64,000 bases of DNA from Cognatishimia activa (GTDB taxonomy: Bacteria; Pseudomonadota; Alphaproteobacteria; Rhodobacterales; Rhodobacteraceae): positions 62,001 to 126,000 of the forward strand of contig NZ_CYTO01000004.1 of assembly GCF_001458335.1 (NCBI RefSeq), in the 5' to 3' direction. Within the stretch, counting starts at the first letter, position 1, and each line of letters begins with the position of its first letter. Made by a program: the position numbers and the translations under genes. The notes below the pieces were generated by a model. The model saw only the letters and a list, made by a program, of their open reading frames with translations. It had not been told where the DNA came from and made no database searches. Below, piece by piece: positions 1 to 64,000 of this stretch.

Positions 1-110
1 GCAAACATCGCTTTGCGACGTTCTTCTCCGATCAATCTGTCATAGGCACGCTCAGGCTGCCATTCGATCAGTACGTTGCCGACGTCAAAAATAACGGCTT
101 CAATGGGCAT
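1..110 (-). CDS. HAD-family hydrolase, N-terminal fragment
   Basis: The gene is cut by the window edge; only about 36 N-terminal residues are visible, beginning MPIEAVIFDVGNVLIEW. This matches the start of YihX-like haloacid dehalogenase (HAD) phosphatases, where the first Asp of FDVGNVL is the nucleophile of motif I. The ATG (minus strand) is at 110. It lies just downstream of, and in the same direction as, the YaiI-like and transhydrogenase genes, so it may be the last gene of that unit. The substrate cannot be judged from the fragment. Confidence 0.75.
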   Translation of the reverse strand, partial: MPIEAVIFDVGNVLIEWQPERAYDRLIGEERRKAMF

Positions 111-124
111 GTGAAATCCTGTTG

Positions 125-577
125 TTAAAGAGATTTTGCAGCGCGAAGATCACGTTCGAGCGCATCTAAAAAGCGGCTGCGGTCAGCCTTAGAGAATGCT
201 TTGCCACCGCCTTGCCGAAACGGATCCGCAGAACGCAGGTCGCTCATCAGATCTCGCACGGCCAGGGCTTGGCCGATATTACGCTCGTTGAGCGTTTCGC
301 CGTTGTGTTTGAGCACCTTTGCCCCAGCTTCCACGCATTTCGCAGCAAGTGGGATGTCACCGGTAATCACCACATCACCGGTCTTTGCCCGGTCGGCGAT
401 CCACATGTCAGCCACGTCGGGGCCTTCCGGGACAATCACGTTTTCAATGAGCGGATTTTGCGAAGGGCGTAGCCCCCCATTGCTAACCACGTAGACTTTG
501 ATCTTGTGACGCGTCGCCACCCGCTCGACTTCTGCCTTCACCGGGCAAGCGTCCGCGTCTACATAGATCTCTGTCAC
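125..577 (-). CDS. YaiI/YqxD family protein (DUF188)
   Basis: A 150-residue protein starting MTEIYVDADACPVK, the hallmark N-terminus of the UPF0178/YaiI-YqxD family. These are small PIN-like cytosolic proteins with conserved Asp residues (DADACP near residues 7-12, then a DVVITGDIPLA segment around 68-78). The length is normal for the family. The biochemical role is not established. The start codon overlaps the stop of the upstream transhydrogenase gene by 4 bases, so the two are translationally coupled. Confidence 0.85.
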   Translation of the reverse strand: MTEIYVDADACPVKAEVERVATRHKIKVYVVSNGGLRPSQNPLIENVIVPEGPDVADMWIADRAKTGDVVITGDIPLAAKCVEAGAKVLKHNGETLNERNIGQALAVRDLMSDLRSADPFRQGGGKAFSKADRSRFLDALERDLRAAKSL

Positions 578-2046
578 GACTTGCCTTCAGCTTTCAGGCG
601 TTTTTGGGTCGCTTTCTTTTCCTTGGCGCGTTCTTCTTTTTTGACTTTGAACTCGTCAGGGATCGGCATGCGGTTGAAGGCGTCGAGCCCCGCAACACGG
701 TAAGCTTCTGCCAAGGTCGGATAGTTGAAGGTATTCTCAACGAAATAGTCGACGGTGCCTTTTAGGTTCATCACCGCCTGGGCAATGTGAATCAGTTCGG
801 TAGCGCCTTCGCCAACAATCTGCACGCCAAGCAAGCGGCGTGTTTTGAGCGAAAGCAGCATTTTCAGCATGCCGTGCTCGAGCCCCATGATATGTCCGCG
901 AGAGGTTTCCCTGAACCGCGCAACACCGACTTCATAAGCGATCCCGCGTTCCTGCAACTCTTCCTCGGACATGCCACAGGTGGAGATTTCAGGCACCGAA
1001 TAGATCCCGTATGGGAACCAAGGGCTTTCAGGCAGCGTCGGGGTTTCCAGCGCGTGACATGCGGCGACTCGGCCCTGTTGCACAGAGGTGGACGCAAGGC
1101 TGGGGTGCCCAATGACGTCGCCTGCTGCGTAGATGTGGGGCACATCAGTCTGATAGCTCTTACGGTCCACCGCGACGCGTCCACGGTGATCTGTCTCCAA
1201 ACCGACCGCCTTCAAGTTCAGGCGCTCGGTCGCACCCATGCGTCCCGCTGCAAACAGCAACATTTCAGCCCGAACGTGGCGACCGTTCTCCAAAGTGACT
1301 TCAACCATGTCGTCATGCTCTTCGATCTTCTCGATTGCAGATCCCAAACGCAGATCAACCCCGTTTTCGCGGATCTGGTGGGTGAAGTCTTCGATCAGAC
1401 GTTTGTCGATGAAGTCGAGGAAGCTGTCGCGTGGTTCGATGAGCGTGACTTGAATGTCCAGAGCGGAGAACATGGTGGCATATTCCACCCCGATGACGCC
1501 GGCACCCACCACAACAAGTGAGCGTGGGATCTTCGCCATGTCCAAGAATTCATCACTGTCCAGGATATTGGTGCCATTGAACGGTACGTTGTCGGGGCGA
1601 TAGGTCTTTGTACCGGTGGCGATCAAGAAGTTGTCTGCTGTCAACACGGTGGTTTCACCGGCTTCGGTTGCGACTTCGACCTCTTTGGGGCCGATGAACT
1701 TCGCGAACCCATTCAGCGTTTCAACGTGGTTGCGGTTGAACTGATGTTCCAGCACGTCAACTTCGTGGTCCAAAGTCATATGCAAGCGCGCCTTGAGGTC
1801 GTCTGCTTTGATTTCGTCTTTCACGCGGTAGGATCGGCCATAGAAGCTACGCTCGCGCCATCCAGAAAGGTTGAGAACAGTTTCCCGCAAAGTTTTGGAC
1901 GGGATCGTGCCTGTGTGCACCGATACACCGCCCAAACGATCCCGGCGATCAATCACCAGAACTTTGCGTTTCAACTTGCCCGCTTGAATGGCTGCAGCGC
2001 GACCGGCGGGTCCGGACCCGATCACGATCAAATCATAGTGGCTCAT
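574..2046 (-). CDS. sthA: Si-specific NAD(P)+ transhydrogenase (soluble)
   Basis: A 490-residue flavoprotein of the pyridine nucleotide-disulfide oxidoreductase class. An N-terminal FAD-binding GSGPAGRAAA is at residues 10-19, a second NAD(P)-binding GAGVIGVEYA follows in mid-protein, and the C-terminal dimerisation domain ends in FNYPTLAEAYRVA. The redox-active Cys pair of lipoamide dehydrogenases is absent: the usual Cys-x4-Cys segment reads GGVSVHTGTIPSK (residues 39-51). This is the diagnostic feature of SthA (UdhA), which transfers hydride between NADPH and NAD+ without a disulfide. A lysine-rich C-terminal extension of about 25 residues is unusual. It overlaps the downstream YaiI gene by 4 bases. 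Confidence 0.9.
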   Translation of the reverse strand: MSHYDLIVIGSGPAGRAAAIQAGKLKRKVLVIDRRDRLGGVSVHTGTIPSKTLRETVLNLSGWRERSFYGRSYRVKDEIKADDLKARLHMTLDHEVDVLEHQFNRNHVETLNGFAKFIGPKEVEVATEAGETTVLTADNFLIATGTKTYRPDNVPFNGTNILDSDEFLDMAKIPRSLVVVGAGVIGVEYATMFSALDIQVTLIEPRDSFLDFIDKRLIEDFTHQIRENGVDLRLGSAIEKIEEHDDMVEVTLENGRHVRAEMLLFAAGRMGATERLNLKAVGLETDHRGRVAVDRKSYQTDVPHIYAAGDVIGHPSLASTSVQQGRVAACHALETPTLPESPWFPYGIYSVPEISTCGMSEEELQERGIAYEVGVARFRETSRGHIMGLEHGMLKMLLSLKTRRLLGVQIVGEGATELIHIAQAVMNLKGTVDYFVENTFNYPTLAEAYRVAGLDAFNRMPIPDEFKVKKEERAKEKKATQKRLKAEGKS

Positions 2047-2183
2047 GGTTCACTCCGCATGACAGGATGCCGCGTTTTTGTCGGTCTATCCGTATGATGT
2101 TGCTGCATGGCTATAGCATCAACATGCTGAACGGCAAGCGATGCGCGGCAGGAGTTAACCAATTTACGGCTAAGATCCCAGAT

Positions 2184-3113
2184 TTACAGCAAAGCCACCC
2201 AACCAACGGTCGCTGAAAAGGTTACAATCGAGATGGCTGTGGAGATCAGGATCGAAGCAGACACACGCTGTGGTGCGACCCCATAATGTTGCGCGAGCAT
2301 GAAAACATTGCCTGCGACAGGAAGTGCGGAACAGGCGATGATGACACCCGCTTCAAAGGTCGCAACGTTAAAGAGCAGCAAAGCGAACCCAGCGACGGCC
2401 AAGGGATGCAAAACCAACTTACAGAAACTCAGCCATCCGGCGACGGACATTCGTTCGGCGGATTTGCTTGCGAGGGAAGCGCCTATCGCAAAAAGCGCAC
2501 CGGGAGTAGCGGCCGCGCCGAGGGTGACGAGGAAGCTGTTCAGAACTTCCGGCATTGGCCAATCCAAAGATGACCAAATAAGACCGAGCGAAATTGAAAC
2601 GATCATCGGGTTTTTGATCAGTCCAACGCCAACAGTTTTAAAGATCGCAAATGACATGCGCCCATCGCGCGCACCGTTGATCAAAATCACAATGAGTGAA
2701 GAGAAGACGATCAGGTCGACGGCAAGGATGAGCATGACTGGACCGATGGATTCTGGTCCCATCAAAACCGCCATCATTGGAATGCCGAGAAACCCGGTAT
2801 TGCCAATCACAGCACATTGCGCTTCGACGGCAGCGACCTCCACACTTTGTTTGCGCAGGAACGACACAAAGGTTGCAACGATATAAATTGCCGTGGTGCC
2901 TGCGAGGTAAGCATAGATGATGTTCCAGTCTAAAACCTCGCCCAATGAAAGGTTCGCCGCAAAGCGGAACAACATTGCAGACAGTGCGAAGAAAAAGACA
3001 AACTTGGTCAAATAAGCGGTGGCCGCTTCTGGAAAAAAACCAGAGCGACCGGCCAAATATCCAATCCCGATGATTGCAAAGAACGGGAGCGTTTGCAGAA
3101 ATACGTCGATCAT
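2184..3113 (-). CDS. AEC family transporter (auxin efflux carrier-like)
   Basis: About 309 residues with 9-10 hydrophobic segments, starting MIDVFLQTLPFFAIIGIGYLAG, typical of the AEC/BART-like permeases (MdcF, YfdV group) that move small organic anions. An in-frame ATG exists 27 bases upstream (3140), but the internal Met fits the family N-terminus better. It is divergent from a TetR-type regulator at 3300, which may control it. The substrate is unknown. Confidence 0.8.
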   Translation of the reverse strand: MIDVFLQTLPFFAIIGIGYLAGRSGFFPEAATAYLTKFVFFFALSAMLFRFAANLSLGEVLDWNIIYAYLAGTTAIYIVATFVSFLRKQSVEVAAVEAQCAVIGNTGFLGIPMMAVLMGPESIGPVMLILAVDLIVFSSLIVILINGARDGRMSFAIFKTVGVGLIKNPMIVSISLGLIWSSLDWPMPEVLNSFLVTLGAAATPGALFAIGASLASKSAERMSVAGWLSFCKLVLHPLAVAGFALLLFNVATFEAGVIIACSALPVAGNVFMLAQHYGVAPQRVSASILISTAISIVTFSATVGWVALL

Positions 3114-3248
3114 GCGCAATTGGTAACATGGGCTGACCAAATCGCAAGGCGGATCGTCGTGTCCCGTGGTTTTACGGGCAAGCGTTCATGACATTGGGGC
3201 AGCCAACTCAGTGCGTTCAAAGTCGTACTCTTTTGGTTAGGTTGGCAT

Positions 3249-3265
3249 AACTGAACTAATCAGTT
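3249..3265. promoter_or_regulatory. Inverted repeat, candidate TetR operator
   Basis: AACTGA-N5-TCAGTT, a 6-bp perfect inverted repeat with a 5-bp spacer, lies about 35 bases before the start of the TetR-type gene in the divergent intergenic region. The geometry suits a homodimeric TetR regulator acting on its own promoter. The site is inferred from symmetry and position only. Confidence 0.45.
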
Positions 3266-3299
3266 TATATTTGAGCCTTTAGGTATTTACAGGACAAAC

Positions 3300-3926
3300 A
3301 TGAACCCTCAGGTCTCCGTTCTTCGAAAAGGTCGTAAATTGGATCAGGTTCTCGCCGGCGCGCGAGAGATTTTCCTTAGGGACGGCTTTGAAGGGGCAAG
3401 CGTTGACGATATCGCCCGAGCGGCCGGAGTGTCTAAGGCGACTCTGTACAGCTATTTTTCTGACAAGCGGCAGCTGTTTCAAGAGGTTGTGCAGGCGGAA
3501 TGTCAGCGCATGTCGACCGAGATCGTTTCAAAGATTGATGACACGATGCCGATCCGCGAAGCTTTGTCCGCAGCGGCGTACGGACTTACCAAGTTCCTTG
3601 TCTCTGATTTCTCCCAACGCATTTTTAGAATCTGCGTTGCGGAACGTGACCGGTTTCCAGAGCTGGGGCAGGCCTATTATGCTGCGGGTCCGGGCAATGG
3701 GCATCAGCAGCTGGTTGAACACTTAGCGGCAAGTGTTGCATGCGGAGAGCTTGAGATCGCGGATGTTGATATGGCCGCGTACCAGTTTTCAGAGCTGTGT
3801 AAGGCGCGCAATTTCAGCTTGGCGTGTTTTGGCGTGAAAACCGAATTTGGTGAAAGTGAAATTCAGGACGTCGCCGAAGCCGCTGTTGATATGTTCATGA
3901 AGAGCTACGCGCCCAAGCAAGCCTAA
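3300..3926 (+). CDS. TetR/AcrR family transcriptional regulator
   Basis: 208 residues. The N-terminal TetR helix-turn-helix covers about residues 15-60 and contains SVDDIARAAGVSKATLYSYF; a helical ligand-binding domain follows that resembles the AefR-like C-terminal type. It starts with ATG at 3300, has an inverted repeat 35 bases upstream, and ends before a strong terminator at 3933. It is divergent from the AEC transporter gene, which makes that gene a plausible target. The ligand is unknown. Confidence 0.9.
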   Translation: MNPQVSVLRKGRKLDQVLAGAREIFLRDGFEGASVDDIARAAGVSKATLYSYFSDKRQLFQEVVQAECQRMSTEIVSKIDDTMPIREALSAAAYGLTKFLVSDFSQRIFRICVAERDRFPELGQAYYAAGPGNGHQQLVEHLAASVACGELEIADVDMAAYQFSELCKARNFSLACFGVKTEFGESEIQDVAEAAVDMFMKSYAPKQA

Positions 3927-3932
3927 ACAACG

Positions 3933-3959
3933 AAAAGCCCCGCCAAATGCGGGGCTTTT
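3933..3959 (+). terminator. Rho-independent terminator after tetR-type gene
   Basis: An 11-bp perfect stem (AAAAGCCCCGC / GCGGGGCTTTT) with a 5-base loop begins 6 bases after the TetR-type stop codon. The A tract before it and T tract after it allow use in both directions, so it may also serve the convergent formaldehyde dehydrogenase gene. Confidence 0.9.
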
Positions 3960-3988
3960 GTGTGCATCTTAACCTTTGGGTTGACCCT

Positions 3989-5119
3989 TTAGGTGAACTC
4001 CACGACGGCGCGGATGGATTTGCCTTGATGCATCAGCTCAAAGCCCTCATTGATCTCATCTAGTGACAGCTTGTGGGTGATCATTGGATCAATCTCGATT
4101 TTGCCGTCCATGTACCAGTCGACAAATTTTGGCACATCGGTGCGCCCCTTAGCGCCGCCAAAGGCGGTGCCTTTCCAGACCCGACCGGTCACCAATTGGA
4201 AGGGACGCGTGGAGATTTCCGCTCCCGCAGGCGCAACACCGATGATCACGGATACACCCCAGCCACGATGGCTGCATTCCAATGCGTCACGCATCACCTG
4301 AACGTTGCCCGTGGCGTCAAATGAATAGTCGACGCCCCCGAACTGGTCTTGATCGGTCTTCGTGATTTCAATGATTGCTTCAGTGACATTGTCGACTTTG
4401 CTTGGGTTGACGAAATGAGTCATGCCGAACTCACGTGCCATTTCAGCTTTGTCATCGTTGAGGTCGACGCCAATGATCGTGTCAGCACCCGCCATGCGCA
4501 GGCCTTGGATGACGTTTAGCCCGATCCCACCCAAGCCAAACACGGCCGCAGATGACCCGATTTCAACACCAGCTGTGTTGATCACGGCACCGATCCCCGT
4601 CGTCACGCCGCAACCGATATAGCAAATTTTATCGAAAGGCGCGTCCTCGCGTACTTTCGCCAAGGCGATTTCCGGCAGCACGGTGTGGTTCGCGAAGGTC
4701 GAACACCCCATGTAGTGATAGATCGGAGTCCCATCGAGCATGGAGAACCGCGTTGTGCCATCAGGCATCAGGCCTTGGCCCTGAGTGCCCCGGATCGATG
4801 TGCACAGATTGGTTTTTCCAGATAGGCAAGAGTGACACTCGCGGCACTCGGGTGTGTAGAGCGGGATCACATGATCGCCGGGTTTCAAGGTTGTCACCCC
4901 TTCGCCCACCTCCAGAACAACGCCCGCGCCCTCATGGCCCAAAATGGAAGGGAACAACCCTTCTGGGTCCGCCCCTGAACGCGTGAACTCATCTGTGTGG
5001 CATATGCCTGTCGCCTTGATTTCTATAAGAACCTCGCCGGCTTTGGGGCCATCCAAGTTCACTTCCATAATTTCCAAGGGTTTGCCTGCCTCAAGGGCGA
5101 CGGCGGCACGGGTGCGCAT
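3989..5119 (-). CDS. adhC: S-(hydroxymethyl)glutathione dehydrogenase / class III alcohol dehydrogenase
   Basis: 376 residues from [20 protein letters not shown], the usual length of class III zinc alcohol dehydrogenases. The structural-zinc Cys cluster ([15 protein letters not shown]), the catalytic GHEGAG region and the NAD-binding GLGGIGL motif are all present. It oxidises S-hydroxymethylglutathione formed from formaldehyde and glutathione, and also reduces S-nitrosoglutathione. The reading frame is open 258 bases further upstream, but the ATG at 5119 has a GGAGGA ribosome-binding site and matches the family start. No S-formylglutathione hydrolase gene is adjacent. Confidence 0.93.
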
Positions 5120-5239
5120 TAGGGTTCCTCCGGGTTGGCTTCTTAGCTGACGAAGATCATAAGCTGACGAATGGCAAATCTCCAAATCCGACCTATATGG
5201 GGATTTGTGCGCCAAGGGCTTGATCAACGGGAAAAAACA

Positions 5240-5476
5240 ATGTTGCAAGACAAAACTGCAGATCTCATCTCTCAGAAACAGAAAAAGCTGCTGGAGCGTT
5301 TGGTGGGAGAGCTCAGTAAAACCAGCCCAGACCTTTACTACCAATCCACAAGCCAAATCGCCCGACAGATTCGGCAATACATCGTTAATGGTGCGGGGCT
5401 CAATCAGGATGAACGTGAGCTGATGACATCGCTAGAACAGCGTGACATCGAAGTTTTGCTAAGCCTGCATAGCTAG
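5240..5476 (+). CDS. Small hypothetical protein
   Basis: 78 residues if started at the ATG at 5240, which follows GGGAAAA; the frame is open to an upstream ATG at 5171, giving 101. It is mostly helical and charged ([20 protein letters not shown]), without signal peptide or membrane segment, and I do not recognise the family. It is followed by a GC-rich inverted repeat near 5504-5534 that lacks a T tract. Confidence 0.5.
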
Positions 5477-5696
5477 GCAATCATAGCAAATGAATGTTGA
5501 AAAAGAGCCCCCGACGACACAACTGGGTGGGGGCAAGAAAAGAGTGCGTCGCCGGGGTAGCGGTATGTTCGCTATGATGTCTTTATCGCCTGCTCATTAG
5601 GCGGATTCGCGGAGGGTAAAGGGCGATTTGCTGATGAATCTTGGGCAAAATAGAGGCAGGGTTGATTTCCATTAAAATCAAGGCGAACCTGTTTTT

Positions 5697-6050
5697 ATGA
5701 ATATGTCTCCTATGACGCCCTTTCCAGGGAACCCTTCCGCGCCGCAACAGGTGGCCTTTCATCGTACCGAATTGAACGTCATCTTGTCGCTTTATGGGCG
5801 CATGGTCGCCGCTGGCGAGTGGCGAGACTACGGTATCTCCCATTTGAAAGATGTGGCCGTGTTTTCGATCTTTCGCCGCACAGCGGAGCATCCCATCTAT
5901 CGTATTGAGAAATGCCCGAAGCTGCGCAATCGGCAAGGCCTGTATTCAGTGATCGGGATGGATGGACAGATCCTTAAGCGCGGACATGACTTGAAGACAG
6001 TGCTGCGCGTTTTGGAACGCAAGTTAATCCGGGCTGTCGACTTAGATTAA
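5697..6050 (+). CDS. DUF2794 family protein
   Basis: 117 residues. The core QVAFHRTELNVILSLYGRM near residue 18 and the GEWRDYGI segment after it are characteristic of DUF2794, a small cytosolic family of unknown function found almost only in alphaproteobacteria. It is convergent with the NlpC/P60 gene and overlaps it by 9 bases at the 3' end. The preceding 220 bases (5477-5696) show no supported gene. Confidence 0.8.
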   Translation: MNMSPMTPFPGNPSAPQQVAFHRTELNVILSLYGRMVAAGEWRDYGISHLKDVAVFSIFRRTAEHPIYRIEKCPKLRNRQGLYSVIGMDGQILKRGHDLKTVLRVLERKLIRAVDLD

Positions 6051-6890
6051 CTGCGCGTTTGGCAGTAGGACCCGTTTGCGGGACGTTACCGGACCGTCCC
6101 CCTGACGCTCGATCCGTGCGATGGCGTCGTTCGTGTTTTCAAAACTAACTGCCATGTGATGGGCGTTTGCGTGGATGAGGCGGGTCTCGTCCACAATCAT
6201 TGCCACGTGACCTTTCCAGAACAGCAAGTCATTGCGCTTGAGCTCCGCGTCTGCGGGCAATTCATAGCCGAGCATGTCTTCCTGCAGATCACTATCCCCA
6301 GCGCAGGCGACGCCGCATTCCGTGAATGCCGCTTGCACGAGCCCAGAGCAATCTATCCCAAACCGGCTGTTCCCGCCCCACAGGTAAGGGGTGTCTAGGA
6401 ATGTCTTGGCGACGGAGACCGGGTCAGAAGGATGTTCCCCCACCGGCGAGCAATGCACCATCGGTACATAGCCTTCCGCAATTTTCAGGAACCCGTTTTC
6501 GTTTTCCATGCCATGCAAAAGACAACCATGGCTCAGGCGCATCCGGTCACGTGACTTGAAGTCGGCTTGCTCGTAAACGTGGGTGGCCGCCGCGGAGATC
6601 CGGTGCGTCGCCTCTGGGCTATGAGCAAGAGAGGATTTGGGCACATAGCCCACGTAACCATCTTTGTCCGACCGCACAAAGGCCCAGCCTTCATGGGTTT
6701 CATAGAGCCCAACGGTTTCGCCAAAAAGGAGCTGACGATCTCGGTGCCCTTCCGGGGCATTCATCAAATCGACCAGCGGCCAATTCACGGCATAGGGTTC
6801 AGGATCCACATAAGAGACCCCAGGCCATTCCGACTCGAGCGACGGATCGGCGACGCGTTTGTTTGCGGGGGTCAGTCTGCGATCTTTCAT
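6042..6890 (-). CDS. NlpC/P60 family cell-wall peptidase with SH3 domains
   Basis: 282 residues. Two bacterial SH3-like segments (about residues 45-90 and 100-150) precede a C-terminal NlpC/P60 cysteine peptidase domain. The catalytic Cys181 is in GIDCSGLVQAAF, His228 in WKGHVAMI and His240 in LIHANAHH. Such enzymes cleave gamma-D-Glu-diamino acid bonds in peptidoglycan stem peptides. No clear signal peptide is seen, so it may act in muropeptide recycling. Its ATG overlaps the stop of the leucyl aminopeptidase gene by 4 bases, which indicates one operon. Confidence 0.88.
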   Translation of the reverse strand: MKDRRLTPANKRVADPSLESEWPGVSYVDPEPYAVNWPLVDLMNAPEGHRDRQLLFGETVGLYETHEGWAFVRSDKDGYVGYVPKSSLAHSPEATHRISAAATHVYEQADFKSRDRMRLSHGCLLHGMENENGFLKIAEGYVPMVHCSPVGEHPSDPVSVAKTFLDTPYLWGGNSRFGIDCSGLVQAAFTECGVACAGDSDLQEDMLGYELPADAELKRNDLLFWKGHVAMIVDETRLIHANAHHMAVSFENTNDAIARIERQGDGPVTSRKRVLLPNAQLI

Positions 6891-8278
6891 AGGTCGAGTA
6901 TCTCAGGCAAAGCTTCTAGGATTGCACGGGCTCCCATGCCGACGCCGCCTTTGGGCCGTGCGGGTTTTGCAGAAGGGTTCCAGCCGTAAATATCAAAATG
7001 GGTGTACCTGCCTTCGGTCGCAAAACGACGCAGGAAAAGTGCGGCAGTGATGGACCCCGCAAACCCTCCGGCGGGTGCATTGTCTAGGTCCGCAATACCG
7101 GGTTCGACCATAGGCTCATAAGGGTCCCAGAAGGGCATACGCCAAAGAGGGTCGGCGACTTTGCTGCCCGCTTGGAACAGGGCCTCTGCGATATTGTCAT
7201 CCTCTGCGTAGTAGGGGGAAAGGTCCGGGCCAACGGCAATACGCGCCGCACCCGTCAGCGTTGCCATTGAGATGATTTGATCCGGGTCGTCTTCGCTGGC
7301 GAGCGCAAGGGCGTCGGCCAAAACGAGGCGGCCTTCGGCGTCGGTGTTATTGATCTCGACCGTTAGGCCCTTGCGAGAGGTGAGAATGTCCCCCGGGCGG
7401 AATGCGTTAGCACTGACTGCGTTTTCAACCGCTGGAATAAGGACGCGAAGCTGCAGGGGAAGCTTCAAGGCCATGATCATATGAGCGAGCCCCAACACCG
7501 TTGCCGCGCCGCCCATGTCTTTTTTCATAAGGCCCATTGAGCTGCCGGGTTTAAGGTTTAAGCCTCCGGTGTCAAAGCACACGCCTTTGCCGACCAAAGT
7601 CAGTTTTGGGCCGGTACCTCCCCAACGCATATCCAGCAATCGCGGAGCGCGATCTGAGGCGCGACCAACAGTGTGAATAAGCGGGAAGTTCTCTTTCAGT
7701 AGGTCGTCGCCTCGTATCACCGAAAGTTGGGCTGAATGGGCGTCGGCAAGTTTTGACGTCGCCGCTTCCAATTCGTCCGGCCCCATATCATTGGCCGGGA
7801 TGTTAATCAGATCCCGCGTCAATGCTTCGCCCGCGGCAATCGCCTCGATCTTTTCCGCATCGATACCATCGGGGCAAACCAGTTTGGCCTCATGCCCAGC
7901 GCCGGACTTATAGCGATCAAAGCGATAGGCAGACAGTAACCAGCCAAGGGCCTCCACTTCTGCGTCAAATCCATCAGGATTTTGGGCAATGGTGTAAGTG
8001 CCCTCGGACAATTTTGGGGCCGCAGCCGCCAAGGCAAAACGTCCGCGTTTACGGTCTTTTTCCGAGCCGAAACCAACGACCGCTGCTGTTTTCGATCCCT
8101 TGTCACCGGGGATGATCGATACTGCTCCGAGGCCCGGTTTGAAGCCAGTCGCTTTCAACCAGTTCTGTGTGGTCTCACTTTGTTCAACCAACCATGCGTC
8201 GAAACCGTCTGTGTCGACGATAAAAAGCGGTAGGTTGTCTGGGTCGTCTGAGGCGACTTTGGCAAAGGTTAGGGCCAT
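6887..8278 (-). CDS. Leucyl aminopeptidase family protein (M17)
   Basis: 463 residues. The C-terminal catalytic domain carries GKGVCFDTGGLNLKPG (Lys231, Asp236), Asp254 in KKDMGG and the M17 signature NTDAEGRL at 311-318, which supply ligands for two metal ions and the catalytic residues. The N-terminal domain is shorter and divergent, as in the PepA-related subgroup common in alphaproteobacteria. It cleaves N-terminal residues from peptides in the cytosol. It is coupled to the downstream NlpC/P60 gene, a pairing that fits degradation of peptidoglycan-derived peptides. Confidence 0.9.
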   Translation of the reverse strand: MALTFAKVASDDPDNLPLFIVDTDGFDAWLVEQSETTQNWLKATGFKPGLGAVSIIPGDKGSKTAAVVGFGSEKDRKRGRFALAAAAPKLSEGTYTIAQNPDGFDAEVEALGWLLSAYRFDRYKSGAGHEAKLVCPDGIDAEKIEAIAAGEALTRDLINIPANDMGPDELEAATSKLADAHSAQLSVIRGDDLLKENFPLIHTVGRASDRAPRLLDMRWGGTGPKLTLVGKGVCFDTGGLNLKPGSSMGLMKKDMGGAATVLGLAHMIMALKLPLQLRVLIPAVENAVSANAFRPGDILTSRKGLTVEINNTDAEGRLVLADALALASEDDPDQIISMATLTGAARIAVGPDLSPYYAEDDNIAEALFQAGSKVADPLWRMPFWDPYEPMVEPGIADLDNAPAGGFAGSITAALFLRRFATEGRYTHFDIYGWNPSAKPARPKGGVGMGARAILEALPEILDL

Positions 8279-8344
8279 GTTGCTCTTCTTTTGGTTGTGC
8301 GTCTTTCCCTCAGCCTATCCACAATGATTGACGCTGCAACCCTT

Positions 8345-8725
8345 TTATCCAGACACGTTCTGTAGATCCCAATAATCTGACAGTGACCGGTCCCCGATGC
8401 GCGTTAGCCGGCAAAAGGTTGCTGCGGTTGCCGGAACATTCTTTGTGTCGATGGTTTCAACCACCATCCTACAAACCCGCGTCAGGGTAGCCATGCCAAT
8501 TTGATCGCCAATCGCGCCCATAGATCTCACGGTTTTTCGCAAGTCCTTCCATTCCTGCGCGCCAAACTGCTTTTCACCAGCAGATAGACGAATGGCCACT
8601 TCCTCCATTGCCTTTGCGATGACCTTTTCTGCGTCCTTAGATCCCAAAAGCTTTTCCAGCTCGGAAATTTTATCATGGTCCAAAAACACGGGTTCGTCCG
8701 TGTGTAAAATGCTCACTTGCTTCAT
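8345..8725 (-). CDS. Hpt-like small helical protein lacking the phosphoryl His
   Basis: 126 residues from MKQVSILHTDEPVFLDHDKI; the frame is open 156 bases upstream, but the N-terminal extension there looks non-coding. The segment WKDLRKTVRSMGAIGDQIGMATLTRVCRMV resembles the central helices of a histidine phosphotransfer (Hpt) domain, with a basic or aliphatic residue where the phosphorylated His would stand. That similarity is my inference and is weak. It is divergent from the M20 hydrolase gene, and no kinase or response regulator is adjacent. Confidence 0.6.
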   Translation of the reverse strand: MKQVSILHTDEPVFLDHDKISELEKLLGSKDAEKVIAKAMEEVAIRLSAGEKQFGAQEWKDLRKTVRSMGAIGDQIGMATLTRVCRMVVETIDTKNVPATAATFCRLTRIGDRSLSDYWDLQNVSG

Positions 8726-8907
8726 GCCTGCCACCAAAGTTCCTAGCGTCCCCACGCATGGCGACGCTATGTGCTCAGTCCTTGGGAAAGTGTTGACGGC
8801 GAAGGGCGATTTACTTCGAAACTTAGGAAAAAGCTGTGAATATTCAGGCGGGCGCTTTTTCTTTTTGATGCCGCGTGCCATGGTTTTGTGCCACGAGGAG
8901 GTGTTGC

Positions 8908-10053
8908 GTGCTCACAGAAACCGATCTCAAAGATCTCACGAAATTTCGCCGTTCTTTGCACCGAAACCCCGAAGTCTCCGGTCAAGAATCGCGAACTGCA
9001 TGGACCGTGAAAACTGCGCTTGATGAATTGTCACCGGCGACTGTGCTTACAGGTCTGGGCGGGCACGGCGTTGCGGCGGTGTTTGACAGTGGCCAGCCCG
9101 GAGAAACGGTGATGTTCCGGGCCGAACTCGATGCTTTGCCAATCGAGGAGATATCCAATGTTCCTTGGTCCTCAGAAGTCCCAGGAAAAGGACACCTCTG
9201 CGGTCACGATGGCCATATGACAATGTTGTTTGGGCTTGGCCGCTTGCTCTCGCGCAAGCCGCCCGCAAAAGGTCGCGTGGTCTTGCTATTTCAACCGGCC
9301 GAGGAAGATGGCAGCGGAGCGCGCGCTGTCACCGCTGATCCGAGATTTAAACAAATTGCCCCTGATTGGGCATTCGCGATCCATAACCTGCCGGGGCTTC
9401 CATTGGGTTTTGTCGGGACCCAAGCCGGGCTGATCAATTGTGCGTCCAAAGGGCTTTCGATCAATCTCGCAGGAAAAACGGCCCATGCGGCGGAGCCCTC
9501 CAAAGGGCGCTCACCGGCTATCGCGGTGGCGGAACTCATTCCTGTCCTAACGGCGCTGGGCAAAGATGGCCCTCTCAATGATGAATTCGGACTCCTCACC
9601 ATCACACACGCGTCTATCGGAGAGCCAACATTTGGCATCGCGCCGGGAGAGGCGACGATCTATGCGACGCTCCGAACGACCCGTGATGACGCGATGGAAG
9701 ATCTTGATCGAGATGTTCGGGCTGCGGTGATGAGCAGCGCCGAGAGACACGGCTTGTCAGTCAGTTTCCAAGAGCGCGACGTTTTTGCTGCGTCCATCAA
9801 CGATGTTGATGCGGTCAAAGTCGCTGGGGCGGCAATGGACAGCTTGGGTATTCCCCACGGGACGCGCGGTGTGCCAATGCGCGCGTCCGAGGACTTTGGA
9901 GTGTTCGGTTGGAATTCTAAAGCAGCGATGCTGTGTCTGGGTTCGGGAGAAAGCCATCCAGCGCTTCACAATCCCGATTACGATTTTCCAGATGAGTTGA
10001 TCCCGATAGGGGTATCGATTTTTGAGCGTATTGCTCGGGACCTTCTCGGCTAA
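8908..10053 (+). CDS. M20 family amidohydrolase/aminoacylase
   Basis: 381 residues from a GTG at 8908, chosen because GAGGAG lies 7 bases upstream; the open frame begins at 8875. It has the M20 (HipO/aminoacylase-1) pattern: LHRNPEVSGQE near the N-terminus, GHDGHMTMLFGLG metal-binding segment, PAEEDGSGARA with the catalytic Glu, and a central dimerisation domain. The family hydrolyses N-acyl amino acids or amide bonds of small peptides with two zinc ions in the cytosol. The exact substrate is unknown. A terminator follows directly. Confidence 0.88.
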   Translation: MLTETDLKDLTKFRRSLHRNPEVSGQESRTAWTVKTALDELSPATVLTGLGGHGVAAVFDSGQPGETVMFRAELDALPIEEISNVPWSSEVPGKGHLCGHDGHMTMLFGLGRLLSRKPPAKGRVVLLFQPAEEDGSGARAVTADPRFKQIAPDWAFAIHNLPGLPLGFVGTQAGLINCASKGLSINLAGKTAHAAEPSKGRSPAIAVAELIPVLTALGKDGPLNDEFGLLTITHASIGEPTFGIAPGEATIYATLRTTRDDAMEDLDRDVRAAVMSSAERHGLSVSFQERDVFAASINDVDAVKVAGAAMDSLGIPHGTRGVPMRASEDFGVFGWNSKAAMLCLGSGESHPALHNPDYDFPDELIPIGVSIFERIARDLLG

Positions 10054-10054
10054 C

Positions 10055-10083
10055 AAAAAAGCCCCACCAATTGGCGGGGCTTT
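10055..10083 (+). terminator. Rho-independent terminator
   Basis: GCCCCACC-AATT-GGCGGGGC with an A tract before and a T tract after lies between the M20 gene and the convergent asd gene, so it probably ends both transcripts. The stem has one A-C mismatch. Confidence 0.8.
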
Positions 10084-10105
10084 CCAGAAATCAATTGGCT
10101 AAAGC

Positions 10106-11128
10106 TTAGCCCTTTTTCAGAACCTCACGGCCCAACAGTTCCGCAATTTGAACCGCGTTCAACGCAGCACCCTTGCGCAGGTTGTCAGAAACGCACCACA
10201 GGTTGATGCCGTTATCGATGGTGCTGTCTTGGCGCACGCGGCTGATAAAGGTTGCGAAGTCGCCAACGCATTCTTTCGGGGTCACGTAGCCGCCGTCTTC
10301 GCGCTTGTCGATCACCATGATGCCTGGGCTTTCACGCAGGATGTCACGGGCTTCGTCTTCGTCCAAAAAGTCTTCGAACTCGATGTTGATGGATTCAGAG
10401 TGGCCTACAAAAACAGGCACACGCACACAAGTCGCGGTGACTTTGATCGCCGGATCAACGATCTTCTTGGTTTCCGCAACCATCTTCCACTCTTCTTTGG
10501 TGGAGCCGTCTTCCATGAAGACGTCGATATGCGGGATCACGTTGAACGCGATCTCTTTGGTGTAGACCTTGGCAGGTACGTCCACAGTCGGGTTGTAAAC
10601 CGCTTTGGTCTGTTCCCACAGCTCTTCCATCGCGTCTTTGCCGGAGCCAGAAACGGATTGATAAGTGGACACCACCACGCGTTTGATTTTTGCACGGTCA
10701 TGCAGCGGCTTCAGAGCCACAACCATCTGCGCAGTTGAGCAGTTTGGGTTGGCAATGATGTTCTTCTGAGAATAGCCGTGAACCGCCTCTGGGTTACACT
10801 CGGGCACGATCAGAGGGACCTCTGGATCGTAGCGATAGAGCGAGCTATTGTCGATCACGACACAGCCGGCCGCAGCCGCTTTTGGGGCGTATTCTTTCGT
10901 TGCAGTGGAACCCACCGCAAACAGGGCCATATCCCAACCGGTGAAGTCGAAGGTGTCCAGGTCTTCGGTCTTCAGGGTTTTATCGCCAAAAGAAACTTCG
11001 GTTCCCAAGGAACGACGGCTCGCCAGAACCGCAATCTCATCAATAGGGAACTGGCGTTCAGCCAGGATGTTTAGCATTTCGCGGCCCACATTACCTGTGG
11101 CGCCTACGACAACGACGCGATAGCCCAT
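10106..11128 (-). CDS. asd: Aspartate-semialdehyde dehydrogenase
   Basis: 340 residues. An NADP-binding GATGNVGREML is at residues 9-19, the catalytic Cys130 lies in NPNCSTAQM, and an STYQSVSGSGKDAMEEL segment follows. It reduces aspartyl phosphate to aspartate semialdehyde, the branch point to lysine/diaminopimelate, threonine and methionine. Length and motifs are full. It is monocistronic by appearance, with a 250-base gap upstream that holds the terminator of the mipZ gene. Confidence 0.95.
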   Translation of the reverse strand: MGYRVVVVGATGNVGREMLNILAERQFPIDEIAVLASRRSLGTEVSFGDKTLKTEDLDTFDFTGWDMALFAVGSTATKEYAPKAAAAGCVVIDNSSLYRYDPEVPLIVPECNPEAVHGYSQKNIIANPNCSTAQMVVALKPLHDRAKIKRVVVSTYQSVSGSGKDAMEELWEQTKAVYNPTVDVPAKVYTKEIAFNVIPHIDVFMEDGSTKEEWKMVAETKKIVDPAIKVTATCVRVPVFVGHSESINIEFEDFLDEDEARDILRESPGIMVIDKREDGGYVTPKECVGDFATFISRVRQDSTIDNGINLWCVSDNLRKGAALNAVQIAELLGREVLKKG

Positions 11129-11301
11129 TGTATTTCTCCATTTTTCGGACGGGTCCTATTAGCGCTGTTTCGTCTTGGGAAAAAGGCCAAGTGCGACGCT
11201 TTCTTGTGATTTGGTGCATTCAGAAAGGCGATTTGTGGCCTTTGAGAAGCGATTTGTGCACCCTAACGGATGGTTTTCCGCGATAACCGAAATATCCAAA
11301 G

Positions 11302-11336
11302 AAAAAAGGCCCGCGAGTGTTTCGCGGGCTTTTTTC
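11302..11336. terminator. Rho-independent terminator downstream of mipZ
   Basis: An A tract, the stem GCCCGCGA/TCGCGGGC and a T tract; it can be read in either direction. On the minus strand it lies 45 bases after the mipZ stop codon. The rest of 11129-11380 shows no supported gene; small open frames there run through the hairpin. Confidence 0.85.
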
Positions 11337-11380
11337 GTCAATTACGGAAAGCTGGTGATTCTTGGTGGCGTCTGCCGCCC

Positions 11381-12190
11381 CTAGAAGTCGACCTTTACAT
11401 CCGGAAGATCCAGCGCTTTGATCAGATCACGCAGCTCTTGGCGCGCCGCGACGTTGGAGATGTTGAGTTGCTTCACGCCAATGTCTTTCAGGTCCAAAAG
11501 TGTCAGGCCGCGCGGGAACAGTTCCCGGAAAATCACCCGCTCGTTAAAACCCGGCGCGGTCCGGAAGCCGATGCGTTTGGCCAACCGGTCCAGCGCTTTT
11601 CCCATCTTCTCTTTGTTGACCATGTTCTGCGCGCCCAAACGGTTGCGTACCACGATCCAATCAATGGGTTTCAGGCCGGCTTGCGCGCGCAATTGGCGCG
11701 CGTTCCAAACCATCTCAGAATAGACCGACGGGCCAAGGATTTTCTCTCCATTGTCATCCACGTGCGCCAACAGATCGAAGTCGACAAAGCTGTCGTTGAG
11801 TGGTGTGATCAATGTATCTGCTAGAGAATGGGCAACTTGGCTCAAACGTGTATGACTGCCGGGGCAGTCGATCAGGATAAAGTCCGTTTGCGGCTCCAAC
11901 TCAGCGACCGCTGCAGACAGGCGAAGGTCGTAGATATTCTCACCTTCCTGTACCGTGGCGGGATCGATATCCGGGAGCGGATGATAGAAAGGGCTCGGCA
12001 GTTCAAGGCCTGCTTTTTCGCAGAAGGATTTCCGTTTTTCGACGTAGCTACCAAAAGTGCGTTGCCGCAAGTCGAGGTCCAAGCCGCCGACGCGATATCC
12101 CATCCGGGCCAACGCAGTTGCCACATGCATGGATACCGTCGATTTTCCGGCGCCGCCTTTTTCGTTCCCCACGACAATAATATGTGCCAT
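11381..12190 (-). CDS. mipZ: MipZ-like division-plane positioning ATPase
   Basis: 269 residues from MAHIIVVGNEKGGAGKSTVS; an upstream in-frame ATG at 12247 is less likely. The deviant Walker A of ParA/MinD ATPases (GNEKGGAGKST) is at residues 8-18, and DLDLRQRTFGSYVEKR and LIDCPGSHTRLS are the further P-loop motifs. The alphaproteobacterial MipZ forms a gradient from the ParB-bound origin and inhibits FtsZ, so placing the division site. It is not next to parAB, which fits MipZ rather than a chromosomal ParA. Confidence 0.88.
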   Translation of the reverse strand: MAHIIVVGNEKGGAGKSTVSMHVATALARMGYRVGGLDLDLRQRTFGSYVEKRKSFCEKAGLELPSPFYHPLPDIDPATVQEGENIYDLRLSAAVAELEPQTDFILIDCPGSHTRLSQVAHSLADTLITPLNDSFVDFDLLAHVDDNGEKILGPSVYSEMVWNARQLRAQAGLKPIDWIVVRNRLGAQNMVNKEKMGKALDRLAKRIGFRTAPGFNERVIFRELFPRGLTLLDLKDIGVKQLNISNVAARQELRDLIKALDLPDVKVDF

Positions 12191-12314
12191 GTGCCCGTCC
12201 CCATTCGCTTTGTATCTATGGTCGCAGCACTGATCAGCGACCCGCATTGCGTATACTATATGTTGTGTCGCCCTTTAGGGGAAGCGCGATGGGTGTGGTT
12301 ATCCACAGGTTTTG

Positions 12315-12872
12315 TTAGCGCTGTGTCGTTTCGATCCAACTGCCATTCTCGATACCGTCAATGGTCCAGGCGCCGATGCGGTAGCGGATCAGGCGCAACG
12401 TCGGATGGCCTACCGCAGCTGTCATACGGCGCACCTGACGGTTGCGACCCTCGGTAATGGTCAGCTTGATCCAACTATCGGCGACGTTTTTGCGGTATCG
12501 GATGGGAGGCGTGCGTGGCCAAAGTATCAATGGCTCGTCCATCCGTTCGGCTTTGGCGGGACGGGTCATCCCGTCTTTGAGTTTCACCCCATTGCGAAGT
12601 TGTTCAAGTGCCTCGTCAGATGGAACGCCTTCCACCTGTGCCCAATAGCATTTGGACATCTTGTTCTTTGGATTGGCGATGCGGTTTTGCAATTTGCCGT
12701 CATCGGTGAGCAGCAACAACCCTTCGCTGTCGCGATCCAAACGCCCAGCCGCGTAGACCCCCGGCACGTCGATGAACTCTGACAACGTGCGGCGCGTGCT
12801 ACCTTCCGTGCCTTTGTCGGTGAATTGCGACAGCACATCGAACGGCTTGTTAAATAAGATGACCCGAGACAT
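12315..12872 (-). CDS. rluE: RluE-like 23S rRNA pseudouridine synthase
   Basis: 185 residues, the short form without an S4 domain. The catalytic Asp is in [19 protein letters not shown] (about residues 41-59), and the C-terminal [21 protein letters not shown] is typical of the RluB/RluE/RsuA branch. RluE forms pseudouridine 2457 in E. coli 23S rRNA; assignment to that exact site is by family. It is divergent from the cystathionine synthase-like gene. Confidence 0.85.
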
Positions 12873-12953
12873 GCGAGCGCTTTACACGCTCAACCGACGT
12901 TTGGCTATTGCGGCCACGGAAATTCCCATTCAACGTGGCGCAGGAAGGAGCGC

Positions 12954-14093
12954 ATGATGAAAAAAGATGTGAAGCCCGCCACATTGCTGGCCCATGCCGG
13001 TGGCGCGAATGACCCTCAAACCGGCGGGATTGTTCCGCCCATCATGCCTGCCACCACGTTTTCGCGTGGAGAGGATTATGCACTTCATAACCCCGACAAT
13101 ACCTATCAACGGCCCCATAGCGAGACGGTGCGCCTTGCAGAGAATGTGATCCGTGAACTGGAAGGTGCGGCAGACACGCTTCTTTTTCCCTCTGGGATGG
13201 CGGCGACAGCGGCGGCGTTTCGGTGGTTGCCAAATGGAGCGCATGTGGTCCTGCAAGACGGCATTTATTGGGGGAGCACCAAGTGGATCAAAGAGTTCTG
13301 TGCGCGTCGCGGAATGCGCTTGAGCTTGGTGGACCCAACCGATTTGCATGCGTTGGAAACGGTATGCGCAGATGGTGCAGATCTGGTGTTTGTGGAAACT
13401 CCCTCTAATCCGCTTCTGAAAGTCGTCGATATTGCGAGCGTGGCTCGGATTGCAACTGCGGCGGGCGCTGTTTCCGTGATCGATGGCACGGCGGCCTCTC
13501 CAGCCTTATCGCAGCCGCTGAAACTTGGTGCCGACATCGTCATGCATTCGGCGACCAAATCTCTCAACGGGCACTCAGATGTCTTAGGTGGCGTGTTGTC
13601 CTGCCGAGAAGAGACCGAAGTTTGGGACGTAATTCGCACCGACCGCGCCGATGCAGGGGCGATCATGGGGCCCTTTGAGGCGTGGCTTTTGTTGCGCGGG
13701 ATGCGAACGCTTGCGTTGCGGGCGGAGCGTATGAGCGACAACGCCTTGGCTTTGGCGACTTACTTAAAAGATCATCCGGCCGTTGAAGGCGTCCTTTATC
13801 CCGGTCTTGACGATCATCCGGGTCACGATCTGGCCGCAGCGCAGATGTCCGGCGGATATGGCAGTTTGCTTTCGGTGCTGATCAAGGGGGACATGGATCG
13901 CGCTCTAGAAGTGGCAGGGCGGTTGCAAGTCTTTATCCGCGCGACCTCTCTTGGAGGCGTGGAAAGCTTGGTAGAGCACCGCTACTCTCTTGAGCCCCAC
14001 ACCGGGCTGCCGAAGAATCTGCTGCGGATCTCTGCAGGGATCGAAGATGTGGGGGACTTGATCGAGGACTTTGCACAAGCCCTCGGCCAATAG
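12954..14093 (+). CDS. Cystathionine gamma-synthase family PLP enzyme
   Basis: 379 residues with an AAGGAG ribosome-binding site; either of two adjacent ATG codons could start it. The PLP-binding Lys lies in HSATKSLNGHSDVLGG, and the FPSGMAATAAAF and SLGGVESLVEHR segments fit the Cys/Met metabolism PLP family (MetB/MetC/MetZ/MegL). It may act in transsulfuration or as a lyase; family membership is sure but the reaction is not. It is convergent with the GDSL lipoprotein gene. Confidence 0.88.
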   Translation: MMKKDVKPATLLAHAGGANDPQTGGIVPPIMPATTFSRGEDYALHNPDNTYQRPHSETVRLAENVIRELEGAADTLLFPSGMAATAAAFRWLPNGAHVVLQDGIYWGSTKWIKEFCARRGMRLSLVDPTDLHALETVCADGADLVFVETPSNPLLKVVDIASVARIATAAGAVSVIDGTAASPALSQPLKLGADIVMHSATKSLNGHSDVLGGVLSCREETEVWDVIRTDRADAGAIMGPFEAWLLLRGMRTLALRAERMSDNALALATYLKDHPAVEGVLYPGLDDHPGHDLAAAQMSGGYGSLLSVLIKGDMDRALEVAGRLQVFIRATSLGGVESLVEHRYSLEPHTGLPKNLLRISAGIEDVGDLIEDFAQALGQ

Positions 14094-14105
14094 GCTTCCC
14101 AAAAA

Positions 14106-14810
14106 TTAGCGGATTGGATCCACTTTGCGGATGTAATTTGTCACCCTCTTTCCAATCTCGGCACTGCCTTTTAGCGAAGGGTGGATCATATCCAAGCCAT
14201 GGAAAGAGCGGTCACCGTGCGGCACAAGATCGGCAATCGAAACAAAATGCACCCCATAGGTCGATTTTGCCATCTGTGACAGGCGTTTTTCTAGCTCGTC
14301 GCCTTCGTCCTTGCAGCTCTCGATAGGGGAGCCAACGCCAGGGCTGCGCAAATAGCCAACCCAAAGCACTTGCGCGCCGGTGCCGCGCAGGCGGGACACG
14401 AGGCTTGGGATTTTACCAACCTTGCCGTCGTCAGAGATCAGCTTTTCCATCTTGTTATCACAGCCGTGACAACCACAGCCAAGCCACAGATCATTGCCGC
14501 CGCCATTGACGACAACCCAATCCCACGCGCCTCCGCGGAACTGCTTAGCAATGTTAAGCCCCATTGCGCCGGTAATTGGCAGTGCATAGGACATGCTGGC
14601 ACCAAGCATGGAATGGTCTTGAATGGGTTCGTTCAAGGAACGCGCCACATAGTTGGACACGGCGCGACCGGATACCTTATGGGCGGCCATCATGGAATCG
14701 CCCATGGCCAGAATGCGCGGCCCTTGCGTAACCTCGGGGGAGCCTGCGGGGGCAACGCAGCTCATCAATATTGCGCCCGATAACAGGGGCACTAGGAACT
14801 TCTTACTCAT
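14106..14810 (-). CDS. SGNH/GDSL hydrolase, putative lipoprotein
   Basis: 234 residues. The N-terminus has a basic start, a hydrophobic stretch and LMSC at about residues 15-18, a plausible though not canonical lipobox. The catalytic Ser is in ILAMGDSMMAAH (block I), Asn in VVNGGGNDLW (block III), and Asp/His in LDMIHPSLKG (block V). It is likely an envelope-located esterase or acyl hydrolase. Four Cys in LGCGCHGCDNK in mid-protein are unusual and could form disulfides. The substrate is unknown. Confidence 0.8.
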   Translation of the reverse strand: MSKKFLVPLLSGAILMSCVAPAGSPEVTQGPRILAMGDSMMAAHKVSGRAVSNYVARSLNEPIQDHSMLGASMSYALPITGAMGLNIAKQFRGGAWDWVVVNGGGNDLWLGCGCHGCDNKMEKLISDDGKVGKIPSLVSRLRGTGAQVLWVGYLRSPGVGSPIESCKDEGDELEKRLSQMAKSTYGVHFVSIADLVPHGDRSFHGLDMIHPSLKGSAEIGKRVTNYIRKVDPIR

Positions 14811-14828
14811 AATTGTCTCAGCTTTTAG

Positions 14829-15344
14829 TCAGCCTGGGTAGTGAATTGTGTTGTGGATATGCACTGGAAATACGCCGAGATTGCGGTAGGCGTGGGGCTG
14901 GTCCGCGTCAAATCTAAGGGAATTTCCTTGCGAAACCGGATGCCAAGACCCGTCAAAATACATCTCAAAATCACCATCTACTGCGAAGACATCTTCGACA
15001 ACACCTGTCCGGTGCGCCGCAGATTCATGGGTGAGACCGGGCGCAAGGCCGACGACAAACGTCTCTGATCGCAGCTTTGGATCATAGGGAAACAAGGTCT
15101 TAACAGAAATGCTGTCAGCGAAATGGACGCCCTGTTGCGGAGGCTCAGTGATAAGGGCGGACAGAGGCAGTTTTAAACCTTTGGAGAGTTTCCACAGTGT
15201 CGCGATGGTGGGGCTACTCTCACCGCGCTCAATCTGACCGAGCATGGCTTTGCTGACGCCTGTTAATTCCTGAACGGCGGATAGGCTAAGACCCGCAGCG
15301 GATCGCAGAGCTTTCAGATTAATTTGGATATCTCGGTCCATCAT
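14829..15344 (-). CDS. XRE-family regulator with cupin domain
   Basis: 171 residues. An N-terminal helix-turn-helix (about residues 8-62, with LSLSAVQELTGVSKAMLGQIE) precedes a C-terminal cupin (about 95-170, with HIHNTIHYPG at the end). This is the layout of SutR/PuuR-like sensors that bind a small metabolite. It is divergent from the benE transporter gene, and a 16-bp perfect palindrome lies in the 74-base gap, 17 bases before its start. It likely controls itself and the transporter. Confidence 0.88.
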   Translation of the reverse strand: MMDRDIQINLKALRSAAGLSLSAVQELTGVSKAMLGQIERGESSPTIATLWKLSKGLKLPLSALITEPPQQGVHFADSISVKTLFPYDPKLRSETFVVGLAPGLTHESAAHRTGVVEDVFAVDGDFEMYFDGSWHPVSQGNSLRFDADQPHAYRNLGVFPVHIHNTIHYPG

Positions 15345-15360
15345 TGCCGCCTTCTGTTTT

Positions 15361-15376
15361 GTGCGTTATAACGCAC
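15361..15376. promoter_or_regulatory. 16-bp palindrome, candidate XRE-cupin operator
   Basis: GTGCGTTATAACGCAC is a perfect inverted repeat centred between the divergent regulator and BenE-type transporter genes. Symmetry and position suggest the operator of the XRE-cupin protein; no binding is shown. Confidence 0.65.
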
Positions 15377-15418
15377 GACGGTGATTTCCGCCACTGAATT
15401 ACGTAAAGGGATCGACCC

Positions 15419-16579
15419 GTGTTTGGTTTGAAACTCTCGCATATAACCTCCGGGATGCTGCCGGTTTTGGTTGGTTACACCGGTAGTATCGCTGTGATCT
15501 TCGCGGCAATTGAGGCCTTGGACGCGACGCAAGCGCAGGCCAATAGTTGGCTTTGGGCGCTGGGCGTGGGTATGGGGCTCAGCGGTCTAGTCCTTGCGCT
15601 GATCTACCGGATGCCAATTCTCACCGCCTGGTCCACCCCCGGCGCTGCGCTGATTGCTGTTTCGGGCGAAGGTATTCCGATGGAGCAAGCCATCGGGGCG
15701 TTTGTGTTCTGCGGCCTGCTCTTTTTGATCACGGGCGTGACGGGCATCTTTGCAAAGCTCACCCGGTTAATCCCACCCGCTCTTGCAAGCGCGATGTTGG
15801 CGGGCATTTTGTTTCGCTTTGGACTGGGCGCTTTCGAGGCGCTGGAACAAGCGCCGGTCCTGGTTCTTCTGATGTTGGCAACATGGCTCGCCGGCCGTTT
15901 ATGGTTTCCTCAATTGGCGATTGCGGCAGTTCTCTTGGTCGGAGCAGGGTTTTGCGCCCTAACCGGCTTCTACAATGAAGACACGCAATTTGCCTTTGAG
16001 ATCGCGATGCCAGTTTGGGTGACGCCTGAGTTTGATCCGGCGGTTTTGATCAGCCTCGGTTTGCCGCTTTATATCGTCACGATGTCTTCGCAAAACATGC
16101 CTGGCGTGGTTGTTCTGAAATCGGCAGGCTACGAGCCGCCGGTCTCTGCCACAATGAATGTGACCGGTCTGACATCGATGATCCTAGCGCCCTTTGGAGG
16201 TTTCGCTTTTAACTTCGCCGCCATCACTGCTGCGCTCACGTCGGGTCCAGAAACGGATATCGATCCATCGCAACGCTATAAAGCCGTCGTTGTGAGCGGT
16301 CTATTCAACACGTTGGCAGGGTTCTTCGGCGCGGTGATCATCAGCTTGTTTCTCATGGCGCCCGAGGCATTGGTTTTGGCGATAGCCGGGATCGCATTGC
16401 TGGGCACTATCACGGCGAGCCTCACTGCGGCGATGGGTGACGCGCAGGATCGAGATGCAGCTTTGGTGACCTTTATGTTTGTCGTAAGCGGTGTCAGCTT
16501 CTTTAACATCGGAGCCCCGGTTTGGGGGCTGTTGATGGGGTTGGCCGTGAAGTTCGTCTTGGATCGGCGACTGAGATAG
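15419..16579 (+). CDS. BenE family benzoate/H+ symporter-like transporter
   Basis: 386 residues with about 11-12 membrane segments, starting at a GTG codon with an AAAGGGA ribosome-binding site 8 bases upstream. The sequence (PVLVGYTGSIAVIFAAIEAL, later MSSQNMPGVVVLKSAGYEPP) matches the BenE family of the xanthine/uracil permease-like fold. The family is named for benzoate uptake, but many members are next to unrelated metabolic genes, so the substrate is open. The divergent XRE-cupin gene probably regulates it. Confidence 0.85.
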   Translation: MFGLKLSHITSGMLPVLVGYTGSIAVIFAAIEALDATQAQANSWLWALGVGMGLSGLVLALIYRMPILTAWSTPGAALIAVSGEGIPMEQAIGAFVFCGLLFLITGVTGIFAKLTRLIPPALASAMLAGILFRFGLGAFEALEQAPVLVLLMLATWLAGRLWFPQLAIAAVLLVGAGFCALTGFYNEDTQFAFEIAMPVWVTPEFDPAVLISLGLPLYIVTMSSQNMPGVVVLKSAGYEPPVSATMNVTGLTSMILAPFGGFAFNFAAITAALTSGPETDIDPSQRYKAVVVSGLFNTLAGFFGAVIISLFLMAPEALVLAIAGIALLGTITASLTAAMGDAQDRDAALVTFMFVVSGVSFFNIGAPVWGLLMGLAVKFVLDRRLR

Positions 16580-17088
16580 TAATTAAAAGTTGGAGCAATC
16601 TGCAAGATGCCTGTTAAGGCCACGCTGCAAGGTAGCAGACGGCAGCTTGGAGCCCAACTTAACCGAGCGAGCAGTTGCAGCAATTTGCAGCCGCAGCGAA
16701 ATCGCGCGAGTATGGTCGGCCCATAGGCGACATTCAACAGGGTGGTCGAATGCCACGACCGCAACCCGCATTGCGAACACTCGTTTCGACTGTTTATTTT
16801 TGGCAACCAAAATCAGCATCGCAGATGGAGTTGCACTTCTTGGTCGATCATCATCAATCTGATTTGGGATGAGCAGATAGAAGGGATCATCTTTTGCCTT
16901 GTCAGAGATTCTCTGAGCCTGACTGTGTGTTTACTCTACCAGCAAAACCGATAGAGATAGCAACCGACCTTCGCCGCGCTTGCCTGCTCAATTGGCCAGT
17001 GGAACATCGATGTTAGAATTCTGCTCGCCACTCCAATGCCTCACATCGCCACAATCAAACCATTCAAAACAGAAAGCACGCTTTCCGG
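16580..17088. other. Intergenic region without supported gene
   Basis: About 510 bases between the convergent BenE and UspA genes. Short open frames occur in several frames, including a 41-codon one on the minus strand ending near 16986, but none has a convincing start, ribosome-binding site or recognisable family. No terminator-like hairpin with a T tract was seen. It could hold remnants of mobile DNA, but I see no transposase or terminal repeat. Confidence 0.4.
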
Positions 17089-17499
17089 TCACCTTACCAC
17101 AAGCACCGAACATGGCGCCCGTCTTGCCAATCGCGATGCGGTTGAGCCAAGCGCATAGCCCTCGCTTCCGGGGCGGCTTGCGCCTGTGACGATCAGGTCC
17201 GCGCCGATTTCATCGGCGTAGGTTGCAATTACCACGCCGGGCTTGCCAGCTAGCGTGACGCGCTCGACGTCTTCTTGGCCGGTCAAGGCCACGTCGAAGG
17301 CTCTCCTGATCTCTTGCAACATCTTTGTACGATCTGGCTTCACCATGGCGTATTCGGCGACATAGGTTGGAATGCCTTCGAACACCGAAACCGCGATGAT
17401 GCGGCCTTCCGGCCCTCGCAACTGCCGAGCCACCTCCAGTTTTCGCGCAATCGTTTCAGTATGATCCAGAGCGACCGGGACGAGGATGGTGTTAAACAT
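17089..17499 (-). CDS. Universal stress protein (UspA family)
   Basis: 136 residues starting MFNTILVPVALDHTETIARK, a single Usp domain. The ATP-binding signature G-x2-G-x9-G(S/T) is visible as GASRPGSEGYALGSTASRL near the C-terminus. It is the last gene of the left transcription unit of the catabolic locus, separated from the thiamine-diphosphate enzyme gene by a GC hairpin at 17518-17539. Usp genes often accompany TRAP transporters and sulfonate or sugar-acid operons; its role here is unknown. Confidence 0.88.
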   Translation of the reverse strand: MFNTILVPVALDHTETIARKLEVARQLRGPEGRIIAVSVFEGIPTYVAEYAMVKPDRTKMLQEIRRAFDVALTGQEDVERVTLAGKPGVVIATYADEIGADLIVTGASRPGSEGYALGSTASRLARRAPCSVLVVR

Positions 17500-17517
17500 G
17501 ATGATCTCCCGATGAAA

Positions 17518-17539
17518 GGCCGGGGCGCGTAGCCCCGGC
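17518..17539 (-). other. GC-rich hairpin between TPP-enzyme and uspA genes
   Basis: An inverted repeat around GCCGGGGC-GCGTA-GCCCCGGC lies in the 48-base gap. On the minus strand it is followed by only three T residues, so it may be a weak terminator or an mRNA processing/stability element that sets uspA expression apart from the upstream genes. Confidence 0.5.
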
Positions 17540-17547
17540 TGTTGGTG

Positions 17548-19332
17548 TTAGGTTGCAACGTGAGACACGTTTTTGTCCGGCGAGTAGATGTCGAGGATAT
17601 TCCAGTGCCCGGTTGTGGGCGTTGGGTTGTTGATCATCGGGACATCCAGAACCGTGGGTTTTCCGCTTGCGATTGCGGCCTGAAGCGCAGGCAACAATTC
17701 GCCCGCTGACGACAGACGCAGGCCTTCCGCCCCGTATGCTTTAGCGATATCGGCATAACCCGGACCGTTCGCTGGCGCGGCGGCAGAGCCGGGGAAGGTC
17801 GTGCCATATGTCAGGCCATAGTGCGCTTTTTGCAGGCCAGCGATTGTGCCGAAAGCGTTGTTGTTCATGACAAGCCAGATGATGCCAAGATCTAGTTCTA
17901 CTGCCGTGGCCAGCATCGACGGATTCTGGCCGAAGCCACCATCCCCAACAAGGCTGATGACCACACGCTCGGGTGCTGCCAGTTTGGCTCCGATAGCACC
18001 GGGAGGGCCAAAGCCCATAGTCGCAAATCCGCCGGGCGTCAGGATCGAGCCGGGTGTCAGAATGTCGAACTGCTGCCCGACGCCGTTCTTGTTCCAGCCA
18101 ACATCGGTGGTGATGATCGCATCTTCTGGTAGGGCCTTACGGGTGTCCGCCAGAATGCGTTCAGGCATCATCGGGAAGGCAGAGGAGGTCTGCATCTCTT
18201 CGTTGGACGCTTTGAACGTCGTCCGGAACTCCGCGATCTCTGCCCGCTTTTCTGTGCGGGGGAAGCCATCGGGATACATTTCTTTTGCGACGCGGGTCAG
18301 CACGCGCAGGGCGGCCTTGGCGTCTGCAACCACTCCGATTTCGGTTGGGTAGTTGCGACCGATCTCTTGCGGTTCGATGTCGATGTGGATCACTTTGGAA
18401 CCGGGGATGTTGAACGTATAGCCCGGATACCAGGACGAACAATCCGCCTCTTTAAACCGGGTGCCAACGGCAAAGATGTAATCTGCATTCAGGCAGGACT
18501 GGTTGACCAACTCGGTGCCCCAGAAGCCCGTCATACCCATGACCAGCGGGTGATCATCGCGCAGTGCGCCCTTGCCCATCAGGCTATGGGCCACGGGCAG
18601 GCCCATGTGCTCGACGAACTCGCGAAGCTCTTCGCTGGCCTGTGCCAGCAGGATGCCACCGCCGACATAGGCCACCGGCTTTTCTGCATCGGCCAGACGC
18701 TTCACAATCTGGCGGGCGGTCTCGTCGTCAATCGACGGTTTAACCAGCGACCGAGTGTTGTCGATGATCCGATCGAAGCTGTCCGAAGGGATCACTTCCG
18801 AGAAGATGTCCATAGGCACATTAACCAGCACCGGACCGGGCTGGCCGCTTTCAGCCAGATGGAACGCCTTTTCAAGAATTTCGGCCATCAGGTCGGCACG
18901 ATCCACGCGCCAGGCGCGTTTCACGAAGGGGCGATAGATCTCATACTGCTGCGCGTCGGCGTGCAGGTTGACCTCTTGATGCGGGTGTTTGCCATAGTAA
19001 TGCGTCGGAATGTCCCCCGCGATCACCACCATCGGGATACAGTCCAACGCCGCGTTGGCTACTCCGGTGGCACAGTTGGTCAAACCCGGGGAGAGGTGGG
19101 ACAGCAACACCGAGGCCTTGCCCGTCACACGCGCATAGGCGTCCGCGGCGTGGCTTGCGATTTGCTCGTGGCGCACGGTGACAAAGTCGATAGGGCTTTC
19201 GGCCAGCGCCGCCAGAACCGAGATATTCGTGTGCCCGCACAGGCCGAACACATGTTTGACTTCACGCCGTTCCAGAAAGTCGACGATGTGCTCGGCGACG
19301 GTTTTACCTTCTACTTGTGTGCCGTCCATCAC
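17548..19332 (-). CDS. Thiamine diphosphate-dependent enzyme (acetolactate synthase-like)
   Basis: 594 residues with the three-domain layout of acetolactate synthase-type enzymes. The activating Glu56 lies in TVRHEQIASHAADAYAR, a central domain follows, and the C-terminal TPP/Mg motif is GDGG (463-466) to NNN (490-492). It lacks the typical N-terminus of sulfoacetaldehyde acetyltransferase (Xsc) and of inositol ring hydrolase IolD, so neither name is safe. Such enzymes make or break C-C bonds next to a carbonyl. Its start overlaps the stop of the acylating aldehyde dehydrogenase gene by 4 bases, which suggests sequential steps. The reaction is unknown. Confidence 0.8.
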   Translation of the reverse strand: MMDGTQVEGKTVAEHIVDFLERREVKHVFGLCGHTNISVLAALAESPIDFVTVRHEQIASHAADAYARVTGKASVLLSHLSPGLTNCATGVANAALDCIPMVVIAGDIPTHYYGKHPHQEVNLHADAQQYEIYRPFVKRAWRVDRADLMAEILEKAFHLAESGQPGPVLVNVPMDIFSEVIPSDSFDRIIDNTRSLVKPSIDDETARQIVKRLADAEKPVAYVGGGILLAQASEELREFVEHMGLPVAHSLMGKGALRDDHPLVMGMTGFWGTELVNQSCLNADYIFAVGTRFKEADCSSWYPGYTFNIPGSKVIHIDIEPQEIGRNYPTEIGVVADAKAALRVLTRVAKEMYPDGFPRTEKRAEIAEFRTTFKASNEEMQTSSAFPMMPERILADTRKALPEDAIITTDVGWNKNGVGQQFDILTPGSILTPGGFATMGFGPPGAIGAKLAAPERVVISLVGDGGFGQNPSMLATAVELDLGIIWLVMNNNAFGTIAGLQKAHYGLTYGTTFPGSAAAPANGPGYADIAKAYGAEGLRLSSAGELLPALQAAIASGKPTVLDVPMINNPTPTTGHWNILDIYSPDKNVSHVAT

Positions 19333-20738
19333 GCGACCTCCTGTCCAAAGAACTCACCGAACAGCTCCGCTTCCGAAGGGCGATCCTCGGGGATCGGGCG
19401 GCTGACCCAGGTGTAGTTCATCATGTGTTTCATGGTGACGTTTTCGTTGGTGATGTTGCCGCCCCAAATGCCGCAGCCCAAAGAGCTGGTCATTGGCATG
19501 CCGTTGGTCCAGGCCCCTGCGTTGGCCTTAGATTGCGGTTGACGCACCATCATCCGGCTGACCGGGGCAACGCGGGCCAGCGCATCAATGTGGTCGTTGT
19601 TGTGCGAATAGATGCCGCAGGAATGACCCTTGCCGCCGGTCTCGTAAATCTGGCGAACGGTCTCCAGCGCATCGTCAAACGTCTCGAAGTGATACAGCGC
19701 CATCAAAGTGGTCAGCTTTTCTTTCGAGAACTTGTGATCTGGCCCAATCTGGCCTTGATTTTCGACCATTAGAAACTTTCGATCCTCGGGGACCGAGAAC
19801 CCGGCCACATCAGCGGTCTGCTGCGGTTTGCAGGCAATCGTCGGGAAGGTGCGGTTGCCCTTCTCGTCCCACATGGCCTTTTCCAGAAGCGCCTTCTCCT
19901 CGGCCGAACACAGATAACCTCCTTCGGCCTGCAGCGCGTTGACCATGTCGTCATAGATCGACTTCTGGATGATGATGTTGCCATCTGCGGAACAGCCCGA
20001 GCCAAAGTCCGACGTCTTTGAAATTCGGGTGTTCTGTGCGGCGATGTCGAGATCGGCGGTTTCGTCGATCACGATAGAGGAGTTACCAGCGCCCACCCCA
20101 TAGGCCGGCCGGCCCGAGCTGTAAGCCGCCTTCACCATCGGTTTGCCACCGGTGGCCAGCGTCAGGTCGCAGATCTCCATCAGGTGCTGGGTCAGCGGGA
20201 TCGAGGGTCTGCGAATGGATTGGAACAGGTCTTCCGGTGCACCCGCGGCCCGGCAGGCCGCCCGCATCACGTCGACCATCTCAAACGTGGTCTGTGCGGT
20301 GCGCGGATGAGGAGAGAAGATCACTGCATTGCGCGCATTGGCCGAGGACACGCCGGTCACCGGCGGGGTCATGGCCGGGTTGGTCATCGGCACCAGAGAG
20401 GCAATCACTCCCGCAGGTTTGGCGTATTTGACCAGACCTTTTTCCTCGTCCACCTCGACAATCCCGGTCGAAGGCGTGCGCAGCACATCGCGCAGCACCA
20501 TGTGGATCTTGAACCGCTTACCCGGCCGCCCATTACGATCCCCGATGCCGCTTTCGTCCACGCCCTGTTCGGCAAGTCGGGTGAAAGTTTTCTCGTTCCC
20601 CGCATACCAGGCAATCGCCTGAGACAGGCGATCCAGACGCTCTTGCGACCAGTCTTCAATCTCGGCCATCGCCGCGCGCGCACGCGACAGCATGTCCGCC
20701 GCCAACTGGCGGTCTTCTTCAGTGAGCTCTTTGCCCAT
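19329..20738 (-). CDS. CoA-acylating aldehyde dehydrogenase family protein
   Basis: 469 residues. The Rossmann-type N-terminal half has GVIASLVPMTNPAMTP, a segment typical of the acylating branch (EutE/AdhE/SauS). The likely catalytic Cys249 is in SDFGSGCSADGN. It probably interconverts an aldehyde and an acyl-CoA with NAD(P)H in the cytosol. It resembles the SauS (sulfoacetaldehyde dehydrogenase) subgroup, but the substrate cannot be told. It is coupled to the TPP enzyme (4-base overlap) and its 5' end overlaps the stop region of the TIM-barrel gene by 20 bases. Confidence 0.82.
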   Translation of the reverse strand: MGKELTEEDRQLAADMLSRARAAMAEIEDWSQERLDRLSQAIAWYAGNEKTFTRLAEQGVDESGIGDRNGRPGKRFKIHMVLRDVLRTPSTGIVEVDEEKGLVKYAKPAGVIASLVPMTNPAMTPPVTGVSSANARNAVIFSPHPRTAQTTFEMVDVMRAACRAAGAPEDLFQSIRRPSIPLTQHLMEICDLTLATGGKPMVKAAYSSGRPAYGVGAGNSSIVIDETADLDIAAQNTRISKTSDFGSGCSADGNIIIQKSIYDDMVNALQAEGGYLCSAEEKALLEKAMWDEKGNRTFPTIACKPQQTADVAGFSVPEDRKFLMVENQGQIGPDHKFSKEKLTTLMALYHFETFDDALETVRQIYETGGKGHSCGIYSHNNDHIDALARVAPVSRMMVRQPQSKANAGAWTNGMPMTSSLGCGIWGGNITNENVTMKHMMNYTWVSRPIPEDRPSEAELFGEFFGQEVA

Positions 20739-21633
20739 GTCTTTCCTCGTGAGTTTTCAGGATAGCTGTGTCCGGCATACGGCGCTGAGACCGCGCTTCG
20801 CCGAAAGTTCGTTTCGCGTGCTGCAGGCAACGGCGCGCATGTTCTTCATACCCAAGCTCTGCCACACGGCTTTGGTTAGGTAGTTCGATCGAGTAGTCCA
20901 CCGGCGGCATACGCTCGATGATGCCCGCGAAATCAATCCAACCCTCGCCGGGATAAAGCCGTGCGTCCCGGGCCAGTTGGATCATCCCCTCACGGGTGTC
21001 GGCAATACCGGGCAGGCAGTCAGAAATGTGCAGGAAGTGGAACAGCTCGGAGGGCACATGAAGCAGCTCTCCAAGATCGACGCGGGAAAGGTGCAGGTAA
21101 AGCGTGTCGACTAGAATTCCGCCATTGGGCCGGTCCGCCGCGCGGACGATATCGAGGGTTTCGTCTAACGTGCGCAGGCGTGAAAAGGAGGGGAATTCAA
21201 GGTCCACCGTAATGCCATAAGGCGCGGCCAGATCGCAGGTCTCTCCGTAGACATCAACCAGGAAATTCCGGTCATCTCGCGTCTGGGTCCACGCCGACAT
21301 GATCATGCGCTTGGCCCCCAACTCTCCGCCAAGCTCCAGCGCGCGCTCAAAACTGCGCGGGTCCACGTCTTCGGTGATGCGCGCAAGCTCTACATCAAGA
21401 ACCTTCAACCCGGTCGTGGCGAGGGCGGTTTTGGTTGCTTGCACCTGCGCATTGTCCACCGGCTTTTCTTTGAACTCACCGGGCACTTTCATCGGTATGA
21501 AACGAGGGCTGACTGCGTCATAGCCCGCCCGCGCTGCGATATAGACCAGCTCGGGCGGCGTTGCGCCAATCAGTGTCAGATGGGCCAATGAATACAGAGG
21601 CTCTGTCAGCGTCTCAGGGGCGCTTTTGGGCAT
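20719..21633 (-). CDS. TIM-barrel sugar isomerase/AP endonuclease-like protein
   Basis: 304 residues of the xylose isomerase-like TIM-barrel family (AP endonuclease 2 superfamily). The expected metal ligands are all present: Glu146 (ITVDLEFPSF), Asp176 (GGILVDTLYL), His202 (FLHISDC) and Glu250 (DYSIELPNQS). Relatives are isomerases, epimerases or dehydratases of sugars and cyclitols, such as IolE and IolI. It is the first gene of the left transcription unit, with a 19-bp operator-like inverted repeat 52 bases before its start. In contrast to the QuiC-like protein of the same locus, its site looks intact. Confidence 0.82.
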   Translation of the reverse strand: MPKSAPETLTEPLYSLAHLTLIGATPPELVYIAARAGYDAVSPRFIPMKVPGEFKEKPVDNAQVQATKTALATTGLKVLDVELARITEDVDPRSFERALELGGELGAKRMIMSAWTQTRDDRNFLVDVYGETCDLAAPYGITVDLEFPSFSRLRTLDETLDIVRAADRPNGGILVDTLYLHLSRVDLGELLHVPSELFHFLHISDCLPGIADTREGMIQLARDARLYPGEGWIDFAGIIERMPPVDYSIELPNQSRVAELGYEEHARRCLQHAKRTFGEARSQRRMPDTAILKTHEERHGQRAH

Positions 21634-21684
21634 TTGATCGGCTCCGGATTACGTCAGCGACTCGCAGGCTTGTCTTACGTATTC

Positions 21685-21703
21685 CAAAATATCTGATATT
21701 TTG
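21685..21703. promoter_or_regulatory. Candidate GntR operator, site 1
   Basis: CAAAATATC-T-GATATTTTG is a perfect 9-bp inverted repeat around one base. It lies between the Gfo/Idh gene stop (21732) and the TIM-barrel gene start (21633). The same 19-mer, with one end base changed, occurs at 31300 before the TRAP genes. A further half-site (AAATATC) follows at about 21706-21712. Confidence 0.75.
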
Positions 21704-21731
21704 AAAAATATCAATTACTGAATTTGAGTGC

Positions 21732-22922
21732 TTAGATTTTTGTCCAAGCCCCCCCGGAAGCATTCGATCTGACAGAGGCATCGATGAACCGGACGCCAGC
21801 GGCCCCCTCGTCTACACGCGGGAACCCGACCCAGCCTTGCGGGGCTGCGATGCCGTCTTTGCGGGCGGCGACCGCCATAGCGAGTTCCATGTAGAGATTG
21901 GCCCAAGCCTCTATGATGCCTTCAGGGAAACCGCGCGCGGCCCGCACCAGCCGTTCAGTTCGTGCGCTGACGCCATGGCCGTGGCCCCGGCTGATCATAC
22001 GGTCAGGCTCACCATAGCGGACGAACTTCAAACGCTCGGAATTCTCGAGATCCCATTCAAGCCCCCCTTCAGAGCCATAGACCCGCAGCCGCAAACCACC
22101 ACGGTTGCCCGGAGCAAGTCGCGTTGCCATCAGGGTGCCCGGCACGTCGCCGGCGTAACGGGTGAACATGAAAGCCGTGTCTTCCAAAGGTTTCGGTGCG
22201 CCACAGACATGGAATTCCGCCCGCAGTTCGGTCATTTCCAGCCCTGACACGAAGCTCGCCAGATGGGCGGCATGGGTGCCGATATCACCGACACAGCTGG
22301 TCGGACCAGAGATCTTCGGATCCAAACGCCATTTGACATGGGGCGCGTCCGCGACGTCTTCGGGAGTCATCCAGTCCTGCAGAAACTCGACGTGGATTTG
22401 GTTGATCTTGCCAATACCGCCTTCCGCGACGATCTCGCGCGCCTGCCGGATCATGGGAAAACAGGACATGGCGTAGCCGACGCCAAACACCTGACCAGTC
22501 TGCGCGGCAAGGTCGACCAAGGCTTCGGCCTCGGCCACCTCATTGGTCAAAGGCTTGTCACAAAGGACGTCGATCCCGGCCTCAAGAAAGACCTTTGCTG
22601 CCTCGAAATGGAGGTGGTTGGGCGTCGTGATCATGACCGCGTCCACCCCGTCGGGGCGGGCTGCTTCGGCCTTGGCCATTTCCCCGAACGAGGCGTAGCA
22701 ACGCTCTGGCGGAAGGAACCACTCGGCCCCGCGTTCACGCGCTCGGTCAGGGTCGGAAGACAAGGCGCCGGCAGTCACTTCCCAACGATCCGTCAAACGG
22801 GCCGCAGTTGCTTGGGTCGCCGAAATGCGGCCACCACCTACGACCCCCAGCCGTAGGCGACGGGACAAACGTGGGTAAGGTCCCTCAAATTCAAAGTTTT
22901 CCGGCAGCAATTTCTCAGTCAT
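21732..22922 (-). CDS. Gfo/Idh/MocA family oxidoreductase 1
   Basis: 396 residues from MTEKLLPENFEFEGPYPRLS; the frame is open 114 bases upstream, but the ATG at 22922 overlaps the preceding cupin-like gene by 8 bases in normal operon style. The NAD(P)-binding motif is GVVGGGRISATQA, the EKP-type catalytic Lys lies in VLCDKPLTNE, and the substrate-site His pair in VGDIGTHAAHLA. The family oxidises or reduces secondary hydroxyls of sugars and cyclitols. It is the last gene of the right transcription unit. Confidence 0.88.
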   Translation of the reverse strand: MTEKLLPENFEFEGPYPRLSRRLRLGVVGGGRISATQATAARLTDRWEVTAGALSSDPDRARERGAEWFLPPERCYASFGEMAKAEAARPDGVDAVMITTPNHLHFEAAKVFLEAGIDVLCDKPLTNEVAEAEALVDLAAQTGQVFGVGYAMSCFPMIRQAREIVAEGGIGKINQIHVEFLQDWMTPEDVADAPHVKWRLDPKISGPTSCVGDIGTHAAHLASFVSGLEMTELRAEFHVCGAPKPLEDTAFMFTRYAGDVPGTLMATRLAPGNRGGLRLRVYGSEGGLEWDLENSERLKFVRYGEPDRMISRGHGHGVSARTERLVRAARGFPEGIIEAWANLYMELAMAVAARKDGIAAPQGWVGFPRVDEGAAGVRFIDASVRSNASGGAWTKI

Positions 22923-23589
22923 TTTCGCCTCCCACTCCAGGGATCGGCGCCCCGTCAGGTAGAATTTCCAACGCCATAAAGATGCTGGGCGTGGTGGTTT
23001 CGTATTGGTGCCAGGGATAGTTGCCCTTGGCGTCATACATCGGGCGATGGGTGATACCGGGCGCCATGGGGTCCTCTAGATACAGTGTCTCCGGATCGCG
23101 CGCGCGGCACTGTTGCATTTTACCGTAGCCGACGATCTGCGTGTGCACTTCGCGGAACCCGGAGACGGGGCAGAACGGATGCTCTTTGTGCAGCCCGACA
23201 TTCAGCGGCACCGAAGCTGAATGATACATCGTCAAGCCAATGTTCCCGACAAACTGCTTGGGCGACATATAGTGCTCTACCCCGCGCAGACGCTCTTCGC
23301 CGCGCACTTCGAAGGCAGAGGGCCAGACCTTGCGCACTTCTTCGCACAACGTGGTTTCGTCGGGATGAGCGTCGAAACGGTCAATAACCACGGCTCGATC
23401 TACGTCGCGCAAGGTGGTCTTGGCGAAGATTGCAGACTGCAGGGGCAGCAGGGTTTGCTCTTCAATCAGGATTGGCCGATCAGCCACATTCAGAACGATA
23501 GCCCGATCTGTGACCGGATACTCGGCCTCGTTGGTAATGTGTCGGATTCCGAAAAACGGCTCTGCGATATTGACTTGCTCACAGGGCAT
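22915..23589 (-). CDS. Cupin-like conserved protein of unknown function
   Basis: 224 residues from MPCEQVNIAEPFFGIRHI, overlapping the upstream Gfo/Idh gene by 11 bases. The middle contains GLHKEHPFCPVSGFREVHTQ, a His/Glu pattern like a cupin metal site, and a second His-rich segment is near HQYETTTPSIFMALEI. No signal peptide or membrane segment is seen. I do not recognise a named family; a metal-binding beta-barrel isomerase or dioxygenase is an inference from the His/Glu pattern alone. Confidence 0.65.
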   Translation of the reverse strand: MPCEQVNIAEPFFGIRHITNEAEYPVTDRAIVLNVADRPILIEEQTLLPLQSAIFAKTTLRDVDRAVVIDRFDAHPDETTLCEEVRKVWPSAFEVRGEERLRGVEHYMSPKQFVGNIGLTMYHSASVPLNVGLHKEHPFCPVSGFREVHTQIVGYGKMQQCRARDPETLYLEDPMAPGITHRPMYDAKGNYPWHQYETTTPSIFMALEILPDGAPIPGVGGEND

Positions 23590-24775
23590 GTTCGGCCTCC
23601 ACGGGGGCAAAGCCCTCACTTTCAGGGAAATTCTCGGGCAAAAGATCCGGGATGGGGCACGAGCTTTCGATCGTTTGATACAGACCGTGCACCGGGGCCC
23701 GGGCGATGGCGTCCATCACCTCGAACACGTGGAAAGAAAGATCGCCACTTGCGCGCACCGGGCGGTCATCGCGCACGGCATAGGCCAAATCCAGCAGACC
23801 AAGCCCACGGCTGTTCTGGTTGAAGCCATGACGGTTTTCGACTTCATGCCAATCATCGCGCCCGGCGGGCCGTGGTTGGTGGGACCATCTTGAAGTCTCG
23901 CGGGTTCGCAGCCAGACCGGACCATGGAAGTCGTTGGCGCCATGCACCGGGTCGGGATCGGGGATCGAGATCACACCGGTCTCTCCATAAATTTCAAATC
24001 GAGGCGTTTCGCTGTCCCAGATATCAAAGCTCATGGTCATCGACCCGATGGCCCCGGCTTCAAACTCAAGCAGGCTAAGCGAATGCGTGTCGACCCCGAC
24101 GTCGACCCATTCACCATTGCGGGGGCCGTTCTCGATCAGACGGCGATCGAAGGCACGGTTGGCCATGCCCGCAACCCGCGCGACCGGGCCAAGGCAGAAA
24201 ATCATGGCAGTCAGGTAATACGGGCCAAGATCCAGCAGCGGACCCCCGCCCGGTTTGTAGTAGAAATCCGGGTTCGGGTGATGCCGTTCCGTGCCATGTG
24301 TGCCGACATGAGCAAAGACACCCGTCGGCCGCCCAATCGCGCCTTCGTCAATCAGGCGACGCACGGTTTGCCACCGGCCACCCAGAAACGTATCCGGCGC
24401 ATTGCCTAGCTTCAGACCTTTGGCATTCGCAAGGTCAAGAAGCTCACGGCCCTCTTCCATATCCGTCACGAAAGGCTTCTCGGAATAGACATGCTTGCCC
24501 ACCACCAAAGCGCGACGCGTTATCTCGGCATGGGCTGCCGGGATGGTCAGGTTCAGTATGCAATCGATGGAGGGGTCAGAGATGACCTCTTCCACCGAAC
24601 AAGAGCGCGCGATCCTATGCTGTTCAGCCTTGGCGCGGCTTTCTTCGGGATCGAGGCTTGCGCAGGCGACCACGTCGATCTCAGTGAATTTTGCAAGTGT
24701 TTTTAAATAGATGTCGCTTATGCGACCACAGCCGATTAGGCCGACCCGGAAGGCTTTCGGTAAGTTACCGGTCAT
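23579..24775 (-). CDS. Gfo/Idh/MocA family oxidoreductase 2
   Basis: 398 residues from MTGNLPKAFRVGLIGCGRIS; the ATG at 24775 overlaps the upstream citrate-synthase-fold gene by 11 bases, so the longer open frame is not used. The nucleotide-binding motif is GLIGCGRIS, the catalytic-site Lys is in VYSEKPFVTD, and the substrate region is GGGPLLDLGPYYLTAMIF. It resembles inositol/sugar dehydrogenases. Together with two further family members in the locus it suggests several hydroxyl/keto steps on one substrate. Confidence 0.88.
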   Translation of the reverse strand: MTGNLPKAFRVGLIGCGRISDIYLKTLAKFTEIDVVACASLDPEESRAKAEQHRIARSCSVEEVISDPSIDCILNLTIPAAHAEITRRALVVGKHVYSEKPFVTDMEEGRELLDLANAKGLKLGNAPDTFLGGRWQTVRRLIDEGAIGRPTGVFAHVGTHGTERHHPNPDFYYKPGGGPLLDLGPYYLTAMIFCLGPVARVAGMANRAFDRRLIENGPRNGEWVDVGVDTHSLSLLEFEAGAIGSMTMSFDIWDSETPRFEIYGETGVISIPDPDPVHGANDFHGPVWLRTRETSRWSHQPRPAGRDDWHEVENRHGFNQNSRGLGLLDLAYAVRDDRPVRASGDLSFHVFEVMDAIARAPVHGLYQTIESSCPIPDLLPENFPESEGFAPVEAEHAL

Positions 24776-25589
24776 CGTCTTTCGCTTCGTAGAGGGGAAA
24801 ATATTGGGGGGGCATTGGCCCTTTGTTGCGGCCACCTTGCTGCATTTGTTCCCAGCCGTGGGACAATACGCCCACGGACCGGGACAGACAGAACAAACCG
24901 CGTGACAAAGGGGCCGGGAAGCCAAGCTCGCAAAAGATTACGGCTGTAGCTCCGTCGATGTTCATCGCAATGGGACGGCCACCGCGTTGGTGGCCAAGCT
25001 CGGCCTGAACGGCCTCGCCGATATCGGCGTAACGGCCCGAAACCGTGCCTTTCGCAGCGGCCTGACGCACCAGAGCCATCAGACGCGGGGCACGCGGATC
25101 CACCGGCTTGTGAAACCGGTGCCCGAACCCCGAGACGATCTTACCATGCTCGGCACGCCACGCATCCAAGCCGTCGCGAACGGCGTCCTCCAAGCCTGCG
25201 CCGGCATCCATTCGGTCGGCGATGTCGAAATAGAGCTCTGCGCATTGTTCGCCCGCCCCACCATGCACATCGCCCAGCATGTTGACCGCCGTAGCCATCA
25301 CATTGTTCAATCCCAACCCACAGGTGGCAGCCATACGCGCTGCCGCAATCGAGGGTGCCTGAGGCCCGTGATCAACCCCCGCCACAAGGGCGGTCTCAAA
25401 CAGCGCCGCCTGATCTGTCGTAGGCATGTCGCCTCGGACCATCAGCCAGATCATTTGCGGGAAGGAAACATTCCCGATCAGCTTTTCAATCGGGTGACCG
25501 CGAAAGGCGATTCGACCCGGCTCCATGTCGATGATCGACGTGCGCCACCAATGGCGGACGGCTTCGGCGTCAGAAGGTTGAGTGGTCAT
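24765..25589 (-). CDS. Citryl-CoA lyase-like enzyme (citrate synthase fold, small form)
   Basis: 274 residues, shorter than citrate synthase (about 430) because the N-terminal region is missing. The three catalytic positions of citrate synthase are kept: His109 in LGDVHGGAGEQ, His157 in GFGHRFHKPVDPRAP, and Asp212 in NIDGATAV. It may therefore make or cleave a C-C bond next to a CoA thioester, as citryl-CoA lyase does. The start (25589, GGAGG upstream) overlaps the stop of the dehydrogenase gene by 4 bases. In this locus it pairs logically with the acylating aldehyde dehydrogenase. The substrate is unknown. Confidence 0.8.
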   Translation of the reverse strand: MTTQPSDAEAVRHWWRTSIIDMEPGRIAFRGHPIEKLIGNVSFPQMIWLMVRGDMPTTDQAALFETALVAGVDHGPQAPSIAAARMAATCGLGLNNVMATAVNMLGDVHGGAGEQCAELYFDIADRMDAGAGLEDAVRDGLDAWRAEHGKIVSGFGHRFHKPVDPRAPRLMALVRQAAAKGTVSGRYADIGEAVQAELGHQRGGRPIAMNIDGATAVIFCELGFPAPLSRGLFCLSRSVGVLSHGWEQMQQGGRNKGPMPPQYFPLYEAKDDDR

Positions 25590-26443
25590 GCAGGGACCTC
25601 CTCTTGGGGCACAAGCCAGTCGAAACTGTTGAACATGCGTCGTGCCAAGGCGACGCGGCCGGTGATCAGGTGGAAAGCGGCGGCGGCTTGGAAAACAGCC
25701 ATTCCGGAACCATCCAGCGTTCGCAGACGGCGCGCCTGCGCTGCCTGCAGAAGGGCGGTCTGGCGTGGGAAATAGACGATGTCTGCGACCCAACAGGCAG
25801 GGTTAAGCATTGCAGGGTCCACCGCCATACCGGGTTGGCTGGCCATGCCCATCGGGGTGGCATTCACGACGCCATTCATGCCGACCAGTTCGCTTTGCGA
25901 GAGCGCTTCGATGCGCCGGACCATCGCCCTTGGCCGCGCGCACCTGATCCGTTCAGCAAGCTCCTGCGCTGCAGAGGGTCTTTGGTCAAATATGAAAAGA
26001 TTCTCGCAACCTTGATCGATCAGGGCCAGTGCAACCGCACCCCCAGCACCGCCAGCGCCCACCAGTGACACATTTTGGATCAACGTCATCGCCGGGGCCC
26101 CGCGCAGCGCAGACCGGAAGCCCACATAATCGGTGTTATGGCCAATACGCTGCCCGTCCTTGAACAACACGGTATTTACCGCCCCAAGTAGGCGCGCCGT
26201 GTCTGACAGTTCATCCATTTGCTCTGTCGCCGCCCGCTTGAACGGATAGGTTACATTGACACCTGCAAGACCCCCTGACTGCGCCTTGTCCAGTATCTGT
26301 GGAAGGGTCATGCTGTTGAACTCGGCCGTGGCGGTATCAAAGCGCTGGTAGTCGTAGACGAAACCCTGCGCCTGGGCCTCTGCCAGATGCATTTCTGGGG
26401 TCAGGGATTTGGCGATGCCATATCCGATCAAAGCAGCTTTCAT
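25586..26443 (-). CDS. Shikimate/quinate dehydrogenase family protein
   Basis: 285 residues. The substrate-binding SLTPEMH is at about residues 13-19, the catalytic Lys in GVNVTYPFKRA and the catalytic Asp in HNTDYVGF. The nucleotide loop is GAGGAGGAV followed by FIFDQRPSAA; an Asp at that place and the lack of the NRTxxR motif point to NAD+ rather than NADP+, as in catabolic QuiB/YdiB-type enzymes. It would oxidise quinate, shikimate or a related cyclitol acid. It overlaps genes on both sides by 4 bases. It is not the biosynthetic AroE by context. Confidence 0.85.
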   Translation of the reverse strand: MKAALIGYGIAKSLTPEMHLAEAQAQGFVYDYQRFDTATAEFNSMTLPQILDKAQSGGLAGVNVTYPFKRAATEQMDELSDTARLLGAVNTVLFKDGQRIGHNTDYVGFRSALRGAPAMTLIQNVSLVGAGGAGGAVALALIDQGCENLFIFDQRPSAAQELAERIRCARPRAMVRRIEALSQSELVGMNGVVNATPMGMASQPGMAVDPAMLNPACWVADIVYFPRQTALLQAAQARRLRTLDGSGMAVFQAAAAFHLITGRVALARRMFNSFDWLVPQEEVPA

Positions 26444-28323
26444 ATCCGCGGCATCCCGGCTGGTCGTTGGTGTTTCATCTGCGCTGCAAGCCGGGCCGAG
26501 GCATTCCGCGCGCCATAGCCCGCGTAGCCGCCACGCCGTTCAACGATCTCAAAAAAGAAACCGTTGAAGATAGGCTGGCTGTAAATCTGGAAGTATTCGG
26601 ACGTCCCATGTCGGTCGTAAAGGATATTGTCGTCCCGCAACCGGCCTGTCGTTTCGTCGTCCAAACCGAATTGCGCCTGTAGATCGTCATAGTAGTTGGG
26701 CGAGATTTCCAGACGCGGGAACCCATTTTGTGCCAGCAGCTCAGACGTTTCGAAAATGTCATCGCTCAGCATCGCAATGTGCTGAACGCCTGCCCCGAAC
26801 CGATCCTCAAGGAAGGACGCGGCAAAGGTTCGACGCCCCTCGGCCCCGTTCAGGTTCAGGCGCACCTCGCCTTCGGGGCTTTCAATCGCTTGGCTATGAA
26901 CAACCCCTGATGGGTCGGCGACATCCACGATCGGGGTCTTGGCCATCTCGAAGGTCGAGATGTAATAAAGCAGCCAGCTTTGCATTTCTTCATAGCGCAT
27001 GGTTTGTGCGACGTGGTCGATGCGGCGCAGGCCGGCGGGTTGGGTTGCGCTGGTCTTGGCGACGGGTTCAAACTCGATATCCCAGACGCGATGCAGATCG
27101 GACTTTTCATCGATAAAGTGGACGACATTCCCCCCCACTCCGCGAATGGCGGGAATATCCAGTTCACCCGACCCAACTGGCTGAGAGAAGCGCGGTGTTC
27201 CAAGGAGAGTCGCGCGTTCCACTGTCTGTTCTGCATCTTTTACGCGCAGGCCCATATCGCAGACGGACGGTCCGTGGCTAAGAAATGCGGAATGTGCGAA
27301 CCCCTCTTTCGAGATATTCACGACGATATTGATCGCACCCTGCCGCCAAAGCTGGACGGGTTTGGAAACATGTTGCCGCTCCATCCGGAAGCACAGGGCG
27401 GAAAGCAGGTCCGTCAGCACCTTGCCGCTGGTCTCGTCAGCCGTGAATTCAATGAACTCAAACCCAGAGGTATAAACGCGCGACGGCAGGGTTGGGATAT
27501 CGAAGGTCAGGTCCGGATCGCTGCGTGACACGTCATCCAGCAAATTGACCAGCGCGCGAAATCCATCCTGCGCCAAGGTGCGGCCACCCGGTCTGGGGCT
27601 GTGCTCGTTCACGCGGGCGACTGACCAAGAGCCAGCATAACCGCTTCTGGCCAGCACCTTGACGAAACCTGCCAAGTTCAGGGCACCCTGCCCAGGCAGC
27701 AGCCCGAAATGGCGTTTCAACCCACGTATGTTGCCCTGCGTTCGCGGTGCATCAGACAGCTGAACGTGGAACACACGATCCCCGGGGATGTGGCGTAGTT
27801 GAGCCGGTTTGGTTCCATCTGCCAGTGAGAAATAGCTGTTCAAGGCAAGTCCAAGGCTTGGACTGTTGATCTCCTCGACCAGTTTAAGCGCGACTTCGTC
27901 AGTCTGGACATCCCCGGCCCAAGGCAATGCCAGATAGCCCAACCGAACCCCATGCTTGGCCGCCCGTTCAGCAGCCTCGGTCAGATCCGCCAGAGTAGTT
28001 TCGCGATCGGCCTCCAAACTGGATGCGCCCACTAGCATCAGATCTGTGCCAAGCACTTGCATCAGGTCAAACTTGCGTTCCAACCGATCGAATGCCCGAA
28101 CTCTGTCTTTGCCTGTCCACCCTTCAAGATCATTGAAAGGCTTCAACAAGTTGATCCGCAGGCCGAGGTCAGTCACCCGGTCGGCAAGTTCTGCCGCGCT
28201 GCCGTGGTATCCGGTGAAATCCGGCTCGTGCAGCTCAATTCCATCGAAACCCGCCTCGGCAATAGCCGCAAGTTTCTCTCGCAAATCACCGGGGATAGAC
28301 GTGGTCGAAATTGAAAGTGACAT
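26440..28323 (-). CDS. QuiC-like TIM-barrel/HPPD-domain fusion with altered metal site
   Basis: 627 residues. The N-terminal half (about 1-265) is an AP endonuclease 2-type TIM barrel like 3-dehydroshikimate dehydratase; the C-terminal half (about 285-600) is 4-hydroxyphenylpyruvate dioxygenase-like. Aligned by eye to Pseudomonas QuiC1, whose ligands I recall as E134, D165, Q191 and E239, this protein has Leu131 (LGYLALPW), Asn162 (LALNSYF), Gln188 (HVQLSDAP) and Ala236 (WSVARVNE). Three of four ligands are lost. The C-terminal vicinal-oxygen-chelate triad is intact: His437 (RIDHVAQ), His515 (VQHIAML), Glu592 (FFFEIVER). The true activity may therefore reside in the dioxygenase-like half. Confidence 0.8.
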   Translation of the reverse strand: MSLSISTTSIPGDLREKLAAIAEAGFDGIELHEPDFTGYHGSAAELADRVTDLGLRINLLKPFNDLEGWTGKDRVRAFDRLERKFDLMQVLGTDLMLVGASSLEADRETTLADLTEAAERAAKHGVRLGYLALPWAGDVQTDEVALKLVEEINSPSLGLALNSYFSLADGTKPAQLRHIPGDRVFHVQLSDAPRTQGNIRGLKRHFGLLPGQGALNLAGFVKVLARSGYAGSWSVARVNEHSPRPGGRTLAQDGFRALVNLLDDVSRSDPDLTFDIPTLPSRVYTSGFEFIEFTADETSGKVLTDLLSALCFRMERQHVSKPVQLWRQGAINIVVNISKEGFAHSAFLSHGPSVCDMGLRVKDAEQTVERATLLGTPRFSQPVGSGELDIPAIRGVGGNVVHFIDEKSDLHRVWDIEFEPVAKTSATQPAGLRRIDHVAQTMRYEEMQSWLLYYISTFEMAKTPIVDVADPSGVVHSQAIESPEGEVRLNLNGAEGRRTFAASFLEDRFGAGVQHIAMLSDDIFETSELLAQNGFPRLEISPNYYDDLQAQFGLDDETTGRLRDDNILYDRHGTSEYFQIYSQPIFNGFFFEIVERRGGYAGYGARNASARLAAQMKHQRPAGMPRI

Positions 28324-28328
28324 GGGTC

Positions 28329-29624
28329 CTAGCCTTGGTAACCCAACAGTCGCGGTAGCCAGAGGATCATGTCAGGCAGCAGCATCATTGCGACCAACGC
28401 GATGATAAGAACCGCAAGGAAACCCCAAATTTCGGAGATGATCTCTCGCAATGGGATGTCTGTTACTGCGTTGATGACGAACAACAGGATACCGTAAGGC
28501 GGGGTGATCAGACCGATCATCGAGTTCACGACAACCAGAACCCCAAAGTGGACAAGATCAATCCCAAGCGCCTCGCAAGTCGGGATGAACAGCGGCACGA
28601 TCACCAGAATAATTGTGGTGGCATCCAACACACATCCCAACACAAGGATCAGGATGTTGACGAGGATCAGGAACATGATCGGGTGAATTTCCGCCCCGCC
28701 CAGCATCGCCGAAATGGCCTGTGGAATCTGCTCCTGAATCACGATGAAGTTCAGAATGAAGGCACCGCCGATCACGATCCCGACCGAGGCCGAAGACCGG
28801 GCGCTGTCAACGAAGACTTGATAGAGCTTCCCGAGAGAGATGGCCCGATAGAACATGAACGCTAGCATCAGCGCATAGAAAGCGGCGACCGCTGCAGCCT
28901 CTGTCGGCGTGGTGACTCCGCCATAGATGCCATAAAGCAGGATCACAGGCATCAAAAGTGCGGGGAATGCATTAGCGGTCTTCTTGGGCAGTTCGCGCAG
29001 CGGAACCGGTTCTTCAAGCGCAAAGTTGCGTTTGCGCGCTAGGTATCCGTTCATGACCATCAGGACGGCGCCCATGATCAGGCCCGGCAGAATACCTGCA
29101 AGGAACAGCGAACCGATCGACGCTTTGGAAACCAGCGCATACAAGACCATTGGAATGGACGGTGGGATGATCGGGCCAATGGTGGCTGTTGCCGCCGTGA
29201 TCGCCGCCGCATAGCCGCGCGGATAGCGGTCGCCTTTGGTCATCATCTCGATGATGATCTTGCCGATGCCAGCCGCATCAGCCACAGCCGACCCCGACAT
29301 GCCCGAGAAGATCAGCGAGGCCACAACATTCACATGCCCCAAACCGCCTTTGAAGCGACCAACAGCCGCAACACAGAAGTTCAGCAAACGGTCAGTGATC
29401 GACCCCGCATTCATAATGTTGGCGGCCACAATGAACAGCGGAACGGCCAATAGGATGGTGCTGCGATAGAAACCCTGCAGGATCTTTTCACCTGCCAGGG
29501 CGATGTCCAAACCTGCGACGCCCAGATAGACGACCGAGGCCAATAGGATCGAATACCCGATCGGCGTACCAATCCCCGCTAGGAAGAACAGGGTGACAAG
29601 AAGGGAAATCAGCTCAAAGCTCAT
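28329..29624 (-). CDS. dctM: TRAP transporter large permease subunit (DctM)
   Basis: 431 residues with about 12 membrane segments, beginning MSFELISLLVTLFFLAGIGTP, and the conserved IIPPSIPMVLYALVS region of DctM proteins. It forms the sodium-coupled transport channel with the small subunit. The gene overlaps the small-subunit gene by 4 bases and is 5 bases from the QuiC-like gene, so transport and catabolism are one unit. Confidence 0.93.
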   Translation of the reverse strand: MSFELISLLVTLFFLAGIGTPIGYSILLASVVYLGVAGLDIALAGEKILQGFYRSTILLAVPLFIVAANIMNAGSITDRLLNFCVAAVGRFKGGLGHVNVVASLIFSGMSGSAVADAAGIGKIIIEMMTKGDRYPRGYAAAITAATATIGPIIPPSIPMVLYALVSKASIGSLFLAGILPGLIMGAVLMVMNGYLARKRNFALEEPVPLRELPKKTANAFPALLMPVILLYGIYGGVTTPTEAAAVAAFYALMLAFMFYRAISLGKLYQVFVDSARSSASVGIVIGGAFILNFIVIQEQIPQAISAMLGGAEIHPIMFLILVNILILVLGCVLDATTIILVIVPLFIPTCEALGIDLVHFGVLVVVNSMIGLITPPYGILLFVINAVTDIPLREIISEIWGFLAVLIIALVAMMLLPDMILWLPRLLGYQG

Positions 29625-30184
29625 TTGTCGGTTTCCTCTTCGAAATTCTCTTCTTCAGCCTCATGAATGGCTTCGACCGCCAATTCGAGTTCGGTTTTCG
29701 GGGGGGCATTGCGCCAGATGTCGACGAACATCCACGCGTAGCGCGCGGCGACCGCGACGATGAAGACCGCGTAGATCGAAAAGACATCGCGCAGCGGAAT
29801 CTTCGCCCCGGTGAACGGGTTCCGCACCGTCGCTGTCTTCCGGATTTTCATCCAGTCGATGTAATCCCATGTGGGCAGCAGCGTATAAAGCATGCCAACC
29901 ACCAAGGCCGCCGCCGAAATCATCGCAAAGACCTTCCGGGTTCGTTTGCTAACCGACAGATATACGATGTCGAATTTGACCTGATCCTGCTCTCGCACGA
30001 CGAATGCGCAGGCAAAGAAAATCACCCAGACCCATAGGATACCGATCAGTTCCAGCGTCCATCCGGCGGGCGTGAAAAGGTATCGAAGCGCGATCTGTAG
30101 CAGAAAGATAACAAAGATTGCCGCCAGCAAGCCGCCGGCAATCATTTCAGCAAGTCGGGAGAACCATCTAAAGGCTTTCTCCAT
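29621..30184 (-). CDS. dctQ: TRAP transporter small permease subunit (DctQ)
   Basis: 187 residues with four membrane segments (about residues 15-35, 48-66, 88-107 and 130-152) and an acidic C-terminal tail ending EAEEENFEEETDK. It is the usual partner of DctM and lies between dctP and dctM in the standard order P-Q-M. Confidence 0.9.
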   Translation of the reverse strand: MEKAFRWFSRLAEMIAGGLLAAIFVIFLLQIALRYLFTPAGWTLELIGILWVWVIFFACAFVVREQDQVKFDIVYLSVSKRTRKVFAMISAAALVVGMLYTLLPTWDYIDWMKIRKTATVRNPFTGAKIPLRDVFSIYAVFIVAVAARYAWMFVDIWRNAPPKTELELAVEAIHEAEEENFEEETDK

Positions 30185-30212
30185 AGTCGTCCTCCCCCTT
30201 GTTCAGGTCAGA

Positions 30213-31220
30213 TCAGTTGCCCAGGGCGTTGACCTGTTCCAACACACCTTCGGGCCAAGATTCAGCAAATTCGCTTTCAAGATACATCGACTGTACCTGA
30301 TTGCGGAATGCTGCCAGATCGGGCTCGTAAATGGTCATTCCTTGCTCTTCGAGGAAGGCAACAAGGTCGGCCTCTTTCTGAAGCTGCTTCTGACGACCGC
30401 TTTCGGCAGCGGCATCGGCCGCAGCTTGAACTTTGGCTTGCTGGTCAGCGCTCATGTCATCCCAGACCGCTTTGGAAATCGCGATGTAGTTCAGGTCAAC
30501 AAGGTGCGACGTCAGGATGATCTGCTTGGTCACCTCGTAGAACTTCGCGTCCACAACGGTCGGCAGAGGGTTGTCCTGACCGTCAACCGCACCGGTCGAC
30601 AGCGCGGTGTAAACTTCCGAGAAAGCCATAGGTGTCGGAGCTGCACCAAGGGCCTTACCCAGGAACTGCCACGCGTCGGTGCCTGGCATCCGCAGGTTCA
30701 CACCAGCAAGATCTGCAGGCGTCTTGACCATCAACTCGTCCGGAGACTGACGCAGGTTCACCTGGCGGCGACCCAGATACATGACCGATAGAAGCTTTAC
30801 GCCCAGATCGTCTTCGGCAGTTTTCTTGAACGGATCCATCAGCGGATCGTTGAAGACAGCAACCTGATGCGCGGCGTCCTGATGGACATAGCCCGCAGTG
30901 AAGATCGAGAACTCGGGGAAGAACTGCGCCAGTTCCTGTGCCGAGGTGATCGACATTTCAAGGTTGCCTCGAGAGATCGCGTCAAGCTCGGTGCCCTGCG
31001 CGAAGATTGTTCCGTTATAGCTGGGCTGATAGTCAACGAAGTCTGCAACCATTGGCGCAAACACTTCGGCCATGGCGACCGAACGTTGGTCTGTTTCAGA
31101 GCCCGACGTCGCCATGCGTAGTTGGATTTTGTCTGCTGCCAGGCCAGCCCCTGCGCTGACTACCATGCCGGCGGCCATTAGGGCGGACATCGCTGTCCGG
31201 CGGGTGAGTTTCGTGATCAT
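30213..31220 (-). CDS. dctP: TRAP transporter substrate-binding protein (DctP)
   Basis: 335 residues with an export signal (TRRTAMSALMAAGMVVSAGAG, cleaved probably after LAA) that could be Tat- or Sec-type. The region GVNLRMPGTDAWQFLGKALG carries the Arg that in this family pairs with the substrate carboxylate, and GAVDGQDNPLPTV follows. The cargo is therefore probably a carboxylic acid such as a sugar or cyclitol acid. It is the first gene of the right transcription unit, about 80 bases downstream of a 19-bp operator-like site. Confidence 0.92.
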   Translation of the reverse strand: MITKLTRRTAMSALMAAGMVVSAGAGLAADKIQLRMATSGSETDQRSVAMAEVFAPMVADFVDYQPSYNGTIFAQGTELDAISRGNLEMSITSAQELAQFFPEFSIFTAGYVHQDAAHQVAVFNDPLMDPFKKTAEDDLGVKLLSVMYLGRRQVNLRQSPDELMVKTPADLAGVNLRMPGTDAWQFLGKALGAAPTPMAFSEVYTALSTGAVDGQDNPLPTVVDAKFYEVTKQIILTSHLVDLNYIAISKAVWDDMSADQQAKVQAAADAAAESGRQKQLQKEADLVAFLEEQGMTIYEPDLAAFRNQVQSMYLESEFAESWPEGVLEQVNALGN

Positions 31221-31299
31221 GAGTTTCCTCCCAAAGTTTCCATGTTCATAAGCTCGACGGTAAGATTGCCTGATTTTAGTTTATTTGCAATATTTTTTG

Positions 31300-31318
31300 C
31301 AAAATATCAGATATTTTA
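31300..31318. promoter_or_regulatory. Candidate GntR operator, site 2
   Basis: CAAAATATC-A-GATATTTTA matches site 1 (21685) in 18 of 19 positions when the other strand is read. It sits 80 bases before dctP and overlaps the stop codon of the third Gfo/Idh gene, so dctP and its followers probably have their own promoter. Confidence 0.75.
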
Positions 31319-32404
31319 ACCCGTAACCGTTACTTCCTCTTTAGTTTCAACAGTTTGCCTGGATAAAACCTTAACCGTTTCTCTGGATTTGCAGGCTTCT
31401 TGTATCGCCTCCAGCACCTTTAAGGTGCGTAGACCTTCCCGACCGGACACCAAGGGTGACGCCGTATGGGTAATAACCTCTGCGAAATGACGCATCTGAT
31501 TGACCAGTGGGTCCGACCCTCCCCTGACAACAGTGGTCGCGGCGATCGGAGACCACCAATCTCGAGCACCATTCTGATGCGTCCAAAGGCGAAGGTCAGG
31601 CACCGACAGCGACCCGTGCGATCCACCAAGTAAATAGCAACTTTCAGGTGTTGGTGGGTAAATCGGATATTCGTTTGACGTCAGCTCCCAGCTCCACGGC
31701 GAAACAATGCTGTCAGATACGGTGATCGTGCCAATGGCCCCGCCCCGAAATCGCAGAACTGCGGCTGCAACATCTTCATTCTCGAATCCACGTTTCGACG
31801 GGGCGGATTGTGCTTGAACGCTTTCGACCTCACCGCACAAGTGGCGGATCAGATCCACATCATGAGCCAGATTCACCGAGATGGGTCCGGCCCCTGTCTT
31901 TTTGCGCCACGGTGCTTCGTCGAAATAGTGGTCCGGTTTGTAAAACCAACAATTCACATGAACGGCGCGCACTTCCCCTATGCCGCCAGACGAAACAATG
32001 TCATGCGCCTTACGGATCAGTGGGTTGTGGCGGCGGTGGTGCCCCACCAATACCGGAACACCGGCTTGCTCTGCTTCCTCCACCAATGTCTGCGCTTCAC
32101 TCGCAGAAGTCGCTAGTGGCTTTTCAACAAGAACAGGGCAACCCCGTCTGACGCACTCCAAACCCTGCTCTACATGCAAAAGCGTAGGGGTTGCCAGCAC
32201 AACCCCGTCGGGGGATTGAGCAGCAAAAAGGTCTTCCAAAGTCTCAAAGCAAGGCACATCCCGCTCTTCGGCGAACGCGCGTCCTGCCTCGCTTGGGTCC
32301 ACGACCCCAGAGAGGTTCACGTTTTTTAATTGGTTGATGGCATCTGCGTGGCGTCGGCCAACAAGCCCAACCCCTGCAATCGCTACCTGAACTGTCTGAG
32401 ACAC
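31316..32404 (-). CDS. Gfo/Idh/MocA family oxidoreductase 3
   Basis: 362 residues from a GTG at 32404 that has GGGAG 7 bases upstream; an ATG at 32473 would add 23 residues of unlikely sequence. The N-terminal VAIAGVGLVGRRHADAI binds NAD(P), the catalytic Lys is in VLVEKPLATS, and the substrate-site motif is ISVNLAHDVDLIRHL. It is divergent from the gntR gene and is separated from dctP by the site-2 operator. Confidence 0.88.
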   Translation of the reverse strand: MSQTVQVAIAGVGLVGRRHADAINQLKNVNLSGVVDPSEAGRAFAEERDVPCFETLEDLFAAQSPDGVVLATPTLLHVEQGLECVRRGCPVLVEKPLATSASEAQTLVEEAEQAGVPVLVGHHRRHNPLIRKAHDIVSSGGIGEVRAVHVNCWFYKPDHYFDEAPWRKKTGAGPISVNLAHDVDLIRHLCGEVESVQAQSAPSKRGFENEDVAAAVLRFRGGAIGTITVSDSIVSPWSWELTSNEYPIYPPTPESCYLLGGSHGSLSVPDLRLWTHQNGARDWWSPIAATTVVRGGSDPLVNQMRHFAEVITHTASPLVSGREGLRTLKVLEAIQEACKSRETVKVLSRQTVETKEEVTVTG

Positions 32405-32508
32405 TCCGAAACTCCCGGTTCGTGCCTTTGAATGCACGCTATTCGACAAGGGGTCGGAATCGCTCTCCCCCATTTCGGTTCACCCTAGGGGGTATCAATG
32501 GGATTTAC

Positions 32509-32527
32509 AAGAATTTCTGATATTTTT
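32509..32527. promoter_or_regulatory. Candidate GntR operator, site 3 (weaker)
   Basis: AAGAATTTC-T-GATATTTTT keeps the right half (GATATTTT) of sites 1 and 2 and part of the left half. It lies in the divergent gap between the third Gfo/Idh gene and gntR, where autoregulation would be expected. Further AT-rich half-sites follow to about 32556. Confidence 0.55.
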
Positions 32528-32581
32528 AGATTTACCAGATTTATTGTGATATTGTGAGACTGTCTTGGAGGTGATATTTAC

Positions 32582-33265
32582 ATGGTAAATCAGAAAAAAC
32601 CGGACAAAATGATGAACAAGCAATTCGCTACTGTCGGATCAAGCACCTATCAGCGTATCAAGCACGACATCATCTTTGGAGATTTGAAACCGGGCGCAAA
32701 ACTGAAGCTTGAAGGGCTGAAACAACGCTATTCCACAAGTTCATCCACCTTGCGCGAAACTCTGAACCGGCTGGCCAGTGAGGGATTCGTTGAAGCGCCA
32801 GAACAGCGGGGCTTCTTCGTTACACCTGTTTCCCGTGAAGACCTTATCGAGATTACGGAACTGCGTGTCCTATTGGAATGTCACGCATTGGAACAATCGA
32901 TCGAGAACGGCGACACGGATTGGGAAGGCAATCTGGTTGCGGCCCATCATAAGCTGCACTTGATGGAACAGCGACTTCTGTCCGGCGATGAATCTGAGAA
33001 AGAGTTGTGGAAACGCTATGATTGGGAGTTCCACCTGGCAATGATCGAGGCCTGCAACTCCAAAAACCTCTTGTCATTGCACTCTACGCTTTATGACAAG
33101 TACCTGCGGTATCAGATGCTTGTGCTAACCTATCGCGGAGACGTTGCAGTCCAAGAACACAAGGCCATGTTCGATGCAGCGCTTGCAAGGGACGCGAGCA
33201 AAGCCAAGCAGCTTCTTGAAGAGCACATTCGCAACGGCTTGGAGCATACATTGGCAGCTATGTGA
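32582..33265 (+). CDS. GntR family regulator, FCD/FadR subfamily
   Basis: 227 residues. The N-terminal winged helix (about 18-85) includes STYQRIKHDIIFGDLKPGAK, and an FCD-type all-helical effector domain follows, with Asp/His residues (LLECHALEQSI, YDWEFHLAMIEACNS, EHKAMFDAALARDA) of the metal-binding subgroup. Such regulators commonly sense carboxylated sugars or aromatic acids and repress adjacent catabolic genes. ATG at 32582 follows GGAGGTGA. It is the likely master regulator of the 17-32 kb locus. Confidence 0.92.
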   Translation: MVNQKKPDKMMNKQFATVGSSTYQRIKHDIIFGDLKPGAKLKLEGLKQRYSTSSSTLRETLNRLASEGFVEAPEQRGFFVTPVSREDLIEITELRVLLECHALEQSIENGDTDWEGNLVAAHHKLHLMEQRLLSGDESEKELWKRYDWEFHLAMIEACNSKNLLSLHSTLYDKYLRYQMLVLTYRGDVAVQEHKAMFDAALARDASKAKQLLEEHIRNGLEHTLAAM

Positions 33266-33599
33266 GCGCGATAGCTTCCGTGTCACTTTGTTAACGTCCG
33301 CGAACCGTAAAAAGATTCAGTGCTGAACTCGTGCAGCGAATGTCCGCTTCTCTAATTGGGTGTCTGGGTCAAGCTCATATTCCTTTTTCTGAGTGTTTGG
33401 GTATCGTCTATCCGGGTCACGCTTCTCTTCGCAGTCTGGTTTGGCGCTCGAAGGGCGCCGCTGCATGCATGTGTCGGATTGGAAGTGGAGAGCCCCGCTT
33501 TCCGGCGCGCTTCAAGTTGCGCAGCAGACATTTTCGGCTTCATCCACGAACCTCGTCCGGATTGGACGATCCCGTCAGGTTAGGTGGTAGGCTAATTGT
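33266..33599. other. Gap between gntR and IS110 transposase
   Basis: 334 bases without a supported gene. A 63-codon frame on the minus strand (33352-33543, starting MKPKMSAAQLEARRKAG) has no recognisable family and a weak context. The left end of the IS110-type element must lie in or near this stretch, but this family lacks clear inverted repeats, so I cannot place it. Confidence 0.4.
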
Positions 33600-34825
33600 T
33601 CATGCTGTGCCTCCAACTTTTTCCTGACGGAATTCTGTTCCGTCGGTCCACATACGATGCAAAAGAACGGCAAGTTTGCGAGCGACCGCGACAACCGCTC
33701 TGCGACGCCCTTTAGTCCGCATCAACCGCATGCCCCAAGTCTTGATCTGTGACCCCGCCATCGTTCGCATCAACAAAGCATTGGCCGCAGCATAAAGAGT
33801 TGCCCGAACGTCTCGATCTCCAGCTTTCGATATGCGGCCCGGGTTGTCGTGTTCGCCTGACTGATATCGTCGCGGTGTGAGTCCGAAGTGTGCGGCCACA
33901 GTCCGGGATCGCTTAAATCGTTTTGGGTCATCCACAGCCGCCTTGAATGTAAGGGCCGCTATCGGACCCACACCAGGAACAGTCATCATGCGCATACAGA
34001 CTTCGTCCTGAGAGGCAGCTCGCTTAACGCGTCGATCAAGTTCAAGATAGTTCTGGAAGAGGACAACCCGGGCATCAAGCAGAGGGATGATTGCGTGCGC
34101 GAGAACGTCATCCATCTCGATCATGGGCCGCACGAGGCCATCGAAAGAGCCGTGTTTCACTGTTCTGGGCAGCCGAACCCCAAAGATCTTCAATAGACCT
34201 CGTACTTCATTGGCCAGATCCATCGTCTTCTTAAGCAATGCCTTGCGTGTGCTCAGAAGCGCTCGTAGTCCATGGGCTTCGCGGCTCTTCATATGAACCG
34301 GGCTGAACCAGCCGGTCCGTAGAATCTGAGCTATGCCCTTCGCATCGGTCCTATCGGTTTTGTTCCGCATCGCAGACAAAGCCGCGCTGACCTGCCGCGC
34401 TTCCATGCAGACTATGTCGAAGCCTTTCGCTTGCAAGCCAAAGTAAAGGTGCTGACTAAGCGCGCCCGCTTCAAAGCCGATCCGCTCGATTGGATGGGGG
34501 AATGCCTCCAAGCAACCTGCAATATCACTAACTTCGCATGGCAACTCTCGCTCCAAGCAAACTTTGCCACGACCATCAACGACGCAAAGCGCACATGATC
34601 GAAGTGAAACATCTAATCCAACGAAGTATTTCATTCTCTGTCTCCCTTTCTCACAGCATTGCTGTGATCCTATCGGGAGCTCGACCTCAGAACAGGGTCA
34701 GCCCAATTACGCATGCTTCCCGCCCCCACTCAGCACTCCAACGGTGGCGTTTGCCTGTAACTTGGGTGGACCTTCAGTGACAGGAGGCCCAAGGTCACCA
34801 ACAGGGTTTCGACAAGGTTAAGAGA
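33560..34825 (-). mobile_element. IS110-type insertion sequence (approximate ends)
   Basis: The element comprises the transposase gene plus about 190 bases upstream of it. Ends are estimates, because IS110 elements have no long inverted repeats and duplicate little or no target; the short shared AGGTTA near 33578 and 34815 might mark core sequence but is too short to trust. The start codon of the nuclease/helicase gene is 34828, so the right end must be at or before that point. Confidence 0.6.
33600..34634 (-). CDS. IS110 family transposase
   Basis: 344 residues. The N-terminal RuvC-like DEDD domain shows Asp in FVGLDVSLRS, Glu in RIGFEAGALS and the Asp pair in NKTDRTDAKGIAQIL. The C-terminal Tnp_20 domain has MMTVPGVGPIAALTFKAAV and the probable nucleophilic Ser in GRISKAGDRDVR. 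These recombinases are guided by a bridge RNA made from the element's own end. The gene appears intact. It sits just upstream of the nuclease/helicase gene, facing away from it. Confidence 0.92.
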   Translation of the reverse strand: MKYFVGLDVSLRSCALCVVDGRGKVCLERELPCEVSDIAGCLEAFPHPIERIGFEAGALSQHLYFGLQAKGFDIVCMEARQVSAALSAMRNKTDRTDAKGIAQILRTGWFSPVHMKSREAHGLRALLSTRKALLKKTMDLANEVRGLLKIFGVRLPRTVKHGSFDGLVRPMIEMDDVLAHAIIPLLDARVVLFQNYLELDRRVKRAASQDEVCMRMMTVPGVGPIAALTFKAAVDDPKRFKRSRTVAAHFGLTPRRYQSGEHDNPGRISKAGDRDVRATLYAAANALLMRTMAGSQIKTWGMRLMRTKGRRRAVVAVARKLAVLLHRMWTDGTEFRQEKVGGTA

Positions 34826-34826
34826 A
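34635..34826 (-). ncRNA. Putative IS110 bridge RNA region
   Basis: In IS110-group elements the structured bridge RNA is encoded in the non-coding end upstream of the transposase. Here 192 bases without a gene lie exactly there. A perfect hairpin, TCACAGCA-T-TGCTGTGA, is at 34651-34667 next to the transposase start, and further GC-rich complementarity is visible. The RNA itself is inferred from position and family knowledge; target- and donor-binding loops were not resolved by eye. Confidence 0.45.
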
Positions 34827-34827
34827 A

Positions 34828-36816
34828 TTGAGCAAAGCGTATTATCAAGCACCAGTAGGCGACTTCTGCGTTGAAGACGGATCTTCCATTTTGGGAAAAC
34901 TCACAACCCATCACCGGCATGAATTGGAACATTTGCAGCGCAATGCATGGATAGACCAAATTCGATACCTTCAACTTTCACTGGCATCTATTTTTTCAGG
35001 GACGCTCTTTTTTGAGTTCAACATACCTCGCATGGGCAAGCGCGCCGATTGCATTCTCGTTACAGAAGGGATCGTCTTTGTCATTGAATTCAAAGTCGGT
35101 TCGTTGGCCTTCGATCGACATGCCATCGAACAAGTTTACGACTACGCGCTAGATCTCAAAAACTTTCACGAAGGAAGCCACTCCGCCACAATTGTTCCTG
35201 TGTTGATTGCCACGAACGCTGCTAAGGTAGATTTCGTGCTGGAGCTCGGGGCGGATGGGGTAGCAACTCCGATCTGCATAGGACGGTCTGGCCTCGACGA
35301 CCTTCTTGCTCAAGCTGCAGGGATACCACGTGAACAACCTGTTTCCTCACCCGATTGGGAGGCATCCGGATACAAACCGACACCGACCATAATCGAGGCC
35401 GCACAGGCTCTCTACAAATCGCACGATGTCACCGAAATTTCCCGTTCAGATGCGAGCGCTAAGAACCTGAAGGCGACCTCTGACCGCATCGCGGAAATCA
35501 TCGAAACTTCCAAACGAGAACACAAGAAATCAATTTGCTTCGTAACTGGTGTACCGGGCGCCGGCAAAACGCTCGCAGGGCTAAACATTGCGGCAAGTCG
35601 TGCTGAAAGGCATGAGAACGAAAACGCAGTTTTCCTATCTGGCAACGGTCCCTTGGTCACCGTTTTGCGAGAAGCTTTGGCTCGGGACAAGGTGGAGCAA
35701 GGAAAGTTTAGCGGTGAAAAAATCTCAAAGAAGGATGCTGAGCGGGAAGTAAGCCTCTTTGTTCAGAATATTCACCACTTCAGAGACCACTATCTGAGCG
35801 ATCCGAATGAGCCTTTTGAGCATGTGGTCGTTTTTGATGAAGCCCAACGCGCATGGACAACAGATCAAACCTCCAAATTCATGCAAGCAAAGCGGGGGCT
35901 GGCCGACTTCGATCAATCTGAGCCAGAATTCTTGATTGGAGTCATGGATCGCCACTCCGAATGGTGCACGATCGTTTGCCTTATCGGTGGTGGCCAGGAG
36001 ATCAATACTGGCGAAGCAGGCCTTGGAGAATGGTTGAGAGCGGTCGAGAACCGCTTCTCAGATTGGGAAGTGCATGCGTCAACTCTTCTGGAAGATCCGC
36101 ACTATACGGTTTCTCAGGACGCCGTAGAGCTACTGCACTCGCCCAAGATCACAAAGCACGAAGATCTACATCTATCTGTTTCAATGAGATCCTTTCGCGC
36201 TGAAAGACTCTCTTCTTTTGTGTCATCTGTATTGGATGGCGATGTATCGTCGGCCTCTGAGGCTCTGGCTAGCTTGGGCGACAGATACCCGATACTTCTT
36301 ACGCGTGACCTCGTCTCTGCCAAGAATTGGTTGAACAGCAGGGCGCGTGGAAGTGAGCGGACAGGCCTGGTGGCATCTTCAGGCGCCCATCGTTTGCGCC
36401 CCGAAGGCATACATATCAAATCCGCGATTGATCCCAAAAGCTGGTTTCTGAACGACAGCCAAGACGTGAGGTCCTCTTACTATCTGGAAGATGTCGCAAC
36501 AGAATTTGACATCCAAGGCCTCGAGCTGGATTGGGCAGGCATGTGCTGGGATGCAGATCTCAGAATGGTGGATGGCTCCTGGCAGTTCAATGCATTCAAA
36601 GGAAGCAAGTGGCAGTCTGTGAAGACTTCAACACGGCAGGTGTATCTGCTCAATGCTTACCGGGTTCTTCTGACAAGAGCCCGTCAAGGCATGATCATTT
36701 TCGTCCCAAATGGCGACCCTAAGGATCCAACTCGGCCACCGGCTTTTTATGATCAAACCTTTCATTTCTTGCGTGGGTGTGGGATTCCTGAACTCAAGCA
36801 GAACGACAGTCTTTAA
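34828..36816 (+). CDS. DUF2075-type helicase with N-terminal nuclease domain
   Basis: 662 residues from a TTG at 34828 (AAGAGAAA upstream). The N-terminal part has a PD-(D/E)xK-like core, Asp74 (GKRADCIL) then Glu87-x-Lys89 (FVIEFKVG). A superfamily 1-type ATPase follows: Walker A GVPGAGKT at 241-248, Walker B with DEAQ at 337-340, and a C-terminal AYRVLLTRARQGM motif VI-like segment. It is probably a DNA- or RNA-acting nuclease/helicase; similar stand-alone proteins are found in defence islands. It is located between an IS element and a mobilization module. The activity is inferred from motifs. Confidence 0.82.
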   Translation: MSKAYYQAPVGDFCVEDGSSILGKLTTHHRHELEHLQRNAWIDQIRYLQLSLASIFSGTLFFEFNIPRMGKRADCILVTEGIVFVIEFKVGSLAFDRHAIEQVYDYALDLKNFHEGSHSATIVPVLIATNAAKVDFVLELGADGVATPICIGRSGLDDLLAQAAGIPREQPVSSPDWEASGYKPTPTIIEAAQALYKSHDVTEISRSDASAKNLKATSDRIAEIIETSKREHKKSICFVTGVPGAGKTLAGLNIAASRAERHENENAVFLSGNGPLVTVLREALARDKVEQGKFSGEKISKKDAEREVSLFVQNIHHFRDHYLSDPNEPFEHVVVFDEAQRAWTTDQTSKFMQAKRGLADFDQSEPEFLIGVMDRHSEWCTIVCLIGGGQEINTGEAGLGEWLRAVENRFSDWEVHASTLLEDPHYTVSQDAVELLHSPKITKHEDLHLSVSMRSFRAERLSSFVSSVLDGDVSSASEALASLGDRYPILLTRDLVSAKNWLNSRARGSERTGLVASSGAHRLRPEGIHIKSAIDPKSWFLNDSQDVRSSYYLEDVATEFDIQGLELDWAGMCWDADLRMVDGSWQFNAFKGSKWQSVKTSTRQVYLLNAYRVLLTRARQGMIIFVPNGDPKDPTRPPAFYDQTFHFLRGCGIPELKQNDSL

Positions 36817-37096
36817 GCACGACAAGCACCTGTCCGACCTGCAACTCCTTTGCGTTCAAATCTAGCTCACGGATCACGTACTGGCCGACACGGCCTGTAA
36901 TGTGGCGGCGATAGGTTTGACCATCCTGATCAATGAACAGACAGCGAATGTCGCTGTGGTTGCCCCAAACGCCAGCGATGGCCATTAGAGGGATACCTTC
37001 GGGCAAGCGCTCGACTTTTTCATAGTCGCGATAGTCGATACCGTATTCTAGCGCTTGCCGGAAGCCGAGGGTGAATTGGGTGTGGTCGAATTGCAT
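36794..37096 (-). CDS. Small hypothetical protein of the mobilization module
   Basis: 100 residues from MQFDHTQFTLGFRQALEYGI; an ATG 33 bases upstream (37129) overlaps the relaxase stop and is an alternative. No signal or membrane segment; mixed alpha/beta with a C-terminal basic-acidic strand pattern (GRVGQYVIRELDLNAKELQVGQ). I do not recognise it. It is the last gene of the leftward mob operon and overlaps the end of the convergent nuclease/helicase gene by 23 bases. Confidence 0.6.
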   Translation of the reverse strand: MQFDHTQFTLGFRQALEYGIDYRDYEKVERLPEGIPLMAIAGVWGNHSDIRCLFIDQDGQTYRRHITGRVGQYVIRELDLNAKELQVGQVLVVLKDCRSA

Positions 37097-37125
37097 GTGG
37101 TGCTTTCTTGCGGTTTGGAAGTTCA

Positions 37126-38682
37126 TCAAAGCGAGTGCCCCGCGCAGCGGTGGCTAGCCCGTGAATCTAGTTCTCGTTCAGCCGCTTCTCGGCGTCTTTC
37201 GCTAGTTTCCAGCTGGTCTCTAACCCCGCCTGCAGCGTCGCGTAATTCTGCTCCTCGCGCAGCAAGTCGGCCAATGTGGTGACGGACGTGAGATGTGATT
37301 TCATCAATAGCGCCACGCAATGCGCCAAGCCATTCACCTTGCTTTCGATCCTGCTGGTCGAGCGCTTCTCCAAAGCGTGCAATTCCTTGGCTGAGCTCTC
37401 GCAAGCTGTCACCAACCGTTCGACGGATGCGAGCAATTCGCGTTCCAATGCTGTCAGGGTATGTGTCATCTAGGGTTCCTTGATCTCGATACAGATGATT
37501 GACGTTTGCGCCATCGTGCAGGTCTTCAGTTCGGTCCGGTTCGGGTCCAGCGTCACCCATGTCTGCCCAGCCTGTTCGATCCGTGTCAGGCCAAGCCTCG
37601 TCATCTCCGAGCGCGTGATCAAACCGGTCCAGAACCAACTCGACATCAGAACCGTTGCGATCCAGGCTGAGACCATCCCCACGATCACCCAAGGCGAGAT
37701 CGTTAACCAGCGCCTGATCGTCTCGCTCCGCCTCTCCAACTCGCTCCTGCTGTCGCTCAGAAAGAACCTGATATCGGTCTCGATTGTATGCAGCGCGCTG
37801 GTCGCAATGCCGCTGAAATCGCTCCTGAAGCTCTCCAGCTGAGATGCCATCAAGGCGGCGTGGTCGCTCCGGATCGTCTCCAGGTCCGCGTTCAATTTCT
37901 CGGCGAGGCGGTTCGGCTTGCCAGTCGTCATGGAAAATCTCTCCTTTCAAACGCCAGCGCTCGCCGGTGTCGGGGTCTTGGGCGGTGATGTAGTTCTTGC
38001 TGGCACGGGGGATCTCGAAGCCCACATCAGCCAAAGCATCGATCATGCTGGCGCGGTCGGTGATAGTTCCGACACTGATCTGATCGAGGATCCAGTCATG
38101 GAGCGCTTCGCGACCTTGCGCGCGTTTCGGCGCTTCAATAATCGCCCTCACTTCGCGGGCGCGATCTGGCTCCAAAGGGTCTGCCCAACCGTGGGTCTTG
38201 TTCATCAAATCGCGCAGGCTGGAAAAGGCGTTCTCATGGCCTGGCGGAGCGATGTTCAGCGCCTTGCCGGTGCTCAGCTCAAGGCGTGGCGTGCAGAAGT
38301 GCAGCTCGACGTTACCTTCATGCGAGTGGCGCACCCAGAGACAATCGTATTGATCCCTGTCCAGCCCAGCAAAGGCCAGAGCCTCAAATAGCTCAATGGC
38401 CTCTTGCTGGACGGCGGGACTGGGATCGTCGCTGTCGGCAAAGCTGATCACACCTGCCGTGAAGCTCCATTTGTTGGGGCTCGCATCGATCAGGTCGCGG
38501 GTCTGATCGGGAGTGCCGTGCAGTACCTCGGGCAGCGGGTCGCGGATCTTGGTTTGCGGCTGGCCGGTGTCGTCGCGGATGAGGTTGCGGTTCTCATCAT
38601 AGGCCAGAACTTCGCGAGCTGTCAGGTAATCCACGGGAGCTGCACCGCCACCTGTGCCGGTGGAGAAGAACGAGATGATCAT
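37126..38682 (-). CDS. mobA: Relaxase/mobilization protein, ColE1 MbeA-like
   Basis: 518 residues. The N-terminal relaxase domain has Tyr19 (GGGAAPVDYLT), the same position I recall for the catalytic Tyr of ColE1 MbeA, and a metal-site cluster WVRHSHEGNVELHF with His119, Glu126 and His128. The spacing matches the H-E-N motif of MbeA-type relaxases, but the third residue is His. A long Arg/Asp/Glu-rich C-terminal region follows. It nicks oriT and leads the strand into a recipient. Two genes (37167-37469, 37470-37931) are nested in another frame. It overlaps mobC by 4 bases. Confidence 0.88.
   Translation of the reverse strand: MIISFFSTGTGGGAAPVDYLTAREVLAYDENRNLIRDDTGQPQTKIRDPLPEVLHGTPDQTRDLIDASPNKWSFTAGVISFADSDDPSPAVQQEAIELFEALAFAGLDRDQYDCLWVRHSHEGNVELHFCTPRLELSTGKALNIAPPGHENAFSSLRDLMNKTHGWADPLEPDRAREVRAIIEAPKRAQGREALHDWILDQISVGTITDRASMIDALADVGFEIPRASKNYITAQDPDTGERWRLKGEIFHDDWQAEPPRREIERGPGDDPERPRRLDGISAGELQERFQRHCDQRAAYNRDRYQVLSERQQERVGEAERDDQALVNDLALGDRGDGLSLDRNGSDVELVLDRFDHALGDDEAWPDTDRTGWADMGDAGPEPDRTEDLHDGANVNHLYRDQGTLDDTYPDSIGTRIARIRRTVGDSLRELSQGIARFGEALDQQDRKQGEWLGALRGAIDEITSHVRHHIGRLAARGAELRDAAGGVRDQLETSERRREAAERELDSRASHRCAGHSL
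37167..37469 (-). CDS. mobD: MbeD/MobD-like protein nested in relaxase gene
   Basis: 100 residues, MTHTLTALERELLASVERLV, wholly inside the relaxase gene in a different frame. It is a helical, coiled-coil-prone protein like the MbeD/MobD family of ColE1 plasmids. The start codon follows directly on the stop codon of the nested mobB-like gene. In ColE1, mbeB and mbeD are nested in mbeA in this same arrangement, which is the main reason to accept this frame as real. Confidence 0.72.
   Translation of the reverse strand: MTHTLTALERELLASVERLVTACESSAKELHALEKRSTSRIESKVNGLAHCVALLMKSHLTSVTTLADLLREEQNYATLQAGLETSWKLAKDAEKRLNEN
37470..37931 (-). CDS. mobB: MbeB/MobB-like membrane protein nested in relaxase gene
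   Basis: 153 residues in the same frame as the mobD-like gene and out of frame with the relaxase. The N-terminal half is an amphipathic helix region (MTTGKPNRLAEKLNADLETI), followed by a transmembrane segment at about residues 75-98 (WLTISPWVIVGMVSAWIATV), as in MobB proteins of ColE1-type plasmids, which stabilise the relaxosome at the membrane. Coding capacity, the membrane helix and gene order support it. Confidence 0.75.
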   Translation of the reverse strand: MTTGKPNRLAEKLNADLETIRSDHAALMASQLESFRSDFSGIATSALHTIETDIRFFLSDSRSELERRSETIRRWLTISPWVIVGMVSAWIATVLMSSWFWTGLITRSEMTRLGLTRIEQAGQTWVTLDPNRTELKTCTMAQTSIICIEIKEP

Positions 38683-39152
38683 TCGCAGTTCTCGCCTGTA
38701 TGCGCCGCCACGATCAGCGCCATCTGCCGTTCGATGACCACCAGTTGAGCCGTGACCTTGAACGCCTCGATCTGGCTCTCGCGGCCAGATTTGACTGCGC
38801 CGTTGATCCAGCGGGAGAGCTGATTGAGGTTGCCGCCGACGCGGGCAATCGCAAAGGTCAGTTTCGGGTCAACTCGGGGGACGGGCTTGCGCCGACGTGC
38901 CTCGGTCAGCCCCAAGGCCTCGCGCATCAACGTGGCATTGGGTAGGCCAGCGGCGTGCGCCTTGGCCACAAGCGCTGCCTTTTCCGACGGTGTGCATCGA
39001 AAGATCACGCTCTCGGAAAGGCCCTCTTTGACGCCGCTTGCGCGCGTTTGGTTGGGGTTTGAAGGGGAGGCTTGCCGCCCCTCACAAGTCCCGCCGATGT
39101 AATCGGTGGGTAACCTTGCTCTCTGCTCATTGTAGGGATCAGTTGCACTCAT
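38679..39152 (-). CDS. mobC: MobC/MbeC-like relaxosome protein
   Basis: 157 residues. A ribbon-helix-helix-like segment is around residues 44-75 (SESVIFRCTPSEKAALVAKA), and the C-terminal GGNLNQLSRWINGAVKSGRE is the signature of the bacterial MobC family. It binds near oriT and helps the relaxase. Its start overlaps the stop of the replication-type gene, and its stop overlaps the start of mobA, each by 4 bases, so the module is one tightly coupled operon. Confidence 0.9.
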   Translation of the reverse strand: MSATDPYNEQRARLPTDYIGGTCEGRQASPSNPNQTRASGVKEGLSESVIFRCTPSEKAALVAKAHAAGLPNATLMREALGLTEARRRKPVPRVDPKLTFAIARVGGNLNQLSRWINGAVKSGRESQIEAFKVTAQLVVIERQMALIVAAHTGENCE

Positions 39153-40006
39153 GCTCTGAGCCCCGCCGCCTCGATTTCAGCAGGGCAGACCAGGTTTGCA
39201 GCCAGCAAGGCAGTCACTTGGCCGGGTGTGATGTGGCGGCACAGTGGATGTTTGTCTGTGACCCAGTCGGCCAAACCTTTCAGCAATTCGGCCTCTTTGG
39301 CTTTGCCCGCTTCTCGTGCCACCTCAACGTCGTGAAGGTATTTCAACCAACGGCCAGACGTGAACCAATTGTCGGAGAAACACACCTTGGAGCGGGTGAA
39401 ACCTTCGCTCTCGGTGGCGTAAGCACGCACGGCTTCCCCAAGGTCTTTGGCGTCCACGCCGTCGGTCAGCGCTTGGCGGATTTGCGAGAGGCAAACCGCT
39501 TTCCCGCGAACGCGATCCTCGGGATAGGCTGACAAAATCTTTTCAGAAACTTCATCCTCCACCGCCGGATTCGCATGCGAAGGATTTGGTTTTTGATATG
39601 GTTTATATCTGTTCTTATAGGATTTGCCCTCTGGGGCAGATGGCTTGCCCTCAGGGGCAAATGCATCATTTTCCCTTTCGGTCGGATCGATTTGCCCATT
39701 TGGGCAAATGGAGTTGCCCAGGGCATACCAACAGGTCCGGTCATAGCGATCATCGCTGAAATTGCCTTTTATGATCAGCTCTGCGCTGACCAGCTTTTCG
39801 AGCGCTGTTCGGATCTGCTTCTCGCTCAGATAGGGGAACAACTCGCCAAAGGCCGAGATCGAGTTGTAGGTCCAACAACGCCCGTCTCGCAAGTTGCGGC
39901 GGTTGGCTTGGTTCTTCTCGATCCAGAAGGTGATGTTCTGGAAGATCACCGCCGCGTTCAGGCCAACACGTCTCGCGATTTCGGGATCAAAGCTATGGCG
40001 GCTCAT
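39149..40006 (-). CDS. Replication-initiator-like winged-helix protein
   Basis: 285 residues from MSRHSFDPEIARRVGLNAAV; the frame is open 120 bases upstream, but ATG 40006 fits. The N-terminal 100 residues (IFQNITFWIEKNQANRRNLR, then YLSEKQIRTALEKLVSAELI) have the pattern of the DnaD/phage-replication winged-helix proteins of mobile elements. A linker rich in Pro and Asn and a helical C-terminal domain follow. It may start replication of an excised or plasmid form; this is inference. It leads the mob operon. Confidence 0.7.
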   Translation of the reverse strand: MSRHSFDPEIARRVGLNAAVIFQNITFWIEKNQANRRNLRDGRCWTYNSISAFGELFPYLSEKQIRTALEKLVSAELIIKGNFSDDRYDRTCWYALGNSICPNGQIDPTERENDAFAPEGKPSAPEGKSYKNRYKPYQKPNPSHANPAVEDEVSEKILSAYPEDRVRGKAVCLSQIRQALTDGVDAKDLGEAVRAYATESEGFTRSKVCFSDNWFTSGRWLKYLHDVEVAREAGKAKEAELLKGLADWVTDKHPLCRHITPGQVTALLAANLVCPAEIEAAGLRA

Positions 40007-40023
40007 GATTGACCCTCGAAATA

Positions 40024-40084
40024 CGCACAAACGTGCGAATTTTGTACAGGTTTTGTACGAAAAATCGGCCGTTTCAGCCGATTT
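40024..40084. repeat. Repeats and hairpins upstream of the mob/rep operon
   Basis: In the 155-base gap to tRNA-Arg there are a CGCAC-AAAC-GTGCG hairpin (40024-40037), two copies of TTTTGTAC 11 bases apart (40040-40047 and 40051-40058), and an 8-bp stem AAATCGGC/GCCGATTT with a 7-base loop (40062-40084). Such a set suits a replication origin, an oriT or operators. No function can be assigned by eye. Confidence 0.55.
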
Positions 40085-40161
40085 CGCCACGAAAGATGAC
40101 GGGACTTTCTGCACGCTTCCGCACAACGTCCTGTAAATAAGCCATATTTTTCAGGTGTTTT

Positions 40162-40238
40162 TGGCGACCCCGGCAGGATTCGAACCTGCAACCTGCCCCT
40201 TAGGAGGGGGCTGCTCTATCCAGTTGAGCCACGGGGCC
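40162..40238 (-). tRNA. tRNA-Arg (anticodon CCT)
   Basis: A 77-base cloverleaf with encoded CCA on the minus strand. The acceptor stem GGCCCCG pairs with CGGGGTC (one G-T). The anticodon arm GCCCC-CTCCTAA-GGGGC puts CCT at positions 34-36, which reads AGG. The T arm contains GGTTCGAATCC. The 3' end faces the mobilization module, a common arrangement for genomic islands inserted at tRNA genes. Confidence 0.95.
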
Positions 40239-40458
40239 ATCAAAGCACCTTATTCGTTCTGGGTAGACCATTCCCAAAACAAGTTCAAAGCTGTTTTTCA
40301 GACCCATTGCGCGCACCAAACATGCATCAAGGGTCACAAAAACGCTCACCCCGTTTCTCGAAATCGTGACCCGATTTCAACGTCCCTAGCCTAGAAAGTG
40401 GCGGCCACGAAACCCATGTAATGGGCAGTGAAGGACACTTCTGCAGAAAGGAATTGTC

Positions 40459-40698
40459 ATGACACAAACTCTCAGTGCCCTCATGGTGATCTTCGCCATT
40501 TCAGCAACCCTCTCGCTCACATGGGTGAGCGCTGGTTACGCCCATACGGCAAACCAGCGGTATGAAACCATGGAAATGCTGATGGGATACTCTGTTGAGC
40601 GACCACAACCGGCGACGCTTGTTCATGCAGTAAATGACCAGGCTGACTTACCCGTACCTGCTGTGGCTTCGGTAAATTGGATCAAACCAGTCCAATAA
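40459..40698 (+). CDS. Small exported hypothetical protein
   Basis: 79 residues with a good ribosome-binding site (AAAGGA 8 bases before ATG). The N-terminus MTQTLSALMVIFAISATLSL is a hydrophobic signal or membrane segment, possibly cleaved after YAHT-like sequence. The rest is short and polar. I do not recognise a family. A terminator at 40718 follows, which supports it as a transcribed unit. Confidence 0.55.
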   Translation: MTQTLSALMVIFAISATLSLTWVSAGYAHTANQRYETMEMLMGYSVERPQPATLVHAVNDQADLPVPAVASVNWIKPVQ

Positions 40699-40717
40699 CT
40701 GATAGACCGCTCGAACC

Positions 40718-40754
40718 AAGGGCCGCTTTTTCACCTCCAAAGCGGCCCTTTTTT
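40718..40754 (+). terminator. Rho-independent terminator
   Basis: A 12-bp stem (AAGGGCCGCTTT / AAAGCGGCCCTT) with a 9-base loop and six T residues, 20 bases after the small exported protein gene and before aroC. Confidence 0.9.
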
Positions 40755-40816
40755 GTGAAAGACTTCCCCCTCTCTCGCTTTGTCGCTAAACGGGTCTCTG
40801 AAATAGGAGACCACCC

Positions 40817-41920
40817 ATGTCCGTGAATTCATTTGGCCATCTTTTCCGTGTGACAACCTGGGGCGAAAGCCACGGGCCCGCTTTGGGTGCAACCGTTGAT
40901 GGATGCCCACCAAATGTACCGGTGGAGCCAGAAATGCTCCAAGTCTGGCTGGATAAACGTCGGCCGGGTCAGAACAAGAATACCACTCAGCGAAATGAGC
41001 CAGACGCGGTTAAAATCTTGTCAGGAGTATTTGACGGCAAAACCACCGGCACGCCGATTCAACTGATGATCGAAAATACCGATCAGCGCAGCCGCGATTA
41101 TGGCGAAATCTCTCAGACATTCCGCCCAGGTCATGCGGACATCACCTATCACCTGAAATACGGCAACCGCGATTATCGCGGTGGCGGGCGCAGCTCTGCC
41201 CGCGAAACAGCAGCACGGGTTGCTGCCGGTGGTCTAGCACGTGAAGCGCTCAAGGCTCTGGCGCCGGGGATTGAGATCCAAGGCTACATGACCCGCATGG
41301 GTGAGATGACAATTGATCGCGATGCTTTTGATTGGGATGCGATTGAAACCAATGACTTCTGGATTCCAAACGGCCCAGAAAAAGCGGCGGAATGGGAAAA
41401 ATACCTGCAAGCCCTTCGTAAAGACCACAACTCGGTGGGGGCGATGATCGAAGTCGTCGCGCGCGGAGTACCCGCGGGCATCGGCGCACCCGTATACGGC
41501 AAACTCGACACCGACCTTGCAGCGGCGATGATGTCTATCAACGCTGTCAAAGGCGTGGAAATTGGCGAAGGCATGGAAGCGGCAAAGCTAAAGGGCTCAG
41601 AAAACGCAGACGAGATTTTCATGGGTCCGAACGGTCCTGAATATAGCTCGAACCACGCTGGCGGTATTTTGGGTGGGATTTCCACCGGCCAGGATGTGGT
41701 TGTTCGGTTTGCGGTGAAACCGACCTCGTCGATTCTGACGCCACGCAAATCCATCCGCATTGACGGGTCGCCAACGGAAGTGATCACCAAAGGGCGTCAC
41801 GATCCCTGTGTCGGCATTCGTGCCGTGCCAGTCGCTGAAGCGATGATGGCATGTGTCATTCTTGACCACATCCTGCTTCATCGCGGCCAAATCGGCGAGA
41901 ACCAGGGCACAATCGGCTGA
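40817..41920 (+). CDS. aroC: Chorismate synthase
   Basis: 367 residues beginning [20 protein letters not shown]. The conserved [20 protein letters not shown] and the C-terminal [17 protein letters not shown] segment are chorismate synthase signatures. With reduced FMN it removes phosphate from EPSP to give chorismate, the last step of the shikimate pathway. ATG is preceded by AGGAG. The stop codon overlaps the start of the HD-domain gene by one base. Confidence 0.96.
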
Positions 41921-42585
41921 TGGAGGAACTCCGCGCCCAATTGCGGGCCGTAATTCGCACGGAAATGGCACAAGACCCAGCCCATGATGTGCTGCATCTA
42001 GATCGGGTTTGGGCAAACGCACATCGTATCGCGCTGGATGAAGGCGGAGTGGACCTAAAGGTTCTGCTCGGTGCCGCTTACCTGCATGACTTGGTGAATC
42101 TGCCGAAGGACCATCCAGACCGGAAAAAGGCCTCTTCTTTGTCGGCGGACAAAGCCAAACCGATTTTGGAAGGTATCGGTTACTCTTCCGGCGAAATCAA
42201 AGCAGCTCAACACGCCATTCGTGCACACAGCTATTCGGCGGGTATTGAACCGAATTCGGCTGAGGCCTTCATCCTTCGCGATGCAGATCGCCTTGATGCG
42301 CTTGGCGCGGTGGGAATCGCTCGGACCTTCATGGTGGCCGGTCAAATGGATCGCCCTTTAGCAGACCCTCGTGACCCTTTTGCCGCAGATCGCCCGCTAG
42401 ACGACCAGCTTTGGTCAATTGACCATTGGCACCTCAAGCTCTTGCAACTTCCCCATGAAATGGCGACCGCCAAAGGCAAAAAGATCGCCCAGAAGCGCGC
42501 CCATTTGATGCTTGCTTATCTCAAGCAATTGGCCAAGGAAATGGACACAGACCTGCCGAAACACTGGTCTGATTTGCTCACTTGA
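41920..42585 (+). CDS. HD-domain phosphohydrolase-like protein
   Basis: 221 residues. The HD metal-binding pattern is seen as DPAHDVLHLDRVWANAHRI, then AAYLHDLVNL and a distal ILRDADRLDALGAVGI with the last Asp. This resembles the YedJ-type HD hydrolases acting on nucleotides or small phosphate esters. It is translationally coupled to aroC, although no link to aromatic synthesis is known to me. Substrate unknown. Confidence 0.85.
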   Translation: MEELRAQLRAVIRTEMAQDPAHDVLHLDRVWANAHRIALDEGGVDLKVLLGAAYLHDLVNLPKDHPDRKKASSLSADKAKPILEGIGYSSGEIKAAQHAIRAHSYSAGIEPNSAEAFILRDADRLDALGAVGIARTFMVAGQMDRPLADPRDPFAADRPLDDQLWSIDHWHLKLLQLPHEMATAKGKKIAQKRAHLMLAYLKQLAKEMDTDLPKHWSDLLT

Positions 42586-42588
42586 ACT

Positions 42589-44091
42589 CTAGCTGAACAG
42601 ATCGTTGAAGGTCTGCCGCATTAGGTTTTTTTGAACTTTGCCCATCGTATTTCGGGGAAGCTTATCCACCAAGCGCACCGCTTTTGGCTGTTTGAACTTC
42701 GCCAGATCGGTTTCAATCGCGCTAGAGACCGCCTCTCCGGTCAAATCGGCGTCTTGTGCAACAACAACTGCAACCACTGCCTCTCCGAAGTCAGGATGCG
42801 GGACACCAATGACCGCGCTTTCTAGCACACCGTCGACCTCATCAATCAGGCTTTCAATCTCTTTGGGATAGACGTTAAATCCACCTGTAATGACCAGATC
42901 CTTCTCGCGCCCCACGATGGTCACGTAGCCATCGCTATCTATCCGCGCTAAGTCGCCAGTGATAAACCAGCCATCGTCCATAAGCTCTTCGGCGGTCTTC
43001 TCGGGCATCTGCCAATAGCCTTGAAAAACATTGTCTCCACGCACCCAAAGCACACCCGCTTCACCTTTTGGCACTTCCGTCCCATCCAGCATCACCTTCG
43101 CTTCGACACCCGGCAGAGGGAAGCCGACGGTCCCAGCGCGACGATCACCTTCGTAGGGGTTTGAGGTGCTCATATTGGTTTCGGTCATGCCATAACGCTC
43201 AAGGATACGGTGACCTGTGCGTGCTTCCCATTGCTGGTGCGTATCCACCAACAGCGGCGCAGAGCCTGAAATGAACAGACGCATGGTTTTGGCGCGTTGC
43301 CGGTCCAACCGCGGATCTGCGAGAAGTCGTGTGTAGAACGTGGGAACACCCATCAATGCCGTCGCCATTGGCATCGCATCAAGGATTACATCGGCATCAA
43401 ATTTTGGAAGAAACACGACAGAAGCACCTGAGAGAAGCGCGACATTGGTCGCCACAAATAACCCATGTGTGTGAAAGATCGGCAAGGCGTGGATCAAGAC
43501 ATCGTCTTTGGTGAAACGCCAAAAGTCACACAGCATTTCCGAATTGGAAGAAAGGTTCTTATGACTCAACATCGCGCCTTTGGAACGACCCGTCGTCCCT
43601 GACGTGTACAGGATCGCAGCCAAGTCATCGGCATTTCGCGCGACGGGGGCAGCAGGTGCGCTTTCTTGGACGAGGTCGGTCAAACTCCCTCGACCATTGC
43701 AATCCAGCGTCAGAACGGTCGCGCTTCCCGCGATCCTTCCTATTTTCTCAAAACGATCCGGATCGCAGACGACAATGGTCGGTGTCGCGTCACCTAGGAA
43801 ATACTCTAGCTCCGGCACCGTGTATGCCGTGTTGAGCGGTAGAAAAATCCCACCAGCCATGACCGTTCCCAGATAGATTTGGATCGCCTCGATGGTCTTC
43901 TCAACCTGAACCGCCACGCGACCACCCGGCTTTAGGCCATTTGCTTGCAGAACCGCCGCCGTGCGCGCAGCACCTTCAAAAAGCGCCCCAAATGACACTT
44001 CACTTCCATCTTGTAGATGGGCAAAAGTTTCCGCTTCTCGGCCAATGCTCGCTGCACGTAAACGGGACAAGAGATGATTGATCTCAGACAT
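42589..44091 (-). CDS. matB: Malonyl-CoA synthetase-like AMP-binding enzyme
   Basis: 500 residues of the acyl-CoA synthetase (ANL) class. The phosphate-binding YTSGTTGRSKGAMLSH, the RYGMTETNMSTSNPYEGDRR segment and the C-terminal KDLVITGGFNVYPKEIE are present. The MTETNMxTSNPY form is typical of malonate-CoA ligase (MatB/RpfB), which activates malonate, or methylmalonate in some cases. No malonyl-CoA decarboxylase gene is adjacent. Convergent with the HD-domain gene. Confidence 0.88.
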   Translation of the reverse strand: MSEINHLLSRLRAASIGREAETFAHLQDGSEVSFGALFEGAARTAAVLQANGLKPGGRVAVQVEKTIEAIQIYLGTVMAGGIFLPLNTAYTVPELEYFLGDATPTIVVCDPDRFEKIGRIAGSATVLTLDCNGRGSLTDLVQESAPAAPVARNADDLAAILYTSGTTGRSKGAMLSHKNLSSNSEMLCDFWRFTKDDVLIHALPIFHTHGLFVATNVALLSGASVVFLPKFDADVILDAMPMATALMGVPTFYTRLLADPRLDRQRAKTMRLFISGSAPLLVDTHQQWEARTGHRILERYGMTETNMSTSNPYEGDRRAGTVGFPLPGVEAKVMLDGTEVPKGEAGVLWVRGDNVFQGYWQMPEKTAEELMDDGWFITGDLARIDSDGYVTIVGREKDLVITGGFNVYPKEIESLIDEVDGVLESAVIGVPHPDFGEAVVAVVVAQDADLTGEAVSSAIETDLAKFKQPKAVRLVDKLPRNTMGKVQKNLMRQTFNDLFS

Positions 44092-44204
44092 CTGATCGCT
44101 CCAAAAGGGTTGACTTAATCTGCCAATCAGAGCGACAGGTGCAAGGTGGAATTCACTGCTGTGCTGCCAAATCTGACATCTGCAGTTGATTTAAGAGACC
44201 GATT

Positions 44205-45128
44205 ATGAACCCAACCAAAGGCATTCTTTTCAAGGTTTGCGCCTTGTTTTTATTCGCAATAATGGCGTCTTTGATCAAGGCAGCATCTGAAAATGTGCCG
44301 CCATGGCAAGCAGTGTTCTTCCGAGCTTTTTTCGCGATGCCAATTATCTTGCTCTGGCTTGCCCAGCGTGGAGACTTGCGAACCGGTCTGAGGGTTACCA
44401 ATGCTTGGGGACATTTTTGGCGCGGTGTAATCGGCACTACAGCGATGGCATTTGGCTTTGCGGGACTAGGGCTTCTACCCTTTCCCGAAGTCACTGCAAT
44501 CGGCTTCGCCAGTCCATTTTTCACGCTGATCTTTGCGGCGATACTACTAGGAGAGCGTTTTCGTGTTTTCCGTATCGGGGCAGTTGTCGTCGGCTTGATT
44601 GGCGTCGCGATCATTCTTTATCCGCGCATCACGGTTTTTGGCGATGGGGGTGCGGCGTCGCTCGCGCTTCTCGGTGCGATCTTTACGCTCACTTCTGCAG
44701 CGTTTCGCTCGCTAGCACAAATCCACATCCGCCGCTTGGTTCAAACAGATCAAACCGCGGCAATCGTGTTTTACTTCTCTCTAACCTCAACGGTACTTGC
44801 GCTACTGACAATACCCTTAGGCTGGGTGATGCCCACACGGACCGAGTTCATGTCCCTCATCGGTGCAGGACTTGTTGGCGGCGTAGCACAGATCCTTCTC
44901 ACCACCGGATACCGGTATTCCGAAGCCTCAACTCTTGCCCCCTTTGACTACACGTCGATGATTTTTGCGGTTCTGATTGGCTACTTTGTCTTCTCAGAGA
45001 TCCCGACTTCAAACACAATTTGGGGATCTGCGATTATCATCGCAGCGGGTATCACAATCATCTGGCGCGAGCGTCAGCTGGGGTTGAAGCGCGGGAAGGC
45101 TCGGCCTTCTGTTACGCCACAAGGGTAA
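44205..45128 (+). CDS. DMT superfamily transporter (EamA)
   Basis: 307 residues with ten hydrophobic segments in two EamA repeats (about 8-145 and 155-290), each ending in a GxxLIxxGI-like helix. It exports or imports a small metabolite; the substrate is unknown. A bidirectional terminator separates it from the convergent ilvE gene. Confidence 0.9.
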   Translation: MNPTKGILFKVCALFLFAIMASLIKAASENVPPWQAVFFRAFFAMPIILLWLAQRGDLRTGLRVTNAWGHFWRGVIGTTAMAFGFAGLGLLPFPEVTAIGFASPFFTLIFAAILLGERFRVFRIGAVVVGLIGVAIILYPRITVFGDGGAASLALLGAIFTLTSAAFRSLAQIHIRRLVQTDQTAAIVFYFSLTSTVLALLTIPLGWVMPTRTEFMSLIGAGLVGGVAQILLTTGYRYSEASTLAPFDYTSMIFAVLIGYFVFSEIPTSNTIWGSAIIIAAGITIIWRERQLGLKRGKARPSVTPQG

Positions 45129-45139
45129 TCAGAAAAGCA

Positions 45140-45164
45140 AAAGGCCGGGAGAACCCCGGCCTTT
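45140..45164. terminator. Bidirectional terminator between EamA and ilvE genes
   Basis: A 10-bp stem AAAGGCCGGG / CCCGGCCTTT with a 5-base loop, located between two convergent genes. Confidence 0.85.
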
Positions 45165-45187
45165 ATTATTCGAATGCGAATTTGCAG

Positions 45188-46057
45188 TTAAGCGCGCACC
45201 AGCGCTTCGTAGCTTTCCGCGACATCACGGGTGATGTCACCCACTTCGAAAGTATGCTCACCGATTTGACCAACCGGCGTGATCTCGGCTGCGGTACCCG
45301 TCAACCAGCATTGCTCAAAGCTCGCCAGTTCTTCTGGCATGATATGACGTTCATTCACCGTAATGCCTTTGTCTTTCAGCATCTGGATAACCGTCTGGCG
45401 CGTGATACCGTTCAAGATAGCATCAGGAATTGGCGTGTGGACTTCACCGTCTTTCACAAAGAAAACGTTTGCACCGGTCGCCTCAGCGACATAGCCGCGA
45501 TAGTCGTAAAACAATGCGTCAGAGCAGCCTTTCGCTTCCGCCGCATGCTTGGACATCGTGCAGATCATATAAAGACCAGCCGCTTTTGCTGCTGTCGGGA
45601 TGGTTTCTGGGCTTGGACGTTTCCATTTCGCAACATCCAGCTTCGCACCTTGGAATTTTGCATCGCCATAATAGGCGCCCCATTCCCAGCACGCGACGGC
45701 CATGCGAACAGGGTTGCGCGCTGACGCGACACCCATGTCTTCGCCTTCACCGCGCCATGCGATCACACGGACGTAAGCGTCTTTCAGACCGTTGGCTTCC
45801 AGCGCTTGGTATTTTGCTTTTTCGATCTCTTCCACAGTGTAAGGGATCGGCATGTCCAGCAAATCACCGGATTTCAACAGGCGTTCAGAATGTTCCACGC
45901 TTTTGAAGATCTTGCCGTTATAGGCACGCTCGCCTTCAAAGACTGAGCTTGCGTAATGCAATGCGTGAGTAAGGATGTGGACTTTGGCAGAACGCCATTC
46001 AACCAGTTTACCATCCAACCAGATTTTGCCGTCACGATCGTCGTAAGAGCCCGCCAT
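45188..46057 (-). CDS. ilvE: Branched-chain amino acid aminotransferase
   Basis: 289 residues of PLP fold type IV. The start MAGSYDDRDGKIWLDGKLVEWR, the PLP-binding Lys region AAGLYMICTMSKHAAEAKGCSD and the EATGANVFFVKDG segment are as in IlvE. It makes or degrades valine, leucine and isoleucine with glutamate/2-oxoglutarate. It is divergent from the MarR-type gene. Confidence 0.93.
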   Translation of the reverse strand: MAGSYDDRDGKIWLDGKLVEWRSAKVHILTHALHYASSVFEGERAYNGKIFKSVEHSERLLKSGDLLDMPIPYTVEEIEKAKYQALEANGLKDAYVRVIAWRGEGEDMGVASARNPVRMAVACWEWGAYYGDAKFQGAKLDVAKWKRPSPETIPTAAKAAGLYMICTMSKHAAEAKGCSDALFYDYRGYVAEATGANVFFVKDGEVHTPIPDAILNGITRQTVIQMLKDKGITVNERHIMPEELASFEQCWLTGTAAEITPVGQIGEHTFEVGDITRDVAESYEALVRA

Positions 46058-46224
46058 GATGAACCTTCTTCATGTCAAAAATTTCGATTGTTGCGCAAAA
46101 TACGACCGATACGGACATAAAATTACGCAGAAACTGCGATTCGGTACCAATTCGCTCTTGGAATGTCAACAAGGCTGACATATTGTGATTTCCAAAGTTC
46201 AAACCAGCGGACGAGTGAACGAGC

Positions 46225-46719
46225 ATGGGTGAACCAACAGGCAATGAACGTTTGTTTCTGACGGATGAGCAAATCCGTCAAGGTATCGAGGCGATGTATT
46301 TTGCGTATCGAGGCCTGACAAACGAACCTGACCGTATTCTTGCAACGATGGCTTATGGGCGTGCCCATCACAGGGCCATCCATTTTATCAATCGTGCGCC
46401 GGGCACCACCGTGACTAATCTTCTAGAGATCCTAGGGGTGACAAAGCAGTCATTGAATCGCGTGCTGCGCACATTGATTGAAGACGGGCTGGTCGAAAGC
46501 CGCGTCGGCAAGGTAGACAAGCGAGAGCGCAACCTGTTTCTTACGGAAGCTGGCACAGCGCTTGAAGCCCGCCTGTCTGACGCTCAGCGCACACGCATGC
46601 GCGCCACCTATCGCGACGCAGGACCAGAAGCCGTAGCAGGTTTTCGTAAAGTTCTGGAAGCGATGATGGATGCGGAAATGCGGCGCAAGTATACGACCTT
46701 ACGAGAGACAAACTCATGA
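46225..46719 (+). CDS. petP: MarR family regulator, PetP-like
   Basis: 164 residues with a MarR winged helix (about 35-130; TVTNLLEILGVTKQSLNRVLRTL is the recognition part). It overlaps the following OmpR-type response regulator gene by 4 bases. In Rhodobacter capsulatus the same pair is PetP/PetR, required for cytochrome bc1 expression and photosynthesis-related genes; orthology is suggested by this arrangement. The ligand is unknown. Confidence 0.8.
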   Translation: MGEPTGNERLFLTDEQIRQGIEAMYFAYRGLTNEPDRILATMAYGRAHHRAIHFINRAPGTTVTNLLEILGVTKQSLNRVLRTLIEDGLVESRVGKVDKRERNLFLTEAGTALEARLSDAQRTRMRATYRDAGPEAVAGFRKVLEAMMDAEMRRKYTTLRETNS

Positions 46720-47417
46720 TGGAACTGCAGCCACACCTGTTGATCGTCGATGACGATGAGCGCATCCGTGGATTGTTGCAAAAGTTCCTGATCCGAAATG
46801 GGTTCCTCGTGTCTGCGGCGCGCGACGCTGCGCATGCGCGGCGTATTCTTGAGGGGCTGGATTTCGATATGATCGTATTGGACGTCATGATGCCAGGCGA
46901 AGACGGTGTCAGCCTTACAAAGGCAATTCGTGAAACCTCCTCAACTCCGATCATGTTGCTGACAGCAAAAGGTGAGACAGAGGACCGGATTGCCGGACTT
47001 GAAGCAGGCGCGGATGACTACCTTTCTAAGCCGTTTGAACCAAAAGAGCTTCTTTTGCGGATTAATGCGATTCTTCGTCGTGTGCCGGATGCGGGCGATG
47101 TGGATACCACGCCAAAGTTCCTCAACCTAGGACCGATCCGCTATGACATCGAACGGGGTGAGATGTGGCAAGGGGACGATCTGGTGCGTTTGACCGCAAC
47201 CGAAAGTCAGCTGATGAAGATCTTCTCAGCCACACCCGGCGAGCCGATCAGCCGCGCCAAACTGGTTGAAGATTTGGGTCGCGATCGCGGTCAGGCACAG
47301 GAACGCGCAGTGGACGTGCAAATCACGCGCTTGCGGCGCAAAATCGAGACAGACCCGAAACAACCGCGTTACCTGCAAACCGTACGCGGCGCAGGATACA
47401 TGCTGGCACCGGACTAA
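46716..47417 (+). CDS. petR: OmpR-type response regulator, PetR-like
   Basis: 233 residues. The receiver domain (1-120) has the acidic pocket in VDDDER, the phosphorylated Asp in IVLDVMMPGEDG and the Lys in YLSKPFEPKELL. A winged-helix DNA-binding domain follows, ending VDVQITRLRRKIETDPKQPRY. There is no neighbouring sensor kinase; the partner instead is the MarR-type protein, as in Rhodobacter PetPR. Confidence 0.88.
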   Translation: MMELQPHLLIVDDDERIRGLLQKFLIRNGFLVSAARDAAHARRILEGLDFDMIVLDVMMPGEDGVSLTKAIRETSSTPIMLLTAKGETEDRIAGLEAGADDYLSKPFEPKELLLRINAILRRVPDAGDVDTTPKFLNLGPIRYDIERGEMWQGDDLVRLTATESQLMKIFSATPGEPISRAKLVEDLGRDRGQAQERAVDVQITRLRRKIETDPKQPRYLQTVRGAGYMLAPD

Positions 47418-47430
47418 GGCGATAAGAGCC

Positions 47431-48360
47431 ATGACCACCGCGCTTTATACTCACGCAGATTGTTTGAACCATGTGACTCCAGCGGGTCACCCAGAACAAG
47501 TCGCGCGCCTAGAACACATCAATGGTGCGCTTGCTGGTTTTCCGCAACTTGATCGACGTGACGCGCCAGAATGTACTGATGCTGATATTCTGTTGTGCCA
47601 CCCACAATCTCATCTGGATGCGATCACCGCCGCAGCGCCCGCGAATGGATGGAGATCATTGGATGCCGACACCCATATCTCCCCGGGCAGCCTGATCGCG
47701 GCCCGCCGCGCGGTCGGCGCAAATATTGCCGCCGTTGATGCCGTTTTGAGTGGTGATGTCAAAAACGCCTTTATCGCGACGCGCCCTCCTGGCCATCACG
47801 CGGAACAATCCACCCCGATGGGTTTCTGCCTGTTTGGCAACGTCGCCATTGCCGCCAAACACGCTATGGAACGACACGGGCTAGAGTGCGTCACAATCGT
47901 CGACTTTGATGTCCATCATGGAAATGGCACGCAAGCGCTGCTTTGGAACGAGCCGCGGGTGCAGTTTTTCTCAAGCCACCAAAGCCCCCTTTGGCCTGGA
48001 TCTGGCTCTGAAAACGAAACCGGCGGTCACAACAATATATGGAATTTCCCTCTCGCCCCCCATTCCACAGGGCAAGAGATGCGACAGACCTACGAGGCCG
48101 AAATCTTCCCGGCGATTGACCGCTATCAGCCGCAATTGATCCTGATTTCGGCGGGTTTTGATGCACATATGGCAGACCCATTGGCTAACCTAAACTGGCA
48201 GACCGAGGATTTCGCTTGGCTCACCCGCCAGATTTGCGATTTGGCAGACACCCATTGTCAGGGCCGCGTTGTCTCGACTCTGGAAGGCGGATATGATCTG
48301 ACGGCTTTGGCAGCCTCTGTGGCTGCGCATGTACAAGTTTTGATGGAGAAAAGCGCATGA
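47431..48360 (+). CDS. Histone deacetylase family hydrolase (acetylpolyamine amidohydrolase-like)
   Basis: 309 residues from the ATG at 47431 (AAGAG upstream). Motifs of the arginase/deacetylase fold are present: RPPGHHAEQSTPMGFCLF with the catalytic His pair, DFDVHHGNGTQALLW with zinc ligands, and the C-terminal STLEGGYDLTALA. Bacterial relatives remove acetyl groups from polyamines or other small amides. It heads the row HDAC-xseB-ispA-dxs, with a 4-base overlap to xseB; the reason for this linkage is not known. Confidence 0.9.
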   Translation: MTTALYTHADCLNHVTPAGHPEQVARLEHINGALAGFPQLDRRDAPECTDADILLCHPQSHLDAITAAAPANGWRSLDADTHISPGSLIAARRAVGANIAAVDAVLSGDVKNAFIATRPPGHHAEQSTPMGFCLFGNVAIAAKHAMERHGLECVTIVDFDVHHGNGTQALLWNEPRVQFFSSHQSPLWPGSGSENETGGHNNIWNFPLAPHSTGQEMRQTYEAEIFPAIDRYQPQLILISAGFDAHMADPLANLNWQTEDFAWLTRQICDLADTHCQGRVVSTLEGGYDLTALAASVAAHVQVLMEKSA

Positions 48361-48599
48361 GCGAGACGCCCGTTGCGGAGATGAGCTTTGAAGCGGCGAT
48401 GGCCGAGCTAGAGCAGGTCGTGAACCAATTGGAACGCGGCGATGTGGCGCTTGAGGATTCTATTAAGCTGTATGAACGCGGTGCTGAATTGAAAGCGCGC
48501 TGCGAAGCCAAGCTGAAGGAAGCAGAAGAGAAAGTCGCGGCCATCACGTTGGACGCCAATGGCGAGCCAAATGGGCTGAAGCCGGTCGAAGGTCTCTAA
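48357..48599 (+). CDS. xseB: Exodeoxyribonuclease VII small subunit
   Basis: 80 residues with the XseB core MSFEAAMAELEQVVNQLERG and LEDSIKLYERGAEL. Several copies bind one XseA to form the single-strand exonuclease. The gene lies between the deacetylase and ispA genes, as in many proteobacteria where xseB-ispA-dxs form an operon. Confidence 0.95.
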   Translation: MSETPVAEMSFEAAMAELEQVVNQLERGDVALEDSIKLYERGAELKARCEAKLKEAEEKVAAITLDANGEPNGLKPVEGL

Positions 48600-48603
48600 A
48601 AAC

Positions 48604-49473
48604 ATGTTCAAATCCCGTCTGATGGACTGTGCGGCGCAGGTGCAGCTGCATCTGGATTCCGTGATGGAGCCGATGGGCGACCTGCCGGTTGTCCAAGCCA
48701 TGCGCTATGCGAGCCACGGTGGCAAACGCCTGCGCGCGTTCCTCGTCATGGAAAGCGCGCGCCTGCATGGAATCGCGCCCGATCAGTCAGTTTGGCCAGC
48801 GGCGGCCATCGAAGCCATGCACGCCTACTCTTTGGTGCATGACGACCTGCCCTGCATGGACAATGACGATATGCGCCGCGGGCAGCCGACCGTGCATATC
48901 AAATGGGATTACGAAACCGCTGTACTGGCGGGTGACGCCCTGCAAGCGCTGGCATTTGAGCTGGCAGCAAACGAAGCAGTCTCTCCCAAAGCCGAAGTCC
49001 GCGCAACACTCGCGCTCGAACTCGCGCGCGCGGCTGGGGCGCAAGGCATGGTGCTCGGTCAGGCATTGGACATGGCCGCAGACAAATCTGATACCCCATT
49101 CGATCTGAGCCAAATCACCGCCTTGCAAGAAGGCAAAACTGGCGCGCTCTTTGGTTGGTCGGCACAAGCCGGGGCCCGCATGGCTGAAGCTGACACTTCG
49201 CCATGGGAAACCTACGCCAAAGGGATCGGTCTCGCGTTTCAAATATGGGATGACGTACTCGATATCGAAGGCGACGCGGCCATCGTTGGCAAAGCTGTCG
49301 GCAAAGACCAAGACGCCGGCAAAGCCACCTTCGTCTCCCTTCTCGGAATGGACACGGCCAAGGCCCGCGCCCATGAGCTGGTCGAGCAAAGCTGTGCTGC
49401 CCTTGATCCTTTTGGTGCAGAGGCAGATACTCTCAGGGACGTCGCGCGCTATATGATCTCGCGAGACAAGTGA
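48604..49473 (+). CDS. ispA: Polyprenyl (farnesyl) diphosphate synthase
   Basis: 289 residues with the two Asp-rich motifs of trans-prenyltransferases: [10 protein letters not shown] in [19 protein letters not shown] and DDVLD in [13 protein letters not shown]. It condenses IPP with DMAPP/GPP to farnesyl diphosphate. ATG is 5 bases after the xseB stop and the gene precedes dxs, so the isoprenoid steps are co-expressed. Confidence 0.93.
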
Positions 49474-49486
49474 TCTAAAGGGCCCC

Positions 49487-51415
49487 ATGACCACAAGACC
49501 CGACACACCTCTGCTGGACCGGGTCCACAAACCCGAAGACCTCAAGCAGCTTTCAGATGCCCAGCTTTCGCGGCTGGCGCATGAATTGCGGCTTGAGACC
49601 ATTTCGGCTGTGTCAGAGACGGGTGGGCACCTTGGAGCGGGCCTTGGTGTCGTCGAATTGACGGTTGCCTTGCATGCGGTCTTCAACGCGCCTCGGGATA
49701 AGCTGATCTGGGATGTGGGTCACCAAGCTTACCCACACAAAATCCTGACGGGACGCCGCGACCGTATTCGCACCTTGCGCCAGAAAGACGGGCTAAGCGG
49801 GTTCACCAAACGCTCTGAGTCGGTTTTCGATCCATTTGGCACTGCGCATAGCTCGACATCGATTTCAGCGGCCCTTGGCTTTGCCGTTGCCCGCGATTTG
49901 GGTGGACAATGCGAAGGCGGGCTTGGGGACGCGGTTGCGGTCATCGGCGACGGAGCCATGAGCGCAGGTATGGCCTACGAGGCCATGAACAACGCGGGCG
50001 CATTGAACCGCCGTTTGATCGTCATTCTAAACGATAATGACATGTCCATTGCGCCACCGGTCGGAGCTATGTCGACATATCTTTCCCAACTCTATGCAGG
50101 GGAGTCGTTCCAAGAGCTTCGTTCCGCAGCGCTTGGTGCATTCTCTTTGCTGCCAAAACCGGTGCAGCTCGGCGCTGAACGCGCCCGCGAAATTTTCAAA
50201 TCGGTCACTGTAGGCGGCACCCTCTTCGAGCAATTGGGCTTCAACTATATCGGTCCTATCGATGGCCATGACATGGACCAACTGCTCCCGGTTCTACGCA
50301 TGGTTCAAGAACGTGCCACTGGCCCCGTCCTGATCCATGCGGTCACCAAAAAGGGCAAAGGCTTTGCCCCGGCGGAGAACTCGAAAGACAAATGGCACGC
50401 CACTGCCAAATTCGACGTGGCGACGGGCAAACAGCGCAAAGCAGTCTCTAATGCACCCACTTATACGTCGGTATTTGGACAGACTTTGGTGGAACTTGCA
50501 GCCGAGGACGACAGGATCGTTGCGGTGACTGCTGCGATGCCCGAGGGCACTGGTCTTTCGCTGTTTGAAACCCGTTACCCAAGCCGCTGCTTTGACGTCG
50601 CCATCGCCGAACAGCATGCAGTGACATTTTCCGCAGCGCTTGCCGCCGGCGGCATGAAGCCTTTCTGCGCACTCTATTCGACGTTCTTGCAACGCGGTTA
50701 CGATCAAATCGTGCACGACGTCGCCATCCAAGGCCTCCCCGTGCGTTTTCCAATCGACCGCGCAGGTTTGGTAGGCGCCGACGGAGCAACGCACGCAGGC
50801 GCGTTTGACATTGCGTTCATGACAAACCTGCCGGGGATGGTGGTGATGGCCGCTGCAGATGAAGCCGAGCTAAAACATATGACGGTCACCGCCGCAGCCT
50901 ATGACGACGGCCCCATTGCCTTCCGATACCCGCGCGGCGAGGGCGTTGGCGTTGATCTGCCAGAAAGCAGCGAAGTTCTAGAAATCGGCAAGGGCCGCAT
51001 GATCCAAGAAGGCGCTCGCGTCGCGCTGCTTTCTTTCGGCACACGGCTGGAAGAAGTTCAGAAAGCATCCGAAGCTCTCAGCGCAAAAGGCATCACGCCA
51101 ACCATTGCGGATGCACGTTTTGCGAAGCCATTGGATAAAGAGCTGATCCTGACCTTGGCGCAGAATCATGAGGTTCTGATCACCATCGAGGAAGGCGCAG
51201 TGGGTGGTTTTGGGTCCCATGTCGCGCAATTGCTCGCTGAGGAAGCCATTTTTGATACCGGGTTGAAATTCCGCTCTATGGTCTTGCCGGATACCTTCAT
51301 CAACCAATCAACCCCGGCGGATATGTATGCGCAGGCGGAACTGAATGCAGAACACATCGAAGCTAAGGTGTTGGATGTGCTTGGGGTCGCGCAAATAGGC
51401 TCTAAGTCAGCCTAA
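49487..51415 (+). CDS. dxs: 1-deoxy-D-xylulose-5-phosphate synthase
   Basis: 642 residues of the transketolase class. The N-terminal domain has [18 protein letters not shown], the TPP/Mg motif is [20 protein letters not shown], and the pyrimidine-domain segment is [17 protein letters not shown]. It makes DXP from pyruvate and glyceraldehyde 3-phosphate, the first and limiting step of the MEP isoprenoid pathway. Last gene of the deacetylase-xseB-ispA-dxs unit; convergent with the next gene, one base apart. Confidence 0.97.
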
Positions 51416-51416
51416 A

Positions 51417-52271
51417 TCAGCTCTTTTCCTCATCCAGCATCGCATGCAGCGCGGATTTGAAATCTGGATATTTTAGATCGACACCCAGCTCGTCTTTGAT
51501 GCGATCATTGCGCACGCGCTTGCTGTCTGAATAAAAGCTACGCGCCATGGGGCTCATCACCGCCTCTTCAAATGGCACGGCCGGAGGCGGCTCCATTCCC
51601 AAGAGTTTCGCGGCATATTCGATGACCACTTCCGGTGGCTGCGGGTCGTTGTCACAGACGTTATAAACGCGCCCAGGATTGGGCTTGTTGATCGAGGCAA
51701 GCAACACCTGCGCAATGTCATCCACATGGATGCGCGAGAATATCTGGTTTTTTTTGATCACACGCTGCGCCACACCGCGACGCAGTTTCGCAAATGGGCC
51801 GCGACCAGGTCCATATATTCCTGCCAGCCGGAAAACATGCACCGGCAGCCCTTCGATATCGAGCCATTCCCGTTCCGCTTTCACACGCCGCTTGCCCCGT
51901 TCCGTTGCCGGATCTAGCGCAGAGTCTTCATCAACCCATCCGCCATCATGATCTCCGTAAACACCAGTGGTAGACAGGTACCCGACCCATTCCAAATGCG
52001 GCGCCGCGGCAACAATCGCCGAACGCGCTTCGCGCATAATTGGATCGCCCGCTTCGTCTGGCCCTGCCGAGGTCAGCACATGGGTCGCCTGCTCGAGATA
52101 GGGTCGCAAATCACAAGGCCAGAGCAGCGGCTCAACACCTTCTACTTCCAATTTCTCTGCCTTTTCAGGTTTGCGGGTGGTGCCTATGACACGCCACCCC
52201 TGCTTCAGAAGGTGCGGAGAAAGCGCCCGAGCAGAGAAACCGTGGCCGATGGAAAGAAGCGTTTTGGTCAT
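51417..52271 (-). CDS. NAD-dependent epimerase/dehydratase family protein (YeeZ-like)
   Basis: 284 residues from MTKTLLSIGHGFSARALSPHL. The nucleotide-binding loop is the variant GHGFSA instead of GxxGxxG, as in YeeZ-type extended SDR proteins, and WVGYLSTTGVYGDHDGGWVDE contains the SDR active-site region. Substrate unknown. It opens a leftward series with the small conserved genes upstream. Confidence 0.83.
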   Translation of the reverse strand: MTKTLLSIGHGFSARALSPHLLKQGWRVIGTTRKPEKAEKLEVEGVEPLLWPCDLRPYLEQATHVLTSAGPDEAGDPIMREARSAIVAAAPHLEWVGYLSTTGVYGDHDGGWVDEDSALDPATERGKRRVKAEREWLDIEGLPVHVFRLAGIYGPGRGPFAKLRRGVAQRVIKKNQIFSRIHVDDIAQVLLASINKPNPGRVYNVCDNDPQPPEVVIEYAAKLLGMEPPPAVPFEEAVMSPMARSFYSDSKRVRNDRIKDELGVDLKYPDFKSALHAMLDEEKS

Positions 52272-52316
52272 GGGGCCAATCTGCGCTTGCAAAACCCAAG
52301 GTGCAAGAGCGCATGC

Positions 52317-52748
52317 CTACTCTTTTGTCGCAATCAGCGTCAAAGTCTTTGGGCATTCAACACCTGCATAAAAGGCCTTCAAGATATCCCGGAACACCGC
52401 AGGTGCGCCCGGCACCTGTGCGAAGAGTGTCGCGCAACTGCGCAGCTTCATCGCATCGACCGGGCCAAGGATCGCCTCGGGCCCTTTGCCTTGATGCATC
52501 ATCATCGCCATCGACAGCTCCACCAATCGCGTGCCCATAACTGGGTGCGCAAGGTACTCTGTGGCTTCATCAAGATCCTTAAGTCCGTAATCCGTGGCGC
52601 GTTTGGACGTTCCCAGCGCGCGCAGCTGCGGGAACTCCCACCAGATCCAGTGACTGAGCTTCAGCCCAGCGCGCACCTCTGAAAGGGCTTTGGCGTGGGT
52701 CATCTCTTGGGGCATGAGATACCGCTCTAAATCATGGATCGTCGCCAT
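52317..52748 (-). CDS. DUF1810 family protein (YfaZ/calpastatin-like)
   Basis: 143 residues. LKLSHWIWWEFPQLRALGTS and EYLAHPVMGTRLVELS are typical of DUF1810, a small cytosolic family without a firmly known role, found in many bacteria and plants. No signal or membrane segment. It lies in a row of four leftward genes with small gaps. Confidence 0.85.
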   Translation of the reverse strand: MATIHDLERYLMPQEMTHAKALSEVRAGLKLSHWIWWEFPQLRALGTSKRATDYGLKDLDEATEYLAHPVMGTRLVELSMAMMMHQGKGPEAILGPVDAMKLRSCATLFAQVPGAPAVFRDILKAFYAGVECPKTLTLIATKE

Positions 52749-52769
52749 TGAGGTCCTTCCAACGCGGTC

Positions 52770-53057
52770 TTATGCGCGGTCTAAATGGCCCAAGTCTTTG
52801 TCAGGCTCGATTATATCCCGTAGGCGTTTCTTCAGGGTCTTGGCGTCCGGAAAACCGCCATCAGCCTTGCGTTCCCAGATCACAGTATCATCGACGCGGA
52901 TTTCAAAAGTACCGCCCAGATCATCGGGGATCAAAGTCACCCCTGCAAGGTCATTGCCAAAGGTGGACAAAAGCTCTTGCGCCAGCCAACCCGCGCGCAA
53001 TAGCCAATTACAGCCAATGCAATAGGCGATGGTGACCTTTGGTTTTTCTGTGTTCAT
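52770..53057 (-). CDS. SelT/SelW/SelH (Rdx) family protein
   Basis: 95 residues with a thioredoxin-like start VTIAYCIGCNWLLRAGWLAQ; the CxxC of the redox motif is intact (Cys, not selenocysteine), and GGTFEIRVDDTVIWERK follows. Such proteins are probable thiol redox factors of the cytosol. It starts 2 bases after the end of the upstream LysE-type gene, which suggests co-transcription. Confidence 0.88.
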   Translation of the reverse strand: MNTEKPKVTIAYCIGCNWLLRAGWLAQELLSTFGNDLAGVTLIPDDLGGTFEIRVDDTVIWERKADGGFPDAKTLKKRLRDIIEPDKDLGHLDRA

Positions 53058-53059
53058 CT

Positions 53060-53680
53060 CTACTGCTCACTCGTTGCGATCTTTGCGGCCAAGCCAATAA
53101 AGACCAATCCCGCCACGCGGTTCATCCAAAGCTGTACTGTCGGCGTTCTCGCAATGCGTTCTGATAATCCACCGGCCACCAACGCAATCCCACCTAAAAC
53201 GACAAAGGTCATGACAACAAAGATCACTCCCAATGTCGCAATCTGACCGATCATTGCCCCATTGGCAGGATCAGTGAATTGCGGGAAAAACGCCAAGAAG
53301 AAGATCGCGACCTTTGGGTTCGTAATGTTCATAATCAACCCCCGCCGATACAGCATGAAAGCGGACCGCTTAGGCGTCGCCTCGCCGATCTTTTGAACCG
53401 GTGCGTGAAAGGCTTGGTAGGCGAGATAGATCAGATAAGCCGCCCCAGCGAACTTGATGAGCGTAAATGCCATCGCGCTGGTTTGCAAAAGCGCCGCCAA
53501 GCCCAGCGCCACGGCTGCGGAATGAACGAACAGACCCGAACACAGGCCCAAGACGACCCAAATCCCAGATTTAGCACCGTTTAGGGCTGATTGCGTCAGG
53601 ACAAACAAATTGTCCGGCCCCGGTGCAAGTGCCAGCAAAGTAACGGCAACCGAAAAGGTGACGAGAATGTCGATGGGCAA
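53060..53680 (-). CDS. LysE family amino acid exporter
   Basis: 206 residues with six membrane segments. The N-terminal LALAPGPDNLFVLTQSALNG is the signature of the LysE/RhtB superfamily, which exports amino acids such as lysine, threonine or homoserine lactone-like compounds. Substrate unknown. The following 187 bases up to the adenine deaminase gene show no other feature. Confidence 0.9.
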   Translation of the reverse strand: MPIDILVTFSVAVTLLALAPGPDNLFVLTQSALNGAKSGIWVVLGLCSGLFVHSAAVALGLAALLQTSAMAFTLIKFAGAAYLIYLAYQAFHAPVQKIGEATPKRSAFMLYRRGLIMNITNPKVAIFFLAFFPQFTDPANGAMIGQIATLGVIFVVMTFVVLGGIALVAGGLSERIARTPTVQLWMNRVAGLVFIGLAAKIATSEQ

Positions 53681-53867
53681 GGGCGACTCCTTCGTTAAGT
53701 CGAAAGCAATAAAACCCTAAGCGTTACCATGGCGCAAGAAGGGCGTTGCACAAAACCCAGTCCGACACGCATTGGAAAACCATGGTTTTTTGCACATTTA
53801 ACCGCTCTAATTGAAACTGCTTTCGCAAAAGCTTCACGCCGCGCCCGCTTGAACCTTCGTCAGACCC

Positions 53868-55691
53868 ATGTCACCTTGGGCCATGGAGCATCAATCAATA
53901 AAATCATGGCCTGAAACGGCCCCGACTCTCATCGCTGTGGCAGCAGGGCGCGCCGCGGCGGACATGGTTATTCGCAATGGTCAGTGGGTGAATGTCCACA
54001 CCCGTGAGATCCTACCCAATCACGACATTGCCATCGCAGAAGGTCGCATCGCCTTTGTGGGTCCCGATGCCAGCCATTGCATCGACGAGACCACTGAGAT
54101 CATCGAGGCTGAGGGCCGTTTCATGATCCCCGGGCTTTGTGATGGCCATATGCATATTGAAAGCGGCATGCTCACCCCGGCAGAGTTTGCCCGTGCTGTG
54201 ATCCCCCACGGCACAACCACCATGTTCACCGATCCCCACGAGATTGCGAATGTGCTGGGTCTTGAAGGCGTAAAAATGATGCATGACGAGGCACTGATGC
54301 AGCCCGTCAATATCTTCACCCAAATGCCCAGCTGCGCACCGTCTGCGCCCGGCCTTGAAACCACGGGTTATGAGATCTCGCCTGAAGACGTTGCAGAAGC
54401 CATGACGTGGCCCGGCATTATCGGCCTTGGCGAAATGATGAACTTCCCGGGTGTGATCAACGCGGACCCGAAAATGCTCGCTGAAATCGCGGCAACGCAG
54501 GTGGCGGGTAAAACCGTTGGGGGGCACTACGCGTCCCCTGACCTCGGCCCGGCATTCCATGCCTACGTCGCAGGCGGTCCTGCCGACGATCATGAAGGCA
54601 CATGTGAAGCAGATGCGATTGCTCGGGTGCGCCAAGGCATGCGCTCTATGATGCGACTGGGGTCGGCTTGGTATGACGTTGAAACTCAAATTACTGCTGT
54701 CACGGAAAAGGGTCTCGACTCGCGCAACTTCATCCTGTGCACCGATGACTGCCACTCTGGCACCTTGGTCAATGACGGTCACATGAACCGCGTTGTACGC
54801 CACGCGATTGATTGCGGCTGCGATCCTGTTGTTGCGCTCCAAATGGCGACGATCAACACCGCGACGCATTTTGGTCTGGAGCGTGAACTAGGCTCCATCA
54901 CACCCGGCAGGCGCGCCGATGTGATCTTGACGAGCGATCTGAAAACGCTCCCCATCGAGCAGGTCATTGCGCGTGGCAAATCCATTGCAAAAGACGGCAA
55001 AGGCCTTGTGGATTGCCCCCATTACGATTGGCCAGAGCATGCGCGTCAAACGGTCAACATGGGCGCCGACCGCACTGCGGACGATTTCATCGTTCCGGCC
55101 CCAGAGGGCGCAAACCGTGTCACAGTGAACGTGATCGGGGTCGTGGAAAACCAAGCGCCCACGAAAGCGCTCAAAGCGGATCTCAACGTCAGCGACGGTC
55201 GTGTCGAGATGGACATCGAGAACGACGTTTGTCAGATTGCGTTGGTCGAACGTCACCGCGCGCTGGGGACCACCACCAATGCATTCGTGAGCGGTTTTGG
55301 CTATCAAGGCAACATGGCCATGGCCTCCACCGTGGCCCATGACAGCCACCACATGATCGTCGTAGGAACCAGCCGAGAAGACATGGCACTTGCCGCCAAT
55401 CGCCTAAGCGAAGTGGGCGGTGGTGTAACCATCTTCAAAGACGGCAAAGAGCTGGCATTGGTTGAGTTGCCCATCGCGGGACTTATGTCCGACCAACCCG
55501 CAACCGAGGTTGCTACAAAAGCCCAAGCCATGGTCGACGCGATGGAGGCTTGCGGTTGCACGCTTAATAACGCTTACATGCAGCATTCACTACTGGCCCT
55601 CGTGGTAATCCCGGAACTTAGAATTTCCGACCTTGGGCTGGTGGACGTAACTACTTTTGAAATGACAGACGTAATACAGGCGCATTCATGA
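53868..55691 (+). CDS. ade: Adenine deaminase
   Basis: 607 residues of the amidohydrolase superfamily; start at 53868 or the ATG at 53883. Metal ligands are in GLCDGHMHIESGM and the region LIDDCH-like TDDCHSGTLVNDGHM, with the C-terminal ADE domain ending near TTFEMTDVIQ. It deaminates adenine to hypoxanthine. Its stop overlaps the start of the AMP nucleosidase gene by 4 bases, so adenine released from AMP would pass straight to this enzyme. Confidence 0.93.
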   Translation: MSPWAMEHQSIKSWPETAPTLIAVAAGRAAADMVIRNGQWVNVHTREILPNHDIAIAEGRIAFVGPDASHCIDETTEIIEAEGRFMIPGLCDGHMHIESGMLTPAEFARAVIPHGTTTMFTDPHEIANVLGLEGVKMMHDEALMQPVNIFTQMPSCAPSAPGLETTGYEISPEDVAEAMTWPGIIGLGEMMNFPGVINADPKMLAEIAATQVAGKTVGGHYASPDLGPAFHAYVAGGPADDHEGTCEADAIARVRQGMRSMMRLGSAWYDVETQITAVTEKGLDSRNFILCTDDCHSGTLVNDGHMNRVVRHAIDCGCDPVVALQMATINTATHFGLERELGSITPGRRADVILTSDLKTLPIEQVIARGKSIAKDGKGLVDCPHYDWPEHARQTVNMGADRTADDFIVPAPEGANRVTVNVIGVVENQAPTKALKADLNVSDGRVEMDIENDVCQIALVERHRALGTTTNAFVSGFGYQGNMAMASTVAHDSHHMIVVGTSREDMALAANRLSEVGGGVTIFKDGKELALVELPIAGLMSDQPATEVATKAQAMVDAMEACGCTLNNAYMQHSLLALVVIPELRISDLGLVDVTTFEMTDVIQAHS

Positions 55692-57166
55692 CACCCATTC
55701 ACACCTCCATAAAATCACCATCGGTGAAAACGCCTGAGACTTTCACGGATGCCAAGGCAGCGGTGGACAGGTTGTGCGAGCTTTACAACACAGCGTCTGA
55801 ATTCCTTTGTGCTGAGTTCGCAAACGCGCTCGCAAACGGCGCGCCAAACAGTCGTGTGCGCGCCTTTTATCCAGAGATCCGCATCACGACGACCAGTTTT
55901 GCGCAAGTAGACAGCCGCCTGAGTTTCGGCCACGTCGCAGAACCGGGGACATATGCAACGACGATCACGCGGCCGGACCTTTTTCGTCATTACTTGGAGC
56001 AGCAAATCGATCTGTTGATCGAAAATCACGGCGTCCCTGTTGTCATAAGCGCGTCAGACACGCCGATCCCTGTGCATTTTGCAGTCGCAAACGACGCTTC
56101 AATATCGGTGCCACAAGACGGTGCCGCAGCATTCCCGCTGCGCGACATTTTTGATGTACCCGATCTGTCCACGACCAATGACGACATCGTCAATGGTGTC
56201 TTTGCCAACCAAAGCAGCTCCATAGAACCGCTCGCACCATTCACCGCACAGCGCGTGGACTATTCTTTAGCACGCCTTGCGCATTACACCGCGACGGATC
56301 CCGAACATTTCCAGAACCACGTGCTGTTCACCAACTATCAGTTTTATGTTGCTGAGTTCGAGGCCTATGCGCGCCAGATGCTCGCTGACCCCAAGAGCGG
56401 TTACACCAGTTTTGTATCAACCGGGAATGTTGAAATCACCGACGCGGAAACAGAGATCCCGCCGGTCGACAAACAGCCGCAGATGCCGACCTATCACCTA
56501 AAGCGTGCGAACGGATCCGGTATCACCTTGGTCAATATCGGCGTTGGCCCGTCAAACGCCAAAACGGCAACCGACCACATCGCAGTTCTGCGCCCGCATG
56601 CTTGGCTGATGGTCGGTCACTGCGCCGGTCTTCGCAATTCTCAAAGCCTCGGTGATTTCGTACTCGCCCACGCCTATCTGCGCGAAGATCACGTGCTTGA
56701 TGACGACTTGCCAAACTGGGTGCCAATCCCGGCGCTTGCTGAGGTACAGATCGCACTCGAAGAAGCCGTGGCCGAAGTAACTGAGTTGCAGGACTATGAA
56801 CTCAAACGCGTCATGCGGACTGGCACGGTCGCCACCATCGACAACCGGAACTGGGAACTGCGCGAACACACCGGACCCGTGCAACGCCTAAGCCAGTCTC
56901 GCGCCATCGCACTTGATATGGAAAGCGCGACAATTGCCGCGAATGGCTATCGGTTCCGCGTACCATACGGTACCCTCTTGTGCGTCTCAGACAAGCCACT
57001 GCATGGCGAGCTGAAGCTGCCCGGAATGGCCTCTGATTTCTATAAAACACAGGTCGCAAGGCACTTGATGATTGGAATTCGTACCATGGAATTCTTGCGC
57101 GAAATGCCGCTTGAACGGCTCCATTCTCGGAAATTGAGGTCATTTGACGAAACCGCGTTCCTCTAA
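55688..57166 (+). CDS. amn: AMP nucleosidase
   Basis: 492 residues. The N-terminal half is the AMP nucleosidase-specific domain, and the C-terminal half is a nucleoside phosphorylase fold with VGHCAGLRNSQSLGDFVLAH and the ALDMESATIAANGYRF segment containing the catalytic region. It cleaves AMP to adenine and ribose 5-phosphate. It is coupled to adenine deaminase, forming a purine-salvage/energy-balance pair. Confidence 0.95.
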   Translation: MTPIHTSIKSPSVKTPETFTDAKAAVDRLCELYNTASEFLCAEFANALANGAPNSRVRAFYPEIRITTTSFAQVDSRLSFGHVAEPGTYATTITRPDLFRHYLEQQIDLLIENHGVPVVISASDTPIPVHFAVANDASISVPQDGAAAFPLRDIFDVPDLSTTNDDIVNGVFANQSSSIEPLAPFTAQRVDYSLARLAHYTATDPEHFQNHVLFTNYQFYVAEFEAYARQMLADPKSGYTSFVSTGNVEITDAETEIPPVDKQPQMPTYHLKRANGSGITLVNIGVGPSNAKTATDHIAVLRPHAWLMVGHCAGLRNSQSLGDFVLAHAYLREDHVLDDDLPNWVPIPALAEVQIALEEAVAEVTELQDYELKRVMRTGTVATIDNRNWELREHTGPVQRLSQSRAIALDMESATIAANGYRFRVPYGTLLCVSDKPLHGELKLPGMASDFYKTQVARHLMIGIRTMEFLREMPLERLHSRKLRSFDETAFL

Positions 57167-57308
57167 ACCGCGATTAACCTGTGGATAAGTGCGAAAAATG
57201 CATGTTTTTATGGCTTTTCGTGCAGCATTTCGTTGTCATCGAGAAACTTATTCCTTTAAATGCCCGCTATGAGGCCCTGAGACGGGCGGACATAAGGAGA
57301 AAACAAAA

Positions 57309-57596
57309 ATGGCAAAGCCAATGACCAAGACCCAACTCGTAGCTGCACTGGCCGAGGAAATGGGCGCTGACAAGAAATCCGCGGGTGCTGCACTGGAAGC
57401 AGTTTGCGCACTGATCACTCGCGAAGTTTCCGGCGGCGGCGCGGTCACTCTGCCAGGCGTTGGCAAAATCTACTGCCGTGAACGTCCTGAGCGTATGGTT
57501 CGCAACCCTGCGACTGGCGAACAGATCAAGAAAGAAGCGGACAAGGTTGTTAAAATGACAATCGCGAAAGCTCTGAAAGACAGCGTAAACGGCTGA
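57309..57596 (+). CDS. HU family DNA-binding protein
   Basis: 95 residues with the HU/IHF fold: MTKTQLVAALAEEMGADKKS at the start, ALITREVSGGGAVTLPGVGK with the dimer core, and the DNA-binding arm around NPATGEQIK. It binds and bends DNA as a dimer. AGGAGA lies before the ATG, and a terminator follows. Confidence 0.95.
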   Translation: MAKPMTKTQLVAALAEEMGADKKSAGAALEAVCALITREVSGGGAVTLPGVGKIYCRERPERMVRNPATGEQIKKEADKVVKMTIAKALKDSVNG

Positions 57597-57623
57597 TCGA
57601 AAGCTTGATCTCTTAGAGATTAC

Positions 57624-57651
57624 AAAGGGTCGCCTGGGGGGCGGCCCTTTT
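57624..57651 (+). terminator. Rho-independent terminator after HU gene
   Basis: AAAGGGTCGCC, a TGGG loop and GGCGGCCCTTTT form a GC-rich stem with one bulge and a T tract 28 bases after the HU stop codon. Confidence 0.8.
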
Positions 57652-57752
57652 GCTTTTCAGGTCACGCTGATGACATTTTCCACACGGATTTTTGAAGAAA
57701 CACATTCACAGTTTCGAATGACACAGATCAATGTTTTCGCCATGGTCCGCCC

Positions 57753-58466
57753 ATGGAATTGGTCTTTGCATACCTTGCCGGTCTACTGACCCTCATTAAC
57801 CCCTGTGTTCTGCCGGTGTTGCCAATCGTTTTGGCCACTGCTTTGCAGGCCAGCCGCCACGGGCCGCTGGCAATTGCCGCGGGCCTCAGCCTGTCCTTCG
57901 TTGTCCTCGGAATGCTTGTGACCACCTTCGGCCACTCGATCGGTCTGGACGCAGATACGCTCGCCCAAGCTGGTGCGGTTCTTATGATCGGCTTTGGGCT
58001 TGTCCTGTTGATCCCCCGTTTCTCCGCCGCATTCTCCACCGCCACTGCAGGGGTAGCCGCAAAGGCAGACACACAGCTTGATAACGTCGACCGTTCGACC
58101 CTGCGCGGACAGTTCATCGGCGGTCTGCTGCTTGGCGCAGTTTGGAGCCCTTGCGTTGGCCCGACCCTTGGGGGCGCTATTGCATTGGCCAGCCAAGGCG
58201 AGAACCTCGGCTTTGCCACCGCGATCATGGTGTCTTTTGCCTTTGGGGTCTCAACGATCATTCTCGCGCTCGGCTATGGCGCGCGCGGCGCGCTGCAACG
58301 CAACCAAGCCTTGATGCGCAAGATCGCCACCGCGGCCCGTCCGTTGATGGGCATTGTTTTTCTCTTGGTCGGTCTCGCCCTCCTCTTCCGCTTGCATCAC
58401 ATGGCGGAAGCTTGGCTGCTTGACCACCTACCAATCTGGCTCGTCGATTTTTCAGTATCCCTCTAA
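57753..58466 (+). CDS. ccdA: CcdA/DsbD-type membrane electron transfer protein
   Basis: 237 residues with six membrane segments. It begins MELVFAYLAGLLTLINPCVLPVLP, where NPCVLP holds the first active Cys, and WSPCVGPTLGGAIALAS holds the second. Such proteins pass reducing power from cytosolic thioredoxin to the periplasm, for cytochrome c maturation or thiol repair. The thioredoxin-fold gene 11 bases downstream is the likely periplasmic partner. Confidence 0.9.
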   Translation: MELVFAYLAGLLTLINPCVLPVLPIVLATALQASRHGPLAIAAGLSLSFVVLGMLVTTFGHSIGLDADTLAQAGAVLMIGFGLVLLIPRFSAAFSTATAGVAAKADTQLDNVDRSTLRGQFIGGLLLGAVWSPCVGPTLGGAIALASQGENLGFATAIMVSFAFGVSTIILALGYGARGALQRNQALMRKIATAARPLMGIVFLLVGLALLFRLHHMAEAWLLDHLPIWLVDFSVSL

Positions 58467-58477
58467 AGGAGAGTACC

Positions 58478-58891
58478 ATGCACCGTCGTACGTTTATCAC
58501 TCTAACTGCAGCTGCAGCCGCCCTGCCCAGCCTAGGTTTCGCCGCAAGCGACTACACACCTGGCCTTGTGCAAAAACATCTGGCTCAAGGGGATACGGTA
58601 TTTCTGGATTTCAAAGCCGAGTGGTGCTCCACATGCCGCGCGCAAGAGCGTGTGATCAACGCCCTGCGCAAAGACAACCCTGCCTACAACGCCAATATCG
58701 TGTTCATCAATGTGGATTGGGATGAGTACGGGAAGTCTGATCTCGCAAAGTCTCTAAATATCCCTCGGCGGTCGACCTTGGTTGTGCTGAAAGGCGATGC
58801 GGAAATCGGCCGTATCGTAGCGCAGACAGGCTCGTCGACCATCAAAAAACTGATGGATGACGCACTTAGCGCCGCAACCTCAAACTCCTAA
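58478..58891 (+). CDS. Periplasmic thioredoxin-fold protein with Tat signal
   Basis: 137 residues. A twin-arginine start MHRRTFITLTAAAAALPSLG predicts Tat export, with cleavage after about residue 22. The thioredoxin domain has the redox motif CSTC in AEWCSTCRAQERV and the cis-Pro in NIPRRSTLVV. It is the natural partner of the adjacent CcdA protein, resembling the C-terminal domain of DsbD as a separate protein. The Tat route is unusual for this role. Confidence 0.85.
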   Translation: MHRRTFITLTAAAAALPSLGFAASDYTPGLVQKHLAQGDTVFLDFKAEWCSTCRAQERVINALRKDNPAYNANIVFINVDWDEYGKSDLAKSLNIPRRSTLVVLKGDAEIGRIVAQTGSSTIKKLMDDALSAATSNS

Positions 58892-58952
58892 GCCATTGTC
58901 CAACTGAGATTCATGTGTCACCCCTTTGTTGAACAGACATGGGGTGGCACAC

Positions 58953-59705
58953 ATGACCAAGAAAATCGCACTTGTAACCGGCGCCGCACGCGGCATTGGT
59001 TTGGCGACGACCAAGCTCTTTCTGGAAGACGGTTGGTCGGTTGCAATGGTCGATTGGGACCATGACGAGCTTCAGCGAGCAAGCGACGGTCTTGAGCATG
59101 TCATTGCGATCAGCAAAGACGTTTCAAAACCCGAACAGGTCGACGCCATAATTGCTGAAACCTTGGAACAGTTTGGGAAGATCGATGCTTTGGTGAACAA
59201 TGCGGGTGTTGCCGACTTCGGACCGATTGAAGACACCGATTTCGGCCGCTGGCGCCGGGTGATGGAAACCAATCTCGACGGCGTCTTTCTTATGACCCAA
59301 GCGGCGATCCCAGCGCTCAAAGAAACCAGCGGAAGCATTGTGAATATCGCGTCCATCTCTGGCCTGCGCGCGTCTACCCTGCGAGTGGCTTATGGCACGT
59401 CAAAAGCAGCCGTGATCCAACTGACCAAGCAGCAGGCAGCAGAGTTGGGCGAATACGGCATCCGAGCCAATTGTATCTGCCCGGGCCCAGTAAGGACCAA
59501 ACTTGCCATGGCAGTGCATTCGCAAGACATCATCGATGCCTACCACGACGCGATCCCCCTCAACCGCTATGGCAGCGAGATTGAAATCGCCAACGCCATC
59601 CATTTCTTAGCGTCAAACAAGGCAAGCTATGTAACCGGCCAGGTTTTAGCGGTCGATGGAGGGTTTGACTCTACCGGCGTCGGCTTGCCTGCTTTGCGAA
59701 GCTAG
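58953..59705 (+). CDS. SDR family oxidoreductase
   Basis: 250 residues from MTKKIALVTGAARGIGLATT; the frame is open to a TTG 27 bases upstream. The TGAARGIG nucleotide loop, the NNAGVADFG motif, Ser in NIASISG and the YGTSK catalytic pair mark a classical SDR of the 3-oxoacyl reductase/glucose dehydrogenase group. Substrate unknown. Not in an evident operon. Confidence 0.9.
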   Translation: MTKKIALVTGAARGIGLATTKLFLEDGWSVAMVDWDHDELQRASDGLEHVIAISKDVSKPEQVDAIIAETLEQFGKIDALVNNAGVADFGPIEDTDFGRWRRVMETNLDGVFLMTQAAIPALKETSGSIVNIASISGLRASTLRVAYGTSKAAVIQLTKQQAAELGEYGIRANCICPGPVRTKLAMAVHSQDIIDAYHDAIPLNRYGSEIEIANAIHFLASNKASYVTGQVLAVDGGFDSTGVGLPALRS

Positions 59706-59789
59706 AGCGATCACGGGAGCGTCACTGCCCCTTTCATTTCCCACAAAATGCGCCATCTATGGCAGAATGGAACAGAACAGGAGACCGAT

Positions 59790-60233
59790 ATGACCACGTA
59801 TTTCAAAGACCCCGATGCGATCGCGAACCTGTCCGATGAAGAATTCTGGGTGACCCAAGAAAGCGGCACGGAACGACCGGGCACAGGGAAGCTTTTGAAA
59901 AACAAAGAGCCCGGTATCTATGTGGATATAGTTTCTGGCGAACCGCTGTTTGCAAGCTCTGACAAATATGAAAGCGGCTGCGGCTGGCCAAGCTTCACCA
60001 AGCCAATCGACAATGTCACCGAGCATCATGATGCGACCCATGGAATGGTGCGGGTTGAAGTACGCTCCAAACACGGCGACAGCCATTTGGGGCATGTGTT
60101 CACAGATGGGCCCCGGGACCGCGGAGGATTGCGCTATTGCATCAACTCTGCATCTTTGCGCTTCGTGCATCGCGATGACATGGAAGCCGAAGGTTATGGC
60201 AAATATCTGGATCAAGTGGAGGACGTGGCATGA
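59790..60233 (+). CDS. msrB: Peptide-methionine (R)-S-oxide reductase
   Basis: 147 residues from [20 protein letters not shown]; the ATG at 59790 has AGGAG upstream. The [12 protein letters not shown] segment and the catalytic Cys in [11 protein letters not shown] are MsrB signatures. The usual second zinc CxxC pair is missing, as in the zinc-free subgroup. It reduces methionine-R-sulfoxide. Its stop overlaps msrA by 4 bases. Confidence 0.94.
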
Positions 60234-60733
60234 GTGAACGCGCTGTACTCGCAGGTGGCTGTTTCTGGGGTATGGAAGATTTGATCCGGCGCCAGAAAGG
60301 GGTCCTTGCAACAAAAGTAGGCTATACCGGCGGCGATGTGCCAAACGCGACCTATCGCAACCACGGCACCCATGCGGAAGGGATCGAGATCCTGTTTGAT
60401 CCTTCGCAGACGTCCTACCGCGAGATCCTAGAGTTTTTCTTCCAGATCCACGACCCGACCACAAAAAACCGCCAAGGCAATGATCTTGGCACGTCTTATC
60501 GCTCGGCGATTTACTACGTGGATGAGGCGCAAAAAGCGGTTGCCGAAGACACTATTGCGGATGTGAATGCCTCTGGCCTTTGGCCGGGACCGGTGGTCAC
60601 GGAACTAGAGCCGGTTAGCGATTTCTGGGATGCGGAAGAGTATCATCAGGATTACCTGGAAAAAAACAGGGGCGGCTATACCTGTCACTTCCCCCGCGCG
60701 GACTGGGTCTTGCCAAAGCGGGCGTCCAAGTAG
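60230..60733 (+). CDS. msrA: Peptide-methionine (S)-S-oxide reductase
   Basis: 167 residues with the MsrA active site [27 protein letters not shown], and [10 protein letters not shown]. It repairs the S-epimer of methionine sulfoxide, which complements the upstream MsrB. Confidence 0.96.
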
Positions 60734-60786
60734 GGGCGCTGCCCCTCGGCCTTCGGCCTCACCCCGGGATATTTTTGCCAAAAAGA
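60733..60786. repeat. GC-rich intergenic repeat (Rhodobacteraceae type)
   Basis: A stretch reading GGGGCGCTGCCCC, CGGCCTTCGGCC and then CCCCGGGATATTTTTGCC resembles a short palindromic interspersed sequence that I remember from many Rhodobacteraceae genomes. It has several nested inverted repeats and begins at the msrA stop. Only one full copy is in this window; a short relative (GGCGCTGCCCC) occurs near 61905. Confidence 0.5.
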
Positions 60787-60790
60787 AAAC

Positions 60791-60818
60791 AGAGCGTCTC
60801 TATTTGAGGCGCTCTTTT
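60791..60818 (-). terminator. Hairpin at the 3' end of queG
   Basis: AGAGCG-T-CTC and GAG-G-CGCTCT form a stem around the queG stop codon, with T-rich sequence after it on the minus strand. It likely ends queG and may also stop read-through from msrA. Confidence 0.6.
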
Positions 60819-61918
60819 GCCCAGCGCGCTGCGTCTGCGACCGTTTCGTCTGGATCTTGGATGAGGTCTTCAATTTGCAGCAGGTAGTCTTGAATCCCTG
60901 AATTGCCCATGGCGTAGAGCACATTGCGCACAAAGCGATTGCGGCCGATGCGTTTGATCGGACTGCCAGAGAATTTTGCTCGAAACTCGGTGTCATCTAG
61001 CGCGGCCAGCTCTGCCAAAGACGGCGCGCGTAGGTCGTCGCGGGCGTGATAGCGAATTTCGCGGGCTTCAACGGCGAATTTGTTCCAGGGGCAGGCGGCA
61101 AGGCAGTCATCGCAGCCATAGATGCGGTTGCCCATCAGCGGGCGCAGATCTTCGTCGACGGGACCGTGGTGCTCGATTGTGAGGTATGAAATGCAGCGCC
61201 GTGCGTCGATCTTGTGTGGTTCCGGGAAAGCGTCGGTCGGGCATGCGGTTAAGCAGGCCGTACAGGATCCACAATTGTTGACTTCTGGCGCATCAACTTC
61301 AAGCTCAACCGTTGTGAAGATCGACCCGATGAAGAACCAACTGCCTAGGTCGCGGCTTAGCAGGTTCGTGTGCTTGCCTTGCCAGCCAAGACCAGCGGCT
61401 TGACCCAACGGTTTCTCGGGCACTGGCGCTGTGTCGACAAACACCTTCACTTGTGTCTCGTCGCCCACTTCGGCAATCAACCACCGTGCCAATCGCTTCA
61501 GGCGTTTTTTGACCAGATCATGGTAGTCTTTGTTGCGCGCATAGACCGAAATCGCACCGCAGTCGGGCATGCCATGCACGATGCGTGGATCTTCATCGGG
61601 CGAATAGCTTTGCGCCAGCATAATGACTGACTTCGCCTCTGGCCAAAGCTCTGCTGGATTTTCCCGCCAATGCACCCGTTCCGCGAGCCAATTCATTTGA
61701 CCTTCGTAGTTCTTGGCAAGAAACCCGCGCAGGCCCTCTGGCACCTGCGGAACGGCATCAGGCCGGCAGATGCGGCATAGATCAAAACCGATCTCATGCG
61801 CTTCGTTGATGAGTCGCGTCTTTAGCAGAGCTGCCTGTTCCTTCCCCAGAGTTGGGTCACTCTGGTTTGATCTTATATCAGAACGATTTGGAGTGCCAAA
61901 AGAGCGGCGCTGCCCCAT
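60800..61918 (-). CDS. queG: Epoxyqueuosine reductase
   Basis: 372 residues by the longest frame; the first ~27 residues ([14 protein letters not shown]) look unlike the family, so the true start may be internal, just before [17 protein letters not shown]. Two [4Fe-4S] clusters are marked by [16 protein letters not shown] and [14 protein letters not shown]. The C-terminus has HEAT-like [13 protein letters not shown]. It uses cobalamin to complete queuosine in tRNA. It ends in a hairpin; the GST gene is adjacent upstream. Confidence 0.92.
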
Positions 61919-62584
61919 CTAGAAATCCAGATCGGCGTAATGGGCTGGCGGCGGGAAGCCAGGGATTTGGTCCGCCAAAAGCGAACGGAACGCCGGGCGT
62001 GATTTGATTTTCGCGTACCAATCTTTCACCGCTTCAGAGCGGTTCCAATCCACATCGCTGATGTAATCCAAAGACGACAGATGCGCGGCCGCGGCGAAAT
62101 CCGCCAAGGTCATATGATCGCCCGCAAGCCAACGCCGGTGATCCAAGAGCCACGCCATATAGTCGAGGTGATATTTGATCGCTTTGGAGCCTGCCTTCAC
62201 ATTCGAACTATCCGGATAGCCCGTGCCTTGTAGCTTTCGATAAACCCGCTCATTCAAAAGCTTGCTTGTGACTTCGCTGTGAAACTTATCGTCAAACCAT
62301 CCGACAAGACGGCGGACTTCGTGGCGCGCCTCAGGCGATTTGGGCATCAATGATGGCTCAGGGTGCAGCTCTTCAAGATATTCGCATATCGCTGCGCTTT
62401 CCGTGAGGATCTTTCCGTCGATTTTCAAGATCGGCACTTTTCCTGCCGGATTGCGACGCATGAAATCTGGATCCTGTTCCCAATACCGCTCTTCCACCAG
62501 CTCACATTCAATCTTTTTCTCCGCGAGACTTAGGCGGACCTTGCGGCAGAATGGAGAGAGCGGTGCGTGAAACAAACGGGCCAT
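61919..62584 (-). CDS. Glutathione S-transferase family protein
   Basis: 221 residues. The N-terminal thioredoxin-like domain begins MARLFHAPLSPFCRKVRLSL and has NPAGKVPILKIDGKILTESA with the glutathione-binding cis-Pro and Glu/Ser; a helical C-terminal domain contains LAGDHMTLADFAAAAHL. Role unknown: detoxification or a metabolic step. It lies one base from the queG frame. Confidence 0.92.
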   Translation of the reverse strand: MARLFHAPLSPFCRKVRLSLAEKKIECELVEERYWEQDPDFMRRNPAGKVPILKIDGKILTESAAICEYLEELHPEPSLMPKSPEARHEVRRLVGWFDDKFHSEVTSKLLNERVYRKLQGTGYPDSSNVKAGSKAIKYHLDYMAWLLDHRRWLAGDHMTLADFAAAAHLSSLDYISDVDWNRSEAVKDWYAKIKSRPAFRSLLADQIPGFPPPAHYADLDF

Positions 62585-62674
62585 TGGAGAACCAAATTGA
62601 AATGAAACTTATCTCTAATTGCCCAAATCTTGGGTCGGTTTCAACTCGCTAATCTCTTCAAAGGTGAAAGATCG

Positions 62675-63412
62675 CTATTGAAAGCAGTCCGCGCGACCGT
62701 CTTTGTTGATGGTGGCCGCGCCATCAATGATGGAAGACGCGCGCTTGATTTGGGCAGATGTTGGTCGAGACGCAGAGCGGCCCCTTGGGTTTGGCAGCAC
62801 CATTGCCAAACGCGCGGCCTGGCTGGCGCTCAATGCTTCCGGTCCTACGCCAAAATAGTGGCGCGCCGCCGCTTCTACTCCAAAGACCCCTTCGTCAAAT
62901 TCAGCGATGTTGAGGTAGACTTCAACAATCCGGCGTTTGCTCCAGGCCATCTCGACGAAAGGTGTAATGGCTGTTTCTAAGGCCTTGCGCACCCAACTAC
63001 GCCCTTGCCAGAGGTAGACATTCTTGACGACTTGCTGACTGATCGTCGATGCGCCGCGGCTGCCGCCCTCTTCGATCGCAGCGCGAATGGCGTTCACGTC
63101 AAAACCCCAATGGTCGCAGAAATTGGCGTCTTCCGCAGCCACAACCGAGCGCGCCATGACCGGCGCAATTTCTTCAATTGGCACCCATTGATGGTCCAAC
63201 CGCCCAAGCCGAGCCTTCTCGCTCTGCATGGTCCACGTGGTGGGGGGGTTGAACAAAGTGAATGCTAATATTGCGAAGATAAAGAGCGAAAAAGACCAAA
63301 TAGCAGCTCGAAACAGAATGCGTCGTAGCCGCTTGGCCTGGCGTTTGCGCCAAGTCTCTTTTGCTGGTGCTTTCTTTTTGGTTTTCTTCTTTGTGCTTGA
63401 CGTTTTAGCCAT
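62675..63412 (-). CDS. mtgA: Monofunctional peptidoglycan glycosyltransferase
   Basis: 245 residues. A lysine-rich N-terminus and one membrane segment (about 34-55) precede a GT51 domain with the catalytic Glu in VVAAEDANFCDHWG and SRGASTISQQVVKNVYLWQG. It polymerises lipid II into glycan chains but has no transpeptidase domain. Length fits MtgA. Confidence 0.93.
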   Translation of the reverse strand: MAKTSSTKKKTKKKAPAKETWRKRQAKRLRRILFRAAIWSFSLFIFAILAFTLFNPPTTWTMQSEKARLGRLDHQWVPIEEIAPVMARSVVAAEDANFCDHWGFDVNAIRAAIEEGGSRGASTISQQVVKNVYLWQGRSWVRKALETAITPFVEMAWSKRRIVEVYLNIAEFDEGVFGVEAAARHYFGVGPEALSASQAARLAMVLPNPRGRSASRPTSAQIKRASSIIDGAATINKDGRADCFQ

Positions 63413-63487
63413 GATTCAACCGCTGCTCTTCCCATTTGGCATAGTCAAAGCGAAGCGGTGAAGCAAGATGCTGCGCTGGCTTCTCGT

Positions 63488-63859
63488 TTACCGAGAGCAG
63501 GCAGACACCAGCGTTTTGCAAGCGTGGGATTGGTTTGAGCAAAGGCGATGCGCAATCTGTTCCGCATCCTTGCGGTCGCGCCCTTTCGCCCAAGTCCAGC
63601 TCCCATTTTTTCCCTGTGCGATAGAGGCACAGGCGTTTTTGAAGGTACGCATCTCGGCACAATTCCAACCGCAGTTTTCCTGCGCTGCTTTAAAGGCGCG
63701 CGCCTCGGACCAATGGGATATTGAAACGACCGTATCGCCAGTCCGACTCAGACCAATCGCGCCCCAACACTCTTTATAGCCACACTGCCCGGAATAGGCC
63801 GGCGTGGCTGCAAAGAACGCGAATGCGATCAGGGATATGATGGCCGAATTCAAACGCAT
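63488..63859 (-). CDS. DUF4189 family secreted protein
   Basis: 123 residues with a signal peptide (MRLNSAIISLIAFAFFAATPA, cleaved after about YSG). The mature part has conserved Cys residues (CGYKECWGAIG, CGWNCAEMRTF, CASIAQGKNGSW) of DUF4189, small periplasmic proteins of unknown function. Gap to mtgA is 75 bases. Confidence 0.8.
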   Translation of the reverse strand: MRLNSAIISLIAFAFFAATPAYSGQCGYKECWGAIGLSRTGDTVVSISHWSEARAFKAAQENCGWNCAEMRTFKNACASIAQGKNGSWTWAKGRDRKDAEQIAHRLCSNQSHACKTLVSACSR

Positions 63860-63936
63860 GAATCATCGTTAACATAATATCATGCAAAAATTGTGGCGAT
63901 ACTCGCATAGGGAGAGTCTCGCCGAACGCAAGGCAC

Positions 63937-63967
63937 AAAAAAGCCCCGCAAATTGCGAGGCTTTTTC
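63937..63967 (-). terminator. Rho-independent terminator
   Basis: AAGCCCCGCA-AAT-TGCGAGGCTT with A and T tracts. On the minus strand it follows the gene whose end lies at 63981. Confidence 0.8.
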
Positions 63968-63980
63968 ATTATATTTTAGA

Positions 63981-64000
63981 TTACTCAGCTGGGATCGCTG
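63981..64000 (-). CDS. C-terminal end of an unidentified gene
   Basis: A minus-strand frame ending ...AIPAE-stop (TAA at 63981) enters at the window edge, and the terminator right after it supports a real gene end. Nothing else can be said. Confidence 0.4.

Follow-up and report, generated by a model that had tools for sequence, protein, structure and literature searches.

Within the window, the whole 64,000-nucleotide stretch of Cognatishimia activa DNA that was analysed, three palindromes, judging from their sequence and distribution, very likely serve as operators for the GntR-FCD protein whose gene lies at 32582-33265. We give a probability of roughly 0.86 to this reading, in which the protein would be a local, autoregulated repressor of three target units that is released by a carboxylate. 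The sites are assigned to the GntR protein because they co-occur with its close orthologues, because one of them lies in the gntR gap and because 17 loci with distant GntR proteins lack them. A conserved operator is found both in the regulator's divergent gap and at the target promoters, as in a local autoregulated regulon, and, as a form of local gene control, the arrangement looks ordinary. The operator would link the TIM/ALDH/TPP operon and the TRAP/QuiC cluster into one regulon. Literature searches, mostly of titles and the starts of abstracts, found no report of the motif or of the locus.

The palindrome has the form CAAAATATC-N-GATATTTTG, with a perfect 19-bp copy, O1, at 21685-21703 (CAAAATATCTGATATTTTG) and a copy with one mismatch, O2, at 31300-31318 (CAAAATATCAGATATTTTA); no strand is assigned to the sites. 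The sequence-only reading had paired these two and had pointed to a weaker third copy by the regulator gene, and both statements hold on direct reading: O1 and O2 are identical at 18 of 19 positions once O1 is reverse-complemented, and O3 (32509-32527, AAGAATTTCTGATATTTTT), which shares the right half, lies in the divergent gap between gntR and a leftward Gfo/Idh/MocA dehydrogenase gene, Gfo_A, with four mismatches against the 18 fixed positions. The centre of O1 is 61 bp from the start of the TIM-barrel gene, that of O2 89 bp from the start of dctP, and that of O3 64 bp from the start of gntR and 45 bp from that of Gfo_A. O2 overlaps the stop codon of Gfo_A. Beside O1, after a gap of 2 nt, there is an extra half-site (21705..21713, no strand), a 9-bp arm complementary to the inner O1 arm at every position, and a weak extra half-site lies beside O2 (31290..31296, no strand), where the stretch AAAA.aTaTTGC is kept in relatives. 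Judged by eye, a half-site resembling that of O1 is also present in two other genomes, G002 and G051.

The sites were said to stand at the heads of two leftward units. Their head positions are borne out but the units number three rather than two, because Gfo_A (31316..32473, - strand) is a separate leftward unit, divergent from gntR and headed by O3. The O2 unit, all on the - strand, begins with the genes for the TRAP solute-binding protein dctP (30213..31220), the small permease dctQ (29621..30184) and the large permease dctM (28329..29624), followed by a QuiC-like protein in which a TIM barrel is fused to an HPPD-like domain (26440..28323) and a shikimate dehydrogenase-like protein (25586..26443). 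Then come a citryl-CoA lyase family protein (24765..25793) and a Gfo/Idh/MocA dehydrogenase, Gfo_C (23579..24925), both given as listed open reading frames with true starts probably further in. They are followed by a protein that is conserved in relatives and had no Pfam or NCBIfam match (22915..23619) and, as the last gene, a further Gfo/Idh/MocA dehydrogenase, Gfo_B (21732..23036, listed open reading frame). The O1 unit, also on the - strand, consists of a xylose-isomerase-like TIM barrel protein (20719..21633), an acylating aldehyde dehydrogenase-like protein (19329..20738; best model AcylSulfactDhSauS at 430 bits, below the cut-off of 600) and an acetolactate synthase-like thiamine-diphosphate enzyme (17548..19332).

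The motif is rare. With up to three mismatches there are two matches in the window; 100 shuffles gave 0.05 on average and never as many as two. The own genome was scanned over 3,358,706 bases in 26 contigs, and at up to two mismatches the 19-mer was found at no place in these 3.36 Mb beyond O1 and O2; at up to three it has seven places, the other five each with exactly three mismatches. The core ATATCNGATAT occurs twice, only in O1 and O2, where 0.7 occurrences are expected from the first-order composition of the window, and for the exact 17-mer 0.0004 are expected. Frequent occurrence across the genome would have spoken against the sequence-only reading; by the 19-mer and core counts the motif is instead near-unique. 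Allowing two mismatches, the 17-mer has five places, namely O1, O2, O3, C9:32518 and C20:3761. The last two were not counted as regulon members, although C9:32518 may be one: it precedes an ABC solute-binding protein-like gene by about 116 bp, and C20:3761 is where an HTH-like gene begins, next to an integrase-like gene (names by eye). Nor was C24:810388, which is within a tyrosyl-tRNA synthetase-like gene (by eye); further weak matches are C7:70165, C24:415154 and C24:753214.

Promoter-like sequence lies at each operator. A sigma70-like candidate, TTGATA-17-TATTTT (21686..21714, - strand), lies over O1, with its -35-like TTGATA coinciding with the extra half-site; TTGCAA-18-TAAAAT (31273..31302, - strand) abuts O2; and TTTACA-17-TAGATT (32504..32532, + strand) lies over O3, directed toward gntR. 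The candidates over O1 and O3 are consensus matches only. Between 17000 and 33500 there are six such matches against 6.5 in shuffles, so their number is not raised; what is notable is solely where they lie, three of the six falling on the three operators. Since all three operators overlap or abut promoter candidates, the arrangement fits steric repression.

At dctP the sign of control could differ. An unlikely alternative is that the palindromes are GntR operators at which the protein activates dctP, or acts there with both signs. About 10 bp past O2 a TTGC(A/G)A is conserved and is followed, 17 bp on, by a weak -10-like stretch (by eye). Were this TTGC(A/G)A the -35 element, the operator centre would be near -54, a position more usual for activators. 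A second TTGCAA, beginning 12 bp further downstream than that of the 31273..31302 candidate, is the better conserved in relatives. Against activation, the candidate picked out by the scan abuts O2 itself, and O1 and O3 lie over their promoter candidates. In the repressor reading that we prefer, a GntR dimer would sit on each palindrome, with the extra half-sites perhaps aiding a second dimer. When the inducer is absent, GntR would repress the Gfo_A unit, the unit running from dctPQM and QuiC to Gfo_B, and the TIM/ALDH/TPP unit, and probably its own gene too. A carboxylate imported through the TRAP transporter, or derived from what is imported, may then bind the FCD domain and release GntR.

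Conservation was assessed in a set of 80 loci whose GntR protein is 70-93% identical, with two controls: random windows of the same loci, which are mostly coding DNA, and composition-matched dinucleotide shuffles of the same stretches, the control less favourable to the motif. Upstream of dctP a site with up to four mismatches is present in 63 of 71 loci (random windows 0/1315, shuffles 8/1420), and upstream of the TIM-barrel operon one with up to five is present in all 16 (1/297 and 8/320); as orthologous loci share descent, these counts are not independent trials. The eight loci in which dctP has no site at up to four mismatches are L086, L096, L106, L108, L109, L112, L120 and L128, and in L108 the script had picked a dctP paralogue; the dctP sites of L088 and L104, at exactly four mismatches, are doubtful. 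No gap site at up to five mismatches was found in four of 71 loci (L069, L092, L124 and L108), while G001 and G046 retain the gap variant alone. The motif might have been absent from orthologous loci, which would have told against it; it recurs at the same three places across many genera. Where the TIM operon is in a different gene order or place (G009, L081 and L127) the site lies directly before it, and in a member of another family (G088), whose regulator is 60% identical, the dctP upstream region has a site with one mismatch. In relatives the place of O3 is taken by a lopsided form with the consensus gCAATAATaT.tGATATTTTT, from which the O3 of the window differs at the left end. On this alignment evidence O3 is more than a weak copy, since the lopsided form is itself conserved at the same place.

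The limits of the distribution bear on whether some other regulator, encoded outside the locus, binds the palindromes while GntR uses another site, which we regard as improbable. In its favour, more distant holders of the regulator have no site at up to three mismatches near it (G098 at 57% identity, G053 at 52%, G020 and G050 at 50% and G058 at 47%), so the motif does not extend across the wider clade. Sites matching the 17-mer with at most one mismatch are also present in genomes without a close GntR orthologue, exactly so in G079 and G081; the reversed control pattern matched four genomes (G041, G065, G067 and G069). The TATC-N-GATA pattern also differs from the usual FadR consensus, TKGT/ACMA; against this, BioR and NanR are members of the FadR subfamily with other motifs (PMC4494728, in part). 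A version of the site with up to five mismatches lies in the gntR gap of 67 of 71 loci (random windows 8/1323, shuffles 37/1420), the core is confined to this locus within the own genome, as would fit a local regulator, and no site within four mismatches was found at the 17 distant GntR loci. It is very improbable that no regulator is involved and that the sites are AT-rich palindromes arisen by chance or core promoter elements: they do overlap promoter-like sequence, and shuffles of these AT-rich stretches occasionally reach four to five mismatches, but at up to three mismatches a site is present in 61 of 71 dctP upstream regions against 1 of 1420 shuffles, and the palindrome columns are much more conserved than the upstream flank (49 dctP-side representatives).

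The GntR protein (227 aa, + strand) has an N-terminal GntR winged HTH (PF00392, 56.6 bits, cut-off 27) and a C-terminal FCD effector domain (PF07729, 75.9 bits, cut-off 24.3). Asp147, His151, His193 and His215 are invariant among six orthologues and align, by sequence only, with the Asp/His/His/His of 3sxy; an Asp-His-His-His metal/carboxylate site is typical of FCD domains. The effector is probably a carboxylate. Like local catabolic regulators of the FadR (FCD) subfamily, the system combines a GntR HTH and an FCD domain with A/T-rich palindromes and a divergon that includes the regulator gene, and it has weaker half-sites beside the operators, as reported in 13 groups of that subfamily (PMC4494728, in part). 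The distance of these half-sites from the operator centre is about 15-16 nt here and 7-12 nt there, and the usual operator there is built of TKGT and ACMA boxes with GT and AC 3 nt apart, though exceptions exist (same source, in part). The operators here are TATC-N-GATA and not of this canonical form, which membership of the subfamily does not require; the subfamily's motif usually looks different from this compact, conserved operator. FadR contacts DNA through Arg-35, Arg-45 and Gly-66 (Table 1 of PMC4494728). At the corresponding positions, 44, 54 and 75, the 80 orthologues have Glu, Asp or Lys; Ser, Asn, Leu, Pro, Val, Met or Phe; and Gln, respectively. Loss of these contacts was considered as the cause of the A/T half-site and set aside as explaining little: among 17 distant cousins Arg is at 44 in one and at 54 in none, and Gly is at 75 in none, so these residues fail to single out the TATC-N-GATA motif.

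The best NCBIfam model for the regulator is CsiR (NF008576) at 121.9 bits, far below the equivalog cut-off of 218, and the target genes here differ from those of CsiR. In Pseudomonas putida CsiR is a repressor whose protected region includes the -10 and -35 elements and whose effectors are glutarate and L-2-hydroxyglutarate (PMC6667623, in part).

The QuiC-like fusion and the shikimate dehydrogenase-like protein of the O2 unit recall quinate/shikimate catabolism. The QuiC-like protein scores 515.3 bits against the QuiC model NF042435, below its cut-off of 1200, and 465 bits against the solved structure 5hmq. Unlike the quinate/shikimate route to protocatechuate, the own genome has no match to the intradiol dioxygenase family PF00775, which is matched in seven of nine genomes tested, the own genome being one of the nine; a 4,5-DOPA dioxygenase accounts for its single LigB-family match, so that neither family yielded a protocatechuate ring-cleavage dioxygenase. 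We tentatively suggest, as a possibility that is more doubtful than not, that the regulon controls an undescribed catabolic route for a carbocyclic acid, without protocatechuate cleavage in this genome, and that the switch is a subgroup of GntR-FCD proteins having a TATC-N-GATA operator code of its own. Such a route might resemble inositol breakdown, with Gfo/Idh oxidations, a TIM-barrel enzyme, ring opening by the thiamine-diphosphate enzyme, an acylating aldehyde dehydrogenase and a citryl-CoA-lyase-like cleavage, and the pathway genes in marine Alphaproteobacteria could then be sought by means of the operator. The locus is common to many, mostly marine, Alphaproteobacteria (Ruegeria, Aliiroseovarius, Roseibium/Labrenzia, Octadecabacter and others), and a shared regulon narrows the substrate search for this gene set. 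The best structure match of DctP is 4pf6 at 519.6 bits, the next scoring 140.8 bits; we take 4pf6 to be a Roseobacter protein with 3-deoxy-D-manno-octulosonate bound.

The two strong palindromes and the weaker one described in the sequence-only reading are found in the window at the positions claimed. O1 (21685-21703) is perfect, O2 (31300-31318) has one mismatch and O3 (32509-32527), in the gap between the divergent genes for the GntR-FCD regulator (gntR, 32582-33265, + strand) and the Gfo/Idh/MocA dehydrogenase Gfo_A, is degenerate. Each heads a leftward unit on the minus strand: O3 that of Gfo_A (31316-32473), O2 that of the TRAP genes dctP, dctQ and dctM followed by genes for QuiC-like, AroE-like and citryl-CoA lyase-like proteins, Gfo_C, an unknown protein and Gfo_B, and O1 that of a TIM barrel protein (TIM), an acylating aldehyde dehydrogenase and a TPP enzyme. 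Gene order and spacing suggest a single transcript for each unit. O2 and the Gfo_A stop codon overlap, and the distance from operator centre to gene start is 61 bp for TIM, 89 bp for dctP, 64 bp for gntR and 45 bp for Gfo_A. O1 and O2 each have an extra half-site close by, about 15-16 nt from the operator centre. PMC4494728 likewise reports weaker half-sites flanking GntR operators, though at 7-12 nt from the centre. The gene at 22915-23619 encodes a conserved 234-residue protein without any match in Pfam or NCBIfam; in the relatives whose gene order was compared it is flanked by two Gfo/Idh genes, save in L104, whose locus stops next to it.

The palindromes are real. With up to three mismatches allowed the window contains two matches, where 100 shuffles averaged 0.05. 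Rather than being frequent genome-wide, the motif is nearly unique: in the whole genome of the strain the 19-mer occurs with two or fewer mismatches at O1 and O2 only, with five further places at exactly three, and its 11-base core is found solely at O1 and O2. A first-order model of window composition predicts 0.7 occurrences of the core and 0.0004 of the exact 17-mer, the shorter form of the palindrome.

The sites also recur in orthologous loci. The best 80 of 383 relatives (GntR identity 70-93%, partly overlapping the genome set below) were taken and measured wherever the flanking genes could be placed, which was so in 71 of the 80 for dctP, in 71 for the gap and in 16 for TIM, leaving out loci that were cut by a locus or contig end, lacked a gene or had a different gene order. 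Upstream of dctP a site was present in 61 of 71 loci at up to three mismatches and 63 at up to four, in the gntR gap in 67 of 71 at up to five, and upstream of TIM in 16 of 16 at up to five, just four of these having three or fewer; the loci are related by descent (many are Ruegeria) and so are not independent trials. Random windows of the same length in the same loci gave 0/1315, 8/1323 and 1/297 for dctP, gap and TIM. Dinucleotide shuffles of the dctP stretches gave 8/1420 at up to four mismatches and 1/1420 at up to three, and at up to five gave 37/1420 for the gap and 8/320 for TIM. As many as 28 different 19-mers are represented among the 61 dctP sites, and in 49 dctP-side sequences with less than 85% mutual identity the palindrome columns hardly vary, whereas the upstream columns are poor in information. 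The reading of the locus as a local GntR regulon of an ordinary kind, but with an unusual half-site, is well supported by sequence comparison.

GntR orthologues of at least 70% identity were present in 6 of 59 same-family relatives, namely G001, G002, G006, G009, G046 and G051, and G088, from another family, has one of 60%. A 17-mer site with at most one mismatch occurs in three of the six holders and in two of the 53 others (G017 and G041; Fisher p 0.006). Across the 100 genomes searched, the strain itself included, 18 have such a site, nine of these 18 being 1.8 Mb or smaller and without a close GntR orthologue; the reversed control pattern matched four genomes, so the pattern says little in small genomes. 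The exact 17-mer is present in the strain, G002, G009, G051 and G088, and also in the non-holders G079 and G081. The loci of G002, G051 and G009 have sites with up to three mismatches upstream of both dctP and TIM, and a gap variant with up to four mismatches in G002 and G009 and five in G051 (AATAATGTATGATATTTTT). In G009 the TIM operon adjoins the citryl-CoA lyase gene, a one-mismatch site separating them; G088 has a one-mismatch site between Gfo_A and dctP; and in G001 and G046 the gap variant alone is present. The site content of G006 cannot be judged, since its 3,422-base contig ends 68 bases past the regulator gene. Five genomes with GntR of 47-57% identity (G098, G053, G020, G050 and G058) had no site at up to three mismatches in about 20 kb each; at four, one match lies directly upstream of the regulator gene in G053, and in G050 there are two at a distance of about 1.1 kb. 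Among 17 loci of more distant GntR (33-45%) none was found at up to four mismatches in about 3.6 kb each. By eye, the gntR gap of G088, a 1.4 Mb genome (L042, 11220-11340), contains an extended inverted repeat with imperfect arms, AGTAATAAC.GATAT ... ATATC.GTTATTACT, which differs from the other gap sites.

The promoter scan found six candidates against 6.5 in shuffles, so that such hits mean little alone; what counts is their placement, half of the six coinciding with the three operators. O1 is covered by the candidate TTGATA-17-TATTTT. TTGACA and TTGATA occupy the same -35 place in G002 and G051, TTTACA lies 7 bp nearer in G009, and because no -35 is evident there in most other TIM upstreams of the aligned relatives, this arrangement is limited to the window and the relatives closest to it. 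In the form of O3 seen in relatives, the outer GCAA reads TTGC towards Gfo_A, possibly a -35, where the window has TTGT. About 10 bp past O2 a conserved TTGC begins, with a weak -10-like stretch 17 bp further; the scan favours a different candidate, abutting the operator. Candidates over or abutting the operators make repression the likelier mode of control, with activation possible at dctP.

The regulator has GntR and FCD domains. Its D-H-H-H pattern, as expected for FCD metal/carboxylate sites, is invariant in six orthologues and aligns with 3sxy, and by family membership the protein would bind a carboxylate. PMC4494728 associates certain GntR residues with a G/C pair of the TKGT box; these are missing from the window GntR and likewise from most distant cousins.

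Evidence on the pathway is mixed, and the finding gains in importance if the pathway proves new, being otherwise modest. The QuiC-like protein (26440-28323; 465 bits against 5hmq) and the AroE-like protein point to quinate or shikimate. The intradiol dioxygenase family PF00775 had no match in the whole genome, which with a QuiC-like gene present leaves the fate of any protocatechuate unexplained; it occurs in seven of nine tested genomes with a related regulator, the strain and G088 being without it. The sole LigB-family protein of the strain matches the 4,5-DOPA dioxygenase model at 277.9 bits, above its cut-off of 233, and so is of that kind. A TIM/aldehyde dehydrogenase/TPP enzyme operon with several Gfo/Idh genes resembles inositol catabolism. 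Among solved relatives of the TPP enzyme acetolactate synthases are foremost, and cyclohexane-1,2-dione hydrolase is included.

Among named records the GntR is closest, at 92-93%, to proteins from Aliiroseovarius (L050-L052), the best genome of the same genus, G002, having 86%; transfer of the locus from one genus to another may have occurred. Directly right of gntR (33600-36816 and onward) lies an IS110-type transposase, followed by a Schlafen group 3 helicase-domain protein, and at about 37126-39152 are ORFs that by eye resemble mobilisation genes.
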